DNA from: Caballeronia pedi
GTDB taxonomy: Bacteria > Pseudomonadota > Gammaproteobacteria > Burkholderiales > Burkholderiaceae
NCBI RefSeq assembly: GCF_001544915.2
Contig: NZ_FCOE02000016.1
Location: 1 to 64,000 of the forward strand
Length of the DNA stretch: 64,000 nt
Reading direction: 5' to 3'
In this document: positions 1-64,000 of the stretch, piece after piece
Numbering within the stretch: the stretch's first letter is position 1
Layout of the letters: the number at the start of each line of letters is the position of its first letter
Position numbers and translations under genes: made by a program
Notes under the pieces: generated by a model
Seen by the model: only the letters and a program-made list of their open reading frames with translations
The model's database searches: none
Told to the model about the DNA's origin: nothing

Positions 1-26
1 CTGAATCCCTCGCTGTACTTCGCCAT
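1..26 (-). CDS. IS3-family transposase OrfA, first codons only
   Basis: Only eight full codons are in the window. From the ATG at 26 they read MAKYSEGF, which is how many IS150-group OrfA proteins begin (the helix-turn-helix subunit that is joined to OrfB by frameshifting). The call rests on this short match plus the IS-like end just upstream, so it is provisional. Confidence 0.45.
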
Positions 27-32
27 GAAAAA

Positions 33-70
33 CACCCCAAAGGTTGGATCTGTGTCCAACTTTTGGGGTG
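33..70. repeat. Subterminal inverted repeat inside the IS end
   Basis: Two 16-base arms (33-48 and 55-70) are inverted copies with one mismatch, around a 6-base loop. The hairpin sits between the element tip and the transposase start. Similar hairpins in other insertion sequences limit read-in transcription or translation of the transposase; that role is inferred here. There is no T-run, so it is not a standard intrinsic terminator. Confidence 0.6.
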
Positions 71-111
71 CAGTTCATGTCGCGCGGGGCATTTCATTAA
101 GCCGATGCGCA

Positions 112-2133
112 TCAACTCGCGACGCCCGCGAGATCGTCCGCGCGTGACGTGAAGAGCGGAATCGACGATGCCTGCTGATGCTCCAGCCATTGCTGGAACA
201 TCAACACGTTCCACAACTGACGATGCCAGTTTTGCTCGCCCGACAGATGCTGCTGCCATTTCGCGCGCACGATCGTCGCATCGAAAAAGCCTTCGCGACG
301 CAGCCGCGACGCATCGAGCAAGGCTTCCGCCCAGTCACGCAGCTCGCCGCGCAGCCAGTGCGTGATCGGCACGCCGAAGCCCTGCTTGGGCCGCTCGATC
401 ATCTCCCGCGGCACATGGCGATACAGCACCTGACGCAGCGCCCATTTGGTCTGTCCGTCACGCACTTTCATCGATTGCGGCAGCCGCCACGCGAACTCCA
501 CGACTCGATGATCGAGGAACGGCACGCGCGTTTCGAGCGAGACGCCCATCGCGGCGCGATCGACTTTCGTGAGGATGTCGTCAGGCAGATAGGTGATCAT
601 GTCGAGCGCCATCATGCGCTGCACGTCGTCGAGTCCGGTGAACGCGGGCGCGTTGCCGGTCATCAGCGTGGGCGGCTGGTGGCCGCCGATCACGAGCGCG
701 GCCGGGTCGTTCCATTGCGACATGAGATGCAGATACACCTCGTCGCGCGAGCGGCACGACAGCAGCTGCGCGCCCTTGTGCAGCTTGTCGCCGACCTTCA
801 CGCCGCGCAGCGACGACGGCAGGATCGGCTCCATGAGCCCCGCCATGCTGTTCCAGCGCTTCGGCGAAATCCCGACGATGCCCGATGCCGCCAGCTTGCG
901 CAATGACGCCGGCAGGACCGTCATCTTGTCCCACATGTCCGGCGCGGTCCGATAGCGCTGATAGCCGCAGAAGAGTTCGTCGCCGGCGTCGCCCGACAGC
1001 GAGACGGTCACGTGTTGCTTCGCTAGTTGCGAGACGAGGAACGTCGGCACTTGCGATGAATCGGCGAACGGCTCGTCGTAGAGGTCCGGCAGGCGCGGGA
1101 TCACGTCGAGCGCTTCGCGCGCGGTCACGTACAGTTCCGTGTGTTCGGTGCCGAGATGCGCCGAGACGGCTTTCGCGAGCTTGGCTTCGTCGAAGTCGCT
1201 TTCGTTGAAGCCGATCGTGAACGTCTTGACCGGACGCGACGACTGCTTCTGCATCAGCGCGACGATCGTCGACGAATCCACGCCGCCGGACAGAAACGCG
1301 CCGAGCGGCACATCGGCGAGCATCTGCTGGCGGATTGCATCGCTGAGCAGATGCTCCAGTTCTTCGACGGCATCCTCGGCGCTGCCCGCGAAGCCGCGCG
1401 CGGCGCCGTTGACGGCCGCCTCGACGCCGGACCAGTACGACCAGATGCGCGGCTCACGCCGTTCGAGCGATACGGAAAGCATCTTGCCCGGTTCGAGCTT
1501 GTGGATGCCTTCGAAGATGGAATACGGCGCGGGCACGCAACCGTGGCGGATTTGCAACGTCAGCGCGCCACGATCGACGTTGTTTTCGAACGCGGGATGC
1601 TCGCGCAGCGCCTTCAATTCGGAGCCGAACACGAACGCGGCTTCTTCGCCCTGTCCCTGCCAGCCGTAGTAAAGCGGCTTTTCGCCGATCCGGTCGCGGG
1701 CGAGCGTGAGCTGGCATTCCTGCCGGTCCCACGCGGCGAACGCGAACATGCCGACCGCGCGCTCGATGGTGGCCTGAATGCCCCACGCGTCGAAGCCGGC
1801 CATCAGCGTTTCGGTGTCGGAGCTGCCGCGCCAGACGGGCGCGCGTTGCGCATCCTCGAGTTCTTCGCGCAGATCGAGATGGTTGTAGATCTCGCCATTG
1901 AAGACGATGACATACCGCCCGCTGCCCGACGACATCGGCTGATGCCCCGCCGCCGAGAGATCGAGAATCGCCAGCCGGCGATGGCCGAGCGCGATGCCGC
2001 GCAGATCATCGGTCCAGTCGCCCGCGTCGTCGGGTCCGCGATAGGCGATGGCGTGCGCCATCTTCCGGACCATTGTCTTCGAGTCGCCCGGCCCCAAGCC
2101 GCGCCCACCCAGAAAGCCGACGATACCGCACAT
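112..2133 (-). CDS. asnB: Asparagine synthase (glutamine-hydrolysing), polysaccharide-cluster type
   Basis: 673 residues. The N-terminal class II glutamine amidotransferase domain (about residues 1-220) opens MCGIVGF, so Cys2 is the processed nucleophile. The synthase domain follows, with the pyrophosphate-loop motif SGGVDSS near residue 281 and a later SLSGDAGDELFCGY stretch. The family makes an amide from aspartate, ATP and glutamine. Paralogues inside exopolysaccharide clusters are thought to amidate sugar-acid or amino-acid decorations; that role is inferred here from the adjoining glycosyltransferase. The start is fixed by the catalytic Cys and by AAGGAG 9 bases upstream. It is the last gene before the IS element. 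Confidence 0.9.
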   Translation of the reverse strand: MCGIVGFLGGRGLGPGDSKTMVRKMAHAIAYRGPDDAGDWTDDLRGIALGHRRLAILDLSAAGHQPMSSGSGRYVIVFNGEIYNHLDLREELEDAQRAPVWRGSSDTETLMAGFDAWGIQATIERAVGMFAFAAWDRQECQLTLARDRIGEKPLYYGWQGQGEEAAFVFGSELKALREHPAFENNVDRGALTLQIRHGCVPAPYSIFEGIHKLEPGKMLSVSLERREPRIWSYWSGVEAAVNGAARGFAGSAEDAVEELEHLLSDAIRQQMLADVPLGAFLSGGVDSSTIVALMQKQSSRPVKTFTIGFNESDFDEAKLAKAVSAHLGTEHTELYVTAREALDVIPRLPDLYDEPFADSSQVPTFLVSQLAKQHVTVSLSGDAGDELFCGYQRYRTAPDMWDKMTVLPASLRKLAASGIVGISPKRWNSMAGLMEPILPSSLRGVKVGDKLHKGAQLLSCRSRDEVYLHLMSQWNDPAALVIGGHQPPTLMTGNAPAFTGLDDVQRMMALDMITYLPDDILTKVDRAAMGVSLETRVPFLDHRVVEFAWRLPQSMKVRDGQTKWALRQVLYRHVPREMIERPKQGFGVPITHWLRGELRDWAEALLDASRLRREGFFDATIVRAKWQQHLSGEQNWHRQLWNVLMFQQWLEHQQASSIPLFTSRADDLAGVAS

Positions 2134-2178
2134 ATTCGTTCTCCTTCAGATCGGCCAGAGGCCACGCTTATGCGATGC

Positions 2179-3312
2179 TCACTTTTCTTCGACGAGCCGC
2201 AGGTAGATATCTTCGAAACGCTCGCGCGCGCGCATCATCGTGAATTCGGCGTGGATGCGCGCCTTCGCGAGTTGACCGAGACGGATGCGCTCGTCAGGCG
2301 CCATGTCGACGACGCGCGCGAGTCCGGTCGCGAGCGCGTCGGCGTTTTCCTTCGGGACGACGACGCCCGTATTCGCCACGAGCATCGCCGCATCGCCGAC
2401 GTCGGTGACGACGCACGGCACGGCCATCGCCATCGCTTCGCCGACTACGTTTGGGAATCCCTCGGTGCGCGAGGACAGGCAGAACACGTCCATCGCGGAC
2501 AGGCACGCGGGCACGTCGCGCCGCTCGCCGAGCAGCACGAAGCGCGACGCGAATCCCGTCTGCGCGATCCAGTCCGCGAGTTCGCGATTGTTCGCGTCGA
2601 GATCGCGTCCGACCAGCATGAAGCGCACATCGGGATGGCGCGCGGCCAGCATGCCCGCCGCGCGCACGAAATTCTGATGATCCTTGACCGGGTGAAAACG
2701 CCCCAGAATGCCAACGACGATCGAGCCGTCGTCGAATCCGCATTGCTCGCGGATCGCGCTGCGTTGTTCGGGCGTGGCGCTCAGGCGCGCGACGTCGAAG
2801 CCGTTCGGCACCACCATCATGCGGCTCGCGTCGTAACCCACGGACACATGCGCCCGCCGCGACGCCTCCGCCGCGCACACGATGGTCTGCGGCACGTAGT
2901 ACGAGAGCCACGCGCAGATCTTGCGCAGCAGCACGGTCACGCGTGAGCCGCCCGAGCGGACATCGGTGGTGCGCACGCCCCAGACGATGCGCTTGTGCGC
3001 CGCGAGCCGGCCTGCCAGGCCGCCGAGAAAATCAGCGTGATACATCCACGTCTGGATGATGTCGGGGCGCACCTGACGAATCAGTTTGACGAGCTGCCAC
3101 AACGCGCGCGGAAAGCCGAGCGGCGAACGCATGCCGAGGCTATGCACGTCGATGCCGCGCGCGGCGAGTTCTTCGCCGATCTTGCCGGTCGTCGTGAGCG
3201 AGCAGACAACGTGACGAAAGCGCGGATGTTCGATGTGCGACTCGATCAGGCGCTGAAGCATGCGTTCAGCGCCGTCCGCATTGAGCGCAACGATGACATG
3301 GAGAAGCTTCAT
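2179..3312 (-). CDS. GT4-type glycosyltransferase, polysaccharide biosynthesis
   Basis: 377 residues. The N-terminal fold opens MKLLHVIVALNADGAERM, typical of GT4 enzymes that bind the acceptor there. The C-terminal half carries LGRFHPVKDH and the donor-sugar E-x7-E motif in SRTEGFPNVVGEAMAMAVP. It should move a sugar from a nucleotide donor onto a lipid-linked chain at the inner face of the membrane. I chose the ATG at 3312 because the protein fold starts there and GGGACC precedes it; an upstream in-frame start would add 23 unlikely residues. It lies 45 bases upstream of asnB on the same strand, so the two are probably co-transcribed. Confidence 0.85.
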   Translation of the reverse strand: MKLLHVIVALNADGAERMLQRLIESHIEHPRFRHVVCSLTTTGKIGEELAARGIDVHSLGMRSPLGFPRALWQLVKLIRQVRPDIIQTWMYHADFLGGLAGRLAAHKRIVWGVRTTDVRSGGSRVTVLLRKICAWLSYYVPQTIVCAAEASRRAHVSVGYDASRMMVVPNGFDVARLSATPEQRSAIREQCGFDDGSIVVGILGRFHPVKDHQNFVRAAGMLAARHPDVRFMLVGRDLDANNRELADWIAQTGFASRFVLLGERRDVPACLSAMDVFCLSSRTEGFPNVVGEAMAMAVPCVVTDVGDAAMLVANTGVVVPKENADALATGLARVVDMAPDERIRLGQLAKARIHAEFTMMRARERFEDIYLRLVEEK

Positions 3313-3554
3313 GGTCCCGGCTGCCGGTTTTCTACGATAGGCCCGTTCCGAGGCAACCGACGCGCGCGTCGCTGACGGCAATGCTCGTGCTGACGGGTGT
3401 GTTTTTATGTCGATGGCTGCCTCGCCGGAGGAAACGGGTTATCGCGGTTTTCCGGCGAGTCATCAATGTATGCCGGCGCCCCGGCGCGCACTGTTCGACG
3501 CCCCACACGCCGGCTCCCTTGCCGGCGCGCGCGGAGCGTCGGGCAGGCGCCGCG

Positions 3555-4913
3555 TCAGGCGCGCCTCATCGCGCCGCGCCACGGATTCCATTTGCGCAGC
3601 TGAGTCTTCATATCGATGACCGTGATCCCGCCGACCGCATTCCACGTATGCAGCCCCTGACGGCCACGCGGCGGATTGCGAACCGACAAGGTCTGCTCGG
3701 CGTACGTCGTCGTCGTGAGTTCGGTGATCTCGCGGAACGTCAGCGCGGCGCCGTATTCGCGTTCGCAGTTCTGCGCGGGGCGGATCAGGCGGCCCTGCGC
3801 ATCCTTGAACAGGTTGCCGGCCATGCGCGCGAGGCGGCAATCGGAGACGACCGGATTCATCGGATGAGCGGTCCATTCGCCGAACGGGCTGTCGGAATGG
3901 AAAATCGACAGTTCATCCCAGTTCGATCCGCCCTCTTCCGTGATGCTCGTGAACATCCACCAGGTCTTGCCGTCGTAATGGAGCGTGGTATCCGCCGCGA
4001 CGACATCGCGCATGACGACCTTGTGCAATTCCCATTCGGTCGGGAAAGCGGCCGCCCGGTACATCTCGATCGTGCGGTTGCCGCAGGTCTCCGGAATCAT
4101 GAAGATCTCGCCGTCATGCTCGAAGAGAAACGGATACGACAGGTGATAGTTGCGATCGAGCACGACGCGCGGCGTTTCCTGCCACTTCTGGGTGGCCGGG
4201 TCGAACGCGATATGGCTGATCACTCCGCGGTTGGTGTCGTAGGGCAGGCTCTCGAAGAACAGGTGATAGTCGCCGTTCTTGCCGCGCCACAGAAAGGGAT
4301 CGGCGTGGAACTGCGTCGGCATGCCGGGCAGCGTGACCCAGTTGCGGCTCACGTCGTCGTCGGCGCTGCTATCGGCGCGCAGCTCGACGGGCGAATCCGT
4401 GCGCCGGTACGCCAGCACCCAGTGTCCGCGCTGTACGAGCAGCTTGAGCGGCTGGTTCAGCACCTTGCGGCCCAGATGCCGCAGCGCGAACCATGCCGAT
4501 GTCAGTCCCGACAGTTGCGCCGGCTGCGCCCTTGCGTTGACGAGCGGAAACGCATGTGGAGACGCGGCGGCATCGAGACGCCGCTGCGCCCGCTCGATGA
4601 GAACCGCGACGCGCTGCAGACTCGTCCGAAGCGACTTCAGGAAGAACAGCTTCTCCGGTATCGCGACATACGACTCCGCAAGCAAGCGCATTTCGCCCGA
4701 CTCGGGCGACTTCCAGACGATCTGGATATGAGGTGTCCGGCATTGCAGCAACGTCTTCCACAGCGCTTCGATGTTCTCGTGTCCGTCGTACAGCACCACG
4801 AGCGAGGCGCGCGCGGGCGCGCCGCCACGCGGCGCGTCGTCGGCTTCGCCGTAGAGCCGCTTCTCGATGCGCGTCCACCACTGCAGCACGGGAGGATATG
4901 CGGGTTGCGCCAT
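3555..4913 (-). CDS. GINT1-like (glucosamine inositolphosphorylceramide transferase N-terminal-like) protein
   Basis: 452 residues, soluble, no signal peptide. The second half (about residues 200-430) is a propeller-like region resembling GH43/GH32-type folds: HADPFLW, YHLFFE, YPFLFEHDGEIFMIPE, WWMFT and AGNLF recur as blade motifs. Bacterial proteins with this domain are annotated by similarity to the N-terminal part of plant glucosamine inositolphosphorylceramide transferase and often sit in capsule or exopolysaccharide loci, as here. The first 190 residues resemble a formyltransferase-like region only loosely. The biochemical role is unknown. The ATG at 4913 has GAGGGA ahead of it; a TTG 33 bases upstream is possible. 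It is followed after 240 bases by the glycosyltransferase. Confidence 0.6.
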   Translation of the reverse strand: MAQPAYPPVLQWWTRIEKRLYGEADDAPRGGAPARASLVVLYDGHENIEALWKTLLQCRTPHIQIVWKSPESGEMRLLAESYVAIPEKLFFLKSLRTSLQRVAVLIERAQRRLDAAASPHAFPLVNARAQPAQLSGLTSAWFALRHLGRKVLNQPLKLLVQRGHWVLAYRRTDSPVELRADSSADDDVSRNWVTLPGMPTQFHADPFLWRGKNGDYHLFFESLPYDTNRGVISHIAFDPATQKWQETPRVVLDRNYHLSYPFLFEHDGEIFMIPETCGNRTIEMYRAAAFPTEWELHKVVMRDVVAADTTLHYDGKTWWMFTSITEEGGSNWDELSIFHSDSPFGEWTAHPMNPVVSDCRLARMAGNLFKDAQGRLIRPAQNCEREYGAALTFREITELTTTTYAEQTLSVRNPPRGRQGLHTWNAVGGITVIDMKTQLRKWNPWRGAMRRA

Positions 4914-5227
4914 TTTGTGTCCCTCAGACAGCGGCAGTTTCGCCAATCGACCGACTTGCCGTCCTTAGCTAAATGCTTAACTGCCTTTATATATGTGTTG
5001 TGAGCCGGCGCTTATTGAAGTGATGAACAGTCCTTTTCACGTGGTGCCGGCGAAGAAAGACTAAAGTCTGGGGAAAGTGCTTGCGGTGCGCTATCGCACA
5101 CAGTTGCGACAGCTAATTAATGCGAGGAGATTTGAACGGATGTGCCAGGAACGGTGTGCCCGGGCGGCTCGCCGCCGCTGTCAGGGAAATGTCTAAGTTT
5201 TTGATCGGAAAGCGAAAATACGACGAA
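4914..5227. other. Intergenic region, promoter side of the polysaccharide genes
   Basis: No convincing gene. The stretch 4965-5000 is AT-rich compared with its surroundings (runs such as ttatatatgtg) and probably holds the promoter for the leftward polysaccharide genes. I could not identify a specific operator. Confidence 0.4.
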
Positions 5228-5416
5228 TCAAGGCGCCTCGTCGCGGCGCACGGCGACCTCGCGCCACTTGCGATACCACGTGGGCCGCCTGTGACCAGCC
5301 TGTTCGTCTGCCTTATGTTTTGAGAACGGCGAGAAGATGATTTCGATCACGGCCAACAATGCCAGACCGATTATTGCGAAAAAGACAATTGCGCCGATGA
5401 CACCGACCACAGACAT
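5228..5416 (-). CDS. Small single-pass membrane protein, 62 aa
   Basis: One hydrophobic segment covers residues 3-30 (VVGVIGAIVFFAIIGLALLAV) and is followed by a basic, polar tail. A strong GGAGGAAGC sequence precedes the ATG, which supports translation. I do not recognise the family. It resembles in layout the 42-residue protein encoded about 440 bases upstream, which starts with the same GGAGGAA signal; both may be small membrane peptides of unknown role. Confidence 0.55.
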   Translation of the reverse strand: MSVVGVIGAIVFFAIIGLALLAVIEIIFSPFSKHKADEQAGHRRPTWYRKWREVAVRRDEAP

Positions 5417-5858
5417 GCTTCCTCCGCGCTTACCGCGTTATATCAAGCTTTTGATAAAACACGCCGCTGAAAGTTTTGACGGAAAGAATTTTTTGTTTAT
5501 TACTAATTCTATCACACGGCGAATCCGCCAATTTCCTGGACGATCTCACTACGGATGATTTTCGGACGGCTCTCATCGGCGCAAAGCACGGAACAGGCGG
5601 GTGAAAGTACTTCTGTTCTTCTGACCGGACGCAGGCAATCGCCCCATGGCGTCGGGGTTTCGTCGATGGCTCGACAACCGCGCCGGGCGAGCTTCATCCG
5701 CTTGATTTCGGAAACCGATACAGGCTTTTTAATCGCGGACAGGTTTTCGAAAGGCAAATTGCGCGACTTGAATGAATTACGCCCGATATGGACGTATGTT
5801 AGACAGCCGCAAGCTCATTTTGGCGAAGATTTTCAGTCGCCATCTGAAACACTCGGTT
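5417..5858. other. Intergenic, no recognised gene
   Basis: About 440 bases with open frames on both strands but no recognisable protein, no good ribosome binding site and no codon bias like the neighbours. The part 5430-5520 is AT-rich and may be promoter DNA. I see no RNA gene here. Confidence 0.4.
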
Positions 5859-5987
5859 TCAGGCGATCCGTTCTCTCTCGGCCTCTTTGTCCGACGACAT
5901 CAAGAGAATGTCCGCTACTGCCAACAGCGAAAGGCTGATCACGGCGACGAACCCGACCGTGCCGGCGAACATGCTGACGAGCTTCAT
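5859..5987 (-). CDS. Small membrane protein, 42 aa
   Basis: An ATG at 5987 follows GGCGGAGGAAACC, a strong ribosome binding site with ideal spacing. The frame encodes MKLVSMFAGTVGFVAVISLS, continues with LLAVADILLM and ends in a charged tail rich in Glu and Arg. The hydrophobic segment spans about residues 5-28. No family is recognised. The strong initiation signal and the clean membrane-helix-plus-charged-tail design argue for a real gene; homologue conservation has not been tested. Confidence 0.5.
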   Translation of the reverse strand: MKLVSMFAGTVGFVAVISLSLLAVADILLMSSDKEAERERIA

Positions 5988-6193
5988 GGTTTCCTCCGCC
6001 ATCCGAAAGTTCGAACGCGGCCGTGCTCCAGGCTTCGCGGCGATTCGTCGGATCGTACAACGAGCGCCAGCGGCCGCTCCAACGGTAGCATAGGCGCAAC
6101 TTCGCCGAAAAAGTATTCATTTCGCAGCGAAATACGCGCCTACCGCATTTCGGCAGACGAGAAAAGGATGATCCGGTCGTCTATATCAGCCAG

Positions 6194-6643
6194 TCAACGC
6201 CAGCGCCTGCCGGTCCCCGTCGAGACGTCGTGCTCCGCGCCGTTGTGGCTCCACGCGGACCGTGTTTCGCGCGCGGCGGCGCCGCCCATCGCGCGATTCA
6301 GAATGGCCCGCGTTCCAGGCGTGGTGCCGATGTGAGGCAGTTGCGACGCCTCGACCCATGACACGTCACGAAACCGGCCGCCCGCTTCCGGCCGAGGGTT
6401 CGCATCGTCGGGTATCGCGATCCGAAACACATGATGAAGGTGCTGCGCGGAAGGCTGCTGAAACAGAAACGCGGCGGCGCTCGCCGCGACGCCGGTGTCT
6501 TCGTGCAGCGCCCGGATCGCTGCAACGATCGTCAATTCTTCATATCCAACTGTCCCGCCCGGAAGCAGCCACGGACCGCCGCGCTCCCGAACCAGAAGCA
6601 CTGACTGGTGACGTACCAGCAGCACTGTCGCTCGATCTCTCAT
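6194..6643 (-). CDS. Nudix hydrolase-like protein with degenerate Nudix box
   Basis: 149 residues. After a short beta strand (RDRATVLLVRHQSVLLV) comes WLLPGGTVGYEE and a helix, the usual Nudix layout. The box itself is altered: where the consensus has RE and EE the sequence reads RALHEDTG, so the first of the metal-binding glutamates is Ala and one Glu is Asp. Family members split nucleoside diphosphate-linked compounds, but this one may be weak, altered in specificity, or non-catalytic. The ATG at 6643 has GGAGAC upstream; a longer frame to 6829 has no such support. Confidence 0.65.
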   Translation of the reverse strand: MRDRATVLLVRHQSVLLVRERGGPWLLPGGTVGYEELTIVAAIRALHEDTGVAASAAAFLFQQPSAQHLHHVFRIAIPDDANPRPEAGGRFRDVSWVEASQLPHIGTTPGTRAILNRAMGGAAARETRSAWSHNGAEHDVSTGTGRRWR

Positions 6644-6915
6644 CCCCGTCTCCGTGATGCACCCGAGTTCGATATCGAACCGATGATGCGATCCCGTCTG
6701 CTGTGTGCCAATTTTTGATTTCGCAGACGATTGGATCGCAACCTTGAACCGGTGTGCACACACGATCTTCACAGTCTTCGCCACGCTGCGCAATGCGTGC
6801 ATGTCCCACGTAAGTGTGTAGTCCCACACGGGGCGTGCGTTTGGCGGATGTGCGAAGGCGTTGCTGCCGCGCGTGCTGCCGGGAACGCGCGGCCGGAGTC
6901 AGGTCGATGGCGACG

Positions 6916-9030
6916 TCATCGGCCGAGCGCGGGATCGCTCATGCTGTCGCGGCCCGTCTCGACGTGACCGGCGAGGCGTCGCAGAAATGCGCGATCGGTG
7001 TCGACCTTGATTTCGACGTCGTACCAGCCGTGCGCGCCGCGCAGATCGAGATAGACCTGCGCAGTGTCGCCGCCCCGCACGCGCCGCGTGATCGTCTTCG
7101 ACGGATCGTAGGCATTGGTCACGCTGAAGGTGCACGCCGCCGTCCCGCGATTCTCGAGCCGCAATTGCAGATTGCCGTTCGCGACGTCGTAGCCTTCCGC
7201 GACTTGCGGCGCCGCCTGTTCGCGCGACCACCAGCCGTGCTGCTGCGCGCCGGCCTTGCCCGCGATCCGTCGAAGAAAGCCGTTCGGACCGTGTACGACG
7301 AAATCGAAGCTGCCGTCCGGATTCGCCGCGACGCGGTCCGCGAGACGCTTGCGGGCTTCGACCGTATAGGTGCGCGGCGCGTCCGGGCTGGCGTTGCGAT
7401 AGAGCAGAAACACCGCGCCTGCGTTGCCCGTATTGACGAAATCGAACGAAACCGCTTCTTTCGACGCATCCGCGCGCGTGCGCACGAAAAGCTCGTAGGG
7501 CAACGCGCGCGCGGGGCGAATGCCGGACTCCTGCATCGGCAGCGTCTGCGTCGCGGGCGGCACCGGCACGTAGTCCTGATGCCGCAGCTTGTCCGGCGGA
7601 AAGTAGCCACTCGTTGCCGGCAAATCGGGCATCGCGCTGTTCGGATTGCGGAAATCGAACGCGGAGGTCAAATCGCCGCTGATCGCCCGACGCCACGGCG
7701 AGATGTTCGGCTCGGCCAGATCGTGCGCGCGGCCGAAGCGCTTCTGGATGAAACGGATCACCGAGGTATGGTCGAAGGTCTCGGAGCAGACCCAGCCGCC
7801 TTTCGACCACGGCGACACGACCAGCATCGGCACGCGCGCGCCCAGGCCATAAGGGCCGCTCGCGTATTTCGCGCTGCCCGCGAAGATATCGGCGCTCGTA
7901 TCGACGGTCGAAAGGCCGTTGGCGCTCGACGTCGGCGGGAACGGCGGCACGAGGTGATCGAAGAAGCCGTCGTTTTCATCGTAGTTGATGAGCAGCGCCG
8001 TCTTGCTCCACACGTCGGGATTCGACGTCAGCACCTGCAAGACCTGATCGATGTACCAGGCGCCGTAGTTCGCCGGCCAGTTGGGATGCTCGGAAAAAGC
8101 TTCGGGCGCGACGATCCACGAGACTTGCGGCAGCGTGCCGCTCGCGACGTCGCGCTTGAGGATCGCGAAGTAATCGTCGCCGGCCGCCGCGTTCGTGCCG
8201 CGCCGCGCCTTTTCGTACAGCGGGCTGCCGGGCTGCGCGTTCTGATACTGCGTGAAGTAGAGCAGCGAGTTGTCGCCGTAGTTGCCGATGTAGGCGTCGT
8301 CGGTCCATCCCCACGAATTTTTCGCGTCGAGCCCGGTGCCGATGTCCTGATAGATCTTCCACGAAATGCCCGCGCGCTCCAGCACTTCGGGAAACGTGGA
8401 CCAGCCATAGCCGGCTTCCGCATTGTCGACGACCGGACCGCCGCCCGCGCCGTCATTGCCGACATAGCCGGTCCACATGTAGTAGCGGTTCGGATCGGTC
8501 GATGTGTTGGTCGAGCAATGGTAGGCGTCGCAAATCGTGAAGGCGTCGGCGAGCTGATAGTGGAACGGAATGTCGTCGCGCTTCAGGTACGCCATCGTCG
8601 TCGTGCTCTTGAACGGCACCCACTGGTCGTACCGTCCGCCGTTAAACGCGCCCTGCCCGCTCACCCAGTCGTGCGGCAAGTCCTGCAGGAACTGCAGGCC
8701 GAGGTTCGACGCGCCCGGATGAAACGGCAGCACTTCGCCCGCGCCTGCCGCGATCGGCTGGTTGAAGACCGGCTTGCCGTTCGGCAGCGTCACCGCGCTT
8801 TTGTCGCCGAAGCCGCGCACGCCGCGCAGGCTGCCGAAGTAATGATCGAACGAGCGATTCTCCTGCATGAGCACGACGATATGCTCGATGTCCTCGATCG
8901 ATCCATGACGGTTGTTCGCGGGAATCGCGAGCGCCTGGCGGATACCGAGCGGCATCACGCTCAGCGCGGCGCTCGCGCCAGCGGCCTCGACGGCCGCGCG
9001 CAGAAAGTCTCGACGGTTCTTGTTTTTCAT
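6916..9030 (-). CDS. Phospholipase C, phosphocholine-specific, Tat-exported
   Basis: 704 residues. The N terminus has a twin-arginine signal (NRRDFLRAA, then a hydrophobic stretch ending near residue 36 at ALA). The phosphoesterase domain opens with EHIVVLMQENRSFDHYFGSL, whose Glu and Asn bind the metal, and continues with SGQGAFNGG, YHCSTNTSTDPNR and NYDENDGFFDH. Two repeated C-terminal domains of the bacterial phospholipase C type follow (from about residue 510). Length matches PlcN/PlcH enzymes of Pseudomonas and Burkholderia, which cut phosphatidylcholine in the periplasm or outside the cell for phosphate, choline and lipid. The haemolytic or non-haemolytic type cannot be decided here. 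A small lipoprotein gene lies 28 bases upstream. Confidence 0.93.
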   Translation of the reverse strand: MKNKNRRDFLRAAVEAAGASAALSVMPLGIRQALAIPANNRHGSIEDIEHIVVLMQENRSFDHYFGSLRGVRGFGDKSAVTLPNGKPVFNQPIAAGAGEVLPFHPGASNLGLQFLQDLPHDWVSGQGAFNGGRYDQWVPFKSTTTMAYLKRDDIPFHYQLADAFTICDAYHCSTNTSTDPNRYYMWTGYVGNDGAGGGPVVDNAEAGYGWSTFPEVLERAGISWKIYQDIGTGLDAKNSWGWTDDAYIGNYGDNSLLYFTQYQNAQPGSPLYEKARRGTNAAAGDDYFAILKRDVASGTLPQVSWIVAPEAFSEHPNWPANYGAWYIDQVLQVLTSNPDVWSKTALLINYDENDGFFDHLVPPFPPTSSANGLSTVDTSADIFAGSAKYASGPYGLGARVPMLVVSPWSKGGWVCSETFDHTSVIRFIQKRFGRAHDLAEPNISPWRRAISGDLTSAFDFRNPNSAMPDLPATSGYFPPDKLRHQDYVPVPPATQTLPMQESGIRPARALPYELFVRTRADASKEAVSFDFVNTGNAGAVFLLYRNASPDAPRTYTVEARKRLADRVAANPDGSFDFVVHGPNGFLRRIAGKAGAQQHGWWSREQAAPQVAEGYDVANGNLQLRLENRGTAACTFSVTNAYDPSKTITRRVRGGDTAQVYLDLRGAHGWYDVEIKVDTDRAFLRRLAGHVETGRDSMSDPALGR

Positions 9031-9058
9031 TCGTTTCGCGGGGAAGTGAATAGGAAGG

Positions 9059-9328
9059 TTAGTCGACCGTGTGAATCACGGGTATCGCGAGCGGCTCCGA
9101 CGCGGCCCGTGCCAAGGCGGGTCGCGCGGCTTGATCGGATGCGCCGTCGGTGGCTTGTCTGGCCCAGTTCTGGAGTTCGCTCGTTGCGGATATGTCGGAC
9201 GGCTCGCTGCGCGCCGCGGCGACCGATGAGGACGACTCCGTTTCCGGCTTGCTACAGGCGCAAACGATTGCGCACGCGCAGACGATGAATCGCGCCACGA
9301 TCACTTGGCGTCTCGGAACAATCGACAT
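9059..9328 (-). CDS. Small predicted lipoprotein upstream of phospholipase C
   Basis: 89 residues with a basic start, a hydrophobic stretch and a Cys-rich region (CACAIVCACSKPE) that fits a signal peptidase II site around residue 25. The remainder is Ala/Ser-rich and polar. GGAGATTCCC lies directly before the ATG. The 28-base gap to the phospholipase gene suggests one operon, so it could help export, folding or anchoring of that enzyme, but no known accessory protein such as PlcR is recognised. Function unknown. Confidence 0.55.
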   Translation of the reverse strand: MSIVPRRQVIVARFIVCACAIVCACSKPETESSSSVAAARSEPSDISATSELQNWARQATDGASDQAARPALARAASEPLAIPVIHTVD

Positions 9329-9453
9329 CGGGAATCTCCGGCTTCAGTCGTGCAGAAGAACGCAGCGCTGCGAAGCTTAACCACGGCTTGTGTAAGCGAT
9401 GTGACCGGAGCGCGATACCATAGGCGGCATACCATCCAGAGGACGACAAGAGC

Positions 9454-10698
9454 GTGATACCGCGTGACGATGCCGACACGACCGATGTCCGATCCGGTGC
9501 ATCCGACCGCAGGCAAGCGCTCATGCTTGCGATGGCGCTGTCGCTCGGCAGCGCCATCGCGCTCGGGCTCGCGCGCTTTTCCTACGCGCTCCTGCTCCCG
9601 CCGATGCGTCTCGATCTCACGTGGACCTTCGCGCAGGCCGGCGCGATGAACACGGCCAACGCGTTCGGCTATCTGCTCGGCGCGCTCGCCTTCTCCCGAT
9701 TGTCGATGCACGTGGCGTCGCGAACGCTGTTCGTCGCCGGTTGCGTCCTGACCGCCGCCCTGATGGCGGCGAGCGGCGCAACGGTCGATACCGACGCCCT
9801 GCTCGCGCTGCGCGTCGCGACGGGCATCGGCAGTGCGCTCATCTTCGTGAGCGGCGGCGTGCTGGCGGCACGACTCGCGTCGATGTCGCCGCGCGACGCG
9901 GGGCTCTTGATCGGCCTATATTACGGCGGCACCGGCTGGGGCATCGTGATCTCGTCGATCGTCGTTCCGCTGACGGTGCTGCCCGTCATGCACGGCTGGC
10001 GCTTCGCGTGGCTCGCGCTCGCTGCGGCGTGCGCCGCGTTTTCCGGCCTCGCGGTCTGGGCCGCGAGCCGGATCGAGACCGCGCGCGCGCATCCGGCTGC
10101 GCGTCACGGTGCGAACGCTTCCTCGGGGGTCCCGGTGCAACGGCGGCGTTTCGCGCTCGTGCTCGCCGGTTATGGATGCTTCGGCATCGGCTATATCGGC
10201 TACATGACCTTTATCGTCGCTCTGCTTCGCAACGCCGGCATGAGCGCCGGCGTGGTGAGCGGCTTCTACGTTCTTTTGGGCGTGGCGACGGTCGTATCGG
10301 CGCGAATGTGGTCGGGACTCCTCGATCGCATGCACGGCGGACAGGCGCTCGCCATCCTCAACGCGCTGCTCGCGGCCGCGACGGTCATCCCCGCGATGCT
10401 CGCGCATCCGTTGGCGGCGTTCGTTTCCGGCATGCTGTTCGGTGCGACGTTTTTGTCGGCGGTGGCATCGACGACGGCGTTCGTGCGGCACAATCTGCCG
10501 GCCAGTCAATGGCCGCGAGGAATCAACGCATTCACGATCGTGTTCGCGCTCGGGCAGATCGTCGGACCGGTAGTGATTGGCCGGGTTTCGGACAGCGTGG
10601 GGCTGACCCGTGGGCTCGTCTATTCGGCGCTCGTGCTCGCGGCGGGCGCGTTGCTCGCGAGATGCCAGAAGCCGTTGTATAAGCAGGATTCCGAATGA
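9454..10698 (+). CDS. YbfB/YjiJ-type MFS transporter
   Basis: 414 residues with about 12 membrane segments. The opening half contains LGLARFSYALLLPPM and GYLLGALAF, characteristic of the YbfB/YjiJ branch of the major facilitator superfamily; substrates of this branch are poorly known. The GTG at 9454 is preceded by AGAGGA. It stands alone: the gene on its left is divergent and repA on its right is convergent, with a gap of only 19 bases. Confidence 0.8.
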   Translation: MIPRDDADTTDVRSGASDRRQALMLAMALSLGSAIALGLARFSYALLLPPMRLDLTWTFAQAGAMNTANAFGYLLGALAFSRLSMHVASRTLFVAGCVLTAALMAASGATVDTDALLALRVATGIGSALIFVSGGVLAARLASMSPRDAGLLIGLYYGGTGWGIVISSIVVPLTVLPVMHGWRFAWLALAAACAAFSGLAVWAASRIETARAHPAARHGANASSGVPVQRRRFALVLAGYGCFGIGYIGYMTFIVALLRNAGMSAGVVSGFYVLLGVATVVSARMWSGLLDRMHGGQALAILNALLAAATVIPAMLAHPLAAFVSGMLFGATFLSAVASTTAFVRHNLPASQWPRGINAFTIVFALGQIVGPVVIGRVSDSVGLTRGLVYSALVLAAGALLARCQKPLYKQDSE

Positions 10699-10717
10699 AT
10701 CCGTGACGTTAAGAAAG

Positions 10718-12124
10718 TCAGAGCGTGCTGCCTGCGCGCGCCTTCTTCATCTTCACGTAGACATGGGCACAGAAGGCATCGGCGACCACTCGATTGACGG
10801 TGAGAATATTGTCGGCGCTCAGGCTCTCGCGCGACAGCCCCTGCTTTTCGATGAGCCGCTGCGGAATCAACTGGCTGACGAACGATTGACACAGTTCCTT
10901 GCGCGCCGGGGTGTCGACCGACTCGAAGTACTCGCGACCCGCCTTGATCTCTTCGCTCATCTTGGCCTTGGCGGAATCGTTCTGGGCCTGGATGCTGGCT
11001 TCGAGATGCGCCTGCGTCGTGTCTCGCGAACGACGCTCTTGTTTGTCGTCCTCCAGTTGCTTCGTCTTGATGGACGCCATCTTCCGATCCGCGTCGCCGA
11101 TCCGGTAGCCGCCTTCCAGCGCCTTGAAGAGATACCCGCGCGGACTGACCGTCACTTTGCCTTCGTTGAGTTTGAAACGCGTGTATTCGATGGCCTGTTC
11201 GAGCCGCTCATCGGTCCAGACATCGCGGCGCTTCGCGAGGCGCTCGAAATCGGGCGTGTCGAAGGCGAACTCGTTGTGCAGCAGCAGGTACATCGAATCC
11301 TGAATGCCGGCGCGCGCGGCATCCGCGCCCTGCTTCTTGGTGAAGCGAAAGCGGATTTTCAGTTTCTCGGCCGGGACACGGTCGGCGTTCGGCTCCCAGC
11401 TCACATCGAAATCCGAGACTTCGTTGAGCTGATCGATGGCAGGCTCGAGAAAGCGCTTCTTGAACTCCTTCACTTCCTTACGCGACTCGCCGACCTTCCC
11501 CGGCCACTCCAGCACGTCTTCGTACGCAAACCACTCTGTCACGCCGTGGCCTTCGCACGGAATGAGGCGGTCGTAGATCGCCCGGGCAAGGGAAAGCGAA
11601 AAAGCCGTCGATGCGCGCAGGCTCAGCCAATGCGCCTTGTACGGACTGATCAGATACTTGATGACGCGCCCCGCCAGCAGAATGCAAACGACGTTGCGCT
11701 CGATGTAGCAGTCGCCCAGCAGACTGATGGTGCCCCACGAGTCCTTTTCAGTCAGCTCTTCGATGGACGGCGCCGTCATGATTTCGACGCGAGCGCGGGC
11801 CGCGGCTCGCATCTGCGCGATGAGGTGGCTGTGGTTGCGGCTGTCGTACCGCATCAGCCATTTGAAATAGTTGATGTCGGCGGTGAATGTGTAGACCTTG
11901 TCGTCGATCAGTTCTTCGGGGGACTTGGTCGCGACGATGAAGTAGGCCGCATCGAGCACGCGCCGCGCGGCGATGCCCAGGCCGCCGACGCGCGTGAAGA
12001 TGTTGTTGCGCAGGAAACCAATGTCCCTCGACGATTCGCAGATGGCCGAGCCCTGGCCGGACATATCTTCGTAGATGTCCAGCGCGAGCTGCTGCGGGGT
12101 CACAGAGAGGTTTTGGTTGTCCAT
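10718..12124 (-). CDS. repA: Replication initiator protein, Rep_3 type
   Basis: 468 residues from the ATG at 12124 (MDNQNLSVTPQQ). The central part carries the two winged-helix pattern of Rep_3 initiators: LSLRASTAFSLSLARAIYDRL around residues 185-205 and, in the second domain, EFKKRFLEPAIDQLNEVSDFDVSWE. The tail is a charged helix (SIKTKQLEDDKQERRSRDTTQ). Such proteins bind iterons and start replication of chromids and large plasmids. The frame stays open 40 codons upstream, but that extension translates the iterons themselves, so I reject the longer start. GAAG precedes the ATG. The nearest iteron is 54 bases upstream, which fits autorepression. Confidence 0.88.
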   Translation of the reverse strand: MDNQNLSVTPQQLALDIYEDMSGQGSAICESSRDIGFLRNNIFTRVGGLGIAARRVLDAAYFIVATKSPEELIDDKVYTFTADINYFKWLMRYDSRNHSHLIAQMRAAARARVEIMTAPSIEELTEKDSWGTISLLGDCYIERNVVCILLAGRVIKYLISPYKAHWLSLRASTAFSLSLARAIYDRLIPCEGHGVTEWFAYEDVLEWPGKVGESRKEVKEFKKRFLEPAIDQLNEVSDFDVSWEPNADRVPAEKLKIRFRFTKKQGADAARAGIQDSMYLLLHNEFAFDTPDFERLAKRRDVWTDERLEQAIEYTRFKLNEGKVTVSPRGYLFKALEGGYRIGDADRKMASIKTKQLEDDKQERRSRDTTQAHLEASIQAQNDSAKAKMSEEIKAGREYFESVDTPARKELCQSFVSQLIPQRLIEKQGLSRESLSADNILTVNRVVADAFCAHVYVKMKKARAGSTL

Positions 12125-12177
12125 ACTTCGATTCACTTCGGTCCCCGGCACTCTAACAGGCGAGTCAGGGGTGTCAA

Positions 12178-12345
12178 CACAAAAACCACCCCGCCTTTTC
12201 TTCGATCTTAGCCGCACAAAAACCGCCCCGACGGCGCTTCTCAATCACAATTTCCACCCCGTTCTTCACAATTTCCGCCCCGTCCCGCCCAATTTGCGTA
12301 TCCGCCAGCACAAAAACCGCCCCGCGTAGCACAAAAAGCGTCCCT
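12178..12345. repeat. Iteron array, consensus CACAAAAACCGCCCCG
   Basis: Copies begin at 12178, 12215, 12246, 12267, 12288 (weak, about 10 of 16), 12309 and 12330 (degenerate 3' half). From 12246 onward the starts are spaced exactly 21 bases, two helical turns, so all would face one side of the DNA. Two sequence forms occur: CACAAAAACC (12178, 12215, 12309, 12330) and CACAATTTCC (12246, 12267). They are the likely RepA binding sites. Confidence 0.82.
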
Positions 12346-12352
12346 ATCCACA
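12344..12352 (+). promoter_or_regulatory. DnaA box
   Basis: CTATCCACA differs from the TTATNCACA consensus at one base and abuts the last iteron. A DnaA box beside iterons is usual in Rep_3 origins, where the host initiator cooperates with RepA. Confidence 0.6.
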
Positions 12353-12514
12353 GGCTCGGACGTTGATTTACAAGGGAAAACGCTGCGCTGTATGTAGGTG
12401 TGAGGGTCTAGGTTTACAAAAAAACCAGACGAACGGAACTCGGCGTTTGCCCATGCGTAGTCGAAGGAATGACTTAACTCTATGAATACATGACAGAATT
12501 TCTTGGCGTTACGC

Positions 12515-12551
12515 CCGCACAAAAACCGCCCTCGGGGTGGTTTTTGTGCGG
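12515..12551. repeat. Inverted iteron pair upstream of parA
   Basis: A forward iteron copy at 12518 is followed at once by a reversed copy at 12533-12548, giving an 18-base stem with a 2-base turn and one or two wobble pairs. It lies about 220 bases before parA and 170 bases from the main array. A head-to-head pair is the arrangement bound by Rep dimers as repressors in several iteron plasmids; here it could act as an operator or for copy control. It has no trailing T-run. Confidence 0.65.
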
Positions 12552-12729
12552 AGAATCGAGCGGAGACACAGCGGCATGGATCTACGAGGGAAGTCGGGAT
12601 CGTTCCAATCGGTACATCTGCACTTTGAAAGACCTAAAAATCGATTCAAAATCAACGTCATGTCGCCGGAAAACCGGCCGAATGGTTAAATCTCCGCGCA
12701 ATCAGAGCTTGTTTACGCGTATTCGTGTA

Positions 12730-12768
12730 TTCTGCGCTTCGGCGTCAATACATGGAGAAAGCGCAGAA
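12730..12768. repeat. Inverted repeat at the parA start
   Basis: The 9-base arms TTCTGCGCT (12730-12738) and AGCGCAGAA (12760-12768) are perfect inverted copies with 21 bases between them, and the second arm ends on the A of the parA ATG. It may be an operator for ParA autoregulation or an mRNA hairpin limiting initiation. Confidence 0.5.
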
Positions 12769-13979
12769 TGGCAAACGTAGGCACCCTACCTATGGAAGAC
12801 CGGAAGGTTACGCTTCGCGAGGTAGCAGAATTCGCGGATAACCTCGAACCCTTCTCGGACAATCTTCGGGAACAGATCCTCGCGCCGCGCCCGCGCAAGC
12901 TTGCGCCGTTCTATACCATCAGCGAACTCGCTGAGATGTGCAATCTGACTCGTCAACAGATCCAATACCTGGTGACGAAAGGTGAAGGTGGGCTGCCGGC
13001 CGGTACGCTCAACGGCAGTGGACGCAGCCGAACGTTTACTCTGCCCGAAGTCAGAATGTGGGTGAAGATGGCGTCCGACATTTACCAGACCCCGCTCGGC
13101 GATGGTCACGGCACGTTCCGCGGCAAGGTCCTGACGACCGCGCAATTGAAGGGCGGATCAGCGAAGACCACGACGACCGTTTGCCTGGCACAGGCACTGA
13201 CTCTCCTCGGCCGCAAAGTGCTGCTGATCGACCTCGATCCTCAGGCTTCGGCATCGGAATTGTGCGGCCTGTACGCCGAGAAGGAAATTTCCGGCGATGA
13301 CACCGTGCTGCCCTACATCTACGATCAAAACGTGGAAGGCGGTTTGGGCGCGAGCGTGCAGTCGACGTATTGGGATGGTCTGGACATTATCCCCGGCCAC
13401 ACGTTTCTATATGGGGCGGAATTTCTCTTGCCCGCTCGTCAGAAGACGATTCAGGGCTACCGCTTTTGGGCCGTGTTGCGCGAGGGCCTTGAGCCGCTTC
13501 GATCGCAGTACGACTATATATTGATCGACACGTCTCCTTCGCTGTCGTACATGAACCTGAACGCGCTGCTTGCAGCCGACGCGCTCGTCATGCCGATGAT
13601 TCCGGAGAATCTGGATTTCATCAGTTCACTGGCGTTCTGGCGGTTGTTCTCGGATGTCGCGGAGGACTTTCTTCCGTATGAAGAGGACAAGGTCTACGAC
13701 TTCATTTCAATCCTGCTGTCGAAGGTGGATTATGGCAAGACGTCGTCGGCTCCGGTGGTTCGGCAATGGGCGCAGAGCGCCTACGGCCGTTGGCTCGATC
13801 CGTTCGAGATCCCGGCAAGTTCGGTGATGAGCGGCGGAGCACTTTCGTTTTCGACGGCTCTGGATGTCGTCAGTACCCACTCCACGGCAAAGTCGCTTCA
13901 ACGAGTGCGGCAACCGATGATGCAATATGCCAAATGGCTGGATGATATGTTCATCAAATCCTGGAAGGAGTCGGCATGA
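12768..13979 (+). CDS. parA: ParA partition ATPase, type Ia with N-terminal HTH
   Basis: 403 residues. An N-terminal MerR/HTH-like region (TISELAEMCNLTRQQIQYLV, residues 46-65) precedes the ATPase domain. The deviant Walker A is KGGSAKTTTT (near residue 127), followed by LLIDLDPQASASE and DYILIDTSPSL. The HTH extension is typical of type Ia ParA proteins (P1 ParA, SopA), which repress their own operon as well as moving the plasmid. In the Walker A the usual Gly before Lys is Ala, a position that also varies in P1-type proteins. ParA and ParB reading frames overlap (ATGA), so translation is coupled. Confidence 0.93.
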   Translation: MANVGTLPMEDRKVTLREVAEFADNLEPFSDNLREQILAPRPRKLAPFYTISELAEMCNLTRQQIQYLVTKGEGGLPAGTLNGSGRSRTFTLPEVRMWVKMASDIYQTPLGDGHGTFRGKVLTTAQLKGGSAKTTTTVCLAQALTLLGRKVLLIDLDPQASASELCGLYAEKEISGDDTVLPYIYDQNVEGGLGASVQSTYWDGLDIIPGHTFLYGAEFLLPARQKTIQGYRFWAVLREGLEPLRSQYDYILIDTSPSLSYMNLNALLAADALVMPMIPENLDFISSLAFWRLFSDVAEDFLPYEEDKVYDFISILLSKVDYGKTSSAPVVRQWAQSAYGRWLDPFEIPASSVMSGGALSFSTALDVVSTHSTAKSLQRVRQPMMQYAKWLDDMFIKSWKESA

Positions 13980-14953
13980 GCAATAACATCAGAGAACAGC
14001 TGATGGCCAAGACGGCTAACTTGCCGAAGCCTGCGGATTTCAAGGGAGAGAACAAGAAGGATCGGACGAACCGCGGCCCGCAGACAATGCCGGGTATCAC
14101 GAGCGCGCTGGCTGCAGCGCAACTCCGTATTCAGGAGCTCGAGGCGCGCGGCGTCGATACGGAAATTCCCGTCGATGCCATCGTGCCGAATCCATGGCAG
14201 CCGCGCCGTCAATTCAGCGAGGCCAAGCTGTCGGAACTGGCACGTTCCATCGGTGAGGTCGGGTTGTTGCAGGCGGTAACGGTGCGGCGCGTCGGTGAGT
14301 CGTATCAGCTCGTTGCCGGCGAGCGGCGGTGGCGTGCCCACAAGCTCATCAATAAGGCGACGGTGCGGGCCGTTGTGATCGAGTGCACCGATCAGGACAT
14401 GGCAGCACTGGCGCTGATGGAGAACGTCACGCGTGATGATCTCTCCGACTACGAAATCGCGATTGCAATTCGCCGTGCGGAATCCGAGTTCCCGAACCGC
14501 ACCAGACTCGCGGAGGCGATGGGCATCTCGCGCAGCGATCTCTATCGATTTCTCGCTTATGACGCGCTGCCGGACTTTGTGAAGCGAGATCTGGATTTGA
14601 ATCCGTCGGTGCTGGGAGCTTCGTCGGCGCAGGATATCGCGAATGCGCTGAAGAAGAGCGGGGAGCAAGGGCTCAAGGCACTTCAGGAACTTTGGCCGCA
14701 AGTTCTGTCCGGCGATCTCGTTCAGACCAAAGTTGCAGCGAGTTTGAACGCGCAAGCGAGCCGGGGTGAGTCCGTAACCGATGCAGGCGGCCGAAGCATA
14801 CTCAAGATCTTTGCCGGCAAGGTACAAGCTGGGAGCATTACAAAGGATGTCAAAGGCCTGACATTCAAATTCAAAGCAGGGGTGATGACGGAGGAGCAGG
14901 AGAATCAACTCAGAGAACATATAGGAAAAATGTTTTCGATTCAGTCTGAGTGA
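13976..14953 (+). CDS. parB: ParB centromere-binding partition protein
   Basis: 325 residues. The ParB/Srx domain spans about residues 57-150: IPVDAIVPNPWQPRR, the box GLLQAVTVRRVG, then VAGERRWRAHKL and ALMENVTRDDLSDYE. A helix-turn-helix for centromere DNA follows (TRLAEAMGISRSDLYRFLAY). The C terminus is charged and probably dimerises. It should bind the 16-bp palindromes located 75-430 bases downstream. Start overlaps the parA stop by four bases. Confidence 0.93.
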   Translation: MSNNIREQLMAKTANLPKPADFKGENKKDRTNRGPQTMPGITSALAAAQLRIQELEARGVDTEIPVDAIVPNPWQPRRQFSEAKLSELARSIGEVGLLQAVTVRRVGESYQLVAGERRWRAHKLINKATVRAVVIECTDQDMAALALMENVTRDDLSDYEIAIAIRRAESEFPNRTRLAEAMGISRSDLYRFLAYDALPDFVKRDLDLNPSVLGASSAQDIANALKKSGEQGLKALQELWPQVLSGDLVQTKVAASLNAQASRGESVTDAGGRSILKIFAGKVQAGSITKDVKGLTFKFKAGVMTEEQENQLREHIGKMFSIQSE

Positions 14954-14958
14954 TCAGA

Positions 14959-14981
14959 AGCCCGCTTCGGCGGGTTTTTTT
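14959..14981 (+). terminator. Intrinsic terminator after parAB
   Basis: A short GC stem (CCCGC TTCG GCGGG) is followed by seven T residues, six bases after the parB stop. It separates the parAB transcript from the parS-like sites. Confidence 0.85.
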
Positions 14982-16280
14982 ATGTGCGGTCGAACGAGAA
15001 GGTCGTACGTCTTCCCCGGTTTGCAGTGTCCGAATTCGGACAGTGATAGTTTTTCAGGCGAACGAGTTTGCCTGGAGGGAGCCCGACAAGCAGGCTCGGC
15101 ACTGTCCGAATTCGGACAGTCCGCCAGTAGTTGAAAGGAAACGTCCGGCGAACTCTAAATTCGATAGCACGCTGCACATCTCCACGCGCGCTCCGCGACG
15201 ACGCTCAGAAGAAGGAGGCCCGAACTCGAGGGCCGGTCCGGAGCCCGCATGACATCGCAACATCAACAGGTGTCCGAATTCGGACACCGTCAGAGCGGGT
15301 GGACGCAGGCTCGCGGGAACATTAAACGAACTTGTTGGTTTCACATGGTGAAGCGTGTCAGTAGACGGATAGTGTCCGAATTCGGACATCACGGGCTACG
15401 TTCATCGCGCATCCTTGCCGAACGCCAGTATTTGCCGAGCGACGAGTGAAGCGAGTTCGCCGCGCCAGGAAAAGTGCGCGAAACGCGCACCATGATCTAA
15501 CTTCAAGTCCGACCGTAAGTCATCGCGACAAATTGCGTTCCAGGTTGTTCACCCGTAGTAGCGCGGCAAGTGCGGCACGGGCATCGAACATCGGGTCGCA
15601 ATAAATCCGAAGCGTGGAGAAATATCCGCGTGACGCACTGGGCCTCGAGCGTTTGCAAGTCGTCAGCATTGGAACGTGAGAGGCACCATACATCGACTAA
15701 GCGGTGACAAAGTGCGGCTCGGAAAGGAAATTAACGAAGCGTGCCACAAGAAGATTCTCGGTTCAGTCTGAACGCCACCGACAGCGGTCATCGTTTTCTA
15801 GACCACCTTTGCACCGCTGACGGTTCAAAGAAAGACTGTTGAATCGCGACGATAGAGTTTCACCTGACTATACGGCCGTCGCCACGCGTCTCAACTCGAT
15901 CGACCGTTCCCGCGTCAAAAGTCGATTGCTTGTGCAATCAACGGATGCGGGCGAGCGTTACAGCGGATCTCTTCGAAAATTTGAAGAGTCGGAGATCGTC
16001 AGGTTCGTGAAACAATCGGTGAAAAATATGTCGCCGAAAATATTCCAATAAAAACAGCGACTTAAGACATTATTCGAAGCTTGTTTCACGAAAACTGAAC
16101 ACATTGCCCCATATCGGTCTCGTCAGCCAGTCCGGTCGCTTCGATGCACGACGGCCGGCAATATCCACCCCGCCGTTCGTATCAAACGATACGAAATTCG
16201 TGTCGCAAGATTCGGCCGAATAGGAAAAGCCCGCCAAAGCGATTAGCCGCCACGTACGCTCAAAATACCTCCACGAGTAA
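14982..16280. other. Long intergenic region with partition sites
   Basis: About 1.3 kb without a convincing gene. The first 400 bases carry the four 16-bp palindromes. From 15400 to 16280 I see only short frames lacking ribosome binding sites or family resemblance (for example a 70-codon frame at 15839). No RNA gene is recognised. Confidence 0.5.
15027..15388. repeat. Cluster of four 16-bp palindromes, candidate parS centromere
   Basis: TGTCCGAATTCGGACA occurs exactly at 15027-15042, 15103-15118, 15271-15286 and 15373-15388. The second and third copies extend to perfect 20-base palindromes (15101-15120 and 15269-15288). Between copies the sequence is unrelated. A perfect palindrome repeated close to parB and absent from the rest of the window, as far as I could see, is what a ParB site should look like. 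Binding is inferred from position. Confidence 0.8.
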
Positions 16281-16363
16281 ATGATATGTTATATCATCGC
16301 GCCATTGCGATCACCGCGATGAAGTTTCTGACGCTCGCGCGCCCTCCAGAAACGATATAACAT
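16281..16363. promoter_or_regulatory. Pair of Zur-like operators before znuD
   Basis: The palindrome ATGATATGTTATATCAT lies at 16281-16297. The core ATGTTATATC(A/G)T occurs there at 16286-16297 and again inverted at 16352-16363, only 12 bases before the start codon. It resembles the TGTTATAnnATAACA Zur box of proteobacteria more than a Fur box. Zinc-bound Zur would repress the receptor gene. Confidence 0.6.
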
Positions 16364-16375
16364 TACATAAAAGAC

Positions 16376-18451
16376 GTGACCACCTTCATTCACTTTTCTG
16401 CCGCTCGCCGCCGCAGTTCGAAGTTCGTCCCTTGGACGATCCTTGTAATCACAACCGTCGCCCGAGCCCAGTCTCCCGCAATCGACGACACCCCCATCCA
16501 ACCCATCTTCGTTACCGCAAACCCACTCGGCGCGAACGCGCTGGTTTCACCATCGAGCTCGATCGACGGCAACGCCCTCGCGCTACGCCGCGCCGATTCC
16601 GTCGGCGAAACGCTCAACGGGCTGCCCGGCGTCTCCACGACAACCTACGGCCCGATGGTCGGAAGACCGATCATTCGCGGCATGGATGGCGACCGCATCC
16701 GCCTGCTGCAAAACGGCGTCGCGTCCTACGACGCGTCGTCGCTGTCGTACGACCACGCCGTGCCGCAAGACACTTTATCGGTCGAACGCGTGGAAATCGT
16801 GCGCGGTCCGGCAGCCTTGCTCTACGGCGGCAATGCGATCGGCGGCGTGGTGAACACCATCGACAATCGCATCCCACGCGAGCCGATCGAAGGCGTATCG
16901 GGACAGGTCGACGCCAGCTACGGCGGCGCCAACGATGCCCGCGCCGGCGCGGCGCAAGTCGAAGGCGGAAACGGCCGCTTCGCGTTTCACGTCGATGCGT
17001 TCGATCGCGAGACCAGCAAGGAACGCATTCCCGGTTTCGCGCATTCCGACCAGCAACGCGCGCTGGACGGTCCCGACGTTCCGCAGCCCTACGGCAGCAT
17101 CCCGAACAGCGACGGCCGCTGGCACGGCGGCGCCGTCGGTTCGTCCTACACATGGGCCGATGGCTACGCCGGCATCAGCTATAACGGCTACGAGGCGAAC
17201 TACGGTTCGGTTGCCGAGGACGATGTCCGTCTGCGCATGCATCAGGATCACATCGCGGCAGCGTCGGAGATACGCAATCTGCAAGGGCCGTTCAGCCAGT
17301 TGAAGTTCGACTTCGGGTACACCGATTACGAGCACAAGGAAATCGATAACGGCGAAACCGGCACGACCTTCCGCAATCACGGTTACGAAGCGCGCATCGA
17401 GGCGCGGCACAGGAAGATCGGCCCGCTCGATGGCGCTATCGGCGTTCAGGTGAGTCAGAACACGTTCTCCGCATTGGGCGATGAAGCGCTCGTGCCCACG
17501 TCGCAGACGACCAACGCCGCGCTGTTCGGACTCGAAGAATGGTCCGTCACCGATGCGCTGAAACTGAGTCTCGGCGCGCGTTACGAACACGTGAACATCG
17601 ACCCGACTTCCGGAGGAAACGAAAAGTTCGCCGCTTCGCCCAAGCGCGATTTCAACGCGGGCAGCGTTTCCGCGGGCGCGCTATTCAGGCTGAACCCGGC
17701 GTGGAGCGTGGTCGGCAATGTCGCGTACACAGAGCGCGCGCCGACTTACTACGAACTCTATTCGAACGGTCCGCACGACGCGACCGGTCAATATCTCATC
17801 GGCAATCCGGACGCGCAGAAAGAGCAAGCGCTCTCGACCGATCTGTCGCTGCGCTTTGCGAGCGGCCCGAACAAGGCGAGCGCGGGCGTGTTCTACAGCC
17901 GCTTCCGCAACTATCTGACCGAGTTCAACACGGGCCGTCTCGTCGATGACGATGACCAACCCGTCGCGCCCGGCACCGACGACGCACTCAATGAAGCTGT
18001 CTATCGAGGCGTGCGCGCGGAGTTTTACGGTATCGAACTGGACGGCACGTGGCGCGTTTTCGACAAGGGCGCGCAACGGCTGGATGTCGAATTCGTCGCG
18101 GACTACACGCATGCGCGCAATGTCGATACCGGCGAGCCGCTGCCGCGCATTTCGCCGCTGCGCGCGACGCTCGCGCTCGACTACGCGTACGGACCGTACG
18201 GCGCCAGAACCGAACTGGTTCACGCGTGGGCACAGGATCGCGTGCCGGAAAACGACCTGCCGACCGGCAGTTACACCACGCTCGGCGTCATCCTGACGTA
18301 CAAATTCCGCTTCGGCGCGACGAACTGGCTCGCGTACGTGCGCGGTCAGAACCTGACGAATCAGGAAGTGCGCTACGCGACTTCGGTCGTGCGCGATATC
18401 GCGCCGGAGGGCGGCCGCAGCGTGATGATCGGCCTGCGTACCGCCTTCTGA
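16376..18451 (+). CDS. znuD: ZnuD-type TonB-dependent outer-membrane zinc receptor
   Basis: 691 residues. A signal peptide ends near ARAQ (residue 33). The plug domain contains TLNGLPGVSTTTYGPMVGRP, IIRGMDGDRIRLLQNG, DASSLSYDHAVP and VEIVRGPAALLYGGNAIGG, the order and wording typical of ZnuD. The rest is a 22-strand barrel ending in Phe. ZnuD imports zinc, and in some species haem, across the outer membrane using TonB. The GTG start at 16376 has only a weak ribosome binding site. Zur-like boxes immediately upstream agree with zinc uptake. No inner-membrane zinc transporter is in the window. Confidence 0.88.
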   Translation: MTTFIHFSAARRRSSKFVPWTILVITTVARAQSPAIDDTPIQPIFVTANPLGANALVSPSSSIDGNALALRRADSVGETLNGLPGVSTTTYGPMVGRPIIRGMDGDRIRLLQNGVASYDASSLSYDHAVPQDTLSVERVEIVRGPAALLYGGNAIGGVVNTIDNRIPREPIEGVSGQVDASYGGANDARAGAAQVEGGNGRFAFHVDAFDRETSKERIPGFAHSDQQRALDGPDVPQPYGSIPNSDGRWHGGAVGSSYTWADGYAGISYNGYEANYGSVAEDDVRLRMHQDHIAAASEIRNLQGPFSQLKFDFGYTDYEHKEIDNGETGTTFRNHGYEARIEARHRKIGPLDGAIGVQVSQNTFSALGDEALVPTSQTTNAALFGLEEWSVTDALKLSLGARYEHVNIDPTSGGNEKFAASPKRDFNAGSVSAGALFRLNPAWSVVGNVAYTERAPTYYELYSNGPHDATGQYLIGNPDAQKEQALSTDLSLRFASGPNKASAGVFYSRFRNYLTEFNTGRLVDDDDQPVAPGTDDALNEAVYRGVRAEFYGIELDGTWRVFDKGAQRLDVEFVADYTHARNVDTGEPLPRISPLRATLALDYAYGPYGARTELVHAWAQDRVPENDLPTGSYTTLGVILTYKFRFGATNWLAYVRGQNLTNQEVRYATSVVRDIAPEGGRSVMIGLRTAF

Positions 18452-18466
18452 CAGCACTCGGGCGCG

Positions 18467-18979
18467 TCAGAGCGGCGCCGACTTGCGCGTATGCAGCGGC
18501 TGATAAGGCTCGCCGGCCTTGAAGCGTTCGAGCCGCTCGCTCGCGACCGAAAGCGCGCCGAGCGACGCGCGTCGCAACTGATGATCGTAGAGCGACACGA
18601 TCGCGGCGAGCCGTTCGAAGTCGTCCGACGGCAGCGCGAAGGAACCGCACGTGCGGCCGGCGTCGAACACGGCGGCCATCGTCTTGTCCGCGCGCAGCAG
18701 CTCGTCGTGCGAAAAGTCGCCGTGTCCTGCTTCCGCGAGGAATTTGGCGAGATACATCGCCTCGGTAATGTGCTGCGCGGGCGCGGCATCTGCCGAGCCG
18801 GCGCGTAACGCCGCCAGCGACATATGCGCCGCGAGCGCAAGCTCGTCTGCCACCGCGCGCGGGATGGGAAGCAGCTGCGCCTTGCTGAACCGCGCGCGCG
18901 TCGCCTGGGGCGAGCGCTGGAAAGGGAGAGTGCGTGACATGCGAGGATCGATGGTTGACCTTTTCAGGTTAACGTTCAT
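18467..18979 (-). CDS. Small hypothetical protein (170 aa), conserved-type regulator-like
   Basis: A soluble, helical protein with no signal peptide; the N terminus is basic and the middle is helical (ARFSKAQLLPIPRAVADE, ISLAALRAG). Similar Burkholderia proteins are sometimes labelled Fis-family or hypothetical, but I see no clear DNA-binding helix-turn-helix. The start could be 18979 or an ATG 39 bases downstream; neither has a strong ribosome binding site. It overlaps the next upstream gene by 11 bases and ends 15 bases from the convergent znuD stop. Confidence 0.6.
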   Translation of the reverse strand: MNVNLKRSTIDPRMSRTLPFQRSPQATRARFSKAQLLPIPRAVADELALAAHMSLAALRAGSADAAPAQHITEAMYLAKFLAEAGHGDFSHDELLRADKTMAAVFDAGRTCGSFALPSDDFERLAAIVSLYDHQLRRASLGALSVASERLERFKAGEPYQPLHTRKSAPL

Positions 18980-19436
18980 CGATCGCCGAATCTGAAGGGT
19001 GCTGACCGCGTTCCTGTTCGAAATGTTCTACAACCGCAATCGCGCGCTCGCACTGGTCGGCGTCGAGCGTGTGAATGCTGCACTTGTCCGGCTCCACGCC
19101 GATCGCCTGCGCGAGCCACTTCATCCCTTTGGACCGCGCCTCGAAGACATTGCAGCCGTCGCGCCGGACCTTCGCCTGCACGAGCGGTTCGAGCGCCGCG
19201 TGCAGCTTCACTTTCAGATCGCGCAAGCGAGCATCGGCCAGACGGCCGAGCGGGACATTGCGCGTGCTGCGCGGAAAGATGCCGATCCACGCCTGACAAT
19301 TCGCGCACATCCACAGCGGGCCGTGGTCGTCGCGATACGGATAGGCTTCGTCGCCCGCGCGCGTCAGGGTCGCGGGCGCGCCGCAGTGATCGCAGTCCGG
19401 ATGGGGCAGAGGTTTGACAGGTCGGCCGACACGCAT
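18969..19436 (-). CDS. DUF3268-like zinc-finger protein
   Basis: 155 residues from the ATG at 19436. Two Cys pairs (CDHCG at about residue 15 and CANCQ at about residue 43) form an apparent four-Cys zinc knuckle, followed by a helical region (LADARLRDLKVKLHAALEPL). The pattern matches small zinc-finger-containing proteins of unknown function that occur on plasmids and in phage-like regions. A longer in-frame start at 19610 exists but adds no recognisable sequence. Its 3' end overlaps the downstream gene by 11 bases. Confidence 0.65.
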   Translation of the reverse strand: MRVGRPVKPLPHPDCDHCGAPATLTRAGDEAYPYRDDHGPLWMCANCQAWIGIFPRSTRNVPLGRLADARLRDLKVKLHAALEPLVQAKVRRDGCNVFEARSKGMKWLAQAIGVEPDKCSIHTLDADQCERAIAVVEHFEQERGQHPSDSAIDER

Positions 19437-19821
19437 TTCAGGAAACCCACGGGCAGGAAAACCAATATAGCAAAACCGCCCGCCGGCCTCGGAAACGCGC
19501 CCGGAGACAACCTCCTTATGGCGGGACGACATCCCTCCTAATGCGTGGTTTTCCCGGACGATCGTTCGGCCGATAGTAACGCTCATCAACAAGACGGCCT
19601 CATCGGCCACGCGTGACGGTCCTCGTCACACGACAAGCTCTCTGCGGCGAACAGGCCAGAACGCGCGACATGCGCGACGCTCCTGATTCAACAGCGACAA
19701 CCACAACGCCGGCGCGCGCGGATCTCTTCACCTCGTCATTCGTCGAGGCGACGTTCGTCTTCTTCTGCATGAGCACATCTGGACAGCCGCGTTTCACGCG
19801 GCCAGCAAGGAGGTACCCGAA
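19437..19821. other. Intergenic region between divergent units
   Basis: 385 bases between the leftward zinc-finger gene and the rightward secreted-protein gene. Short frames here lack ribosome binding sites. Both promoters probably lie here; I could not identify an operator. Confidence 0.4.
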
Positions 19822-20193
19822 ATGAGATCCCATCAAACCAGGCACGCGACGTTCCTGGCCTTCACCATTCTGGCGCTCGGCGCCGCATGCGAGGCCAGCC
19901 TGGCCGCGACCGGCGCGGACAGCGGCGATGCCGGACCACTCACGCTCACCGTTCAGACGCCGTCGGGCAACGTGTCGCGCCTGACTTACGCCGATGACGA
20001 CGGCTGGCGCCTCGACGATCGCGACACGCGGCTCAGACCCACGGAAGCGCGCATCACACCGGCATCGACGGAAGCGCAAAAAGACGAGCGGCCGATGACC
20101 GTCTTCATCGACGGTCCCACGGGTTTCACTTACGTGTGGATGCGCGAGCAGGGCTGGAAATTCGTCGGCCGGCTATCCGAGCGCAAGCGTTGA
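19822..20193 (+). CDS. Secreted protein of unknown function (123 aa)
   Basis: A classical signal peptide (FLAFTILALGAACEASLA) is followed by about 95 polar residues with short beta-rich stretches (LTLTVQTPSGNVSRLTYADD, MTVFIDGPTGFTYVWM). AAGGAGGT lies ahead of the ATG. No family recognised. It begins a three-gene run with a c-type cytochrome 17 bases later and a catalase-like gene after that, so a periplasmic redox role is possible. Confidence 0.65.
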   Translation: MRSHQTRHATFLAFTILALGAACEASLAATGADSGDAGPLTLTVQTPSGNVSRLTYADDDGWRLDDRDTRLRPTEARITPASTEAQKDERPMTVFIDGPTGFTYVWMREQGWKFVGRLSERKR

Positions 20194-20210
20194 ACACGCG
20201 GGCATCGATC

Positions 20211-20549
20211 ATGACGCGCGTGGCCGTGTGTATGCTTGGTGTATCGCTCGCTGCGCGGGTTCACGCGCAGACGACCGCCGACGCCTGGCGCGCGCTGCGC
20301 GTCGCCGATTGCGCGCGTTGTCACGGCAAGGATTACGAGGGACTCGCCGCGCCGTCGATCGTCGGCTTTGCGCGCACGCAGAGCCGCGAGCGTTTCATCG
20401 CGGCGATCCTCGACGGCAATCCTCCGATGGGCATGCCCGCGTACCGTGGCAACGCGCTGATCGAGAATCATATCGACGCAATCCATCGCTACTTCGCCGG
20501 ACGCGCAGACGGCAGCATCGCCGCGAGCGCGACGCCGGGTCGCGAGTGA
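20211..20549 (+). CDS. Small c-type cytochrome, exported
   Basis: 112 residues. A short signal peptide ends near ARVHA. One haem site, CARCH, lies near residue 33, with a likely Met axial ligand in NPPMGMPAY. This is the layout of class I cytochromes that carry single electrons in the periplasm. I chose the ATG at 20211; a TTG at 20190 overlapping the previous stop is also possible. It is 38 bases before the catalase-like gene. Confidence 0.78.
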   Translation: MTRVAVCMLGVSLAARVHAQTTADAWRALRVADCARCHGKDYEGLAAPSIVGFARTQSRERFIAAILDGNPPMGMPAYRGNALIENHIDAIHRYFAGRADGSIAASATPGRE

Positions 20550-20587
20550 CGTAACGACGAACCAGGACTTCAGTCCGGAGGTTAAAC

Positions 20588-21637
20588 ATGAACTCCACTC
20601 AATCTTCCAGCGATGGAACCGGCTGGACCGACAAACTCGACGACGCGACCACGCTCGCGATGCTCGTCAGGGAGATCGGCGAGCAACAGACCAAACTCGC
20701 GACGAGCAGCCACACGGGCCTGAACGGGCAGGTCGATCGCGCGCAGCATCAGAAGCAGTTGCTCGGCACTTTCGGAACGCTTCGGATTGCAGATGATATT
20801 CCCGATGCACTGCGCTTCGGGCCGTTCGCCTCGTCAGCGCCGAAGGCGTATCGCGTCGCCTGTCGCATCTCCAACGGACAGCCGTGCCCGCAATCCGACA
20901 CCGCATCCGACGTGCGCGGCATCGCGATCAAGTTCTTCACGCAAGAGGGCGTCGAAACCGATCTGCTGATGACGAACGAAGGCGGCCGCTCGCACGCGCG
21001 CAACGCGGTGCAGTTCATGGCCGTCGCGGATATCATCGTCGCGCTGCTTTCCGAGGGACCGGTGAGCGGCATCGCGCAGGGCTTGCGCGAAATGATGATG
21101 GCGAAGCTCGGGCCTGTCGAAGCCGCGCGCATTCTCGCGATTCTCTTCAAGGAAACCAAGGCGCATCACGTCGACAGCGTCGCGACGGAACACTACTGGG
21201 GATCGGTCGTGCAACTGGGGCGCGCGGCGATCAAGTACTCGCTTCATCCGCATCCTTCGACGCCCGCCGGAACGAACGCCGAACGCCACGGCGACAATTA
21301 TCTGCGCGCCGACATCTTCAACCGCCTGGAACAGGGTCCGGTGAAATGGAAAGTGGGCCTGCAATGCTTCGTCGATGAAACCACGACGCCCGTCAACGAC
21401 GCCTCCGTGGCGTGGAAGTCGGATGTCGTGATGATCGGCGAACTCGAAATCGCTGCGCCGCCGTCGAGCGATGACGAAGCCCGCATCGACCAGCTCGCCT
21501 TCAATCCGGCCAACGGCTTCGCGCCGCTCGGCATCACGCACGCGCGCCAGGATGTCTACGCCGCGAGCGCCGCGAATCGCAAAGGACGTGGCGTGCTGTC
21601 GAGCGACGAAGCACGCGCGCTGCTGGCTTCGCATTGA
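20588..21637 (+). CDS. Catalase-family (short, SrpA-like) haem protein
   Basis: 349 residues, shorter than classical catalases. Family landmarks are RAQHQKQLLGTF, with His54 as candidate distal residue, YRVACRISNGQ, DVRGIAIKFF, then EHYWGSVVQLGRAAIKYSLHP and, near the end, LAFNPANGFAPLGITHARQDVY. I do not see the R-x3-Y proximal haem-ligand motif of true catalases. Short members act as organic peroxidases or related haem enzymes. AGTCCGGAGG precedes the ATG. No signal peptide, unlike the two genes before it. Confidence 0.75.
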   Translation: MNSTQSSSDGTGWTDKLDDATTLAMLVREIGEQQTKLATSSHTGLNGQVDRAQHQKQLLGTFGTLRIADDIPDALRFGPFASSAPKAYRVACRISNGQPCPQSDTASDVRGIAIKFFTQEGVETDLLMTNEGGRSHARNAVQFMAVADIIVALLSEGPVSGIAQGLREMMMAKLGPVEAARILAILFKETKAHHVDSVATEHYWGSVVQLGRAAIKYSLHPHPSTPAGTNAERHGDNYLRADIFNRLEQGPVKWKVGLQCFVDETTTPVNDASVAWKSDVVMIGELEIAAPPSSDDEARIDQLAFNPANGFAPLGITHARQDVYAASAANRKGRGVLSSDEARALLASH

Positions 21638-21739
21638 ACGCCATCGTCGCGCGACTGCGCAGAACCGCACGTCGCGCGATACTTTTCTCCGATAATGATG
21701 CGCACTCGCCCATGCGTATCATCGCTATCGGAGTTCGCT

Positions 21740-22660
21740 ATGCATCTCGCCGGCATGATTCTTCCGATCTTCGCCATCATCGTGGCGGGATGGGTGGCGC
21801 GTGTCTCGGGCTACATGCCGCACGCGCTGGCGCCGTCGCTGATGCAGTTCGCGTATTACGTCGCGATGCCCGCGCTGGTCTTCCTCACCATCGCCGAAGA
21901 ATCGCTGCGCGCGCTGCTCGAATGGGGCTTTCTCGCCGCGTTCGGCGGCGGCTCGATGCTCTGCTTCGTGCTGATGTTGCTGGCCTTGCGATTCGCGCGC
22001 GGCGCAAGCCTCGGCGCGAGCGCCATGCTCGCCGCCGCCGTCTCGATGACCAACACTGGTTTCGTCGCGCTGCCGATTCTGAAAACGCTGTACGGCAAAC
22101 CCGGCGTGCTCGCGGCGGCGGTCGCGACCGTGTTCGTCGGCGCGATCATGTTTCCCGTGCTCGTCGTGTTGCTGGAAATCAGCCGCTACGATGCATCGCG
22201 CAAGATCAGCGCGGTGGCGCTGTTGCGTCAGATCGGGACCAATCCCGTGATTCTCGCGACGATCTGCGGACTGTTGTGGTCCGTCGCCGGATTCACGCTG
22301 CCCGGACCGGTCGCGTCCTTTCTCACGATACTCGGCGAAGCACTGACGCCGTGCGCGCTCTTCGCTATCGGACTCGATCTGACCTTCAGCGAATTGCGCG
22401 GACGCGTGAGTCTGTATGCGCTGCTCACGGCGCTCAAGCTCGCGGTCGTGCCGCTCGTCGTGTACGCGTTGTGCCTGGCGACGGGACTGAGTCGCACCGC
22501 AACCATCGCGGCGGTCGTCTGCGCCGCCGTGCCGACCGCCAAGAGCGCGTACGTGCTCGCATCCGAATACGACATCGAGAAGACCGTTGTTGGCGCGGCC
22601 ATTTCGATGACCACGCTCCTCTCGATCGTCACGTTGCTCGCGTGGCTCTACGTGCTCTAG
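21740..22660 (+). CDS. AEC-family (auxin efflux carrier-like) permease
   Basis: 306 residues with about ten membrane segments in two five-helix halves: ILPIFAIIVAGWVARVSGYM, SAMLAAAVSMTNTGFVALPI and the later GEALTPCALFAIGLDL, the usual AEC signatures. Bacterial AEC carriers move malonate, malate or other organic anions; the substrate cannot be read here. The start at 21740 fits the first membrane segment. It is convergent with the LysR gene, ending seven bases away. Confidence 0.85.
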   Translation: MHLAGMILPIFAIIVAGWVARVSGYMPHALAPSLMQFAYYVAMPALVFLTIAEESLRALLEWGFLAAFGGGSMLCFVLMLLALRFARGASLGASAMLAAAVSMTNTGFVALPILKTLYGKPGVLAAAVATVFVGAIMFPVLVVLLEISRYDASRKISAVALLRQIGTNPVILATICGLLWSVAGFTLPGPVASFLTILGEALTPCALFAIGLDLTFSELRGRVSLYALLTALKLAVVPLVVYALCLATGLSRTATIAAVVCAAVPTAKSAYVLASEYDIEKTVVGAAISMTTLLSIVTLLAWLYVL

Positions 22661-22666
22661 CGCGTC

Positions 22667-23632
22667 TCAAGGATCGCCGAGTTCTTCATCGACATTGCGT
22701 TCCTCGTCGTCGGGCGGCGAGATGCCGAGCGCCTTGTCCCATTGCGGCTCGCTCAGATAGCGCTCGCGCAGAAAATCGACGAAGGCTTTCACCTTCGTCG
22801 TCGAACGATGCGAGGTCGGATACACCGCCGAGAGCCACAACGGCGGCGCAGCGTATTCGGGTAGCACGCGCACGAGGCGGCGTTCGAGCAGATCGCTTGC
22901 GGCGACCATCGTCGGCAGATAGACGACGCCCGCGCCCGCGCGCGCAAATTCGAGCAACAGGTGCACGCTGTTCGTCTTCAACACGGCGTTCAGGGCGATT
23001 TCATAACACTCGTTGCCCTTCATGAGCGGCCAGTTGTCGCCCCACGGATAATGCGCGTAACGCGCGAAATCGTGACGCAAAAGATCGAGCGGCGTCTCGA
23101 TGGCGGGCTCTTCCTTGAGATACGCGGGCGTCGCGCACAATACGCCGCGCACGGGAAAGAGCTTGCGTTCGACGAGCAGGTTCGATGCGGGCGGATAGAT
23201 CTGCAGCGCGAGATCGAAGCCTTCCTGCACGGGATCGATCACGCGATCGTTCACGGTCACGACGAACTCGATGCGTGGATGCGCCTCGCGAAACGCGATC
23301 AGCGCCTGCGAAAAATGCCCGAGCGCGAAGCCCGGCAGCACATGCACATTGAGCGTGCCCGAGAGCGATTGTGTTTGTTCGCTTGCGCGTCCCGATAGTT
23401 CGCGTACCTTGGAGACGAGCAGCAGGCAATCGCGATAGTACGATTCGCCGACTTCCGACAAACGCACCGCACGCGTCGAACGATGAAACAGCGCGACGCC
23501 GAAATGCTCTTCGAGTTGCTTCACGCGCGACGTGACGACCGATTTCGCCACGCCGAGCTGCCGCGCTGCGCTCGCGAAACTCTGCGCTTCGGCTGCGCGA
23601 ACGAAGGCCTCCATCGACATGAAGAGGTCCAT
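22667..23632 (-). CDS. LysR-family transcriptional regulator
   Basis: 321 residues. N-terminal winged helix (MEAFVRAAEAQSFASAARQL, continuing VAKSVVTSRVKQLEE), then a periplasmic-binding-protein-like effector domain. It belongs to the branch usually annotated as LysR regulators of aromatic or drug-efflux genes. Target genes are not evident; the AraC gene lies 21 bases upstream on the same strand and the AEC gene converges on it. Confidence 0.9.
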   Translation of the reverse strand: MDLFMSMEAFVRAAEAQSFASAARQLGVAKSVVTSRVKQLEEHFGVALFHRSTRAVRLSEVGESYYRDCLLLVSKVRELSGRASEQTQSLSGTLNVHVLPGFALGHFSQALIAFREAHPRIEFVVTVNDRVIDPVQEGFDLALQIYPPASNLLVERKLFPVRGVLCATPAYLKEEPAIETPLDLLRHDFARYAHYPWGDNWPLMKGNECYEIALNAVLKTNSVHLLLEFARAGAGVVYLPTMVAASDLLERRLVRVLPEYAAPPLWLSAVYPTSHRSTTKVKAFVDFLRERYLSEPQWDKALGISPPDDEERNVDEELGDP

Positions 23633-23653
23633 GCTTCCTCCTGTTTCGCCGCG

Positions 23654-24499
23654 CTACGCCGCTTCTTTTCTGTAGCGCAACGGCGTCGTGCCGAGCCGTC
23701 CGGAAAAGAGCGCCGTCATATGCTGCTGCGATGAAAACCCGCACGCCGCCGCGACCTCGACGAGCGGCGCGCTACCCGAGCGCAGCATCTGCGCGGCCGC
23801 GTCGATGCGCTTTTCCAGCACGTAGCGATAGAGCGAATGACCGGTGCGCGCCTTCACGCCGTCGAACACGGCGCGCACGGGCAGATCGAGTTCAGCGGCG
23901 ATATCGGCGCAGGAAAGACTCTGGTCGATGTTGTCCGCGACATACGCTTCGAGCGTCGCGAAGCCGGCGTCCGTCAGCGCCGACTTGCGCTCGCGCGCCG
24001 CGCGTTCGAGATGGCGCGTCGTTTCGATCCACGCGAGCGTGGCGACGCACTGCAGCTCCCACGGATCGACCTTGGCCGGCTCGCCGTGCGCGTTCTGACG
24101 CGCATAACGCACGAGATGGCGGATCGAATCCGCGCCGAGATTGCTGCGGCTGCCCGCGCGCCGCAACGGCTCCGCGCTGCGCTCGGCGATGCGGTTCACG
24201 AAGGTATCCGCATAACGAAACGCGATGAAACCGTGCCGCACGTCGTGCGCATCGATGCGCATGCTTTCGCCGCGCGGGTGATACGCCGCCGTTTCCGCGC
24301 GAAAGGTGAATCGCGCGGCGGGGCCGTCGTCGTAGCGCGTATCGGAGACGATCGTGCCGAGCAGCAGGCAGATCATGTCCGACGAATTGCTCAACGCCAG
24401 CGAATAAGGGCGCGGGCCCGAGATGCAGTATTCGAGTCCCGGCACGCCCGCGATCGTGCTGAAGCGATCGATGCGGGCGGCCGCGGCAGGGGCGCTCAT
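23654..24499 (-). CDS. AraC-family regulator, divergent from the hydroquinone operon
   Basis: 281 residues. The N-terminal effector domain is of the AraC_binding type; the C-terminal AraC HTH is complete (SCADIAAELDLPVRAVFDGV, then VAAACGFSSQQHMTALFSGR and the typical TPLRYR end). Because it is divergent from the outer-membrane channel gene that starts the catabolic operon, with 249 bases between, it is the best candidate for the pathway activator. No effector can be read from sequence. Confidence 0.88.
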   Translation of the reverse strand: MSAPAAAARIDRFSTIAGVPGLEYCISGPRPYSLALSNSSDMICLLLGTIVSDTRYDDGPAARFTFRAETAAYHPRGESMRIDAHDVRHGFIAFRYADTFVNRIAERSAEPLRRAGSRSNLGADSIRHLVRYARQNAHGEPAKVDPWELQCVATLAWIETTRHLERAARERKSALTDAGFATLEAYVADNIDQSLSCADIAAELDLPVRAVFDGVKARTGHSLYRYVLEKRIDAAAQMLRSGSAPLVEVAAACGFSSQQHMTALFSGRLGTTPLRYRKEAA

Positions 24500-24748
24500 G
24501 ATCGTGTCTCCGTTTTCATGGCGGCTTGCGAGGCTCGCCGCTGTTCACGCGAGTATAGATGCGCGGGGCTTGCGCATGCACGCGCGATGGGTCGCCGTTC
24601 GCGAACGCCGCGTGCGCGCTTCGCGCCCCGGTGTAAACCCGCATGCGCTCGCGATGCGCCCGGAATCTGTAATCCGCAAAACCTGAAAGACCGGCGCGCC
24701 GCGTCTTCGTAACGTTCGCTCACACAACACGAACGACCGGAGACGACG

Positions 24749-25681
24749 ATGCAGACGCGGCACCCACGACAGACGATTCGAAGACGGAGAACATGCACGC
24801 TCGCGCTGCTTGGCGCGGTTTGCTCGATGACGGCGCACGCGTCGGGCATTCCCTTCGCGACGGACCGCCCGCAAACCTGGCAGCTCAGCAGCGACTTCGA
24901 AGGCACGTACGATTCCTTCGGCCAGAACATCGAATGGAATCACGACAGCCGCGCGTTCGATTCGCACGGCAATCAGATCGCGGGCCCGGGCACGAACACC
25001 TTCGTCGGCCTCTCGACGTTCATTCACTACTGGAAAGTGCCGTCGCTGCCGCACGTCGGCTTCAACGCGAGCATCACGCTGCCCGCCATCCGCACGCAGG
25101 GCGCGCAGTTCTCGGCAAGCGGCATCGGGGACCCGCTCATCGGCGGGCTCGTCTGGTACAACCCCGCGCCCGCGACGACGCTCGGCTTTCAGGCCTACAT
25201 GCAGGTACCGATCGGGCAGGACGCGGTATCGACGAATACGTGGTCGTTCTGGCCGTCCGTCTTCTACGACGACTGGTACGGACACCTGAACGTGGACCTG
25301 CTGCTCGGCGGAATTTTGCGGGGACGCACGCTGCGCTCGGGGCACGACGACCTGAGCCCGGGCAACACATTTCATCTGAACCTGCGTGTCGGCTACAGCA
25401 TCTCGCCGCCCGACAACCCCTTCGCGATTCCGTTCGTCGGTTTCGACTACCAGACGAGCGGCGGCACGTTCAATCAGACCGCATCGATACCGGTCTCGAA
25501 CAGCGCGAGCCGCGAAACGACCGTGGGTATCGGCGTGCTGTTCCAGTTCAAGCCGAACAGCCTGCCGTTCCTGCACCAGAAGATGTACGACCAGCTTTCC
25601 ATCCAGTACCAGCACTCGGTTTCGGGGCGCAACACGACGCTCACCAACGGAATTCTCGTGCAGGCGTGGCACTACTGGTGA
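24749..25681 (+). CDS. Outer-membrane channel of the phenol/meta-pathway (SphX-like) family
   Basis: 310 residues. Signal peptide to about residue 33 (CSMTAHASG), then a barrel with alternating aromatic strands: GLSTFIHYWKVPSLPHVGFN, GFQAYMQVPIGQDAVS, GVLFQFKPNSLPFL, ending in a Trp. Family members sit at the front of aromatic-degradation operons and are believed to admit hydrophobic substrates. Starts with a clear ribosome site (CGGAGACGACG). It is the first gene of the catabolic operon; the dehydrogenase gene follows after 25 bases. Confidence 0.85.
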   Translation: MQTRHPRQTIRRRRTCTLALLGAVCSMTAHASGIPFATDRPQTWQLSSDFEGTYDSFGQNIEWNHDSRAFDSHGNQIAGPGTNTFVGLSTFIHYWKVPSLPHVGFNASITLPAIRTQGAQFSASGIGDPLIGGLVWYNPAPATTLGFQAYMQVPIGQDAVSTNTWSFWPSVFYDDWYGHLNVDLLLGGILRGRTLRSGHDDLSPGNTFHLNLRVGYSISPPDNPFAIPFVGFDYQTSGGTFNQTASIPVSNSASRETTVGIGVLFQFKPNSLPFLHQKMYDQLSIQYQHSVSGRNTTLTNGILVQAWHYW

Positions 25682-25706
25682 GCACATTCGAACGATGGAG
25701 ACGGAC

Positions 25707-27431
25707 ATGAGTGAGACGAATAAGCCTTCAGCCGCATCGCGGCGCAACTTCATCAAGGCCGCGGGCGCGGGCACGGCAGCGGCGGCATTCGGCGCGGTAT
25801 CGCTGAGCGCGCGCGCCGCGAGCGAACTCAAATTCGACGCGGAGTACGACGTCGTCGTGTGCGGCGGCGGCGGAGGCGGGCTGCCTGCGGCGCTTTTTTC
25901 GCGCTGGCTCGGCAACCGCGTCGCGATTCTGGAGAAGGCGGGCAGCGTCGGAGGAACGGCCGCGAAGGCCGCGTTCTGGTACTGGGTGCCGAACAACGAG
26001 CCGATGCGCCGCGCGGGCATCGCCGATCCGAAGCCCGATTACATGCGCTACGTCGCGCGTCTGTCGCGGCCCGAGCAATACGATCCGTCGCTGCCGAAGC
26101 TCGGCCTCTCCGACTGGGAGTACGAGATGTGCGAGGCCGTCTACGACAGCGCATCGCCCGCTGCGGAACTGCTGGCGAGCAAGGGCGCGCTGCCGTATCG
26201 GCATGAAGCGGCCGTGCCGGATTACTGGGCCGAGTTGCCGGAAGACAAGGCGCCGCGCGGACGCGTTCTGTTTCCGAAAGACGGCCTGCCGAGCATGTCG
26301 GATGGCGGGCGCGTCGCGATTCGCACGATGAGCGCGGCGGCACGGCGCGACGGCATCGACATCAAAACGGGGTATCGCGTGCAGAAAGTGCTCGTCGACG
26401 AATCGGGCGCGGTGATCGGCGTCGAGGCGCTGACGGAAGAAGACACGCTGTTCCGCGTCCGCGCGAAAAAAGCGGTGATCTTCGCGACGGGCGGCTTCAC
26501 GCACGATCCCGAGTTGCGCAAGAACTTCCTGCACGGCGCGGTGTACGGCGGCTGTGCCGCACCGACCAACGAAGGCGACTTCGTGCGCATCTCCAGCGCG
26601 CTCGACGTGCAGTTGCGCAACATGAACTATTCGTGGATGGCGCCGATCTCGCTCGACAAGGCGATCGCAAAAGACGGCTCGCTCTCCGGCATCTTCACGC
26701 CCACGGGCGATTCGATGCTCTACGTGAACAAGTACGGCAAGCGCATCGTCAACGAGAAGCTCGCCTACAACGAAGTCTGTGCGACGTTCTCCGATTGGGA
26801 CGGCGCGAAGGGCGAGTATCCGAACCTCACGCTGATTTCGATCTGGGATCAGCAGGCGCAGGACCACTGCGCGAGCGACGACTACGGCAGTCTCATCGTG
26901 CCGAAGGGTTCGAACGACCGGCACGTTCTGCGCGGCAACACGCTCGCGGAACTGGCGAGCGCGATTCGCGAACGCATGGCGAAGTACAGGAGCGCGCTCG
27001 GCAATGCGGATCTCTCCGCCGACTTCCTGCGCAATCTCGACGCGACGATCAAGCGCTTCAACGGCTTCGCGAAGGCGGGCGTCGATGGCGACTTTCATCG
27101 CGGCGAGCGCATCGTCGAAAAACTGTTCAACGGGCCGGTATCGAAGAAGCCGGATCAGAAAAACGAGACGATGTATCCGCTCAGCGCGAAAGGGCCGTAT
27201 TACGCGGCGCTGATCGTCGCGGGCAATCTCGATACCAAGGGCGGTCCGAAAACCAATTCGCACGCACAAGTGCTCGATACGCGCGGTGCTCCGATCAAGG
27301 GCCTGTACGGGGTCGGCAATTGCGTCGCGTCGGCGTCGGCGCGCGCTTACTGGGCGGGCGGCGGCACGCTCGGACCGATCATCGCGTTTGCTTATCGTGC
27401 CGCGCAATCGGCCAATGGAGTTCAGTCATGA
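25707..27431 (+). CDS. Tat-exported FAD dehydrogenase, 3-ketosteroid delta-1-dehydrogenase-like
   Basis: 574 residues. Twin-arginine signal (SRRNFIKAAGAG), hydrophobic run, cut near ARA. FAD fold: EYDVVVCGGGGGGLPAALF near residue 50 and the C-terminal SARAYWAGGGTLGPIIAFAY. Tyr548 and Gly552 align with the catalytic Tyr487 and Gly491 of steroid delta-1-dehydrogenase, which removes two hydrogens next to a ring ketone. Known relatives also desaturate oxocyclohexane carboxylates. Export is unusual for this family, but the neighbouring c-type cytochrome would accept the electrons. The start is 25707; an in-frame ATG at 25695 lacks a ribosome site. Overlaps the cytochrome gene by four bases. Confidence 0.8.
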   Translation: MSETNKPSAASRRNFIKAAGAGTAAAAFGAVSLSARAASELKFDAEYDVVVCGGGGGGLPAALFSRWLGNRVAILEKAGSVGGTAAKAAFWYWVPNNEPMRRAGIADPKPDYMRYVARLSRPEQYDPSLPKLGLSDWEYEMCEAVYDSASPAAELLASKGALPYRHEAAVPDYWAELPEDKAPRGRVLFPKDGLPSMSDGGRVAIRTMSAAARRDGIDIKTGYRVQKVLVDESGAVIGVEALTEEDTLFRVRAKKAVIFATGGFTHDPELRKNFLHGAVYGGCAAPTNEGDFVRISSALDVQLRNMNYSWMAPISLDKAIAKDGSLSGIFTPTGDSMLYVNKYGKRIVNEKLAYNEVCATFSDWDGAKGEYPNLTLISIWDQQAQDHCASDDYGSLIVPKGSNDRHVLRGNTLAELASAIRERMAKYRSALGNADLSADFLRNLDATIKRFNGFAKAGVDGDFHRGERIVEKLFNGPVSKKPDQKNETMYPLSAKGPYYAALIVAGNLDTKGGPKTNSHAQVLDTRGAPIKGLYGVGNCVASASARAYWAGGGTLGPIIAFAYRAAQSANGVQS

Positions 27432-27805
27432 TTCGTATAGCTAATCTATTGACGATGCTCGTGCTCGTCAGCACTGCGGCGCACGCGCAGCAAGATCCCG
27501 CCGCACTCGGCAAGAAGCTCGCGACCAACAACTGCGCCGTGTGCCACACGTTCGGCAAGGGCGAGCCGAATGGGCAGGGGCCGAACCTCTTCGGGATCAT
27601 TGGCCGGCCGCTCGCATCGGATCCGGGCTTCAAGTACTCGGCGGGCATGAAGGCGGCCGCGCCGGGCAAGGTCTGGGACGACAAGCTGCTCAATGCCTGG
27701 CTCACCGACACGCAATCCGTCGCGCCCGGCAATGCGATGACCTATTTCGAAGGCGATGAAGCGAGGCGGCAAAAGATCATCGCGTATCTGCGCACGCTGC
27801 ATTGA
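27428..27805 (+). CDS. c-type cytochrome, electron acceptor for the exported dehydrogenase
   Basis: 125 residues. Signal peptide (LLTMLVLVSTAAHA), one haem motif CAVCH near residue 36, and Met ligand candidates in YSAGM and NAMTYFEG; a class I cytochrome of the c2/c550 type. Translationally coupled to the dehydrogenase by ATGA overlap, which implies paired function. The partnership is inferred. Confidence 0.86.
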   Translation: MIRIANLLTMLVLVSTAAHAQQDPAALGKKLATNNCAVCHTFGKGEPNGQGPNLFGIIGRPLASDPGFKYSAGMKAAAPGKVWDDKLLNAWLTDTQSVAPGNAMTYFEGDEARRQKIIAYLRTLH

Positions 27806-27828
27806 ACTCAACCACAGGAGACGAAAGC

Positions 27829-28275
27829 ATGAACACCCTCATCATGACCGACGAGCAGCGCAAGACCATCGCGCTCGAATACCTTCGCAGGCTGGATCGC
27901 GGCGCACCATTCTTCGATCTGTTCGACGACAACGCCGAAGTCTATTTCCCGAAGTGGGGCATCGCGACGGGCCGCGCGGCCTTCGAGAAACTCTTCGCGG
28001 ATCTCGGCTCGATCGTCGAGAAATTCAAGCACGATCTCGCATATCTGAACGTGATCCAGCAGGGCGATACGGTGGTCGTCGAAGGCACGAGTTACGGCAC
28101 GACGAAGAGCGGTGCCGAGTGGCGCGCGGGCGTCACGCACGCGGGCCGCTGGATCGATGTCTTCGAAATACGCGACTTCAAAATTCAGCGCTGCTTCATC
28201 TATCTCGATCCCGACTACGAAGGCGCGGACACGCAGCGCTATCCGTGGCTGGCGGACAAGCAGGCGCAGCAGTAA
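27829..28275 (+). CDS. NTF2/SnoaL/ketosteroid-isomerase-like protein
   Basis: 148 residues without signal peptide. The cone-fold pattern is visible: EYLRRLDRGAPFFDLFDDNA, then VYFPKWGIATGRAAFEKLF and a final beta sheet (WIDVFEIRDFKIQRCFIYLD). Ketosteroid isomerases move a proton beside a ketone, so the protein could tautomerise the product of the dehydrogenase. The catalytic Asp and Tyr cannot be assigned without alignment. CAGGAGACG precedes the ATG. Confidence 0.7.
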   Translation: MNTLIMTDEQRKTIALEYLRRLDRGAPFFDLFDDNAEVYFPKWGIATGRAAFEKLFADLGSIVEKFKHDLAYLNVIQQGDTVVVEGTSYGTTKSGAEWRAGVTHAGRWIDVFEIRDFKIQRCFIYLDPDYEGADTQRYPWLADKQAQQ

Positions 28276-28412
28276 GTACTTTCCCTAGGGTTGCGATCGA
28301 GCACGCGACGTTCGGCAAACGCGAACCTCGATTCATTGCCTCGCGACGCTCGCAGCCCTAATCTTGATTCCAGCGCGACACCGCGAACGTGAACGCAGAC
28401 ATGGAGACAGAC

Positions 28413-28904
28413 ATGCAACAGACCCAACTCGGCAGCCTCGACAACTATCGCAAAGGCTCCATCGAAATCATCAAGGGCAAGGCCGCGCATTACGTGATGT
28501 CGAACGTGTTCGAAGTCGCGAGCCATGCGGCGCCGTATGAAAAAGTGGTCGTCGGCAAGAACCTCAAATACGTCATCGAAACGCTGCGGGCCGAAGGCGT
28601 GTCGCCGTGGTTCACCGCATCGCACGATGAATTCGCGGTCGCGCTCGACGGCGAAATCGACGTGCATTTCATCAAGCCGTCCGATGGCGCGCTCGTTGGC
28701 GAGAGCATCGAAGGCACGGTGAAACTCGAGGGCGAACCTTCGGGCCAGAAGATGGGCTTCGTGCGTCTGCGGCGCGGTCATCAGGCGCTGTTGCCTGCGG
28801 GCGCGGCGTATCGCTTCGATGCGAGACAAACCGGCGTGCTGCTCGTGCAGACCATTCTCGGCGCGGAATCCGTCGAGAAATGGGCCGATATCTGCATTCA
28901 ATGA
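28413..28904 (+). CDS. hapC: Hydroquinone dioxygenase small (alpha) subunit
   Basis: 163 residues, about 18 kDa, matching HapC of Pseudomonas fluorescens ACB and PnpC. A cupin-like fold with EFAVALDGEIDVHFIKPSDG and HQALLPAGAAYRFDA but no evident metal site; the small subunit helps close the active site. I chose the ATG at 28413 with GGAGAC upstream; in-frame ATG 28401 and GTG 28389 also exist. The large subunit follows 35 bases later. Confidence 0.85.
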   Translation: MQQTQLGSLDNYRKGSIEIIKGKAAHYVMSNVFEVASHAAPYEKVVVGKNLKYVIETLRAEGVSPWFTASHDEFAVALDGEIDVHFIKPSDGALVGESIEGTVKLEGEPSGQKMGFVRLRRGHQALLPAGAAYRFDARQTGVLLVQTILGAESVEKWADICIQ

Positions 28905-28939
28905 ACGCCACTCACTCTCAACCTTCGGAGCAAGACACC

Positions 28940-29935
28940 ATGAATCAAGCCACGTTTCTGCAAAGCGTCGTAGCGACCGATCCCGATGCGAATACCGGCT
29001 ATCGCACGTTCCGGCTCGGCGACTTCGAATTCAGCCGCGACGCATACTTCGTCACCGTGAAATGGCCGGCGCAAGGCCAGACACGCTCGCATCAGATGCA
29101 CGCCGACGACTTCCTGCGCGCGATGATGCGCGATGTCGCGTGGGGCTTCTTCTACGGCTGGGTCAACTTCGACGAAGTGATCGGCACGCGCAATCACTAC
29201 GGCAAGGTGGACATGTACGCCGGTGCGTATAACGCGAGCTTCCGCGAGGCGGGCGTCGATTACACGCAGCAGTTCGAAACGCCGATCATCATGGCGACCT
29301 TCAAGGCGATCCTGAAGGACTGGGTCAACGAAGGTTTCGACCCATTCGCCGCGCCCGAGGAAACCGGCTCGGCGTTCGGCGCGAAGCATGGCGACAACAT
29401 CGCGGCGATCGACCGCACGCGCATCGCGACGAAGCGCATGCCCGGCATCGAAGGCGATTCCCCGCTGCGCGACGACTTCCCGGTGAATCGACAGTTCGCG
29501 GATGTCTCGCAGGACGAGCCGGAGATTCACGCCGCGCCGGGATTCGAAGGGCAGTTGCACGCGTTCAGTCTCTTCAAGTATCTGTCGCGTTCGGACGTGA
29601 CGTGGAATCCTTCGGTCACATCCGTCTGCAAGCAAAGCCTCTTTTGCCCGACGACCGAGGAATTCGTGCTGCCGGTCTTTCATGGCAACGACCGCGTCGA
29701 GTGGTTCCTGCAACTGTCGGATCAGATCATCTGGGACGTCGCCGACAAGGACACCGGCGAGCCGCGCGCACGCATCACGATGAACGCCGGCGATATCGCC
29801 GCGATGCCCGCCGACATCCGCCACAAGGGTTATTCGCAGAAGCGCTCGATGCTGCTCGTATGGGAGAACGCGACGCCCGATCTGCCCAAGCGCTACGAAA
29901 GCGGCGAACTGCCGCCGTATCCGGTCGCGCTTTAA
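28940..29935 (+). CDS. hapD: Hydroquinone dioxygenase large (beta, catalytic) subunit
   Basis: 331 residues, about 38 kDa, the size of HapD/PnpD. The iron ligands fit: His248, Asn250 and Glu254 in FHGNDRVEWF and His295 in IRHKGYS. The spacing (0, 2, 6, 47) equals that of the PnpD ligands His256, Asn258, Glu262 and His303 as I recall them. The enzyme opens hydroquinone to 4-hydroxymuconic semialdehyde with O2 and Fe(II) in the cytoplasm. CGGAGCAAG precedes the ATG. Confidence 0.9.
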   Translation: MNQATFLQSVVATDPDANTGYRTFRLGDFEFSRDAYFVTVKWPAQGQTRSHQMHADDFLRAMMRDVAWGFFYGWVNFDEVIGTRNHYGKVDMYAGAYNASFREAGVDYTQQFETPIIMATFKAILKDWVNEGFDPFAAPEETGSAFGAKHGDNIAAIDRTRIATKRMPGIEGDSPLRDDFPVNRQFADVSQDEPEIHAAPGFEGQLHAFSLFKYLSRSDVTWNPSVTSVCKQSLFCPTTEEFVLPVFHGNDRVEWFLQLSDQIIWDVADKDTGEPRARITMNAGDIAAMPADIRHKGYSQKRSMLLVWENATPDLPKRYESGELPPYPVAL

Positions 29936-29962
29936 ACGTCTTCTTTTCGACACGAGCAACTC

Positions 29963-31426
29963 ATGCAAACGCAACTCTTCATCGATGGCCGCTTCGTGCC
30001 CGCCCTGTCCGGCGAAACGCTCGCGACCCTGAATCCGCACGACAACAGCGAGATCGCGCAGGTCTCGATGGCCGGCCGCGAAGACGTCGATCGCGCGGTG
30101 CAGGCCGCAAAAAAAGCGTTTCCGGCCTGGAGCAGCATGGCCGCCGCCGATCGCGGACGCCTGCTGCTGAAACTCGCCGATGCGATCGAAGCCAACGCCG
30201 ATGCCCTCGCGCGTCTCGAATCGATGGACACGGGCCATCCGATCCGCGATACGCGCAACCTCGACGTGCCGCGCACCGCCGCGACGTTCCGTTACTTCGG
30301 CGGCATGGCGGACAAGTTCGAAGGCTCGGTGATTCCGGTCGAAGCGGGCTTTCTCAACTATCTGACGCGCGAGCCGGTCGGTATCGTCGGGCAAGTGGTG
30401 CCGTGGAATTTTCCGCTGATGTTCACGAGCTGGAAGATGGCGCCCGCGCTCGCGGCGGGCAATTGCGTCGTGATGAAGCCGGCCGAACTCACGCCTTTGT
30501 CGAGTCTTGCCATCGCGGAGCTGATGGCCGAGGTCGGCTTTCCGGCGGGCGTGGTCAACGTGCTGCCGGGGCTTGGGCACGTCGCGGGGCAATACATCGC
30601 GGAGCATCCGGAGATCGGCAAGGTCGCGTTCACTGGATCGACGGCGGTAGGGCGCAAGGTCGTGCAGGCATCGAGCGGCAATCTGAAGAAGGTGCAGCTC
30701 GAACTCGGCGGCAAGGGCGCGAACGTCGTGTATAGCGATGCGAATCTCGATGCCGTCGTGCAAGGCTCCGCGTTCGGCATCTTTCACAATCAGGGGCAGG
30801 CGTGCATCGCGGCATCGCGTCTGATCGTGCACGAATCCATCGCCGATGAATTGCTGGAGCGCTTCACGTCGCTCGCGCGCTCGATCCGCATCGGCGATCC
30901 GCTCGATCCGTCGACGGAGCTGGGTCCGCTCACGTCGCAGATGCATCGCGACCGCGTGCTGTCCTATGTCGATGTCGCGCGCGAGCAGGGCGGCCGCGTG
31001 CTCGCGGGCGGCAAGGCGCCGGATGGCGCGGCGCTCGCGAACGGTTGCTATGTCGAGCCGACTATCGTGCAAGCGAAACCGACCGACCGTGTCGCGCAGG
31101 AAGAAGTGTTCGGCCCGTTCGTCACCGTCAGCACGTTCAAGAGCGACGAGGAAGCGCTCGCGATCGCCAACGGCACGGAATACGGCCTCGGCGCGGGCCT
31201 CTGGACGCGCGATCTGCAACGCGCGCATCTCGTCGCACGGCAGTTGAAGAGCGGCATGGTGTGGATCAACTGCTATAAGCGCGTGAGCCCGGGGTCGCCG
31301 TTCGGTGGCGTCGGCGCGAGCGGGTATGGGCGCGAGATGGGCTTCGAAGTGATGCGCGAATATACTCAGGCCAAGTCGGTGTGGGTGAATGTCGACGCCA
31401 ACATTCCGCCTTACTATCCGCGCTGA
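29963..31426 (+). CDS. hapE: 4-hydroxymuconic semialdehyde dehydrogenase
   Basis: 487 residues, an aldehyde dehydrogenase with catalytic Cys281 (GQACIAASR) and general base Glu247 (ELGGKGANVV). Position between the dioxygenase and the reductase matches HapE, which oxidises the ring-cleavage semialdehyde to maleylacetate using NAD(P). It is 27 bases after hapD. The name rests on operon order as much as on sequence, because the ALDH family is broad. Confidence 0.84.
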   Translation: MQTQLFIDGRFVPALSGETLATLNPHDNSEIAQVSMAGREDVDRAVQAAKKAFPAWSSMAAADRGRLLLKLADAIEANADALARLESMDTGHPIRDTRNLDVPRTAATFRYFGGMADKFEGSVIPVEAGFLNYLTREPVGIVGQVVPWNFPLMFTSWKMAPALAAGNCVVMKPAELTPLSSLAIAELMAEVGFPAGVVNVLPGLGHVAGQYIAEHPEIGKVAFTGSTAVGRKVVQASSGNLKKVQLELGGKGANVVYSDANLDAVVQGSAFGIFHNQGQACIAASRLIVHESIADELLERFTSLARSIRIGDPLDPSTELGPLTSQMHRDRVLSYVDVAREQGGRVLAGGKAPDGAALANGCYVEPTIVQAKPTDRVAQEEVFGPFVTVSTFKSDEEALAIANGTEYGLGAGLWTRDLQRAHLVARQLKSGMVWINCYKRVSPGSPFGGVGASGYGREMGFEVMREYTQAKSVWVNVDANIPPYYPR

Positions 31427-31440
31427 GCGCATCGGGAATC

Positions 31441-32496
31441 ATGCAATCGTTCATCTATCAGGGCATGCCGTCGCGCGTGGTGTTCGGCGCGGGAAGCATC
31501 GAAAATATCGAACGCGAGATCGAGTTTCTGGGCGCACAACGCGCGCTCATTCTCTCGACGCCGCCGCAGCGCGATCAGGCCGAAGCGCTCGCCGAACGAA
31601 TCGGCCATCGCGCGGCGGGCGTGTTCGCGAAAGCGGTGATGCATGTGCCGGTCGAAACGGCGCGAGAGGCGCGCGAGTATGCGCAGCGCATCGGCGCCGA
31701 TTGTGCGATCGCCATCGGCGGCGGTTCCACGACGGGCCTCGGCAAGGCGATCGCGTTGACATCGTCGCTGCCGATACTCGCCGTGCCGACCACCTATGCC
31801 GGCTCGGAGATGACGCCGATCTACGGCCTCACCGAAGCGGGATTGAAAAAAACCGGCCGCGACATGCGCGTGCTGCCGAAAACGGTGATCTACGATCCGC
31901 AACTGACGGTATCGTTGCCCGCCTCGCTTTCGGTGACGAGCGGCATCAACGCGATCGCGCACGCGGCCGAAGGGCTGTACGCGCAGGACGCGAACCCGGT
32001 GGTGAGCCTGATGGCGGAAGAGGGCATTCGCGCGCTGGCGCAGGGCATCGGCAAGGTGGTCGCGAAGCCGGACGATCTCGATGCGCGCGGCGATTGTCTC
32101 TACGGCGCGTGGCTGTGCGGCGCGGTGCTGGGCAGCGTCGGCATGTCGCTGCATCACAAGCTGTGTCACACGCTCGGCGGCACGTTCAACTTGCCGCATG
32201 CGGAAACGCATACCATCGTGCTGCCGCACGCGCTCGCCTATAACCGCGATGCCGCGCCGGATGCGATGAAGCGCATAGCCCGCGCGCTCGGTTCGGACGA
32301 TGCCGCGCGCGGTGCATTCGAACTCGCGCGCGCGAATGGCGCGCCGACCGCGCTGATGGACATCGGCATGAAGGAGAGCGAGATCGATATCGCCGTCGAT
32401 GTCGCGATGAAAAGCCCGTACTGGAATCCGCGACCGGTCGAACGCGCGCCGCTGCGCGCATTGATCGAAGCGGCCTACGAAGGACGACGACCATGA
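31441..32496 (+). CDS. hapF: Maleylacetate reductase
   Basis: 351 residues, an iron-type alcohol dehydrogenase of maleylacetate reductase length. The nucleotide site GGGSTTGLGKAIAL and the signature LHHKLCHTLGGTFNLPHAET, with conserved His residues, are present. It reduces maleylacetate to 3-oxoadipate with NAD(P)H, the common final step of the hydroquinone and hydroxyquinol routes. The ATG is taken at 31441; sequence upstream belongs to the previous gene. It overlaps the next gene by four bases. Confidence 0.9.
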   Translation: MQSFIYQGMPSRVVFGAGSIENIEREIEFLGAQRALILSTPPQRDQAEALAERIGHRAAGVFAKAVMHVPVETAREAREYAQRIGADCAIAIGGGSTTGLGKAIALTSSLPILAVPTTYAGSEMTPIYGLTEAGLKKTGRDMRVLPKTVIYDPQLTVSLPASLSVTSGINAIAHAAEGLYAQDANPVVSLMAEEGIRALAQGIGKVVAKPDDLDARGDCLYGAWLCGAVLGSVGMSLHHKLCHTLGGTFNLPHAETHTIVLPHALAYNRDAAPDAMKRIARALGSDDAARGAFELARANGAPTALMDIGMKESEIDIAVDVAMKSPYWNPRPVERAPLRALIEAAYEGRRP

Positions 32497-33311
32497 ACGA
32501 ATCACTCACGCAAAACGTCACCGCATCCTTTGGCCAGTGCGCCGATGCGCGCACGAAGGAAATCGTCACCACGCTGGTGCGCCACCTGCACGCGTTCGCG
32601 CGCGAAGTGAATCTCACGCACGACGAATGGCGACGCGGTATCGAGTTCCTCACCGCGACCGGCAAGAAATGCGATGGCATCCGTCAGGAGTTCATTCTGC
32701 TGTCGGATACGCTGGGGCTTTCGATCGTCCTCGATGACATCAACCAGCATCACGACGAGGCCGCGACCGAGAGCAGCCTGCTCGGGCCGTTCTATCGCGA
32801 TGGCGTGAAGGAGTCGGCATTCGGCGCGAACATCGCGCAAAGCGATGGCGAACCGGTGTTCTTTCACGGCGTCGTGCGCGATGTCGACGGCAAGCCAGTC
32901 CGCGATGCGTTGATCGAAGTCTGGCAGACCGCGCCGAACGGCATGTACGAAGGACAGGACCCGGACCAGCCCGAAGGCAACCTGCGCGGGCGTTTTCGCA
33001 CCAACGCGGACGGCGCGTACGCGTTTCATTCGATCAAGCCGACGAGCTATCCGATTCCGACCGATGGTCCCGTCGGCCAGATGCTCGTCGCAACGGGCCG
33101 TCATCCGATGCGTCCCGCACACATTCACTTTCGCATCGACGCGGCTGGCTACGAGTCGCTGACGACCGCGCTTTATTCGTCCGACGATCCCTACGTGAAC
33201 TCGGATGCGGTGTTCGGCGTGAAGCCTTCGCTCGTCATCGACTATGTGAGCAAGGAGGGCGGTTACGACGCAGCGCGCGATTTCGTGCTGATCGCGAGGG
33301 AGCGCGCGTGA
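32493..33311 (+). CDS. hapG: Intradiol ring-cleaving dioxygenase, hydroxyquinol 1,2-dioxygenase type
   Basis: 272 residues. An N-terminal helical domain (residues 5-85) is the dimer linker of the hydroxyquinol/catechol family; then the beta-sandwich with LGPFYRDGVKES, VWQTAPNGMYEGQD and the iron ligands: Tyr in NGMYEG and in SYPIPT, and His-x-His in RPAHIHF. It cleaves hydroxyquinol (1,2,4-trihydroxybenzene) to maleylacetate, which meets the hydroquinone branch. Called hapG by operon position; catechol as substrate cannot be excluded. Confidence 0.85.
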   Translation: MNESLTQNVTASFGQCADARTKEIVTTLVRHLHAFAREVNLTHDEWRRGIEFLTATGKKCDGIRQEFILLSDTLGLSIVLDDINQHHDEAATESSLLGPFYRDGVKESAFGANIAQSDGEPVFFHGVVRDVDGKPVRDALIEVWQTAPNGMYEGQDPDQPEGNLRGRFRTNADGAYAFHSIKPTSYPIPTDGPVGQMLVATGRHPMRPAHIHFRIDAAGYESLTTALYSSDDPYVNSDAVFGVKPSLVIDYVSKEGGYDAARDFVLIARERA

Positions 33312-33643
33312 GCCATCCGACATCGAACGATATCTGCGCGCTTCACGACGTACCCGATGGCGGCGGCGTCGAAGCCGCGCCGTCGATTCTCGTGCTGCGA
33401 CGCGGCGGCGAAGCGTGGGCGTATCGCAACGTATGCCCGCATTTCTCGATTCCGCTCAACTACGAGCCGGACGCGTTCTGGACTTACGAAGGCAGCCTGC
33501 TGATGTGCGCGCATCACAGTGCGATGTTCCGCTTCGAAGACGGCGTATGTGTCGATGGGCCTTGTCTCGGCGCGAGCCTCCGGCGCATTCCGATCCGCAT
33601 CGAGAATGGCCGCGTCGTGATCGAAGGCCCGGACATCACATAG
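33308..33643 (+). CDS. Rieske-type [2Fe-2S] ferredoxin
   Basis: 111 residues. Cluster ligands are in VCPHF and, 24 residues later, MCAHH, the C-x-H / C-x2-H pattern of soluble Rieske ferredoxins. Likely roles are keeping the iron of the dioxygenases reduced or serving an oxygenase elsewhere; this is inferred. GTGA overlap with hapG suggests translational coupling. The stop overlaps the convergent glycosidase gene by eight bases. Confidence 0.82.
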   Translation: MSHPTSNDICALHDVPDGGGVEAAPSILVLRRGGEAWAYRNVCPHFSIPLNYEPDAFWTYEGSLLMCAHHSAMFRFEDGVCVDGPCLGASLRRIPIRIENGRVVIEGPDIT

Positions 33644-34901
33644 GGTGTGTCGCGACGAAGTTCTTGTACGCGGTGTAGGCGGGCTTTTGCGTGAAGCCGT
33701 CGTTCTTCAGCAGGCCGAACGCGCCTTCTCCGCCCACCGGATCGTCGTATAACTCGTAGCTCTGGATCGATTCGATATCGTATGTCGATGCGAGCGCGAC
33801 GAACTGCGCCATCATGGTGTTGCCGACGAGATACGCCGCGATCTGCTGATCGGTGCCGTAATTCGGGCGCACGCCGAACTCGTTGATCCAGATCGGCTTG
33901 CCGAGCGCCTTGAGTGCCGCGAGCACGTTATGACAGCCGGTGCCGCCGCATGCGTTGGTGATGTCGCCCTGTTCCGAGTACCAGTGCCACGCGGTGATGT
34001 CCCAGTCGACGACCGGATGCCCGATGCTGCCATCGGGTTCCATCCCTGCCGCGAGCATCTGATGGAAGCCGTAGTGCAGCCACGTTCCGCCGCCCATGAT
34101 GATCTTGCCCGACGCATCCACCGACCTGATGCCCGCGATCATGCCGCGGATCACGCCCCGCAGCTTCCTGAACTTCGCGATATCGTACTGCTGCGGATAC
34201 ACGCCATCCACATTCCCGATGAGCAGTTGCGCTTCCATCTCGTTCGTGACCTCGTAATACGGATAGTGGCGCGAGGTAGCGGTCTGCTGCCCGAGCGCGA
34301 AGCCTGCGTTATACCCTTCGGTCTCGTTGTTGAATATGTCGATGCTCATGAGCATCACCGGATACACGGTGACGCCGCCGGCCGCCATCGTCTGCGCGAT
34401 GCCCGCGAGCTTGTTCGCGGTGCCCTGGCTATAGACCTCGTTGCGATACAGCTTCGCGCCCAGATCCTGCAATTGCGAAAGCTGCAGCGCGGTGCTGGAG
34501 ATGTCGTAGGCGCCGCCTTCGTTGTTGTGGCCGTTCACGCCGTAGAAGAGCGGGGCGGACTGAGGCGGCGTCAAGGTACTTCCGGTGTTGGAGGCCGGAT
34601 CGGGCGCGCTGGCGGCGGGCGAGGAGGCGCCGCTCGCCGGAGCGGTATCGCCGGTCGAGCCGGAGTTCGTCGCTGGCGCGGTTACCGCAGGCGGGCTTGT
34701 CGTGATCTTCGTCGTTCCCGTGTCCGAGGCAGGAGTATCCGTTGCCGGAGCGCTCACCGTGGATGCAGACGCGCTGCCGCTGCGCGTGGCGTCCGTGGAC
34801 GACGTGGTACCGCCGCCGCCGCCGCCACATGCGGCAAGCAGCACGCTCGTCGCGACTGCAAGCGCGATGGTACTGAATCGAATGTGAATGATGCTCGTCA
34901 T
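33636..34901 (-). CDS. Lipoprotein glycosidase-like protein, clan GH-A fold
   Basis: 421 residues from the ATG at 34901. Signal peptide with lipobox LLAACGG followed by about 85 residues rich in Thr, Ser, Ala and Gly, a linker. The catalytic TIM-barrel has an acid/base candidate in YYEVTNEME and a nucleophile candidate in IWINEFG, the Asn-Glu and late-Glu pattern of clan GH-A. Substrate unknown; beta-linked polysaccharides are typical for the clan. Surface-anchored by design. It faces the hydroquinone operon tail to tail. Confidence 0.7.
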   Translation of the reverse strand: MTSIIHIRFSTIALAVATSVLLAACGGGGGGTTSSTDATRSGSASASTVSAPATDTPASDTGTTKITTSPPAVTAPATNSGSTGDTAPASGASSPAASAPDPASNTGSTLTPPQSAPLFYGVNGHNNEGGAYDISSTALQLSQLQDLGAKLYRNEVYSQGTANKLAGIAQTMAAGGVTVYPVMLMSIDIFNNETEGYNAGFALGQQTATSRHYPYYEVTNEMEAQLLIGNVDGVYPQQYDIAKFRKLRGVIRGMIAGIRSVDASGKIIMGGGTWLHYGFHQMLAAGMEPDGSIGHPVVDWDITAWHWYSEQGDITNACGGTGCHNVLAALKALGKPIWINEFGVRPNYGTDQQIAAYLVGNTMMAQFVALASTYDIESIQSYELYDDPVGGEGAFGLLKNDGFTQKPAYTAYKNFVATHPM

Positions 34902-35180
34902 GTCAATGCGCACTACTAAATGGTCAGATATCCATGTCCACGAAGTAGGCGCACGTTCCGCGAGTCGTCCGGGCGAACGCGGACGGACCGATGACGGACC
35001 TTCATCCCGCGCCGGACGCAAGGACGTGTGGAATGCTCGTCGAAAGACCCCAGAGGAAAAGGAGGGGTGAAGACGGGACCGCGTTGAAGCCGGTCTTGAT
35101 AGGGTTTACGGCGGGGATGGGTGAGACTTGAGGCGCGTGCTACTCAGGCAAACGTGTCGATCGCGCGAATTCGGGAATTC

Positions 35181-35924
35181 TTACCCGGAAAGCGGCCGGT
35201 CCGGTTCGAGCGCCGCGCCGCCGAGAATCGAGTTGGCGTCGGCGCGCGCGTTGTCGAGCTGGACGACACTCGCCTGACGCGCGGCGAGCGCATCGCGGTT
35301 CGCGATGGCGGTGAAGATCGCCTTGTGGCGCGGGAGCGACAGCGCGTGCGTATTCGGATGACGGCTCGTGAGCCTGATCGATTCGCCGAGCGCGAGCGAC
35401 AGCATGTTGCCGATATACGCGAGCATGTCGTTGTGCGTCGCCATCATGATCGCGCGATGAAACTCGAGGTCCGGATCGAGCAGATCGGCGGCCGTTTTCG
35501 CGCTCTCCATGCGTTCATACGCGGCGCCGATGCGCGCGATATCGTCGTCCGTCGCGGAGATCGCCGCAAGCGCGGCGGCAGCGGGCTCGAAGATCTGGCG
35601 CACCGTCATCAGCGAGCGAAAGAACTCGCCTTCGGGAAGATGGCCGATGGTCCACACGAGCACGTCGGGGTCGAGCATGTGCCATTCGTCGCGCGCGCGC
35701 ACGACGCTGCCCACGCGCGGCTTCGACACGACGAGCCCCTTGGCGACGAGCACGCGCGTCGCTTCACGCAGCACCGGGCGGCTCACGCCATAGCTTTCGC
35801 AGAGCGTGGGCTCGGCGGGCAGACGCTCGCCCGGCTTGATGCCGCCGCTGACAATCTGCATGCCGAGCTCCTGCACGATGCGTCCGTGCATGCTCTTGCG
35901 CTGCCTGGGATTGCGGTAATCCAT
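35181..35924 (-). CDS. GntR-family (FadR/FCD) regulator of the sugar cluster
   Basis: 247 residues. The winged helix RLPAEPTLCESYGVSRPVLR is followed by an FCD all-helical effector domain with likely metal-binding histidines (EFHRAIMMATHN). Many such regulators control sugar-acid catabolism. It is the last gene after the ABC transporter genes (18 bases after the ATPase), so autoregulation with the operon is likely. Confidence 0.88.
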   Translation of the reverse strand: MDYRNPRQRKSMHGRIVQELGMQIVSGGIKPGERLPAEPTLCESYGVSRPVLREATRVLVAKGLVVSKPRVGSVVRARDEWHMLDPDVLVWTIGHLPEGEFFRSLMTVRQIFEPAAAALAAISATDDDIARIGAAYERMESAKTAADLLDPDLEFHRAIMMATHNDMLAYIGNMLSLALGESIRLTSRHPNTHALSLPRHKAIFTAIANRDALAARQASVVQLDNARADANSILGGAALEPDRPLSG

Positions 35925-35942
35925 GATGCGGTTCGCGGGGCG

Positions 35943-36752
35943 CTAGCTTGCGGTCGTCGCGCGCATCGCCCGATATTCCCGCCTCACGATATCCATCAAC
36001 TCCGCGACCGACGTATTCGCGCTGCGCTGTTCATACGTCACGCGGCCGCGCTGCATCAACATGATGCGATCCGCGATATCGAGCGTCTGCGCATAGTTGT
36101 GCATGATCATGATGATCGAGAGGCCGCCTTTCTCCTTCAGGCGCATCACGAGATCGATGATGAGCGCGGCCTCGCGCGCGCCCATCGCGGCGAGCGGCTC
36201 GTCGAGCAGCAGGATTTTCGCGTTCGAATGCACCGCGCGCGCGACGGCGATAGCCTGTCGCTGCCCGCCCGACAGGCGCTCCACGGGCAGATCGACGGAA
36301 GGCACATGCACGCCGATATCTTCGAGGCATTGCGCGGCGCGCTCGCGCATCTGCTTGTGATCGACGAGACGCAATATGCGGCCAGGCCCGCGCCGCACGA
36401 TCTCCCGATTGAGGAACATGTTGTGATAGATCGACAGCGAGTTCGCAAGCGCGAGATCCTGATACACGCATTCGATGCCGAGCGCGCGCGCATGATCGAC
36501 GGACTTGAGCAGCGTTTCCTCGCCGTGTACGCGCAGCGTGCCGCTCGTCTGCTGATGAAAGCCCGTGAGTATCTTGACGAGCGTCGATTTACCCGCGCCG
36601 TTGTCGCCGAGAATGCCGAGAATCTCGCCCTTGCCGAGCTGGAGCGAGACGCCGTCGAGTGCGGTCACGGCGCCGAAGCGCTTGACGAGGTTGTCGCCGC
36701 TGAGCGCGAGACCGGCTACATCGACGGGAGCCGTTTGCGGTTCTGCCATCAC
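35943..36752 (-). CDS. Sugar ABC transporter ATPase
   Basis: 269 residues, a single ATPase domain: Walker A GDNGAGKST, signature LSGGQRQAIAVAR, Walker B KILLLDEPLAA, and H-loop MIMHN. Shorter than the double-domain RbsA/XylG type, so it fits the single-domain FrcA-like subfamily of ribose/fructose-type importers. It overlaps the permease start by four bases. Confidence 0.9.
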   Translation of the reverse strand: MMAEPQTAPVDVAGLALSGDNLVKRFGAVTALDGVSLQLGKGEILGILGDNGAGKSTLVKILTGFHQQTSGTLRVHGEETLLKSVDHARALGIECVYQDLALANSLSIYHNMFLNREIVRRGPGRILRLVDHKQMRERAAQCLEDIGVHVPSVDLPVERLSGGQRQAIAVARAVHSNAKILLLDEPLAAMGAREAALIIDLVMRLKEKGGLSIIMIMHNYAQTLDIADRIMLMQRGRVTYEQRSANTSVAELMDIVRREYRAMRATTAS

Positions 36753-37759
36753 CGTGCTCCCCTGCGGCGAATGCGTCCGACGTGGATGTTGAAGATCATG
36801 GCGGCGAGAATCGCGGCCCCGAGAATGATGTTGAACGTGAACGCATTGATGCCGATCAGCGTGAAGCCGTCGCTCAGAATGCCGAGCACCGCCGCGCCCA
36901 GCAAGCCGCCGACGATCGTGCCCGAGCCGCCCGTCAACGGCGTGCCGCCGATCACCGCAGCGGCGACCGCGAGGAACATGATCTGATTGCCGCCCGCTTG
37001 CGGATCGATCGATGTGATGCGAAAGCTTTCGAGTACACCGGTGAAACCCGCGAGCACGGCGGCGATCACGAAATTCCCGAGCCGCAGCCGGTTCACGTGG
37101 ATGCCCGCCTCGCTCGCGCCGAGCGCATTCGCGCCGGCCGCCTGCGTATGCAGACCCCAGCGCGTATGCCGCAGCAGCACATGCATGACGAACGCGATCG
37201 CCACGGTCCAGATTATTTCGCTATAGCCCCACGCGCCCATCACGGCGGCGAACCCGGGCGAGCCGGGCGTCGCGGCGGGCGTGCCGCGTGAAACGGTCAG
37301 CGTGATGCCGTTGATCAGAAAGAGCGTGCCGAGCGTCGTCACGAACGAAGGCAGACGCAGATAGACCGTCACCGCGCCGTTGATGAAGCCGATGATCGCG
37401 GCCGCGATGAGGCCCGCGATCACCGCGAGCCACATCGGCGCGCCCGCATCGTTGGCGAACACCATCATGAACGGCGCGAACGCGAACACCATGCCCGCCG
37501 ACAGATCGATATCGCCGCCGATCATCAGCATGATCTCGCCGAACGCGATGATCGCGACCGGCGCAACGTACTGCGAGAGATTGACGAGGCTCGCGTTGCT
37601 GAGCAGGAAGTCGTGATTGACGAACTGGAAGTACGCCGCGAGCAGCGCGGCTACCAGAAGGATGCGCAACTCGGGCGCCCAGTGGGACGCCCACGCGCCG
37701 CGCGGACTGTCGATCCGCGCGGGCGTGGTTGCTTTACGAGGTTCGTTCACCGTGTTCAT
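36749..37759 (-). CDS. Sugar ABC transporter permease, RbsC/FrcC type
   Basis: 336 residues with about ten hydrophobic segments. Diagnostic sequences are GGDIDLSAGMVFAF and GTLFLINGITLTVSRG, typical of the branched-chain/ribose-type permease family. It pairs with the ATPase and the binding protein; ATGA overlaps on both sides suggest tight co-translation. Confidence 0.9.
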   Translation of the reverse strand: MNTVNEPRKATTPARIDSPRGAWASHWAPELRILLVAALLAAYFQFVNHDFLLSNASLVNLSQYVAPVAIIAFGEIMLMIGGDIDLSAGMVFAFAPFMMVFANDAGAPMWLAVIAGLIAAAIIGFINGAVTVYLRLPSFVTTLGTLFLINGITLTVSRGTPAATPGSPGFAAVMGAWGYSEIIWTVAIAFVMHVLLRHTRWGLHTQAAGANALGASEAGIHVNRLRLGNFVIAAVLAGFTGVLESFRITSIDPQAGGNQIMFLAVAAAVIGGTPLTGGSGTIVGGLLGAAVLGILSDGFTLIGINAFTFNIILGAAILAAMIFNIHVGRIRRRGAR

Positions 37760-38862
37760 CAGGACTTGATCGCGCCTTTCATCGGCACGATTTGCGGCTT
37801 GGTGGTCTTGCCTTCATAACGCGTCGAGGTGTTGAGATAAGGCTCGACCGTGTCCTTCGTCACGAACTTGAGACCCGTGTTGATGTTCGCCGGCCCGACC
37901 AGCCCGCCCGACGCGAGGAACACGAACGCTTCCATCACCGTGTAGAAGCCCTGCACGTAAGGCTGCTGGTCGATGGTGAAATCGAGGAAGCCTTCGTGGA
38001 TGAGCTGAATCGTCTGCGGCAACAGATCGAAGCCGCCGCCATGCACGCCCTTCGAAGGCAGGTTCGATTCCTTCATCACTTGAGCGACGCCCTGCGTGCT
38101 GCCCGCATCGACGGCGAACATGCCTTTCAGGTCCTGGTGGCCGAGATAGAACGACTTGATCTTCGAGAGTTCCTCGTTGACGGTCGCACCCGTCGCGACG
38201 GTCTGAATGTCGATCTTCTTGCCGGACTTCTTGATCGCATCGCTTGCGCCATCGAGACGCGGCTGGATGTTCAACTGCCCCGGCGTCGCGATGAAGAGCG
38301 CGACCATGCCGCTGTCGATCAGGCTCGCGATGCGTTCGCCCATCTGATAGCCCGACAGATACAGATCCTGCCCGATATACGCGAGCCGCGGATTGCTCTT
38401 GCCGCGCGGCGCGTCGGCGTTGTAAGCGAATACGGGAATGCCGGCGTCGAGCGCGGCCTGGATGGGCTTGTCGAAGGCGTTCGGATCGACGATCGGCACG
38501 GCGATCGCATCGGCTTTCGCGGCGATCGCGGAGTTCACCGCGCGCACCATTTCGCCCGCATCGGACGTGGCCGAGCCGGTCCACTGATAGTCCATGCCGA
38601 ACATGGCGCAGGCGTCCTGAATGCCGTATTGCGTCGGCACGAAGAACGGATTCGTCGTCACGTGATTGACGAACACGATCTTCCATTTCTTGTGCTGCGG
38701 AAACGCCGCTTCGGCGGCCTGCGCAGTCGAAATCAAGCCGCCGCCGGTCACACCGCCCAGCAGCGACAGCGCCGCCCCGAGTCCCGCGCCCTGCATGATG
38801 CCGCGCCGGCCCGCATTGATGAGGCTGCCGTGCTGTGCGTCGTCATCCCGATTCTCTGCCAT
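37759..38862 (-). CDS. Periplasmic sugar-binding protein of the ABC transporter
   Basis: 367 residues from the ATG at 38862 with CGGAGGAAG ahead. The leader has a twin-arginine-like run (NAGRRGIMQGAG) and a hydrophobic stretch, so Tat export is possible, which is unusual for this family. The mature protein has the type I sugar-binding fold (KWKIVFVNHVTTNPFFVPTQ, ADAIAVPIVDPNAF, KGMFAVDAGSTQGVAQV). First gene of the operon, divergent from the dehydratase. Confidence 0.88.
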   Translation of the reverse strand: MAENRDDDAQHGSLINAGRRGIMQGAGLGAALSLLGGVTGGGLISTAQAAEAAFPQHKKWKIVFVNHVTTNPFFVPTQYGIQDACAMFGMDYQWTGSATSDAGEMVRAVNSAIAAKADAIAVPIVDPNAFDKPIQAALDAGIPVFAYNADAPRGKSNPRLAYIGQDLYLSGYQMGERIASLIDSGMVALFIATPGQLNIQPRLDGASDAIKKSGKKIDIQTVATGATVNEELSKIKSFYLGHQDLKGMFAVDAGSTQGVAQVMKESNLPSKGVHGGGFDLLPQTIQLIHEGFLDFTIDQQPYVQGFYTVMEAFVFLASGGLVGPANINTGLKFVTKDTVEPYLNTSTRYEGKTTKPQIVPMKGAIKS

Positions 38863-39184
38863 GTCTTCCTCCGGTCTCTTCTTCGTTGGTCGATGGGTCG
38901 ACTCATCGTCGATCACGTTCAGATACTGGGTTTCACGGCACGTCATGCGCGCGCGGCTTTCAAGCATGAAAGCGCCCGCCATTGCAAATGACGATGCGAG
39001 GTGTGCGAGAGGCGAATCGAAAGCGCGGCGTTTTGAACGAGTAATTGGGATAGGCGAAGCCCGCGCGCTGACTTCAATAGACAAACTATATGCACAGTGT
39101 TTTGACGTTTCGATTAGCGTTTTCCCGGTACGCGCCCTCCATATAGTCATGCTATTTATAGGTTTTCCCCCAAACGAGCAAGCC
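38863..39184. promoter_or_regulatory. Divergent promoter region of ABC operon and dehydratase
   Basis: 322 bases with no gene. A palindrome CTTTCA-AGCA-TGAAAG lies at 38957-38972, near the ABC operon, and an AT-rich stretch at 39080-39170 (cAAACTATATGCAC, ATATAGTCATGCTATTTAT) probably holds the dehydratase promoter. The GntR regulator may bind here; no site could be fixed. Confidence 0.4.
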
Positions 39185-40927
39185 ATGAGCGCCCCAAAAT
39201 CCAGGCTTCGGTCTGCAGCGTGGTTCGGCACCGCCGACAAGAACGGTTTCATGTACCGGAGCTGGATGAAGAATCAGGGCATTCCGGATCACGAGTTCGC
39301 GGGCAAGCCGATCATCGGCATATGTAATACGTGGTCCGAACTAACGCCGTGCAATTCGCACTTTCGCAAGCTCGCCGAGCACGTGAAGCGCGGCGTGTAT
39401 GAAGCGGGTGGATTCCCGGTCGAGTTTCCGGTGTTCTCGAACGGCGAGTCGAACCTGCGGCCCACCGCGATGTTCACGCGCAATCTCGCGAGCATGGACG
39501 TCGAGGAAGCGATACGCGGCAATCCCGTCGATGCGGTCGTGCTGCTCGTCGGCTGTGACAAGACGACGCCCGCGCTGCTGATGGGCGCGGCGAGCTGCGA
39601 CGTGCCCGCGATCGTCGTCTCCGGCGGCCCGATGCTGAACGGCAAGCACGAAGGGCGCGATATCGGCTCGGGCACGGTCGTGTGGCAACTCAGCGAGCAG
39701 GTGAAGGCCGGCAAGATATCGATACACGAGTTCATGTCGGCGGAAGCGGGCATGTCGCGCTCGACGGGCACCTGCAACACGATGGGCACCGCATCCACGA
39801 TGGCGTGCATGGCCGAGTCGCTCGGCGTCACGCTGCCGCACAACGCAGCGATTCCGGCGGTCGATTCGCGCCGCTATGTGCTCGCGCATCTGTCGGGCAT
39901 GCGTATCGTCGAAATGGCCCTGGAAGATTTGCGTCTCTCGAAGCTGCTCACGCGCGAGGCATTCGAGAATGCGATACGCACCAACGCGGCGATCGGCGGG
40001 TCGACCAATGCGGCGATTCATTTGAAGGCGATCGCTGGGCGTATCGGCGTGAAGCTCGAACTCGACGACTGGACGCGCATCGGTCGCGGCACGCCGACGC
40101 TCGTCGATTTGCAGCCTTCGGGGCGCTTCCTGATGGAAGAGTTCTACTACGCGGGCGGTCTGCCGGCGGTGCTGCGGCGTCTGGGTGAAGCGAACCTGAT
40201 CCCGCATCCCGATGCACTCACGGCGAACGGCCGCACGCTCTGGGAGAACGTGAAGGAAGCGCCGCTGTACAACGACGAAGTGATCCGTCCGATCGAGAAA
40301 CCGCTCGTCGCCGATGGCGGATTGTGCGTGCTGCGCGGCAATCTCGCGCCGAACGGCGCGGTGCTGAAGCCGTCGGCGGCGACACCCGCGTTACTGAAAC
40401 ATCGAGGCCGCGCGGTCGTGTTCGAAGACTTCGACGACTACAAGCGCCGCATCGCCGATCCCGATCTCGATGTCACCGCGGACTCCGTGCTCGTGATGAA
40501 GAACTGCGGGCCGAAGGGTTATCCGGGCATGGCGGAAGTCGGCAACATGGGCCTGCCGTCGAAGGTGCTGGCGCAAGGCGTGACGGACATGGTGCGCGTG
40601 TCGGATGCGCGCATGAGCGGCACGGCCTATGGCACCGTGGTGCTGCACGTCGCGCCCGAGGCGCGCGCGGGCGGGCCGCTGGCGATCGTGCGCGACGGCG
40701 ACTGGATCGAACTGGACTGCGACAAGGGCATGCTGCGCATCGATATCGACGATGACGAAATCCGCGCGCGTCTCGATGCGTGGTCGGCGGCGAAGCGCGA
40801 GATTCCCGAGGATCAGACCGGCTATCGCAAGCTGTATGTCGATCACGTATTGCAGGCCGACGAAGGCTGCGACTTCGACTTTCTCGTCGGCTGTCGTGGC
40901 GCGGAGGTGCCGAAGCATTCGCATTGA
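39185..40927 (+). CDS. IlvD/Edd-family sugar-acid dehydratase, L-arabinonate dehydratase-like
   Basis: 580 residues. Fe-S cluster cysteines sit in ICNTWSELTPCN, LLVGCDKTTP and STGTCNTMGTAST; the C terminus reads KNCGPKGYPGMAEV, then the active-site region SDARMSGTAYG. The sequence follows L-arabinonate dehydratase of Rhizobium closely from memory. The family removes water from sugar acids to give 2-keto-3-deoxy acids. Substrate (arabinonate, fuconate or another sugar acid) remains open. It stands opposite the sugar importer, which suggests joint control. Confidence 0.82.
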   Translation: MSAPKSRLRSAAWFGTADKNGFMYRSWMKNQGIPDHEFAGKPIIGICNTWSELTPCNSHFRKLAEHVKRGVYEAGGFPVEFPVFSNGESNLRPTAMFTRNLASMDVEEAIRGNPVDAVVLLVGCDKTTPALLMGAASCDVPAIVVSGGPMLNGKHEGRDIGSGTVVWQLSEQVKAGKISIHEFMSAEAGMSRSTGTCNTMGTASTMACMAESLGVTLPHNAAIPAVDSRRYVLAHLSGMRIVEMALEDLRLSKLLTREAFENAIRTNAAIGGSTNAAIHLKAIAGRIGVKLELDDWTRIGRGTPTLVDLQPSGRFLMEEFYYAGGLPAVLRRLGEANLIPHPDALTANGRTLWENVKEAPLYNDEVIRPIEKPLVADGGLCVLRGNLAPNGAVLKPSAATPALLKHRGRAVVFEDFDDYKRRIADPDLDVTADSVLVMKNCGPKGYPGMAEVGNMGLPSKVLAQGVTDMVRVSDARMSGTAYGTVVLHVAPEARAGGPLAIVRDGDWIELDCDKGMLRIDIDDDEIRARLDAWSAAKREIPEDQTGYRKLYVDHVLQADEGCDFDFLVGCRGAEVPKHSH

Positions 40928-40931
40928 GATG

Positions 40932-41855
40932 TCACTTGCGCGGGCTCCACGTCGCGATCGCGACGCCGAGCACCGCGACACCCATCGCCCACCATGCGGC
41001 TGCGGGCAATACTTCGCCGAGGAAGAACCAGGACAGCACGGCGGCCGCGGGCGGGATGAAAAAGAACAGCGACGCCACTTGCGATACCTTGCCCGCGCGC
41101 GTCATCGCGAGCAGCAGCGTGATCGCGATCAGCGAATTGCCGATCACGAGATAGGCGAGCGTCGCGATGAAGGTGGGTGTCCATTGCACTTGCGTGTGCT
41201 CGAAGGCGAGCGCCATCGGCGCGCAAAACACGAAGCCGACGCTGTACTGCACGAGGTTCGACGTAATCGGATCTTGCGCCGTGCCGAGGCGCTTTTCATA
41301 AAGCATCGCGCTCGTGATGCCGATGAGCGCGCCGATCGCGAGCAGCACCGGCCCGATCGAGTCCGCGTGCAACGGCCCGCGCGCGACGATCACGCCCGCC
41401 GCGCCCGCGAGCCCGAGCGTCAGGCCGATCCAGCGTCGAACGCCTATCCGCTCGCCGACGAACTTCGGCGCGAGCACGCCCACGAGAATCGGCTGCAAGG
41501 ACACGATCAACGCGAGCACCGACGTGGCGATGCCCGCCGTCATCGACAGATAGCTCAGCCCGAAGTACATCACCTGCACGAGAAAGCCGACGACGCCGAG
41601 ATGCAGCCACGCGCGCGCATTGCGCGGCCATTGCGGGCGTTTGATCGCGCAAACGGCGAGCAGCACGCCGACGCTCAACGCGAAGCGTATCGATAGAAAC
41701 GTCAGCGGCGACGCGTAGTGCAGGCCGGTCTTCGCAATCGGGAATCCCGCGGACCAGAGCAGCAGAAAGAGGACCGGCCCGCCGATGGTGAGCCAGCGGC
41801 GTTCGTTTTGCGTGCGGCTATCTTCTTTAACGTCGATATGCGGCGCTTGCGCCAT
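40932..41855 (-). CDS. EamA-family (DMT) transporter
   Basis: 307 residues with ten membrane segments arranged as two EamA repeats (WSAGFPIAKTGLHYASPLTF in the first, LFFFIPPAAAVLSWFFLGEV in the second). Such proteins export or exchange metabolites; substrate unknown. The ATG at 41855 begins the protein; an upstream frame has no support. It ends five bases from the convergent dehydratase gene. Confidence 0.83.
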   Translation of the reverse strand: MAQAPHIDVKEDSRTQNERRWLTIGGPVLFLLLWSAGFPIAKTGLHYASPLTFLSIRFALSVGVLLAVCAIKRPQWPRNARAWLHLGVVGFLVQVMYFGLSYLSMTAGIATSVLALIVSLQPILVGVLAPKFVGERIGVRRWIGLTLGLAGAAGVIVARGPLHADSIGPVLLAIGALIGITSAMLYEKRLGTAQDPITSNLVQYSVGFVFCAPMALAFEHTQVQWTPTFIATLAYLVIGNSLIAITLLLAMTRAGKVSQVASLFFFIPPAAAVLSWFFLGEVLPAAAWWAMGVAVLGVAIATWSPRK

Positions 41856-41953
41856 GTTCGCGTCCTTTGCTTGTTTTACCTGATTGTAGTGTTCAAGACG
41901 ACGCCGGGCGAAGTGTGAGACATTCTTTGCTTCCATTGCCTTCGATTCGAATC

Positions 41954-42814
41954 ATGAACGACAACACCAATCCCGCGCCTGACAGCACGGCTGCGCGCGT
42001 CGCGATGTGGCGCGCACTGCATGTCGAAGCCGATGCGCCGCCGCATGTGCTCGCTGACACGATCGGCCTCGAATTGCTCGCGCCCGATGCGAACTGGCGC
42101 GAACGTGGCGACATGAATCCGGCGTTCACGCGGCCATTCCGTGCGTCGATCGTCGCGCGTGCGCGCTTCATCGAAGATCTCGTCATCGATGAGGCAGCTC
42201 GCGGCGTGACGCAATACGTGATCCTCGGCGCGGGGCTCGATAGCTTCGCGCAACGCAGGCCGGAGATCGCTTCACGGTTGAAGATTTTCGAAGTCGATCC
42301 GCCGCGGCCGCAGGCATGGAAGCGTCGGCGTTTGATGGAGCTCGGCTATGGCGTGCCGGAATGGCTGCGTTTCGTGCCCGTCGATTTCGAAGCGGGAGAA
42401 TCGTGGCGCGACAAGCTCGTGACGAACGGTTTCGATAAAAGCAGGCCCGCGATCGTCGTCTCGACGGGTGTCAGCATGTATCTCACGAAGGAAGCGAACG
42501 TGGCCACGTTGCGGGAAGTGGCCGGCTTCGCTTCGGGATCGATCTTTGCGATGACCTTCCTGCTGCCGCTCGAACTCGCGGACCCCGACGTGCGTCCGGG
42601 TCTGGAGATGGCGGAGAAAGGCGCGCGGGCGAGCGGCACGCCATTCATCAGCTTCTTTACGCCCGTTGAGATTCAGGCTCTCGCGCGTGATGCGGGCTTC
42701 GGGAATGCCCGTCACGTTTCGGCGGCGGATCTGACACAGCGCTATTTTGCGGATCGAAGCGATGGTCTGCGCCCGCCACACAATGCAGAAGAACTGCTGA
42801 TCGCGAACACATAG
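41954..42814 (+). CDS. Class I SAM-dependent methyltransferase (leucine carboxyl methyltransferase-like)
   Basis: 286 residues. The SAM site is VTQYVILGAGLDSFAQR, followed by KIFEVDPPRPQAWKR, as in the LCMT/YktD-type family common in actinobacteria and proteobacteria. A helical N terminus precedes it. Substrate unknown; it could methylate a small acid. The cupin gene follows after seven bases, so they may share an mRNA. Confidence 0.8.
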   Translation: MNDNTNPAPDSTAARVAMWRALHVEADAPPHVLADTIGLELLAPDANWRERGDMNPAFTRPFRASIVARARFIEDLVIDEAARGVTQYVILGAGLDSFAQRRPEIASRLKIFEVDPPRPQAWKRRRLMELGYGVPEWLRFVPVDFEAGESWRDKLVTNGFDKSRPAIVVSTGVSMYLTKEANVATLREVAGFASGSIFAMTFLLPLELADPDVRPGLEMAEKGARASGTPFISFFTPVEIQALARDAGFGNARHVSAADLTQRYFADRSDGLRPPHNAEELLIANT

Positions 42815-42821
42815 GTTTGCC

Positions 42822-43283
42822 ATGCCCAAGATCGACCTTGCCGCCGTGCCCGAGATAACCGGCTCGAGCTATCCGCCGCCGTTCGATGCGCCCTGCGCCG
42901 ATCGCATTCGCCAGCGTATCGGCGATGCGGGCGGTCTCAGCGACTTCGGCGTGAATCTGATGCGCCTGCCGCCGGGCGGCTGGTCGAGTCAGCGTCACTG
43001 GCATTCGCACGAGGACGAGTTCGTTCATGTGCTCGAAGGCGAACTGGTGCTGATCGAGGACGAAGGCGAGACGATCCTGCGCGCGGGCGATAGCGCGGCG
43101 TTTCCGAAGGGAACGGGCAACGGTCATCACATGATCAACCGGTCAGGGAAAGTGGCGGTGTATCTCGAAGTCGGCACCCGCGTGTATGAAGACCTCACGA
43201 CCTGCTCCGATGTCGATATGAAAAGCGCCAATGCCGATGGCCGTTTCGTGCACAAGGACGGTACGGCGATCCCGCAACCCTAA
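42822..43283 (+). CDS. Cupin-domain protein
   Basis: 153 residues with the two cupin motifs: HWHSHEDEFVHVLEGELVLI and ILRAGDSAAFPKGTGNGHHM, including the His-x-His, Glu and His metal ligands. Sugar isomerases and dioxygenase-like enzymes use this fold; the role here is unknown. It follows the methyltransferase by seven bases and overlaps the convergent glpR stop by four bases. Confidence 0.8.
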   Translation: MPKIDLAAVPEITGSSYPPPFDAPCADRIRQRIGDAGGLSDFGVNLMRLPPGGWSSQRHWHSHEDEFVHVLEGELVLIEDEGETILRAGDSAAFPKGTGNGHHMINRSGKVAVYLEVGTRVYEDLTTCSDVDMKSANADGRFVHKDGTAIPQP

Positions 43284-44053
43284 TCCGCCACCCGCACCAC
43301 GACATCCGCCGCAGCAAGACTCTCGGCCATCCACTCAGGCGGCGAGGCATCCGTAAAAAGCGCATCGATCTGACTGAGATGCCCGAGCTTCACGAGCGCG
43401 GCGCGACCAAACTTCGAATGATCGGCGACGAGAAACACCGTGCGCGACTGCTCGACGATCGCCTGCGCCACGCGCACCTCGGCGATATCGAAGTCGCGCA
43501 GCGTGCCGTCCTCCTCGATGCTCGAAATGCCGATGATCCCGAAATCCACCTTGAACATCCGGATGAAGTCGACCGCCTGCTCGCCGACCACGCCCTTGTC
43601 GCGCGCGCGCACCTTCCCGCCCGCGACCAGCAACTCGGCGTCGGATTCGTCCGCGAGAATGTTCGCCACGTTCAGGTTGTTCGTGATGACGCGCAAGCCC
43701 GTGTGCTGACGCAGCGCGCGGGCGACTTCCTCGGTCGTCGTGCCGAGGTTGATGAAGAGCGTCGCCTGATTCGGGATCTCGGACGCGACGAGCCTCGCGA
43801 TGCGCCGCTTCTCTTCGAGATACATATGCTGGCGCGCCGTGTAGGCGGTGTTCTCCGAACTCGTCAGCGCGCTCGCCCCGCCGTGATAACGGCGCAGCAG
43901 ATTCTGGTCGGATAACCAGTTCACGTCGCGGCGGATGGTCTGCGGCGTGACCTGGAATTGCGCGGCCAGGTCTTCGATGGTGGCGAAGCCGTCTCGGGCG
44001 ACACGGTCGAGCAGCGCCCGCTGCCTGCCGTTGAGTGCTTGATCGGATGTCAT
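43280..44053 (-). CDS. glpR: DeoR-family repressor of glycerol 3-phosphate genes
   Basis: 257 residues from the ATG at 44053. The N-terminal HTH is [20 protein letters not shown] and the effector domain carries [14 protein letters not shown] and [18 protein letters not shown]. DeoR-type GlpR binds glycerol 3-phosphate and then leaves its operator. It is divergent from glpK-glpD, with a fitting operator in between. Confidence 0.9.
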
Positions 44054-44148
44054 CGAAGTGAGCAGAATCGCAAAAAAATGAAAATTAACGGATGCGCGAG
44101 TGTACGACGAAATATACCGCCGCCCGTACTCGGTGTTAGGATGATTGA

Positions 44149-44179
44149 AAACGAATATCTGTATTCGTTTGCGAACATA
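44149..44179. promoter_or_regulatory. GlpR operator between glpR and glpK
   Basis: A perfect inverted repeat AAACGAATA-tctg-TATTCGTTT (44149-44170) overlaps a second site, TTCGTTTGCGAA (44164-44175), flanked by TAT and CATA. The latter agrees at about 16 of 20 positions with the E. coli GlpR consensus WATGTTCGWTAWCGAACATW. It lies 28-58 bases before glpK, a place to block transcription. Confidence 0.72.
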
Positions 44180-44206
44180 ATCACAAGCGGCCAGGGAGTC
44201 GGCGGC

Positions 44207-45742
44207 ATGAGCCAGCAACGTTTCATCCTCGCGCTCGATCAGGGAACGACCAGTTCTCGCGCGCTAGTCTTCGCCCGCTCGGGCAATATCGTCGCGAGCG
44301 CGCAGCGCGAATTCGCGCAGCATTATCCGCAGCCCGGCTGGGTCGAGCACGATCCCGACGATATCTGGCAATCGCAGCTCGATGTCGCACGGGAGGCCAT
44401 GCGGACAGCCGGTGCGCAAGGCTCGGAGATCGCGGCGATCGGCATCGCGAACCAGCGCGAGACGACCTTGTTGTGGGACCGGCGGACGGGCGCCCCCATC
44501 GGGCCCGCCATCGTTTGGCAGGACCGGCGCACCGCCGCGCACTGCGCGCGCCTGATCGAAAGCGGCGCGCAGACGCTGATCGAGCGCAAGACGGGCCTGC
44601 GCATCGATCCGTATTTTTCCGCGACCAAGCTCGCGTGGCTGCTCGACAGCGCGCCGGGCCTGCGCGCGCGTGCGCAACGCGGCGAGCTGGCTTTCGGCAC
44701 CGTCGATAGCTGGCTCGTCTGGAATCTGACCGGTGGCCGCGTCCACGTCACGGATAGTTCGAACGCCGCACGCACCGCGCTCTTCGATATCCGCGCCTGC
44801 CAATGGGACGACGAACTGCTCGCGCTCTTCGATATTCCGCGCGCCGTGCTGCCCGAGGTGATGCCGTCGAGCGGCGTCATCGCGCATACGGATGCCGCGC
44901 TGTTCGGCGCGGCCATTCCGATCACGGGCGTCGCCGGCGACCAGCAGGCTGCGACCTTCGGGCAGGGATGCGTCGAACCGGGTCTCGTCAAGAACACCTA
45001 CGGCACCGGCCTTTTCATGTTGATGAACACGGGCGCGCAGCCCGTTGCATCGCGGCATCGGCTGCTCACGACGATCGGCTGGCAACTCGACGGCCAGCTC
45101 ACGTATGCGCTGGAAGGCGCGGTCTTCATGGGCGGCGCGATCGTGCAATGGCTGCGCGATGGTCTCGGCATCATCGAAAGCGCGCAGGATATCGGCGTGC
45201 TGGCGGCGCAATGCGAATCGAGCGAGGGCGTCGTGCTTGCGCCGGCGTTTGCCGGACTCGGCGCGCCGTACTGGGACCCGTATGCGCGCGGCACCTTGCT
45301 CGGCATGACGCGCGGCACGTCGCGCGCGCATATCGCGCGGGCGGCGCTCGAAGCCATCGCGCTCCAGACCGTCGATGTCCTCGCCGCGATGGAGGCCGAT
45401 GCGGGCATCGCCGTGAGCGAGCTGCGCGCGGACGGCGGCGCGTCGCGAAACGATCTGCTGATGCAGATCCAGGCCGATCTGCTCGCGAAGCCTGTCGTGC
45501 GTCCGCACGTCACCGAGACGACCGCGCTGGGCGCCGCCTGTCTCGCGGGGATCGGTGCGGGCTTCTGGTCCGGTCTCGATGAAATCACGCGCGCGTGGCC
45601 GGCCGCGCGACGCTTCGAGCCCGCGATGTCGGCGCCCGCGCGCGAAGCGCACATCGAAAGATGGCATCGCGCGATCGAGCGCGCCCGCGGCTGGGAAGTA
45701 CCCGAAGCGCCCTCTGTTCCATCCACCTCGGTCACGGCCTGA
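44207..45742 (+). CDS. glpK: Glycerol kinase
   Basis: 511 residues. FGGY-kinase signatures: [17 protein letters not shown] at the start, [12 protein letters not shown], and [19 protein letters not shown] near residue 355. It phosphorylates glycerol with ATP to glycerol 3-phosphate. The ATG at 44207 has AGGGAG ahead. No glycerol facilitator gene is beside it. glpD starts one base after its stop. Confidence 0.95.
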
Positions 45743-45743
45743 C

Positions 45744-47306
45744 ATGCAAGTCACCACACCTTCGGACCGCGCATCGCTGCTGCGCGAAGCGGACCAGACG
45801 CCGCTCTTCGATGTCGTCGTGATCGGCGGCGGCGCGAGCGGTCTCGGCACGGCCGTCGATGCGGCGTCGCGCGGCTATCGAACCTTGCTGCTGGAAGCGC
45901 GCGACTTCGCCAAAGGCACGTCGAGCAAGGCCACCAAGCTCGTGCATGGCGGTGTGCGTTATCTCGCGCAGGGCAACATCCCGCTGGTTCGCGAGGCGCT
46001 GCGCGAGCGCGGCCTGCTCGCGCGCAACGCGCCGCATCTGGTGCATGCGCTCGGCTTCGTCGTGCCGGCGTATCGCTTCGGAGACAAGTTCGTCTACGGC
46101 GCGGGCCTGAAAATGTACGACTGGCTCGCGGGCTCGCTGAATCTCGGCGCGAGCCGCAGCCTCAATCTCGCGCAAACGCGCGCGAAATCGCCGATGCTCG
46201 CCGACAGCCTCGACGGCCACGCGCTGCGCGGCGGCACGCGCTACCTCGACGGCCAGTTCGACGACGCGCGTCTCGCCATCGCGCTGATGCGCACGCTGTT
46301 CGATCTCGGCGGCGTCGCGCTCAACAATGCGGCCGTGCGCGGCGTGGCCTTCGATCGCGCGGCGGGGCATCATCGGCTGTCGGTGACGGATGTCGAAACG
46401 GGCGACAGCTTCAGCATCGGCGCGCGCTGCCTCGTCAACGCGACGGGCGTCTGGGTCGATTCCATCCGCGCGATGGCCGAACCCGGCGTGCGCCCGATCG
46501 TGGCGCCGAGCCAGGGCGTGCATCTGACGTTGCCGGGCCGCTTCCTGCAAAGCAACGACGCGATTCTCGTGCCGAAGACGAAAGACGGCCGCGTGCTGTT
46601 CATGGTGCCGTGGCACGGCCACACGATCGTCGGCACGACTGATACGCCGCGTCAGGACTTGCCGCTCGACCCGCGCGCAAGCGACGAGGATATCGACTTC
46701 ATTCTCGCGACGGCGTCGGATTATCTGTCCGTCAAGCCGACGCGCGATGACGTCCTGAGCGTCTGGGCGGGGCTTCGTCCGCTCGTGAAGGCCGATGGGC
46801 AGGCCTCGACGGCGGCGCTCTCGCGCGAACATACGATCGAAATGAACGCGACGGGCATGATCACCGTGACGGGCGGCAAGTGGACGACGTATCGGCTGAT
46901 GGCGCAGCAGGTCATCGATCTGGCTGTGGCGAAGCGCCTGGTGCCGGATGCGCCGTGCCGGACGGCGTCGTTGCCGTTGCATGGCGCGACGGCGGAGCAG
47001 CACGGCTATTACGGCTCCGATGCGGCGCGGATCGGGCGTTTGCCCGGCGCACAGAACGTGCTGGTGAAGGCGAGTGGTTTGACTGAGGCGCAGACGCGTT
47101 TTGCGGTTCGGGCGGAACTCGCGCGTTGTGTCGAGGATGTGCTGGCGCGGCGCAATCGTGCGCTGTTTCTCGATGCGGCGGCTGCGCGCGACGCCGCGCC
47201 GGAAGTCGCGAGAATCGTGGCGGAAGAGCTTGGGAAACCTGTGCAGTGGCAAGCCGATGAGGTCGCGCGTTTTGAGGCTTTCGCGCGGACGTGGATGTTG
47301 TCGTGA
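45744..47306 (+). CDS. glpD: Glycerol-3-phosphate dehydrogenase, FAD-dependent
   Basis: 520 residues. The FAD fold reads FDVVVIGGGASGLGTAVDAA, followed by GTSSKATKLVHGGVRYL; the C-terminal helical domain is present. It oxidises glycerol 3-phosphate to dihydroxyacetone phosphate at the membrane, passing electrons to quinone. It follows glpK directly and is under the same operator. An 8-base inverted repeat (47317-47324 / 47338-47345) lies just after the stop; without a T-run it is a weak terminator at best. Confidence 0.95.
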   Translation: MQVTTPSDRASLLREADQTPLFDVVVIGGGASGLGTAVDAASRGYRTLLLEARDFAKGTSSKATKLVHGGVRYLAQGNIPLVREALRERGLLARNAPHLVHALGFVVPAYRFGDKFVYGAGLKMYDWLAGSLNLGASRSLNLAQTRAKSPMLADSLDGHALRGGTRYLDGQFDDARLAIALMRTLFDLGGVALNNAAVRGVAFDRAAGHHRLSVTDVETGDSFSIGARCLVNATGVWVDSIRAMAEPGVRPIVAPSQGVHLTLPGRFLQSNDAILVPKTKDGRVLFMVPWHGHTIVGTTDTPRQDLPLDPRASDEDIDFILATASDYLSVKPTRDDVLSVWAGLRPLVKADGQASTAALSREHTIEMNATGMITVTGGKWTTYRLMAQQVIDLAVAKRLVPDAPCRTASLPLHGATAEQHGYYGSDAARIGRLPGAQNVLVKASGLTEAQTRFAVRAELARCVEDVLARRNRALFLDAAAARDAAPEVARIVAEELGKPVQWQADEVARFEAFARTWMLS

Positions 47307-47357
47307 GGTCTGGCTTTCGCCGGACCCGCTAACGAGATCCGGCGAGAAAACCTGATA

Positions 47358-48542
47358 TCAGAACGCGTGCCTCAAGCCCACCATCGCGACGAACTGCGAC
47401 GGTCCCGACGAAGGCGACGCATTCTGCGAATCACCGACGACCGCCACGGCATTCGCAATGGCCAGGCCGCCGCCCGCAGCAACCAGCGATTTGCCACGCG
47501 CATGCTGATACGCCTGCAGCGCATAGAACGTGGTGCGCGCCGACATGCTGTACGTTTCCTCGAACGAAACCTGATGGTATTGCGCCGGATCGGCGATGCC
47601 GTTCGCCTTGCTTGCGCGCGTGTAGCTGTATCCCGCCGCGACATTCACCGCCGGCGTGAACCGATACGTGGCGACTGCGCCGTAGCTATTGAACACCGCT
47701 TCATCGGCAAAGAGCGAACGCGAGCCCGGCGCGTACTGCACGTTGGAGTAGTTGAGGCCGAGCATCAGATCGTTGTACGCATAGCGCGCGGCCGCCGCGA
47801 TCAGTTGCGCGCTTTGCGCGCTCGCGTAGCCGTTGTTCACCGGCGAGTTGATCGCGAAGGTGCCGAGCGCGGGGCTCGTCGCGATGTCCTTCAGCTTGAC
47901 GTAGCCCGCCGCGACCGACACCGGCTTGTAGTCGTAGCGCAACGCGGCGCTGAAATTGCCGCCGCTCGCGATGCTCCCCGGCATGCCGCCAAGCCCGTAC
48001 TGCGCGCTGAACGCGAAACCCGCGATGACCGGCGACGCGTACGTGACCGCGTTGTTGAAACGCAGCGTGGTGTCGAGTGCATCGACGTCGCCGGGATGCG
48101 CGCCGGTCGCGCCGGTCAGCACGCCTGTTGGCCCGAGCGCGCCGACCATGCTGAAGTAGGGCGTGTACTGGCGGCCGAGCGTCAGCGTGCCGTAACGGTC
48201 GTTGCTCAAGCCCATATAGGCTTGCCGGTTGAAGATCGTGCCTGCGCTCGCTTGCGCGCCCGTCAGCGAATTGAAGCCGCTTTCGAGACGGAAGATGGCT
48301 TTGGTGCCGCCGCCGAGATTTTCACTACCGAGGAGGCCGAACTTGCTCGCCTGCAGATTGCCCTGGCTCATGTAGACGTTGGAATGCCCGCGTTGATCGC
48401 TGACATACGCGAACGCGTTATCGACGACGCCATACAACGTAACGCTGCTTTGCGCCGACGCCGTGCCGCACAACGCTCCGATTGCAAGAGTAAAAGACGT
48501 GAGGACGCATGCGCGCGTCCGGGCGCGATTCAAAGACTTCAT
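47358..48542 (-). CDS. General porin, OmpC-like family
   Basis: 394 residues from the ATG at 48542 (MKSLNRARTRACVLTSFTLA). Signal peptide ends at ASAQ, followed by SSVTLYGVVDNAFAYV, the standard first strand of Burkholderia porins, and the C terminus ends in Phe (VGLRHAF). Forms a 16-strand trimer channel for small solutes. It lies downstream of the GH31 gene with only 20 bases between, so it may serve the sugar module. Confidence 0.92.
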   Translation of the reverse strand: MKSLNRARTRACVLTSFTLAIGALCGTASAQSSVTLYGVVDNAFAYVSDQRGHSNVYMSQGNLQASKFGLLGSENLGGGTKAIFRLESGFNSLTGAQASAGTIFNRQAYMGLSNDRYGTLTLGRQYTPYFSMVGALGPTGVLTGATGAHPGDVDALDTTLRFNNAVTYASPVIAGFAFSAQYGLGGMPGSIASGGNFSAALRYDYKPVSVAAGYVKLKDIATSPALGTFAINSPVNNGYASAQSAQLIAAAARYAYNDLMLGLNYSNVQYAPGSRSLFADEAVFNSYGAVATYRFTPAVNVAAGYSYTRASKANGIADPAQYHQVSFEETYSMSARTTFYALQAYQHARGKSLVAAGGGLAIANAVAVVGDSQNASPSSGPSQFVAMVGLRHAF

Positions 48543-48562
48543 TGCTGGTTGTTTCCTTTGGT

Positions 48563-50977
48563 TCAGTGCACGAGACGTACTGTGAGATGACGCCAGCCAT
48601 CGGCAGTGCGCTCGTCGGTCAATTCGCCCGTCACGCAGATCACACTTCGGGTATCCGTTGCAGGCACGCTCACGCGGACTTCGTTCTGCACGCGCGGCAT
48701 CTCGCCGTGCCATTCGATTGCGATGCGCAAGCATTGCGCGTCACTCTCGATAACGACAACCCAGCGGCTTTGAACGCCGTCGCGCCAGGCTTCGCTGTCG
48801 CCGTCGTCCTCGATGCACTCGCCCCGCGCGACGCCGACGCCCGCGCAAGGCAACGCGATGAACGCGCGTTCATCGGCCGGACGCGCGAAGTGCTGCTTCG
48901 CGATGTTCAGCGCAATCGCCTGGCCCTCGCGAATCAGCATGACGGGGCGATGGTGCGGCGCGGGCATGGTCACGCTCTGGCCGCCGTCGAAGACTTCGCC
49001 GCTCCAGTACGACGCCCAGCGCGCACCTGCCGGAAGATAGACTTCACGCTCGGTGCGGCCCGCCTCGACGACGGGCGCGACGAGCAGCGACGCGCCGAGC
49101 ATCATGTCGTCGCCATCGGCGAGGCAAAGCGGATCGTCTGGAAACTCCGCGAACATCGGCCGCAACACGGGTTCGTACGCGCGATGCGACTGCCAAAGCA
49201 GTTCATACAGATACGGAATGAGCCGGTAGCGCAACTTGATCAGCCCGGCGATAACGTTCGTGGTCTCGGGATACATCCACGGTTCGTTGACGGTGCCGTC
49301 GTCATTCCATGAATGAATCGAAAAGCGCGGCAGGAAGATGCCGAACGCGACCCAGCGCGACAGCAACTCGGGCGTCGGCGCCGGGCCCGCGAAGCCGCCG
49401 ATATCATGTCCGCTGTTCGAGACGCCCGACATCGCGAGACCGAGGCCCATCTTCAGATTGAAGCGCAGCGTTTCCCACGACGTGTAGTTGTCGCCCGACC
49501 ACGTCTGCACATAGCGATGCATGCCGACGCCGCCCGAACGCGACACGAGAAACGGCCGCACGCCGGGCGCATGTTCGCGCTGCGCGTCGCGCGACGCGCG
49601 CATCATCAGTTGCGTCTGCAACACCTTGGCTTCGCGTGCCGGGAACGCCTTGCCGAAGCCGCACGCGATCGCGTCGGGACTCCAGATCTCGAATTCGTTG
49701 TTGTCGTTCCATGTCGCGGCGATGCCGTGGCACAAGAGGCTGTCCTTCACGCGCGCCTTCCACCAGTCGATGGTCCGCGGATTCGTGAAGTCGAGATACG
49801 CGCCCACTTCGTCCCAGAACTGCACCCACGCGGGCTCGCCGTCGCGCGCTTCGATCAGCAGGCCGGCATCGGCGACCGATTCGAACAGCGGATGATCCTG
49901 CAACAGACACGGCTTGATGTTCGGGCACAGGCGCACGCCTTCGCGCAGGTAGCTTTCGACGAAACCATCGATATCGGGAAACTTGTCGCGATTCCAGTTG
50001 AACACGTAGCGCTTGCCGCCGATCGACGTATAGCCCGACGACAGATGGAACGAGTCGCACAGAATGTCGTGCTCGCGGCATCGGTCGATGAATTCGGCCA
50101 TGCGCTGTTGCGCGTCGGGGGCGTCGGTGTAGCTCATCGTCGAGCCGGAGTAGCCGAGGCCCCACTTCGGCATCCATGCGGGCCGTCCGGTCAGCCAGGT
50201 GAAGCGGCGCACGGCGTTGAGCGGCGTATCGGGCGAGGCGATGAAGTAGTAGTCGAGATCGCCATGCTCCGCGACGAAATGCCGATAGTGCCCGTGATAG
50301 TTGTCGAGCTCGCGGCCCATGTCGAAGCGGCAATCGGCGAGCGTGTCGTAGAAGAGGCCGAAGCCCGTCGACGTCTGCGGCTGCCACGTCACGTAAAACG
50401 GAATGTGTTTGTAGAGCGGATCGGTCGTGCGGGCGCTGTAGCCCATTGCATCGACATTGCGCATTTCGTAGCTCTGATTCGCGCGATCGAGCGAACCCGC
50501 GCGCTCGCCGAGTCCGACGTAAATTTCATCCGGCATGCGCTCGACATAGTGATACACGCGCTCGTCCCACCAGCCGAAGTTGTACGCCTGCGTCCTGCGA
50601 TCGTTCATCACGTCGTGCCAGCGTCCGTCGCGCCGGATTTGCCACGCACAGAAGCCGCCATCGAGCGCGACAGTCACGCGGATTTGCGACGTTTCGATGA
50701 CGACCTGACCCGCCTCCTCCGACAACGTGAACGGCGCGGGCGTGAAGCCGCTCGTATCGTAGCGGTCGCGTCCTTCGAGCGGCACGTCTTCCTGACCGGG
50801 CGCGATCGCCCATGTGCGCGGGCCGCGCAGTTCGCCATGCGGCAGCACCAGTACGCGGATGATGTCGTCGGCGAGAACGAACAGTTCGATGCGCGCGCCT
50901 TCCGCGCAACGCAGCGCGACACGGTTGTCCGTTCGTTCCGATAGCGCGAAACGCGGACGATTCTTCAAATTGGCCAT
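48563..50977 (-). CDS. Glycoside hydrolase family 31 (alpha-glucosidase/xylosidase type)
   Basis: 804 residues without signal peptide, so cytoplasmic. Nucleophile candidate is the Asp in ATWNDNNEFEIW and acid/base is the Asp in QTWSGDNYTSWE; the N-terminal beta-sandwich and C-terminal domains are present. GH31 enzymes act on alpha-glucosides, alpha-xylosides or related compounds; the DxNE nucleophile form is unusual compared with the DMNE type, and substrate is open. CCGGAGACAC precedes the ATG. The carrier gene follows upstream by 24 bases, forming an uptake and hydrolysis unit. Confidence 0.87.
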   Translation of the reverse strand: MANLKNRPRFALSERTDNRVALRCAEGARIELFVLADDIIRVLVLPHGELRGPRTWAIAPGQEDVPLEGRDRYDTSGFTPAPFTLSEEAGQVVIETSQIRVTVALDGGFCAWQIRRDGRWHDVMNDRRTQAYNFGWWDERVYHYVERMPDEIYVGLGERAGSLDRANQSYEMRNVDAMGYSARTTDPLYKHIPFYVTWQPQTSTGFGLFYDTLADCRFDMGRELDNYHGHYRHFVAEHGDLDYYFIASPDTPLNAVRRFTWLTGRPAWMPKWGLGYSGSTMSYTDAPDAQQRMAEFIDRCREHDILCDSFHLSSGYTSIGGKRYVFNWNRDKFPDIDGFVESYLREGVRLCPNIKPCLLQDHPLFESVADAGLLIEARDGEPAWVQFWDEVGAYLDFTNPRTIDWWKARVKDSLLCHGIAATWNDNNEFEIWSPDAIACGFGKAFPAREAKVLQTQLMMRASRDAQREHAPGVRPFLVSRSGGVGMHRYVQTWSGDNYTSWETLRFNLKMGLGLAMSGVSNSGHDIGGFAGPAPTPELLSRWVAFGIFLPRFSIHSWNDDGTVNEPWMYPETTNVIAGLIKLRYRLIPYLYELLWQSHRAYEPVLRPMFAEFPDDPLCLADGDDMMLGASLLVAPVVEAGRTEREVYLPAGARWASYWSGEVFDGGQSVTMPAPHHRPVMLIREGQAIALNIAKQHFARPADERAFIALPCAGVGVARGECIEDDGDSEAWRDGVQSRWVVVIESDAQCLRIAIEWHGEMPRVQNEVRVSVPATDTRSVICVTGELTDERTADGWRHLTVRLVH

Positions 50978-51001
50978 GATGTGTCTCCGGTTGATTCGAT
51001 C

Positions 51002-52288
51002 TCAGGCGGCCCGTTGCGCCGTTTCTTGCGGATTCGCATCGCTTTTCACGCCGCGCATCAGCACGACGAGCAGCGCCGCGCCGATCAGGTCGAACGCGCC
51101 GAGCGCGGCGAACAGCGGCGTATAGCCGATCGAATCCGCGAGCGCGCCGACCATGAGCGAAAAGCCCAGTCCGCCGATCCACGCCGCCATGCCCGCGAAG
51201 CCGGCGGCGGTGCCGACTTCGCCGGGCTCGAAGACATCGGCGGCGAGCGTGTTGACGAGCGCGGAGATCATCTGATGCGCGAAGCCGCCGACGCAGAACA
51301 GCGCGATGGCTTCATACGGCGACGCGACCAGTCCGATGCACGCCGGCCCGATCATCATGAACGCGCCGAGCACGACGCCCGCGATGCGCGAAGCGACGAG
51401 CGGCAGGCGAAAGCGCTTCATCAGGAACGGCGACAGATAGCCGCCGAACAGCCCGCCCAGGTCGGCGGCGAGGAACGGCAGCCACGCGAACATCGCGATG
51501 TGCTTGAGGTCCATGTGGCGCTCGGTGGCGAGATAGAGCGGAATCCAGAAGCTGAAGGTCTGCCACGCGGGTTCGGCGAAGAAGCGCGCCTGCGCGATCG
51601 CCCAGAAGCGGCGCGTGCCGAGCACTTCGCGGATGCGGCGCTTGCCCTGCGAACGCTGCGCTACCGGCGTTTGCCCGTCCACGATCGCGCGGTGCTCCTT
51701 CTCGCCGATGCGCGGATGCTCGCCCGGTGCGCGATAGAGCCAGTACCAGAACGCGGCCCAGACGAAGCCCATCGCGCCAGTGACGACGAACGCGCTTTGC
51801 CAGCCGTAGCGCAGCGAAAGAAAGACAACGAGCGGCGGCGCGAACAGGGAACCCAACGACGTGCCCGCGTTGAAATAGCCGACCGCAACCGACTTCTCGC
51901 GATTCGGAAACCATTCCGCGACCACCTTCATGCCCGCCGGAATGGCGACGGCCTCCGAAAGGCCCATGAGCCCGCGCATCGCCGCAAGCGACATCCAGCC
52001 CGTGGCGAACGCGTGCGCGATGCCCGTCGCCGACCAGAGGCACGCGAACAGCGCGAAGCCGAGCCGCAGCCCGATGATGTCGATGATGAGCCCGCACACC
52101 GGCTGCATGATCGTATAGCCGACCTGGAACGCGGCGACGACGTAGGAGTATTGCTGCGTGCTCATGTTCATGAGCGTTTTCAGCTCGGAGGCCATGACGC
52201 CGAGCGCATTGCGCGAAAGATAGTTGACGATCGTGCCCGCGCAGACGAGCGCGATGATCCACCAGCGCAAGCCGATGACTGTTTTCAA
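51002..52288 (-). CDS. MFS transporter, ACS (anion:cation symporter) family
   Basis: 428 residues from TTG at 52288, chosen because CGGAGAC lies just ahead and the membrane protein begins there (LKTVIGLRWWIIALVC). Twelve segments; motifs include NYLSRNALGVM, GLSEAVAIPAGMKVVAEWFP and GYFNAGTSLGSLFAPPL, as in hexuronate/glucarate-type carriers. It may import the glycoside or sugar acid cut by the GH31 enzyme. First gene of the unit with GH31 and perhaps the porin. Confidence 0.87.
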   Translation of the reverse strand: MKTVIGLRWWIIALVCAGTIVNYLSRNALGVMASELKTLMNMSTQQYSYVVAAFQVGYTIMQPVCGLIIDIIGLRLGFALFACLWSATGIAHAFATGWMSLAAMRGLMGLSEAVAIPAGMKVVAEWFPNREKSVAVGYFNAGTSLGSLFAPPLVVFLSLRYGWQSAFVVTGAMGFVWAAFWYWLYRAPGEHPRIGEKEHRAIVDGQTPVAQRSQGKRRIREVLGTRRFWAIAQARFFAEPAWQTFSFWIPLYLATERHMDLKHIAMFAWLPFLAADLGGLFGGYLSPFLMKRFRLPLVASRIAGVVLGAFMMIGPACIGLVASPYEAIALFCVGGFAHQMISALVNTLAADVFEPGEVGTAAGFAGMAAWIGGLGFSLMVGALADSIGYTPLFAALGAFDLIGAALLVVLMRGVKSDANPQETAQRAA

Positions 52289-52589
52289 GATGAGTCTCCG
52301 TTGTTCTTGGCGGGCGACGAGCGGCGGCGCGCTGTGCCCGATATTCGGATATCTCAATGATCGAATTCGAATATTCGGTCATCGAAAACCGTCATTTATC
52401 GTACTACCGGCGGGCATATTTATCGCGAATGCGACAAATAATTTCGTTTTTGTTTATAGATGTTCGTTTGCGCGCACGATGACCAGGGCGCAACCGTGCG
52501 CCTCGGGGAAATGCCTAGGCCCGATTTAACCCGCCATTACCCTTTGCCCGCGCGGCTTCCTACACTTCTCTCATCAGGAGGAGGCGCCC
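52289..52589. promoter_or_regulatory. Promoter region of the GH31/MFS unit and glyoxalase gene
   Basis: 300 bases between divergent genes. Three small palindromes cluster near 52340-52377: CCGATATTCGG (near-perfect), TCGAATTCGA and CGAATATTCG. They lie 50-90 bases before the carrier gene and share an ATTCG unit, so they may be operator elements. An AT-rich run (52395-52460) follows. No regulator gene is adjacent. Confidence 0.4.
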
Positions 52590-52988
52590 ATGTCAAAACT
52601 CATTCACACGATGATTCGCGTACAGGATCTGCAGCGCTCGCTCGATTTCTATCAGAAGGCTTTCGACCTCGGCGTCGCGCATCGGCTGGACTTTCCGGAC
52701 TTCACGCTCGCCTATCTGCGCAACGACGAAACGCATGCCGAACTCGAACTCACCTGGAACAAGGGGCGCACCGAGCCCTATACGCATGGCGACGGCTACG
52801 GTCATGTCGCCGTGAGCGTGCCCGATGTGAAAGCCGAGCGCGAGCGCCTGATCGGCCTCGGCCTCACGCCCAATGACGTGCGCGAATTCAAGAACGACGA
52901 CGGCTCGCTGATCGCGCGGTACTTCTTCATTCAGGACCCGGACGGCTACAAGGTCGAAGTGCTCGAACGTCACGGACATTACGAGTAG
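52590..52988 (+). CDS. gloA: Lactoylglutathione lyase (glyoxalase I)
   Basis: 132 residues, single-domain glyoxalase I. Metal ligands: His6 (KLIHTM), Glu in AELELTW, His in YGHVAV and the Glu in KVEVLE near the end. Removes methylglyoxal as its glutathione adduct. AGGAGG precedes the ATG. Monocistronic; divergent from the carrier gene. Confidence 0.93.
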   Translation: MSKLIHTMIRVQDLQRSLDFYQKAFDLGVAHRLDFPDFTLAYLRNDETHAELELTWNKGRTEPYTHGDGYGHVAVSVPDVKAERERLIGLGLTPNDVREFKNDDGSLIARYFFIQDPDGYKVEVLERHGHYE

Positions 52989-53051
52989 TCACAGCGGCAC
53001 CACGCAGGACCACATAAATAAGCTGTTGCAGTGCCCCACAAGGAGACAGAC

Positions 53052-53696
53052 ATGCGAGACACGATCATCCCGATCGTCGCGCAGCGGCGCGCGCACGACG
53101 GTGGACCTCATCACGATCACGATGAAATTGCCGCCGCCCCCCCGAAGATCGCACTGACCCGGCGTGAGTTCCTGCGCGGCACCGGCGTGCTGGTTGGCAC
53201 CATCGCGGCGACGTCGATTTTCGCGAGCCTCGCGCCGAGCCGCGTCTGGGCGCTCGAAATGCAGGGCTTGAGCACGCATCAGGGCGAAGTGCTGCTGCAA
53301 GTGACGCGGCAGATCTATCCGCACGCGACGCTCGATGACGCCGTCTACGCGCTCGTCGTCAAGGATCTCGACGCCAAGGCGAAAGCCGATCCCGCCGTGC
53401 GTCAGCAACTCGCCGACGGCGTCGCTCAACTCGACGCCAAAGCCGGCGCCGACTGGACCAAGCGCACCGCCGGCGACAAGGCGCAGGACGTCGCCGCGCT
53501 CGCGGGCACGCCGTTCTTCAACACGGTTCGCAGCACCGCGGTCGTATCGCTGTACAGCAATCCGATGGCCTACGAGCACTTCGGCTACGGGGCGTCGAGG
53601 GGCGATGGCGGTTATCTGCATCAGGGCTTCAACAGCCTGTCGTGGCTGCCCGATCCGCCCGCGGGCGCGAGCGGTCCCATTCCGACCGACAGTTGA
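53052..53696 (+). CDS. Small (gamma) subunit of a Tat-exported sugar/gluconate-type dehydrogenase
   Basis: 214 residues. Twin-arginine signal (TRREFLRGTGVLVG) around residue 40, preceded by a His-rich run (HHDHDE). The rest matches the gluconate 2-dehydrogenase subunit 3 family, which escorts the flavin subunit through Tat and stabilises it. AAGGAGAC lies ahead of the ATG at 53052; an upstream GTG is less likely. The flavin subunit follows 36 bases later. Confidence 0.85.
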   Translation: MRDTIIPIVAQRRAHDGGPHHDHDEIAAAPPKIALTRREFLRGTGVLVGTIAATSIFASLAPSRVWALEMQGLSTHQGEVLLQVTRQIYPHATLDDAVYALVVKDLDAKAKADPAVRQQLADGVAQLDAKAGADWTKRTAGDKAQDVAALAGTPFFNTVRSTAVVSLYSNPMAYEHFGYGASRGDGGYLHQGFNSLSWLPDPPAGASGPIPTDS

Positions 53697-53732
53697 GCAA
53701 GCGAGCCCATCAAGCGACAAGCGGAGACCGAC

Positions 53733-55316
53733 ATGGATCAGGGTAACAAGGTGCAGTTCAAGCACAGCGACGGCAATGTGGTCGTCGTCATCGGATCGGG
53801 TGCGGGCGGCGGCACGCTCGCCAACGAGCTCGCGCAAAAGGGCATCGACGTGGTCGTGCTCGAAGCGGGCAAGCTGCATACGCAAGGCGATTTCTCGACA
53901 TCGGAGTGGGACGCCTTCAAGATGCTTTCGTGGCTCGACACGCGCACGACCTCCGGTTCGTGGCGCGTCGCGAAGGACTTTCCGAATCTGCCGGCATGGG
54001 TCTGCAAGACGGTCGGCGGCACGACCACGCACTGGGCGGGCGCGAGCCTGCGCATCCGGCCGCACGAGTTCAAGGCGAAGACGACTTACGGCGATGTGCA
54101 GGGCGCCAATCTGCTCGACTGGCCGATCACGCGCGCCGACCTCGACCCGTACTACGACCGCGCCGAAAAAAAGATGGGCGTGACGCGCACGAACGGCCTG
54201 CCGGGCTTGCCGGGCAACAACAACTTCAAGGTGATGTCGGCGGGCGCGGCGAAGGTGGGTTACAAGGATTGCAACACCGGCCACATGGCGATCAACAGCA
54301 CGGTGCGCGACGATCGCACGCACTGCTTCCAGCGCGGCTTCTGCTTTCAGGGCTGCCGCATGGGCGCGAAGTGGTCGACGCTCTACACCGAGCTGCCGCG
54401 CGCGCAGGCGACGGGCCACATGGAGCTCCGCACGGAGGCGCATGTCGTGAAGATCGAGCACGATGCGCGCGGCAAGGTGACGGGCGTCGTCTACTACGAT
54501 GCGAACGGCAAGCTGCAACGGCAGCGCGCGCGCGTCGTCGCGGTGGCGGGCAATGCGATCGAGACGCCGCGGATGCTGTTCAATTCGCAGTCGGGCAAAT
54601 TCCCTGATGGCCTCGCGAACGGTTCCGGCCAGCTCGGGCGCAACTATATGCGGCACACCACGGGTTCGGTCTACGGCGTGTTCAACGACAAGGTCGAGAT
54701 GTACAAGGGCACGACGATGGCCGGCATCATCGAGGACGAGGCGGTGTTCGATCCCAAGCGCGGCTTCGCGGGCGGCTATCACATGGAGACGATCTCGCTC
54801 GGTCTGCCGTTCTACGCTGCGTTTCTCGATCCGGGCGCGTGGGGCCCGAACTTCACGTCGGCGCTGGATCAGTACCAGTACACGGCGGGCATGTGGATCG
54901 TCGGCGAGGACATGCCGCGCGAATCGAACCGCATCACGCTCAATACCAGCGTGAAGGATCAGTACGGCCTGCCGGTGCCGAACGTCCACTTTGACGATCA
55001 CCCGAACGACGAAGCGATGCGCGAGCACGCGTTCAAGCAGGGCAGCGCGGTGTATGAGGCGGCGGGCGCGAAGGCGACGTATATCGTGCCGCCGTATCCG
55101 TCGACGCACAATCTCGGCACCGCGCGCATGAGCGCCAAGGCCGGCGATGGCGTCTGCAATCCGCACGGCCAGACGCACGAAGTGGCGAACCTGTTCATCT
55201 CCGATGGCAGCCAGTTCACGACGGGCGCCGCCGAAAATCCGACGCTCACGATCGTCACGCTCGCGATTCGCCAGGCGGATTACATCGCGCAGCAGATGAA
55301 GCAACGCAGGGTTTGA
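53733..55316 (+). CDS. GMC-family flavin dehydrogenase, large subunit (gluconate/sorbitol type)
   Basis: 527 residues. FAD site VVVIGSGAGGGTLANELAQK, Cys-containing FCFQGCRMGAKWS region typical of the membrane-associated sugar dehydrogenases, and active-site His and Asn in THNLGTARM and GAAENPTLT. No own signal; export with the gamma subunit is likely. Relatives oxidise gluconate, 2-ketogluconate or sorbitol in the periplasm and pass electrons to a three-haem cytochrome. That cytochrome gene is missing downstream, where an RHH protein follows after 87 bases. Confidence 0.88.
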   Translation: MDQGNKVQFKHSDGNVVVVIGSGAGGGTLANELAQKGIDVVVLEAGKLHTQGDFSTSEWDAFKMLSWLDTRTTSGSWRVAKDFPNLPAWVCKTVGGTTTHWAGASLRIRPHEFKAKTTYGDVQGANLLDWPITRADLDPYYDRAEKKMGVTRTNGLPGLPGNNNFKVMSAGAAKVGYKDCNTGHMAINSTVRDDRTHCFQRGFCFQGCRMGAKWSTLYTELPRAQATGHMELRTEAHVVKIEHDARGKVTGVVYYDANGKLQRQRARVVAVAGNAIETPRMLFNSQSGKFPDGLANGSGQLGRNYMRHTTGSVYGVFNDKVEMYKGTTMAGIIEDEAVFDPKRGFAGGYHMETISLGLPFYAAFLDPGAWGPNFTSALDQYQYTAGMWIVGEDMPRESNRITLNTSVKDQYGLPVPNVHFDDHPNDEAMREHAFKQGSAVYEAAGAKATYIVPPYPSTHNLGTARMSAKAGDGVCNPHGQTHEVANLFISDGSQFTTGAAENPTLTIVTLAIRQADYIAQQMKQRRV

Positions 55317-55403
55317 TGCAATTGCCGGCTTGCGCGTAGGGAAGTAGCTTGGTTCACGGCCGTCGTGCGCGAGCATGACGGCCCGTTTCCGGAGGCTATC
55401 GTC

Positions 55404-55733
55404 ATGTGTGGGGTGTATATCAACGCCGATCCGATCCTCTATGAATCGCGCACGCGCTCGCTGCGCATTCATGGCGTGATCACCACGGTTCGGCTGGAAA
55501 ATCTCTTCTGGGACGTGCTGCAGGAAATCGCCGGGCGCGAGAACCTGACGACGAGCCAGTTCGCCGTCAAACTCTATGATGAGCTGATCGCGCTGCGCGG
55601 CGAAGTGCCGACCAACTTCGCGTCGTTCCTGCGCGTGTGCTGTCTGCGCTATCTGTCGATGCGCGAGGCGAAGCAGAACGCGGAGAGTGAGGCGGCGGGG
55701 GCGGTGGCTTTGCGCGTCCTGAAAACAGGGTAG
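55404..55733 (+). CDS. Ribbon-helix-helix domain protein
   Basis: 109 residues. SLRIHGVITTVRLENLFWDV followed by ENLTTSQFAVKLYDELI fits the RHH_4 family: a DNA-binding beta strand and two helices. GGAGGCTATC precedes the ATG. Function unknown; it could regulate the GMC genes. In Alphaproteobacteria and Burkholderia such proteins are common small regulators. Confidence 0.75.
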   Translation: MCGVYINADPILYESRTRSLRIHGVITTVRLENLFWDVLQEIAGRENLTTSQFAVKLYDELIALRGEVPTNFASFLRVCCLRYLSMREAKQNAESEAAGAVALRVLKTG

Positions 55734-55876
55734 CCCGCGCCTCGCGCGCTGGTGGTTCGGGACAAGCGGCGCACATTGATGCTTAATCGTGTATCCAGGC
55801 GCCGCCCGCCATTATCGGGCGATGCCTTGGTCAGACATTTTGCCGGGCGAGAACGCGAGAAAGGGCGTCCAAATCC

Positions 55877-56248
55877 TCACCGGGCCAGATAGAAATCCAG
55901 GGGGATAAGCTCCACGGCCCATCCGCCTTCTTCGCCCAGTGTGGCAGCCGGGTGCATGGACGCGACGCGCAACGCCTCGTCAGGGCTATCCGCCTCGATG
56001 ATGAACAGGCCACCCACGACTTCCTTCGACTCGGTGTAAGGCCCATCGGTGACGCGCGTCTCGCCAGTGCGCGGGCGCAGCGTTTTCCACTTGTCCAGAT
56101 CGCCAAGCGAGGCGGAAATCAGAACCTTGCCGGTAGCGCGCATCTTCTCGTCCAATGCCGGGCATTGGCTCACCAGTTCCTTGATGTCGTCTGGAGCCAT
56201 CGCGGCGAATTTTTCGGGGGTGAAGTAGGCCAGGCCGAGGTATTTCAT
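55877..56248 (-). CDS. YCII-family protein
   Basis: 123 residues. The dimeric alpha/beta barrel pattern is seen in MKYLGLAYFTPEKFA and RPRTGETRVTDGPYTESKEV, with GGLFIIEADSPDEALRVA. The DGPYxExKE motif is typical of this family, often found beside ECF sigma factor genes; one lies 2.1 kb downstream on the other strand. Enzymatic role unknown. AAGGATCT precedes the ATG. Confidence 0.82.
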   Translation of the reverse strand: MKYLGLAYFTPEKFAAMAPDDIKELVSQCPALDEKMRATGKVLISASLGDLDKWKTLRPRTGETRVTDGPYTESKEVVGGLFIIEADSPDEALRVASMHPAATLGEEGGWAVELIPLDFYLAR

Positions 56249-56435
56249 GGGAGATCCTTTTTGAATGGGGTTCACTGACGACGAATGTGATGATCGGAAA
56301 TCGACAACGCTCCAGCAAGTTCGTGGCGCGTCTCGCCAGCCTGTCCGCTTTGGGACTGAAATGCGACACCGGGTTGCAGTTCGAGCAGGGCTCGCGCTAC
56401 GCTCCCTCGACGTCATCCCTTGATCGAGGTGAGCA

Positions 56436-57377
56436 GTGAAGCGTGACTGGATCGCTCGTCTGAGCCGTTTCACGACACTTGTCATATTGATTGGATTCGT
56501 GGCCGGATGTGCATCGACGGTCAACGAGGTCGAGCCTCTTGCCCTCGACATTCACGAAACCATCGTCAAGGTTCCACTGAACGAGCACGGCCCATTTGGC
56601 GATCATGTACGCGACATCGTGGCCACCACCTATATGCCCGACGGCACTGGCCCCTTTCCGTTGATCGTCCTGAGTCATGGTAGTCCGCCTGATCCGAGAG
56701 ATCGGCCGAAGATCGGCCGCTTTCGCAAGTTGCCACAAATACGGACGTTCGTCAGTCTTGGCTTTGCCGTCATCGTGCCGATCCGACGTGGCTATGGGGC
56801 GACGGGAGGCACCGACGAGGAGGAGATCCGCTCTTGCCGGAACCCCGATTACATGGATGCAGGCACGGAGGCAGCGAAGGACGTGCTTGCGGCTGTCACG
56901 TACGCGCGGAACTTGCCCCAGGTGGATCGAAACCGGGTCGTCCTGGTTGGACAGTCAGCGGGCGGGTTCGCTTCGCTGGCGGCCGCAAGCCATGCACCGG
57001 AAGGATTGGTTGCGGTCTTCAACTTCTCAGGTGGTCGAGGAGGGGACCCGCTGAAACATCCGGGCATGCCGTGCGATCCGCAGCAGATGGCCGACACCAT
57101 CGCGCATTTTGCATCGACGACCCGTGTTCCCGTTCTCTGGCATTACGTTCAGAACGACCAGTACTTTTCACCTGAAGTCGTCAGGACATGGTTTGCGGCC
57201 TTTCAGGCGGCAGGCGGTCAGGGGCAGTTGATCATCGAGCCGCCCTTTGGCAGCAACGGCCACGGCATGTTCAATGTCGACCGGTCAATACCGATCTGGT
57301 CGCCACACTTCCAGCAATTCGTCGCGCCGCTCGTATCGATGGAGCACACCGAGATTCTTCCAAAGGCAAGAAAATAA
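56436..57377 (+). CDS. Alpha/beta-hydrolase lipoprotein (dienelactone hydrolase-like)
   Basis: 313 residues starting at GTG 56436. Lipobox GFVAGC near residue 25. The hydrolase fold has oxyanion segment VLSHGSPPD, a nucleophile elbow VGQSAGGFAS and a late His in SNGHGMFNVD. Cys-containing HGMPCD loop. Likely an esterase anchored to a membrane; substrate unknown. Confidence 0.78.
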   Translation: MKRDWIARLSRFTTLVILIGFVAGCASTVNEVEPLALDIHETIVKVPLNEHGPFGDHVRDIVATTYMPDGTGPFPLIVLSHGSPPDPRDRPKIGRFRKLPQIRTFVSLGFAVIVPIRRGYGATGGTDEEEIRSCRNPDYMDAGTEAAKDVLAAVTYARNLPQVDRNRVVLVGQSAGGFASLAAASHAPEGLVAVFNFSGGRGGDPLKHPGMPCDPQQMADTIAHFASTTRVPVLWHYVQNDQYFSPEVVRTWFAAFQAAGGQGQLIIEPPFGSNGHGMFNVDRSIPIWSPHFQQFVAPLVSMEHTEILPKARK

Positions 57378-57523
57378 GAGCCGGTCAGGCGCCAGTCGAG
57401 AGTTGCATCTGACGCAATCGATGACCAATCTGCGCGCGCGTGACAGGCACCAGATCAACCGGAACGCGATTCCTGCACGTGGCATCTAACCCAGTATCCG
57501 CCACTGTTGCCGGGAGACCTCAC

Positions 57524-58057
57524 GTGAAATTCATCCATGCCGTGTTAGCGACAACGCTTGCATGCGCGAGCATCTCGCCTTACGCACAAAACGCTGGACC
57601 CACCGATCCGCAGATCGCGGCTATTGTGGTAACGGCCAATCAGGTCGATATCGACGCCGGCAAGCTCGCCGAATCGAAGACGAAATCGAAGGACGTGAAA
57701 GCGTTCGCGCAACAGATGGTCACGGACCACAGCGGCGTCAACAAGGCTGCCACTGATCTCGTCAGGAAGCTCAACCTGACGCCTGAGGACAATCCGACGA
57801 GCCAGAGCCTCAAGCAGGGCGGCGACGCGAATCTCATGAAGCTCCGGACGTTGTCGGAGGCAAGCTTCGACAGGTCGTACATCGATCACGAGGTTGCCTA
57901 CCATGAAAGCGTGCTCGATGCGCTCGACAAGACCTTGATTCCTGGCGCGAAGAACGAGGAGCTGAAGGCGCTGCTCGTCAAGGTGCGGCCGGCGTTCGTC
58001 GCGCATCTCGAACATGCGCGGCATGTACAGTCAGAACTGGGAAAGAGCGGTGCGTAA
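57524..58057 (+). CDS. DUF4142 secreted protein
   Basis: 177 residues from GTG 57524 with GGGAGAC ahead. Signal peptide cut near PYAQ. The mature part is a four-helix DUF4142 bundle (QVDIDAGKLAESKTKSKDVK, FAQQMVTDHSGVNKAATDLV), a ferritin-like family whose members respond to stress. First gene of a three-gene operon with a cupredoxin and an ECF sigma factor. Confidence 0.85.
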   Translation: MKFIHAVLATTLACASISPYAQNAGPTDPQIAAIVVTANQVDIDAGKLAESKTKSKDVKAFAQQMVTDHSGVNKAATDLVRKLNLTPEDNPTSQSLKQGGDANLMKLRTLSEASFDRSYIDHEVAYHESVLDALDKTLIPGAKNEELKALLVKVRPAFVAHLEHARHVQSELGKSGA

Positions 58058-58364
58058 TCTGCAATTGCTTCTTCTTCTCGCATGCGCGTCTGCGTGGCCT
58101 GCTCAGTCGAGCGCTGCGACGTATGTCATCGTGATCGAGCAGATGCGCTTCGAGCCGTCGGCATTGACTGTCGTTCGGGGCGATCGCATCGTCTGGGTCA
58201 ACAAGGATTTGTTTCCCCATACCGCGACCGCCGATGCAAAGACCTTCGATTCGCACGATATCCCGCCCGAAGCGTCATGGAGTTATGTCCCGCGCAGTGC
58301 GGGGCGATACGCGTATTTCTGTTCGCTGCATCCGACGATGCGCGCCGTTCTCGACGTTCGATGA
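58050..58364 (+). CDS. Cupredoxin (plastocyanin/azurin-like) secreted protein
   Basis: 104 residues from GTG 58050, which overlaps the DUF4142 stop by eight bases; an ATG at 58014 is possible. Signal peptide (LLLLLACASAWPAQSSA). Type-1 copper ligands appear as His (FPHTATAD) and the C-terminal Cys, His, Met set (YFCSLHPTM). It may carry electrons or bind copper in the periplasm. The ECF sigma gene follows after seven bases. Confidence 0.83.
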   Translation: MRNLQLLLLLACASAWPAQSSAATYVIVIEQMRFEPSALTVVRGDRIVWVNKDLFPHTATADAKTFDSHDIPPEASWSYVPRSAGRYAYFCSLHPTMRAVLDVR

Positions 58365-58371
58365 AGCCACT

Positions 58372-59070
58372 ATGAGTGATTCCTCCCGACCGAATACAGC
58401 CAGTGCTGGCGACGATGACCTGAGCATTGCGCGACGCGTCGTCGCGGGGGATCGCTCCGCGTTCGAATTGTTGATGCGGCGGAATAACCGGCGTCTCTAT
58501 CGTCTCGCGCGCGCCACCTTGCGCAACGATGCCGATGCCGAGGATGCCTTGCAGGACGCGTATTTGCATGCGTATCGCTCGATGAGCCAGTTTCGCGGCG
58601 ATGCTCGACTGTTCACGTGGTTGTCGAGACTCGTGCTCAACGAGTGCTACGCGCGATTGCGGCGCTCGGCGCGGCGTCACAATGTCATTCCAATTGTGGA
58701 TGCGCCTGACTTCGCCGAACAGGTCGAAGCGATGATCACGTGCGACGACGATACCCCCGACGAAGCCCTCGCGCGCTCGGAGGTTCGCGCGCTGCTCGAA
58801 CGCAAGCTCGATGGATTGCCCGAGTCGTTTCGCGTCGTCTTTGTACTGCGTTCGATCGAAGAGATGAGCGTCGAGGAGACCGCGCAATGCTTGAACATTC
58901 CGGAGGCAACTGTGCGCAGCCGGCATTTTCGCGCGCGCAGCATGCTGCGCGAGTCACTGGCGCAAGCGTTCGATCTCGCTGAGCGCGATGTGTTCGAATT
59001 TGGCGGCTTGCAGTGTGATCGGATCATTGCGACCGTGCTATCGAAGATAGCCGGAGAAGGTGCGGCATAG
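58372..59070 (+). CDS. ECF RNA polymerase sigma factor
   Basis: 232 residues. Region 2 (DAEDALQDAYLHAYRSMSQF and RGDARLFTWLSRLVLNE) and region 4 (SFRVVFVLRSIEEMSVEETA, then QCLNIPEATVRSRHFRARSM) are clear. No anti-sigma factor gene follows. It is the third gene of the DUF4142-cupredoxin-sigma unit, so it may be self-regulated and respond to envelope or copper stress. Confidence 0.92.
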   Translation: MSDSSRPNTASAGDDDLSIARRVVAGDRSAFELLMRRNNRRLYRLARATLRNDADAEDALQDAYLHAYRSMSQFRGDARLFTWLSRLVLNECYARLRRSARRHNVIPIVDAPDFAEQVEAMITCDDDTPDEALARSEVRALLERKLDGLPESFRVVFVLRSIEEMSVEETAQCLNIPEATVRSRHFRARSMLRESLAQAFDLAERDVFEFGGLQCDRIIATVLSKIAGEGAA

Positions 59071-59141
59071 CGTCGGTCCGTTTCCGAAGGAGGGCGCCAC
59101 GTACAGGGGCAGGGCAGTTGCGCCGCACCTTGTCTACCGGT

Positions 59142-60134
59142 TCAGTTCACCGTGACGACGATTTTCCCAACTTGCTCATTCGATTCGAGGAAGCGCGTTG
59201 CGTCCTGGATCTGATCGAATTCAAAGGTTCGGGAGATCAAAGGCGCAAGAGCGCCGGATTCGAGGCCCTCGTTGATGAAGGCCTTTGCTCGTTCGAGCAA
59301 ATCGTCATTGCTCGTGACTTCGACGTAGAGATAGCCTTTGAAGGTCAGGCATTTGCCGAGCAGATCAAACTGCGGAAACGTTCCTTCGTCGGTGCTCAGC
59401 GCGCCGTATTCGAGAAGGATGCCACCGAACGACATGCACTTTGCGAGTTGAGCGATTGCCGGCCCGCCGATTGGATCGAACACGACGCGAGCCCCTTTGC
59501 CTTTCGTAATCTGGTTGACGCGGGCTGCCAGGTCCTCTTCTGTCGTGGCAAGCACGTGGTGAGCACCGGCCTCTCGAAGCGGTTGAGCCTTCGCGCTGGT
59601 ACGAGTCGTTGCGATAACGGTAGCACCGACGCTCCGCGCGATCTGAATCGCGGCAATGCCAACGCTGCTGGATGCCGCCGAAACAATGACGAAATCGTCT
59701 GCGCTCAATCTCCCCTGGGCGACCAGCGCACCCCACGCGGTAACGTATTGCATCCACGATGCAGCCGCCTGTTCGAACGTCAATCGCGCCGGATGTTTCA
59801 CGACGAATTTGGCGGGAATGTTGATCACTTCGCCGTAGGTGGGCCAACGCGACATGTCCGGGGTCGGAATGACGCTCACAACGTCGTTTTTGGCAAAGTT
59901 GGTGACGCCTGCGCCCGGCATCTTCACGGTGCCCGCGGCTTCGTAGCCGAGCTGGGACGGGAATGCTGCTTCCTGAAGATATCGGCCGGTGCGAAACATC
60001 ACTTCGGCACGGTTGAGCCCAATGGCCTTGACGGAAATCTGAACCTCGTCTGCGGCGGGTGCGGGAACGTCCACGTCTTCAATGCGCAGCACATGTGGAT
60101 CGCCATATTCATGGAAACGGACAACTCGGGTCAT
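59142..60134 (-). CDS. Zinc-independent medium-chain alcohol dehydrogenase/quinone oxidoreductase
   Basis: 330 residues, MDR family. The N-terminal domain lacks the structural zinc Cys cluster. The NADPH site is SAASSSVGIAAIQIARSVGA near residue 145. This branch reduces quinones or enones. Divergent from an HxlR regulator with a palindromic operator in between, so it is probably the regulator's target. Confidence 0.87.
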   Translation of the reverse strand: MTRVVRFHEYGDPHVLRIEDVDVPAPAADEVQISVKAIGLNRAEVMFRTGRYLQEAAFPSQLGYEAAGTVKMPGAGVTNFAKNDVVSVIPTPDMSRWPTYGEVINIPAKFVVKHPARLTFEQAAASWMQYVTAWGALVAQGRLSADDFVIVSAASSSVGIAAIQIARSVGATVIATTRTSAKAQPLREAGAHHVLATTEEDLAARVNQITKGKGARVVFDPIGGPAIAQLAKCMSFGGILLEYGALSTDEGTFPQFDLLGKCLTFKGYLYVEVTSNDDLLERAKAFINEGLESGALAPLISRTFEFDQIQDATRFLESNEQVGKIVVTVN

Positions 60135-60233
60135 GGAGCACTCCTTTGCGGTGTGCTCAGCGTGGATCGCTGAGCATTCGTTCTATTTTTCTGCCACGCG
60201 CCCGGAACCGCAATACTCCATTTTTTTACATAT

Positions 60234-60251
60234 ACTACCCAAAAGGGTAGT
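60234..60251. promoter_or_regulatory. HxlR-type operator between oxidoreductase and regulator
   Basis: A perfect 7-base inverted repeat ACTACCC-AAAA-GGGTAGT stands between the divergent starts, 42 bases before the HxlR gene and 100 before the oxidoreductase. Its symmetry and placement fit the operator for the adjacent regulator. Confidence 0.65.
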
Positions 60252-60292
60252 GTGGACAGCCTACCCATTACTGCTGCGTTTGGGAGGATCCG

Positions 60293-60658
60293 ATGCCGAA
60301 GCGTCGCAAATACGACGAAGCTCCGCCGTGCGCGATAGTAGCCACGCTCAATTTGATCAACGGTCGTTGGAAGGGTGTGGTTCTTTACTATCTGCTAACG
60401 AAAGGCACGATGAGATTCAATGAGCTGCAAAGGCACTTGCCCGGCTGCACACCCCGCTTACTTGTGAAGCAACTGCGTGAACTGGAGGAAGATGCCTTCA
60501 TCACGCGCACCGTCTATGCTGTCGTTCCCCCCAAGGTCGAATATGCTTTAACGGATGAGGGCCGCACGATCGGCCCCATCCTGTTGCAGCTCAACGAATG
60601 GGGGGCGGGGTGGCTCGAGCGGCGTGGGTTGCGACAGAAGACTGCCAGAGCGGCCTGA
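60293..60658 (+). CDS. HxlR-family transcriptional regulator
   Basis: 121 residues with the HxlR winged helix: GRWKGVVLYYLLTKGTMRFN followed by LQRHLPGCTPRLLVKQLREL. One Cys (PPCAIVA) near the N terminus could sense electrophiles, as in YodB/QorR-type members. It controls the divergent oxidoreductase through the palindrome upstream, by inference. Confidence 0.9.
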   Translation: MPKRRKYDEAPPCAIVATLNLINGRWKGVVLYYLLTKGTMRFNELQRHLPGCTPRLLVKQLRELEEDAFITRTVYAVVPPKVEYALTDEGRTIGPILLQLNEWGAGWLERRGLRQKTARAA

Positions 60659-60717
60659 ATGCGAGTGAGCGCATTCCGGACTGATGTTGCCGGCGGGAGC
60701 GCCATAACCCGGAAAAG

Positions 60718-61164
60718 TCAGGCCTTCTTCAACGGCATGGTGTACGTCGTTGCAGTGCCGCTGAGGCAGACTTCGCCTCTTTGATTGACAACGGAAACTT
60801 CGACGCTGCAGATAGGCTTGTCCTCGCGTACGGACTTCACTTCGACGCGACCGGTCACTGTGTCACCTACGAGCACGCCCTTGGAGAACTTGAGCTCCAT
60901 GCCGAGAAACACGGTGCCGGGCCCGGGCAACGCTTCCGCGACGATGGCGTTGAGCATGCCGGACGTGACGCCGCCTTGCACGATCAAACCGCCGAAAGGA
61001 GACTGTTTCGCGAGTTCTTCGTCGTAGTGCAGGGGATTGCGGTCGCCCGTGATTTCCGTGAACAGTTCGATGTCGCGCATGCTCATCGTTTTCGAGCGCT
61101 CGGCACTCGATCCCGCCGCGGGCATGCCGTTCAGGGTATTGCTCCAGCCGTTGTCTGCGCTCAT
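60718..61164 (-). CDS. MaoC-family hotdog dehydratase
   Basis: 148 residues from ATG 61164 with AAGGAGAAG upstream. The catalytic region is FTEITGDRNPLHYDEELAKQ, with Asp and His, and GLIVQGGVTSGML. Hydrates or dehydrates enoyl-CoA substrates (R-specific). Third gene of a unit with a TetR regulator and an MFS carrier, which together suggest acyl or short-chain fatty acid handling. Confidence 0.88.
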   Translation of the reverse strand: MSADNGWSNTLNGMPAAGSSAERSKTMSMRDIELFTEITGDRNPLHYDEELAKQSPFGGLIVQGGVTSGMLNAIVAEALPGPGTVFLGMELKFSKGVLVGDTVTGRVEVKSVREDKPICSVEVSVVNQRGEVCLSGTATTYTMPLKKA

Positions 61165-61220
61165 GTCTTCTCCTTGGCGTTGTTCACGTGATTGCTGTTG
61201 CAAGGCTGTCCGGACTGCGC

Positions 61221-61832
61221 TCAGCGCTTGCCGGGCGGCGTGAGATGCGCGAGGAATGCAGCACTGGCATCGTCGAGCGGCTCTCTCGACTTCTCGAGCT
61301 TCGAGCACATGACCGCGCCTTCCCACGCATTCCAGAAGTATCGCGAAAGCGCGGCGGTATCGGCATCCGCGCGAATTTCGCCACTTGCCTTGCCTTCCTC
61401 CAGACACTCGCGGATCCGTCGACGCCAGTCCTGCAGAACGTCCATGAGGGCCTTGCGGAAGGTCTCGTCCAGTGCGGCCAGTTCCTGGCTCAGATTGCCC
61501 ACGAGGCAACCGCGCTTGAACTTGTGCCGCTGCATGCCGATCGCGGCATCTTCCGTGAACGCCTTGATGCGTTCGAGTGGGGAGAGGCTCGCGTCTTTCA
61601 GATGCATGTCGAGCTTCTTGGCGAAGTACTCGTGATAAGCCTGAATGACTTCGAGGCAATAGGCGTCCTTGTTGTTGAAGTAATAGTGAAACGAACCTTT
61701 TGGCACGCCCGCGAGCGCGACGAGTTCATCTAGCGAGAAGTTGTGGAAACCCTTCTCGGTCAGGATCGCGACCCCGAGCCGGATCAGCTCGGACCGGCGA
61801 CCACCCTCTTTCTTGTTTGAAATCGTTGCCAT
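61221..61832 (-). CDS. TetR-family regulator
   Basis: 203 residues. N-terminal HTH: FSLDELVALAGVPKGSFHYY followed by FNNKDAYCLEVIQAY. The C-terminal domain is of the TetR_C type found in electrophile or xenobiotic sensing members, with one Cys (RGCLVGNL) that could be a sensor, as in NemR. It lies between the MFS and MaoC genes. Confidence 0.9.
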   Translation of the reverse strand: MATISNKKEGGRRSELIRLGVAILTEKGFHNFSLDELVALAGVPKGSFHYYFNNKDAYCLEVIQAYHEYFAKKLDMHLKDASLSPLERIKAFTEDAAIGMQRHKFKRGCLVGNLSQELAALDETFRKALMDVLQDWRRRIRECLEEGKASGEIRADADTAALSRYFWNAWEGAVMCSKLEKSREPLDDASAAFLAHLTPPGKR

Positions 61833-61866
61833 TGATGTGACGTCCTTCGGATGATTGAGCCGCGTT

Positions 61867-63093
61867 CTACCAGCGCGGCTGTTTCTTCAAAAGCGGGCTC
61901 ATTGCGATTAGACCGAACAGCGGGCCCGGAAGCAGGAGCAGAGAACTCCACGCGCCCAGCGCGTGATACACACTCGTCGCCGAGAAGATCGAACAGGCCG
62001 AGATGAAGAAACCGAGGCTATTCTGAATCGTCAGCGCACCGCCGACCAGTTCGGGCGGACAGGCGCGCACGGACAGCGCGGAAAACTGCGGCGAATCGGC
62101 GACCACGCTCATGCCCCAGAAGAGCAGCACCGCGAGTTGCGCATACACGGCCGTTCTGTCGGCAAAAAACGGATACAGCAGGCAGATCGATCCCGACACG
62201 AGGAGCGCGATGAACGCCGTGCGCGCACTGCCGAATCGCTTGCTGAAAGCGCCACCCGCGACACAGCCCAGCGCGCCGATACCGATGACCGCGAAGGACC
62301 ACAACGCAATGTCGCGTGTGGATGCTGTCGTGCCCGCATGCAACGCATGACCGACCAGCAACGGCACGAGTGTCCAGAACGCGTAAAGCTCCCACATGTG
62401 ACCGAAGTATCCGAAAGCCGCAGCGCGAAACTCCCGCGAACGAAACACCGAGCGCGCGTTGCTCACGCCGGCGTTCGACTGTGTCCGGCGCGCGTACGGT
62501 CCCTCGCCGAGCGTCAGCACCATCGCTGAGCCGATCAAGGCCAGCAGCGACGACGTGAGCACCACGGTCTGCCACGGCACGGTATCGAACGCGCCGCGTA
62601 TCGCGTGCACCGAAGCCGTACCGAGCGTCAGCATGGCGACGAGCCATGCGAGCGTCTGCGCGGCCCGCGCGGGCGCCCACGTCACGAGCAGCTTCATGCC
62701 TAGCGGGTAGATGCCGGCCAGCGCGACGCCGACGCCGAAGCGGAACACCACCGCCGATGCGAAGCCCGAACTGCACAACGCGAAGAGCGCATTCAGCACC
62801 GCGCCGAGCAAACCGCAGGCGGCGAAGACGCGGCTCGTCGGCAGCCGGTCCGCGATTCCCGTGAACGCGGAGATCAAGGTACCGACGATGAACCCAGCCT
62901 GCACGGAGTTCGTGAGCCATCCCATTCCCGATGCAGTGAGGTGCCACGACACCTGCAGGTCATGCATGGCCGCGTTCGCGCTGAACCACAGCGATGTGCC
63001 GAACAGTTGCGCGAGCGCGATCACCGCTATCGCCCGATTGGCGCGTGACGCTGCCAGCACTTCCGCTCGATCTGCGCCCAGCCCAGTGCTCAC
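61867..63093 (-). CDS. MFS transporter
   Basis: 408 residues from GTG 63093, with GAGGAGAC ahead; a TTG 15 bases upstream also exists. Twelve segments: AQLFGTSLWFSANAAMHDL and SVQAGFIVGTLISAFTGIAD are typical of the CynX/NimT-like branch. Substrate unknown. It starts the leftward unit with TetR and MaoC, and the promoter carries two TetR-like operator copies. Confidence 0.86.
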   Translation of the reverse strand: MSTGLGADRAEVLAASRANRAIAVIALAQLFGTSLWFSANAAMHDLQVSWHLTASGMGWLTNSVQAGFIVGTLISAFTGIADRLPTSRVFAACGLLGAVLNALFALCSSGFASAVVFRFGVGVALAGIYPLGMKLLVTWAPARAAQTLAWLVAMLTLGTASVHAIRGAFDTVPWQTVVLTSSLLALIGSAMVLTLGEGPYARRTQSNAGVSNARSVFRSREFRAAAFGYFGHMWELYAFWTLVPLLVGHALHAGTTASTRDIALWSFAVIGIGALGCVAGGAFSKRFGSARTAFIALLVSGSICLLYPFFADRTAVYAQLAVLLFWGMSVVADSPQFSALSVRACPPELVGGALTIQNSLGFFISACSIFSATSVYHALGAWSSLLLLPGPLFGLIAMSPLLKKQPRW

Positions 63094-63170
63094 TTGAAGT
63101 CTCCTCAAAGGTCACGTCGATTGCCTGTCGAGCCGCGTCAGTACTTTCCCGCAACCACTATAGGTTTTTG

Positions 63171-63222
63171 TAGACGACCAGTCAACTAGGGGCTATAACG
63201 TCCATAACTGACCGGTCGTCTA
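63171..63222. promoter_or_regulatory. Inverted operator pair for the TetR regulator
   Basis: TAGACGACCAGTCA (63171-63184) and TGACCGGTCGTCTA (63209-63222) are inverted copies at 13 of 14 positions, placed in the divergent gap between the MFS gene and the fatty acid transporter. The half-site TAGACGACC-GTC resembles NemR-type sites. Both promoters would be controlled. Confidence 0.62.
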
Positions 63223-63280
63223 GTACCTCGCCACAAGACTGAGCGACATGAAACGCATCAGACAAACGGAGACATGAGCA

Positions 63281-64000
63281 ATGGAAAAGGTGAACGCAGG
63301 AGCAGCGACGTCGATGAACAGACCCGTGCGATCCTACGGGCTACGCGGATTCACACGCGTTTGCGTGGTGCTCGTCGAGAAGGTGATGCCGGACCCGTTC
63401 GTCATCGCTGTCTTGCTGACGTTGCTGACATGCGTGCTTGCGGTTGCCCTCGCGCCGCATGGCGATATCGGCACGGTCGTGACCAGCTGGTATGACGGTG
63501 TATTCAAGATCGCGAGCTTCGCGTTTCTGGTCGCATTGACACTCGTCACGGGACACGCGTTGTCGACTTCGAAGCCTGTATCGATGCTGCTCAGAAAGGT
63601 CGCGTCGTATCCAACGACCGCCGTCGGCGCGATGACGCTGACCTTTTTTGTCTCGATGGTCAGCGGCCTGCTGAACTGGGCTGTCGGTCTGGTCGTCTCC
63701 GCGCTGTTCGCCCGCGAGATCGCCAAGCGGGTGCGCGTGGATTTCGCGTGGCTTGTCGCGGCCGCCTACGCAGGCTGGTCGTTCTACCCGTGCGGTCTTT
63801 CGAGTTCCATCGCCTTGCTGAGCGCGACGAAGGGCTCGCCGCTGAACATCATCGAAAAGATGACAGGATCGGTGCTGCCGATGCGGGACTTTCTGCTGTC
63901 GCCGTTGAACTACGTGCCCGTCGTCGTGCTTGCCGTGCTGGTTCCGCTCGTGTTCCGCATGATGAAGCCGCACGACAACGAAACCATCGCGGCGGACCCG
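63281..64000 (+). CDS. Short-chain fatty acid transporter (AtoE-like), partial
   Basis: The first 240 codons of a gene running off the window. The frame has GFTRVCVVLVEKVMPDPFVI, then VLLTLLTCVLAVALAP, YPTTAVGAMTLTFFVSM, LLNWAVGLVVSALFAREIA and AYAGWSFYPCGLSSSIALLS, all as in the AtoE/short-chain fatty acid transporter family. It imports acetoacetate or butyrate-type acids. CGGAGAC precedes the ATG at 63281. It pairs with the divergent MFS-TetR-MaoC unit. Confidence 0.85.
   Translation, partial: MEKVNAGAATSMNRPVRSYGLRGFTRVCVVLVEKVMPDPFVIAVLLTLLTCVLAVALAPHGDIGTVVTSWYDGVFKIASFAFLVALTLVTGHALSTSKPVSMLLRKVASYPTTAVGAMTLTFFVSMVSGLLNWAVGLVVSALFAREIAKRVRVDFAWLVAAAYAGWSFYPCGLSSSIALLSATKGSPLNIIEKMTGSVLPMRDFLLSPLNYVPVVVLAVLVPLVFRMMKPHDNETIAADP

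Follow-up and report, generated by a model that had tools for sequence, protein, structure and literature searches.

The window, that is, the whole 64 kb stretch of DNA that was analyzed, holds an operon whose genes all lie on the plus strand between positions 24749 and 33643, and every gene listed there in the initial annotation was recovered in the same order. The first gene codes for an outer-membrane channel of the MetA/phenol-degradation type (24749..25681; PF13557, 4e-21) and is followed by those for a Tat-exported flavoprotein of the cyclohexanone dehydrogenase (CDH) class (25707..27431; PF00890, 1e-46), an exported c-type cytochrome (27428..27805; PF00034, 1.7e-9) whose start overlaps the flavoprotein's end by 4 bases, and an NTF2/SnoaL-fold protein (27829..28275; SnoaL_2, PF12680, 1.9e-10), by eye without a signal peptide. 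Then come the small, PnpC/HapC-like subunit (28401..28904; PDB 4zxa_A, 1.8e-59) and the large, PnpD/HapD-like subunit (28940..29935; PF18191, 1.6e-80; 4zxa_W, 5.8e-180) of a hydroquinone 1,2-dioxygenase, an aldehyde dehydrogenase (29963..31426; PF00171, 1.8e-177), a maleylacetate reductase (31441..32496; 3hl0, 1.9e-120; 3w5s, 1.1e-119), an intradiol hydroxyquinol 1,2-dioxygenase (32493..33311; 3n9t, 1e-91; 1tmx, 4.7e-65, versus 4.3e-37 for the best catechol dioxygenase), and a Rieske-type ferredoxin (33308..33643; PF00355, 5e-8). An AraC-family regulator gene (23654..24499, minus strand; PF12833, 1.3e-15) diverges from the operon and may control it; an AraC-family gene also adjoins the flavoprotein gene in Caballeronia, Paraburkholderia, and some alphaproteobacterial loci.

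By its position and context, the aldehyde dehydrogenase is probably a 4-hydroxymuconic semialdehyde dehydrogenase (HapE/PnpE). Together with the two-subunit dioxygenase and the maleylacetate reductase, it completes the hydroquinone (Hap/Pnp) pathway set, and the route from hydroquinone to 3-oxoadipate is established for homologues of these enzymes. The same operon is annotated on plasmid pNK83 of Caballeronia sp. NK8, and the PnpC-like gene of the window may instead start at 28413, as in NK8. Among the best 80 of 110 flavoprotein relatives, whose loci were compared over flanks of up to 10 kb (some contigs are shorter), the operon is intact in 14 of 16 Caballeronia loci. As the initial annotation had stated, no feeding monooxygenase of the HapA or PnpA type was found among the operon genes and the regulator; 17 further genes of the window that were scanned show no match to any monooxygenase family, and 2 of them match nothing.

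The flavoprotein is 63% identical (357/569; E 6e-252) to the CDH of Alicycliphilus denitrificans (PDB 8AM3), and all ten catalytic, FAD-linking, and gate or pocket residues of CDH are kept in it. With residues numbered from a start at 25701, the catalytic Tyr195, Tyr376, Tyr570, and Gly574 of CDH correspond to Tyr175, Tyr356, Tyr550, and Gly554; the last two are the Tyr548 and Gly552 reported earlier, which are correct for a start at 25707. The FAD-linked Cys305 aligns to Cys285, for which a covalent bond is predicted, and the gate and pocket residues Trp113, Tyr415, Phe496, Phe352, and Leu530 are identical in all five places. Across the family, each of the ten residues is kept in 83 or more of the 84 rows, with the exceptions all in two relatives (L063 and L072), while Ala192 and Ser110 of CDH differ from the Val and Ala present in at least 97% of the rows (L072 set aside). 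Because of the identity to CDH and the conserved functional residues, a small cyclic ketone is the likely substrate, and the earlier proposal of a delta-1-type desaturation gains from a nearest characterized relative whose pocket is unchanged. It is hardly credible that the flavoprotein is a true 3-ketosteroid delta-1-dehydrogenase (KstD): it shares the fold and the Tyr/Gly pair and matches KstD structures at E 4e-35, but this falls far behind the match to CDH, and the NCBIfam 3-ketosteroid models listed for it stay far under the required scores (the best reaches 219.5 of 789 bits), so a steroid dehydrogenase identity was rejected.

Export by the Tat pathway, also proposed earlier, agrees with a Tat-type N-terminus that contains the motif SRRNFI, although the PF10518 score of 20.9 bits is below the cut-off of 22.7. 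The neighboring cytochrome c is likely the electron acceptor. A Tat signal and an adjacent cytochrome c are concordant in 78 of 80 rows, and both exceptions are explained: in L019, tblastn does find a cytochrome c, and in L088, the twin-arginine match lies just ahead of the probable start. Four relatives missed by the core motif stand outside these 80 rows; in a separate comparison, L069 and L072 have both features and L018 and L077 have neither. In a quick tree, from which 13 of the 16 Caballeronia loci were omitted, the rows with a Tat signal make up a single branch of 42 (SH-aLRT 99) with CDH inside, and the concordance therefore reflects few evolutionary events. CDH itself is a long row, and its placement by L059, L060, and L064 is unsure (SH-aLRT 83).

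The SnoaL protein had been seen as a ketosteroid isomerase (KSI)–like helper of tautomerization, and this part of the initial annotation fared poorly. The NTF2/KSI fold is present, but in a weak match (E 0.13) to the KSI-like SalBIII (5cxo), the EDP motif of the latter falls on YFP, which puts Phe40 in the place of the catalytic base, presumably equivalent to Asp38 of tKSI. This Phe is found in all 34 rows of an alignment made of the window protein and 33 rows from 42 non-redundant references of 74, and in at least 90% of the 38 rows of a second alignment, with Leu in one Shinella copy. Tyr18 (at least 90%) and Asp110 (34/34) match by eye, in a comparison with a KSI sequence, the places of Tyr14 and Asp99, which we take to be the oxyanion residues of KSI; Tyr18 is also matched in the weak 5cxo alignment (E 0.13). 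Judged from these alignments, the KSI base is apparently absent. No convincing relative emerged when solved structures were searched with the sequence and with its profile (the best profile match, E 0.009, is a designed protein). A KSI function was thus set aside, given the apparently missing base and a fold that is not separable from those of limonene epoxide hydrolases and polyketide cyclases. Homologues are present in 3 of 399 Burkholderiales genomes, all three PnpD-positive, and are absent from 4 of the 6 genomes in this sample that carry the flavoprotein.

The link between the flavoprotein and hydroquinone is supported. In the 399-genome Burkholderiales sample, the flavoprotein is present in 6 genomes and PnpD in 10, and all 6 flavoprotein genomes carry PnpD, an overlap with a chance of 4e-11 by genome and 1.4e-6 by genus (4/4). 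The two genes share a contig in G023, G065, G118, and G157, with 8–11 kb between them (1.5 kb in the window), and lie on different contigs in G342. In the locus comparison, PnpCD adjoins the flavoprotein in three gene orders: that of Caballeronia; that of Pseudomonas, with a LysR-type gene in between; and that of Variovorax, Piscinibacter, and Azohydromonas, with PnpCD upstream. Of the 10 PnpD genomes, 4 lack the flavoprotein (G084, G153, G285, and G350), and a crude scan of their PnpD regions for flavin-monooxygenase motifs gave none that was convincing.

One could also read the flavoprotein as a plain cyclohexanone dehydrogenase that forms 2-cyclohexenone as in A. denitrificans, with the hydroquinone genes as neighbors that have another job. 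The identity to CDH and the unchanged pocket speak for this, as does genome G731, which carries an identical CDH next to a cytochrome c (51%), a MetA-type channel (PF13557), and an SDR. By look, a molybdenum hydroxylase and IS-like ORFs are also among the neighbors. Neither a PnpD nor a SnoaL homologue was found in G731, and the family therefore does not always serve hydroquinone. Yet an MhyADH-like molybdoenzyme is absent from the operon studied here, and PnpD accompanies the flavoprotein in all six genomes and in three gene orders, which makes this reading quite unlikely.

Homologues with unrelated pathways and without hap genes, which the initial annotation had named as counting against its proposal, thus come down to G731 as the one clear case and, in part, to lineages with a hydroxyquinol route. 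A phenol-hydroxylase-like enzyme (MOX24) occurs in 12 of the best 80 loci, none with PnpD in the flank, and together with hydroxyquinol dioxygenase (HQDO) it takes the place of PnpCD in 6 of 9 actinobacterial and both Labrys loci. The two are not exclusive by genome, as those of L080 and L093 carry PnpD elsewhere. Gene labels in the loci come from tblastn searches with proteins of the window or, for MOX24, from clustering of ORFs; in distant loci, the labels HQDO and maleylacetate reductase (MAR) therefore denote similarity. HQDO-like genes are found in 45 of the best 80 loci, while the fetched flanks of 21 loci lack all four gene types (PnpD, HQDO-like, MAR-like, and MOX24). For 16 of 18 such loci searched genome-wide, an HQDO homologue lies elsewhere, which is a raw count; neither PnpD nor HQDO was found in the genomes of L032, L040, and L072. 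The hydroquinone pathway has one other known branch, in which hydroquinone is hydroxylated to hydroxyquinol (PMC3727088), and the MOX24 loci also count in favor of the hydroquinone link.

These loci also bear on a cyclitol-like substrate, a hydroxylated cyclohexanone derived from quercitol, deoxyinosose, or similar, which the flavoprotein would desaturate and the SnoaL protein dehydrate to hydroquinone or hydroxyquinol. The NTF2 fold takes in dehydratases, and besides the many HQDO-like genes, 7 alphaproteobacterial loci, including Shinella, have sugar-type importers close to the flavoprotein; those scanned comprise an ABC ATPase-permease fusion (PF00005+PF02653; L083) and Peripla_BP_4 binding proteins (L017, L074, and L086). 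A mycofactocin-type SDR adjoins the flavoprotein in Pseudonocardia (L082). However, the importers in Variovorax, Marinobacter, and Labrys are by eye of the Liv type, and the CDH pocket, whose residues are constant across the family, is hydrophobic and barely larger than its substrate (PMC10966990). A cyclitol-like substrate is thus conceivable but unlikely.

The reading favored here, by a modest balance of probability, is an oxidative entrance to the hydroquinone pathway, in which the exported CDH-type desaturase would make hydroquinone from a 1,4-dioxygenated cyclohexane. Cyclohexane-1,4-dione, or 4-hydroxycyclohexanone after oxidation, would enter through the MetA-type channel. Tyr356, the equivalent of the CDH base Tyr376, would take a proton from the alpha carbon, and the beta-carbon hydride would pass to the FAD bound by Cys285 while Tyr550 and Gly554 hold the carbonyl. 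Such alpha-proton and beta-hydride chemistry has been proposed for CDH from its structure (PMC10966990), and it can be expected of the flavoprotein because the residues are identical. The FAD electrons would then go to the coupled cytochrome. The presumed product, cyclohex-2-ene-1,4-dione, is the keto tautomer of hydroquinone and could aromatize unaided or with the SnoaL protein, after which PnpCD, the aldehyde dehydrogenase, and maleylacetate reductase would carry hydroquinone to 3-oxoadipate. The aromatic ring would thus arise without an oxygenase, in contrast to the HapA and PnpA routes. Counting against an oxidative entrance, the nine compounds on which CDH was assayed (cyclic ketones, lactones, and lactams) include no 1,4-dione (PMC10966990), and we know of no natural source of cyclohexane-1,4-dione.

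A related possibility is another small ring ketone, such as an alkylated 4-oxo- or 4-hydroxycyclohexanone, that yields a substituted hydroquinone cleavable by PnpCD-type enzymes. Hydroquinones that carry a methyl, ethyl, methoxy, or chloro group are substrates of the hydroquinone dioxygenase of Pseudomonas fluorescens (PMC3727088), and CDH accepts 3-methyl- and 4,4-dimethylcyclohexanone (PMC10966990). The pocket closes tightly, however, and 3,3,5-trimethylcyclohexanone is not turned over (PMC10966990), so a substituted ring seems very unlikely.

The oxidative entrance had been put forward as an undescribed periplasmic route. A cyclic-ketone dehydrogenase that is exported and has a cytochrome c next to it is in itself not new (PMC10966990, PMC3692508), whereas a link of a CDH-type enzyme to hydroquinone, or a published test of cyclohexane-1,4-dione, was not found in a search of the open-licence literature. 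If the entrance is real, soil bacteria convert a saturated ring to an aromatic one with no need of an oxygenase before breaking it down, which adds a third fate for alicyclic ketones to Baeyer-Villiger oxidation and hydration. The newly structured CDH family would gain a natural substrate class, of use for enzymatic ketone desaturation, and the entrance could account for some hydroquinone clusters without a monooxygenase. A broader version, which has a little less than an even chance of being right, is that CDH-type desaturases form a widespread oxygenase-free aromatization in Proteobacteria and Actinobacteria, in branches with Tat signal and cytochrome c or with neither. They would turn small 1,4-oxygenated cyclohexanes into hydroquinone, which goes to PnpCD or is hydroxylated for hydroxyquinol dioxygenase, and cyclohexanone use in A. 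denitrificans would be an offshoot of an older trait.

The operon resembles the Hap cluster of P. fluorescens and the Pnp clusters in PnpCD/HapCD, the semialdehyde dehydrogenase, and maleylacetate reductase, and an intradiol dioxygenase occurs in those clusters as well. It differs in its front end, a cyclic-ketone desaturase with a cytochrome c in place of an acetophenone or nitrophenol monooxygenase. The KstD-like 4-oxocyclohexanecarboxylate desaturases ChcC1 and ChcC2 likewise form a phenol from an alicyclic ketone, in a cyclohexanecarboxylate aromatization that ends in 4-hydroxybenzoate, but the flavoprotein scores just 214.9 of 1000 and 155.3 of 900 bits with their NCBIfam models. With KstD it shares the fold and the Tyr/Gly active-site logic (PMC10966990), while its sequence is distant and its pocket small. 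Closest is CDH (EC 1.3.99.14; A. denitrificans K601; PDB 8AM3/8AM6/8AM8), with the same Tat-type N-terminus, FAD-linking Cys, and neighboring cytochrome c, although the CDH locus of G731, unlike the operon described here, sits, by look, with a molybdenum hydroxylase rather than with PnpD.

The operon at 24749-33643 lies on the forward strand and comprises ten genes, with an AraC-type regulator (23654-24499) divergent from it, and the gene set listed in the initial annotation is borne out. PnpC and PnpD, the subunits of hydroquinone 1,2-dioxygenase, match the solved hydroquinone dioxygenase 4ZXA (1.8e-59 and 5.8e-180, respectively). The operon's reductase matches maleylacetate reductases, and its intradiol enzyme matches hydroxyquinol dioxygenases far more strongly than catechol dioxygenases. 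Judged by these similarities, the back end of the operon is a complete hydroquinone pathway. The window's genome has one PnpD match at a threshold of 1e-10.

Upstream of the operon (20588-22660) are a catalase-like gene and an AEC-type transporter gene. The same pair, preceded by a small cytochrome c, is found in Caballeronia sp. NK8, whose plasmid pNK83 carries an annotated copy of the operon, and the AEC-type transporter is kept upstream in the Caballeronia loci having the whole operon. A sugar-type ABC importer occupies 35181-39252; in the NK8 annotation it comes with a GntR-type regulator and has an IlvD/Edd dehydratase after it, and this region is probably a separate sugar pathway.

The closest solved relatives of the Tat-exported flavoprotein (25707-27431) are 8AM3, 8AM6 and 8AM8 (6e-252 to 6e-250), which are structures of the cyclohexanone dehydrogenase (CDH) of Alicycliphilus denitrificans, an enzyme whose activity and proposed mechanism are described in PMC10966990. 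The two proteins are identical at 357 of 569 aligned residues and at all ten of the functional residues named for CDH in that paper (four catalytic, the FAD-joined Cys, three gate and two further pocket residues). These positions are near-invariant across 84 family rows, the window's included, the only exceptions being Tyr415 and Phe496 in the long-branch row L072 and Tyr570 and Gly574 in L063, whose protein end looks broken. CDH itself deviates at six positions from residues common to at least 97% of the family. Two of these, 110 and 192 in CDH numbering, lie three residues ahead of Trp113 and Tyr195 and are candidate specificity determinants. Identity as a 3-ketosteroid dehydrogenase was rejected, as the 3-ketosteroid models give less than one third of their cut-off scores. 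The initial annotation had proposed that desaturation of cyclohexane-1,4-dione or a related cyclic ketone yields the keto form of hydroquinone. This chemistry is plausible and has stronger support than its author could know, although enzymes of this class are already known.

Of 80 rows, 50 combine a Tat-type signal with a neighbouring CxxCH protein and 28 lack the two features, the 78 concordant rows not being independent events because they are related; the two discordant rows are both accounted for. This agreement favours a role for the cytochrome in accepting electrons from the exported type of flavoprotein.

Gene neighbourhoods were compared in 80 named loci, the best 80 of 110 flavoprotein relatives, by counting genes inside the fetched flank. 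The gene for the SnoaL-fold protein (27829-28275 in the window) has counterparts in 74 of these flanks, PnpD in 35, a hydroxyquinol 1,2-dioxygenase (HQDO)-like gene in 45, a maleylacetate reductase (MAR)-like gene in 48 and MOX24, a phenol-hydroxylase-like monooxygenase cluster, in 12. At least one of PnpD, HQDO-like, MAR-like and MOX24 is in the flank of 59 of these best 80 loci. PnpCD adjoins the flavoprotein in three distinct gene orders, and in two loci tallied as PnpD-less (L059 and L060) PnpD lies ~11 kb off. PnpD was found somewhere in 22 of the 35 genomes or records searched, which were picked mostly for a PnpD-less locus; in the genomes of L035, L036, L062 and L071 it has 91-92% identity to the window's PnpD. 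Searches of the genomes of L032, L040 and L072 found neither PnpD nor HQDO. The first of these, the 2.4 Mb genome of Candidatus Paraburkholderia schumanniana, retains the channel, flavoprotein, cytochrome and SnoaL genes. Near some alphaproteobacterial flavoproteins are ~850-aa ABC ATPase-permease fusions and sugar-type binding proteins (L074:13506-16103, L083:7390-9963, L086:7393-9963 and L017:8025-12815). In one alphaproteobacterial MAG (L083:1-4550), the flavoprotein also has two old-yellow-enzyme-like genes in its vicinity, one of them Pfam-confirmed.

Among 399 Burkholderiales genomes searched at E 1e-60 or better, six encode the flavoprotein and ten encode PnpD, four of the latter without the flavoprotein. 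The hypergeometric probability of the overlap is 4e-11 by genome, 1.4e-6 by genus (4/4 genera) and 3e-5 by genus with the window's genus excluded. All six flavoprotein genomes of this sample have PnpD; genome G731, which has CDH and no PnpD, is an exception to the link. A SnoaL homologue was present in 3 of the 399 genomes (the window's, G065 and G153), and therefore absent from four of the six flavoprotein genomes in this search. Genomes G285, G350 and G084 have PnpCD regions (L158, L160 and L161) without the flavoprotein, and no obvious monooxygenase motif within ~20 kb.

In some loci, the flavoprotein is accompanied by MOX24, two scanned members of which have FAD_binding_3 and ring-hydroxylase C-terminal domains. 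MOX24 and an HQDO-like gene adjoin the flavoprotein in both Labrys loci and in six of nine actinobacterial loci (Geodermatophilus 2/3, Pseudonocardia 2/2 and Solirubrobacter 2/2); L067, L068 and L085 are without the pair. PnpD was absent in the five genomes searched among these (those of L070, L077, L079, L082 and L088). Four further loci have MOX24, one from Marinobacter (L040) and three from Paraburkholderia (L080, L093 and L096); the genomes of L080 and L093 carry PnpD elsewhere. Cleavage of the PnpCD type and hydroxylation to hydroxyquinol are the two bacterial branches from hydroquinone given in a review, which also groups hydroquinone hydroxylases with phenol 2-monooxygenases (PMC3727088). 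Hydroquinone is the simplest common product of the PnpD-type and MOX24/HQDO-type loci. Near MOX24 in L080 (3860-8444) are a VOC-type (extradiol-like) dioxygenase, a fumarylacetoacetate-hydrolase-family gene and a gene that appears BKACE-like from the protein start alone. Some clusters from this neighbourhood reappear in L040, L093 and L096, and a third, meta-type ring-opening route possibly exists at these four loci.

We infer the substrate of the flavoprotein, the direction of flow and the roles of the channel, the cytochrome and the SnoaL-fold protein. The substrate may instead be cyclitol-like: sugar-type importers adjoin some alphaproteobacterial homologues, and a mycofactocin-type SDR lies near the flavoprotein in Pseudonocardia. 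Together, these importers and this SDR point to an alcohol or polyol as the upstream compound in some lineages.

Genome G731 matches CDH at 100% over 570 residues and is presumed to come from A. denitrificans K601 or a nearly identical strain. CDH, a long row in the tree, falls within the exported branch beside L059, L060 and L064 (support 83), which have an HQDO-like gene directly after the cytochrome. Adjoining CDH in G731 are a cytochrome c (51% identity to the window's) and a molybdenum hydroxylase subunit, with an SDR and a MetA-type channel 4.6-6.3 kb away; a genome search at 1e-10 gave no PnpD and no SnoaL homologue. The molybdoenzyme and cyclohexanol pathway of K601 have been described (PMC3692508). 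Given these neighbours, the combination of channel, exported desaturase and cytochrome already exists for a cyclic ketone. The hydroquinone genes are what sets the operon apart from this system; the repeated pairing of the flavoprotein with hydroquinone degradation is new, as far as the open-access literature shows.
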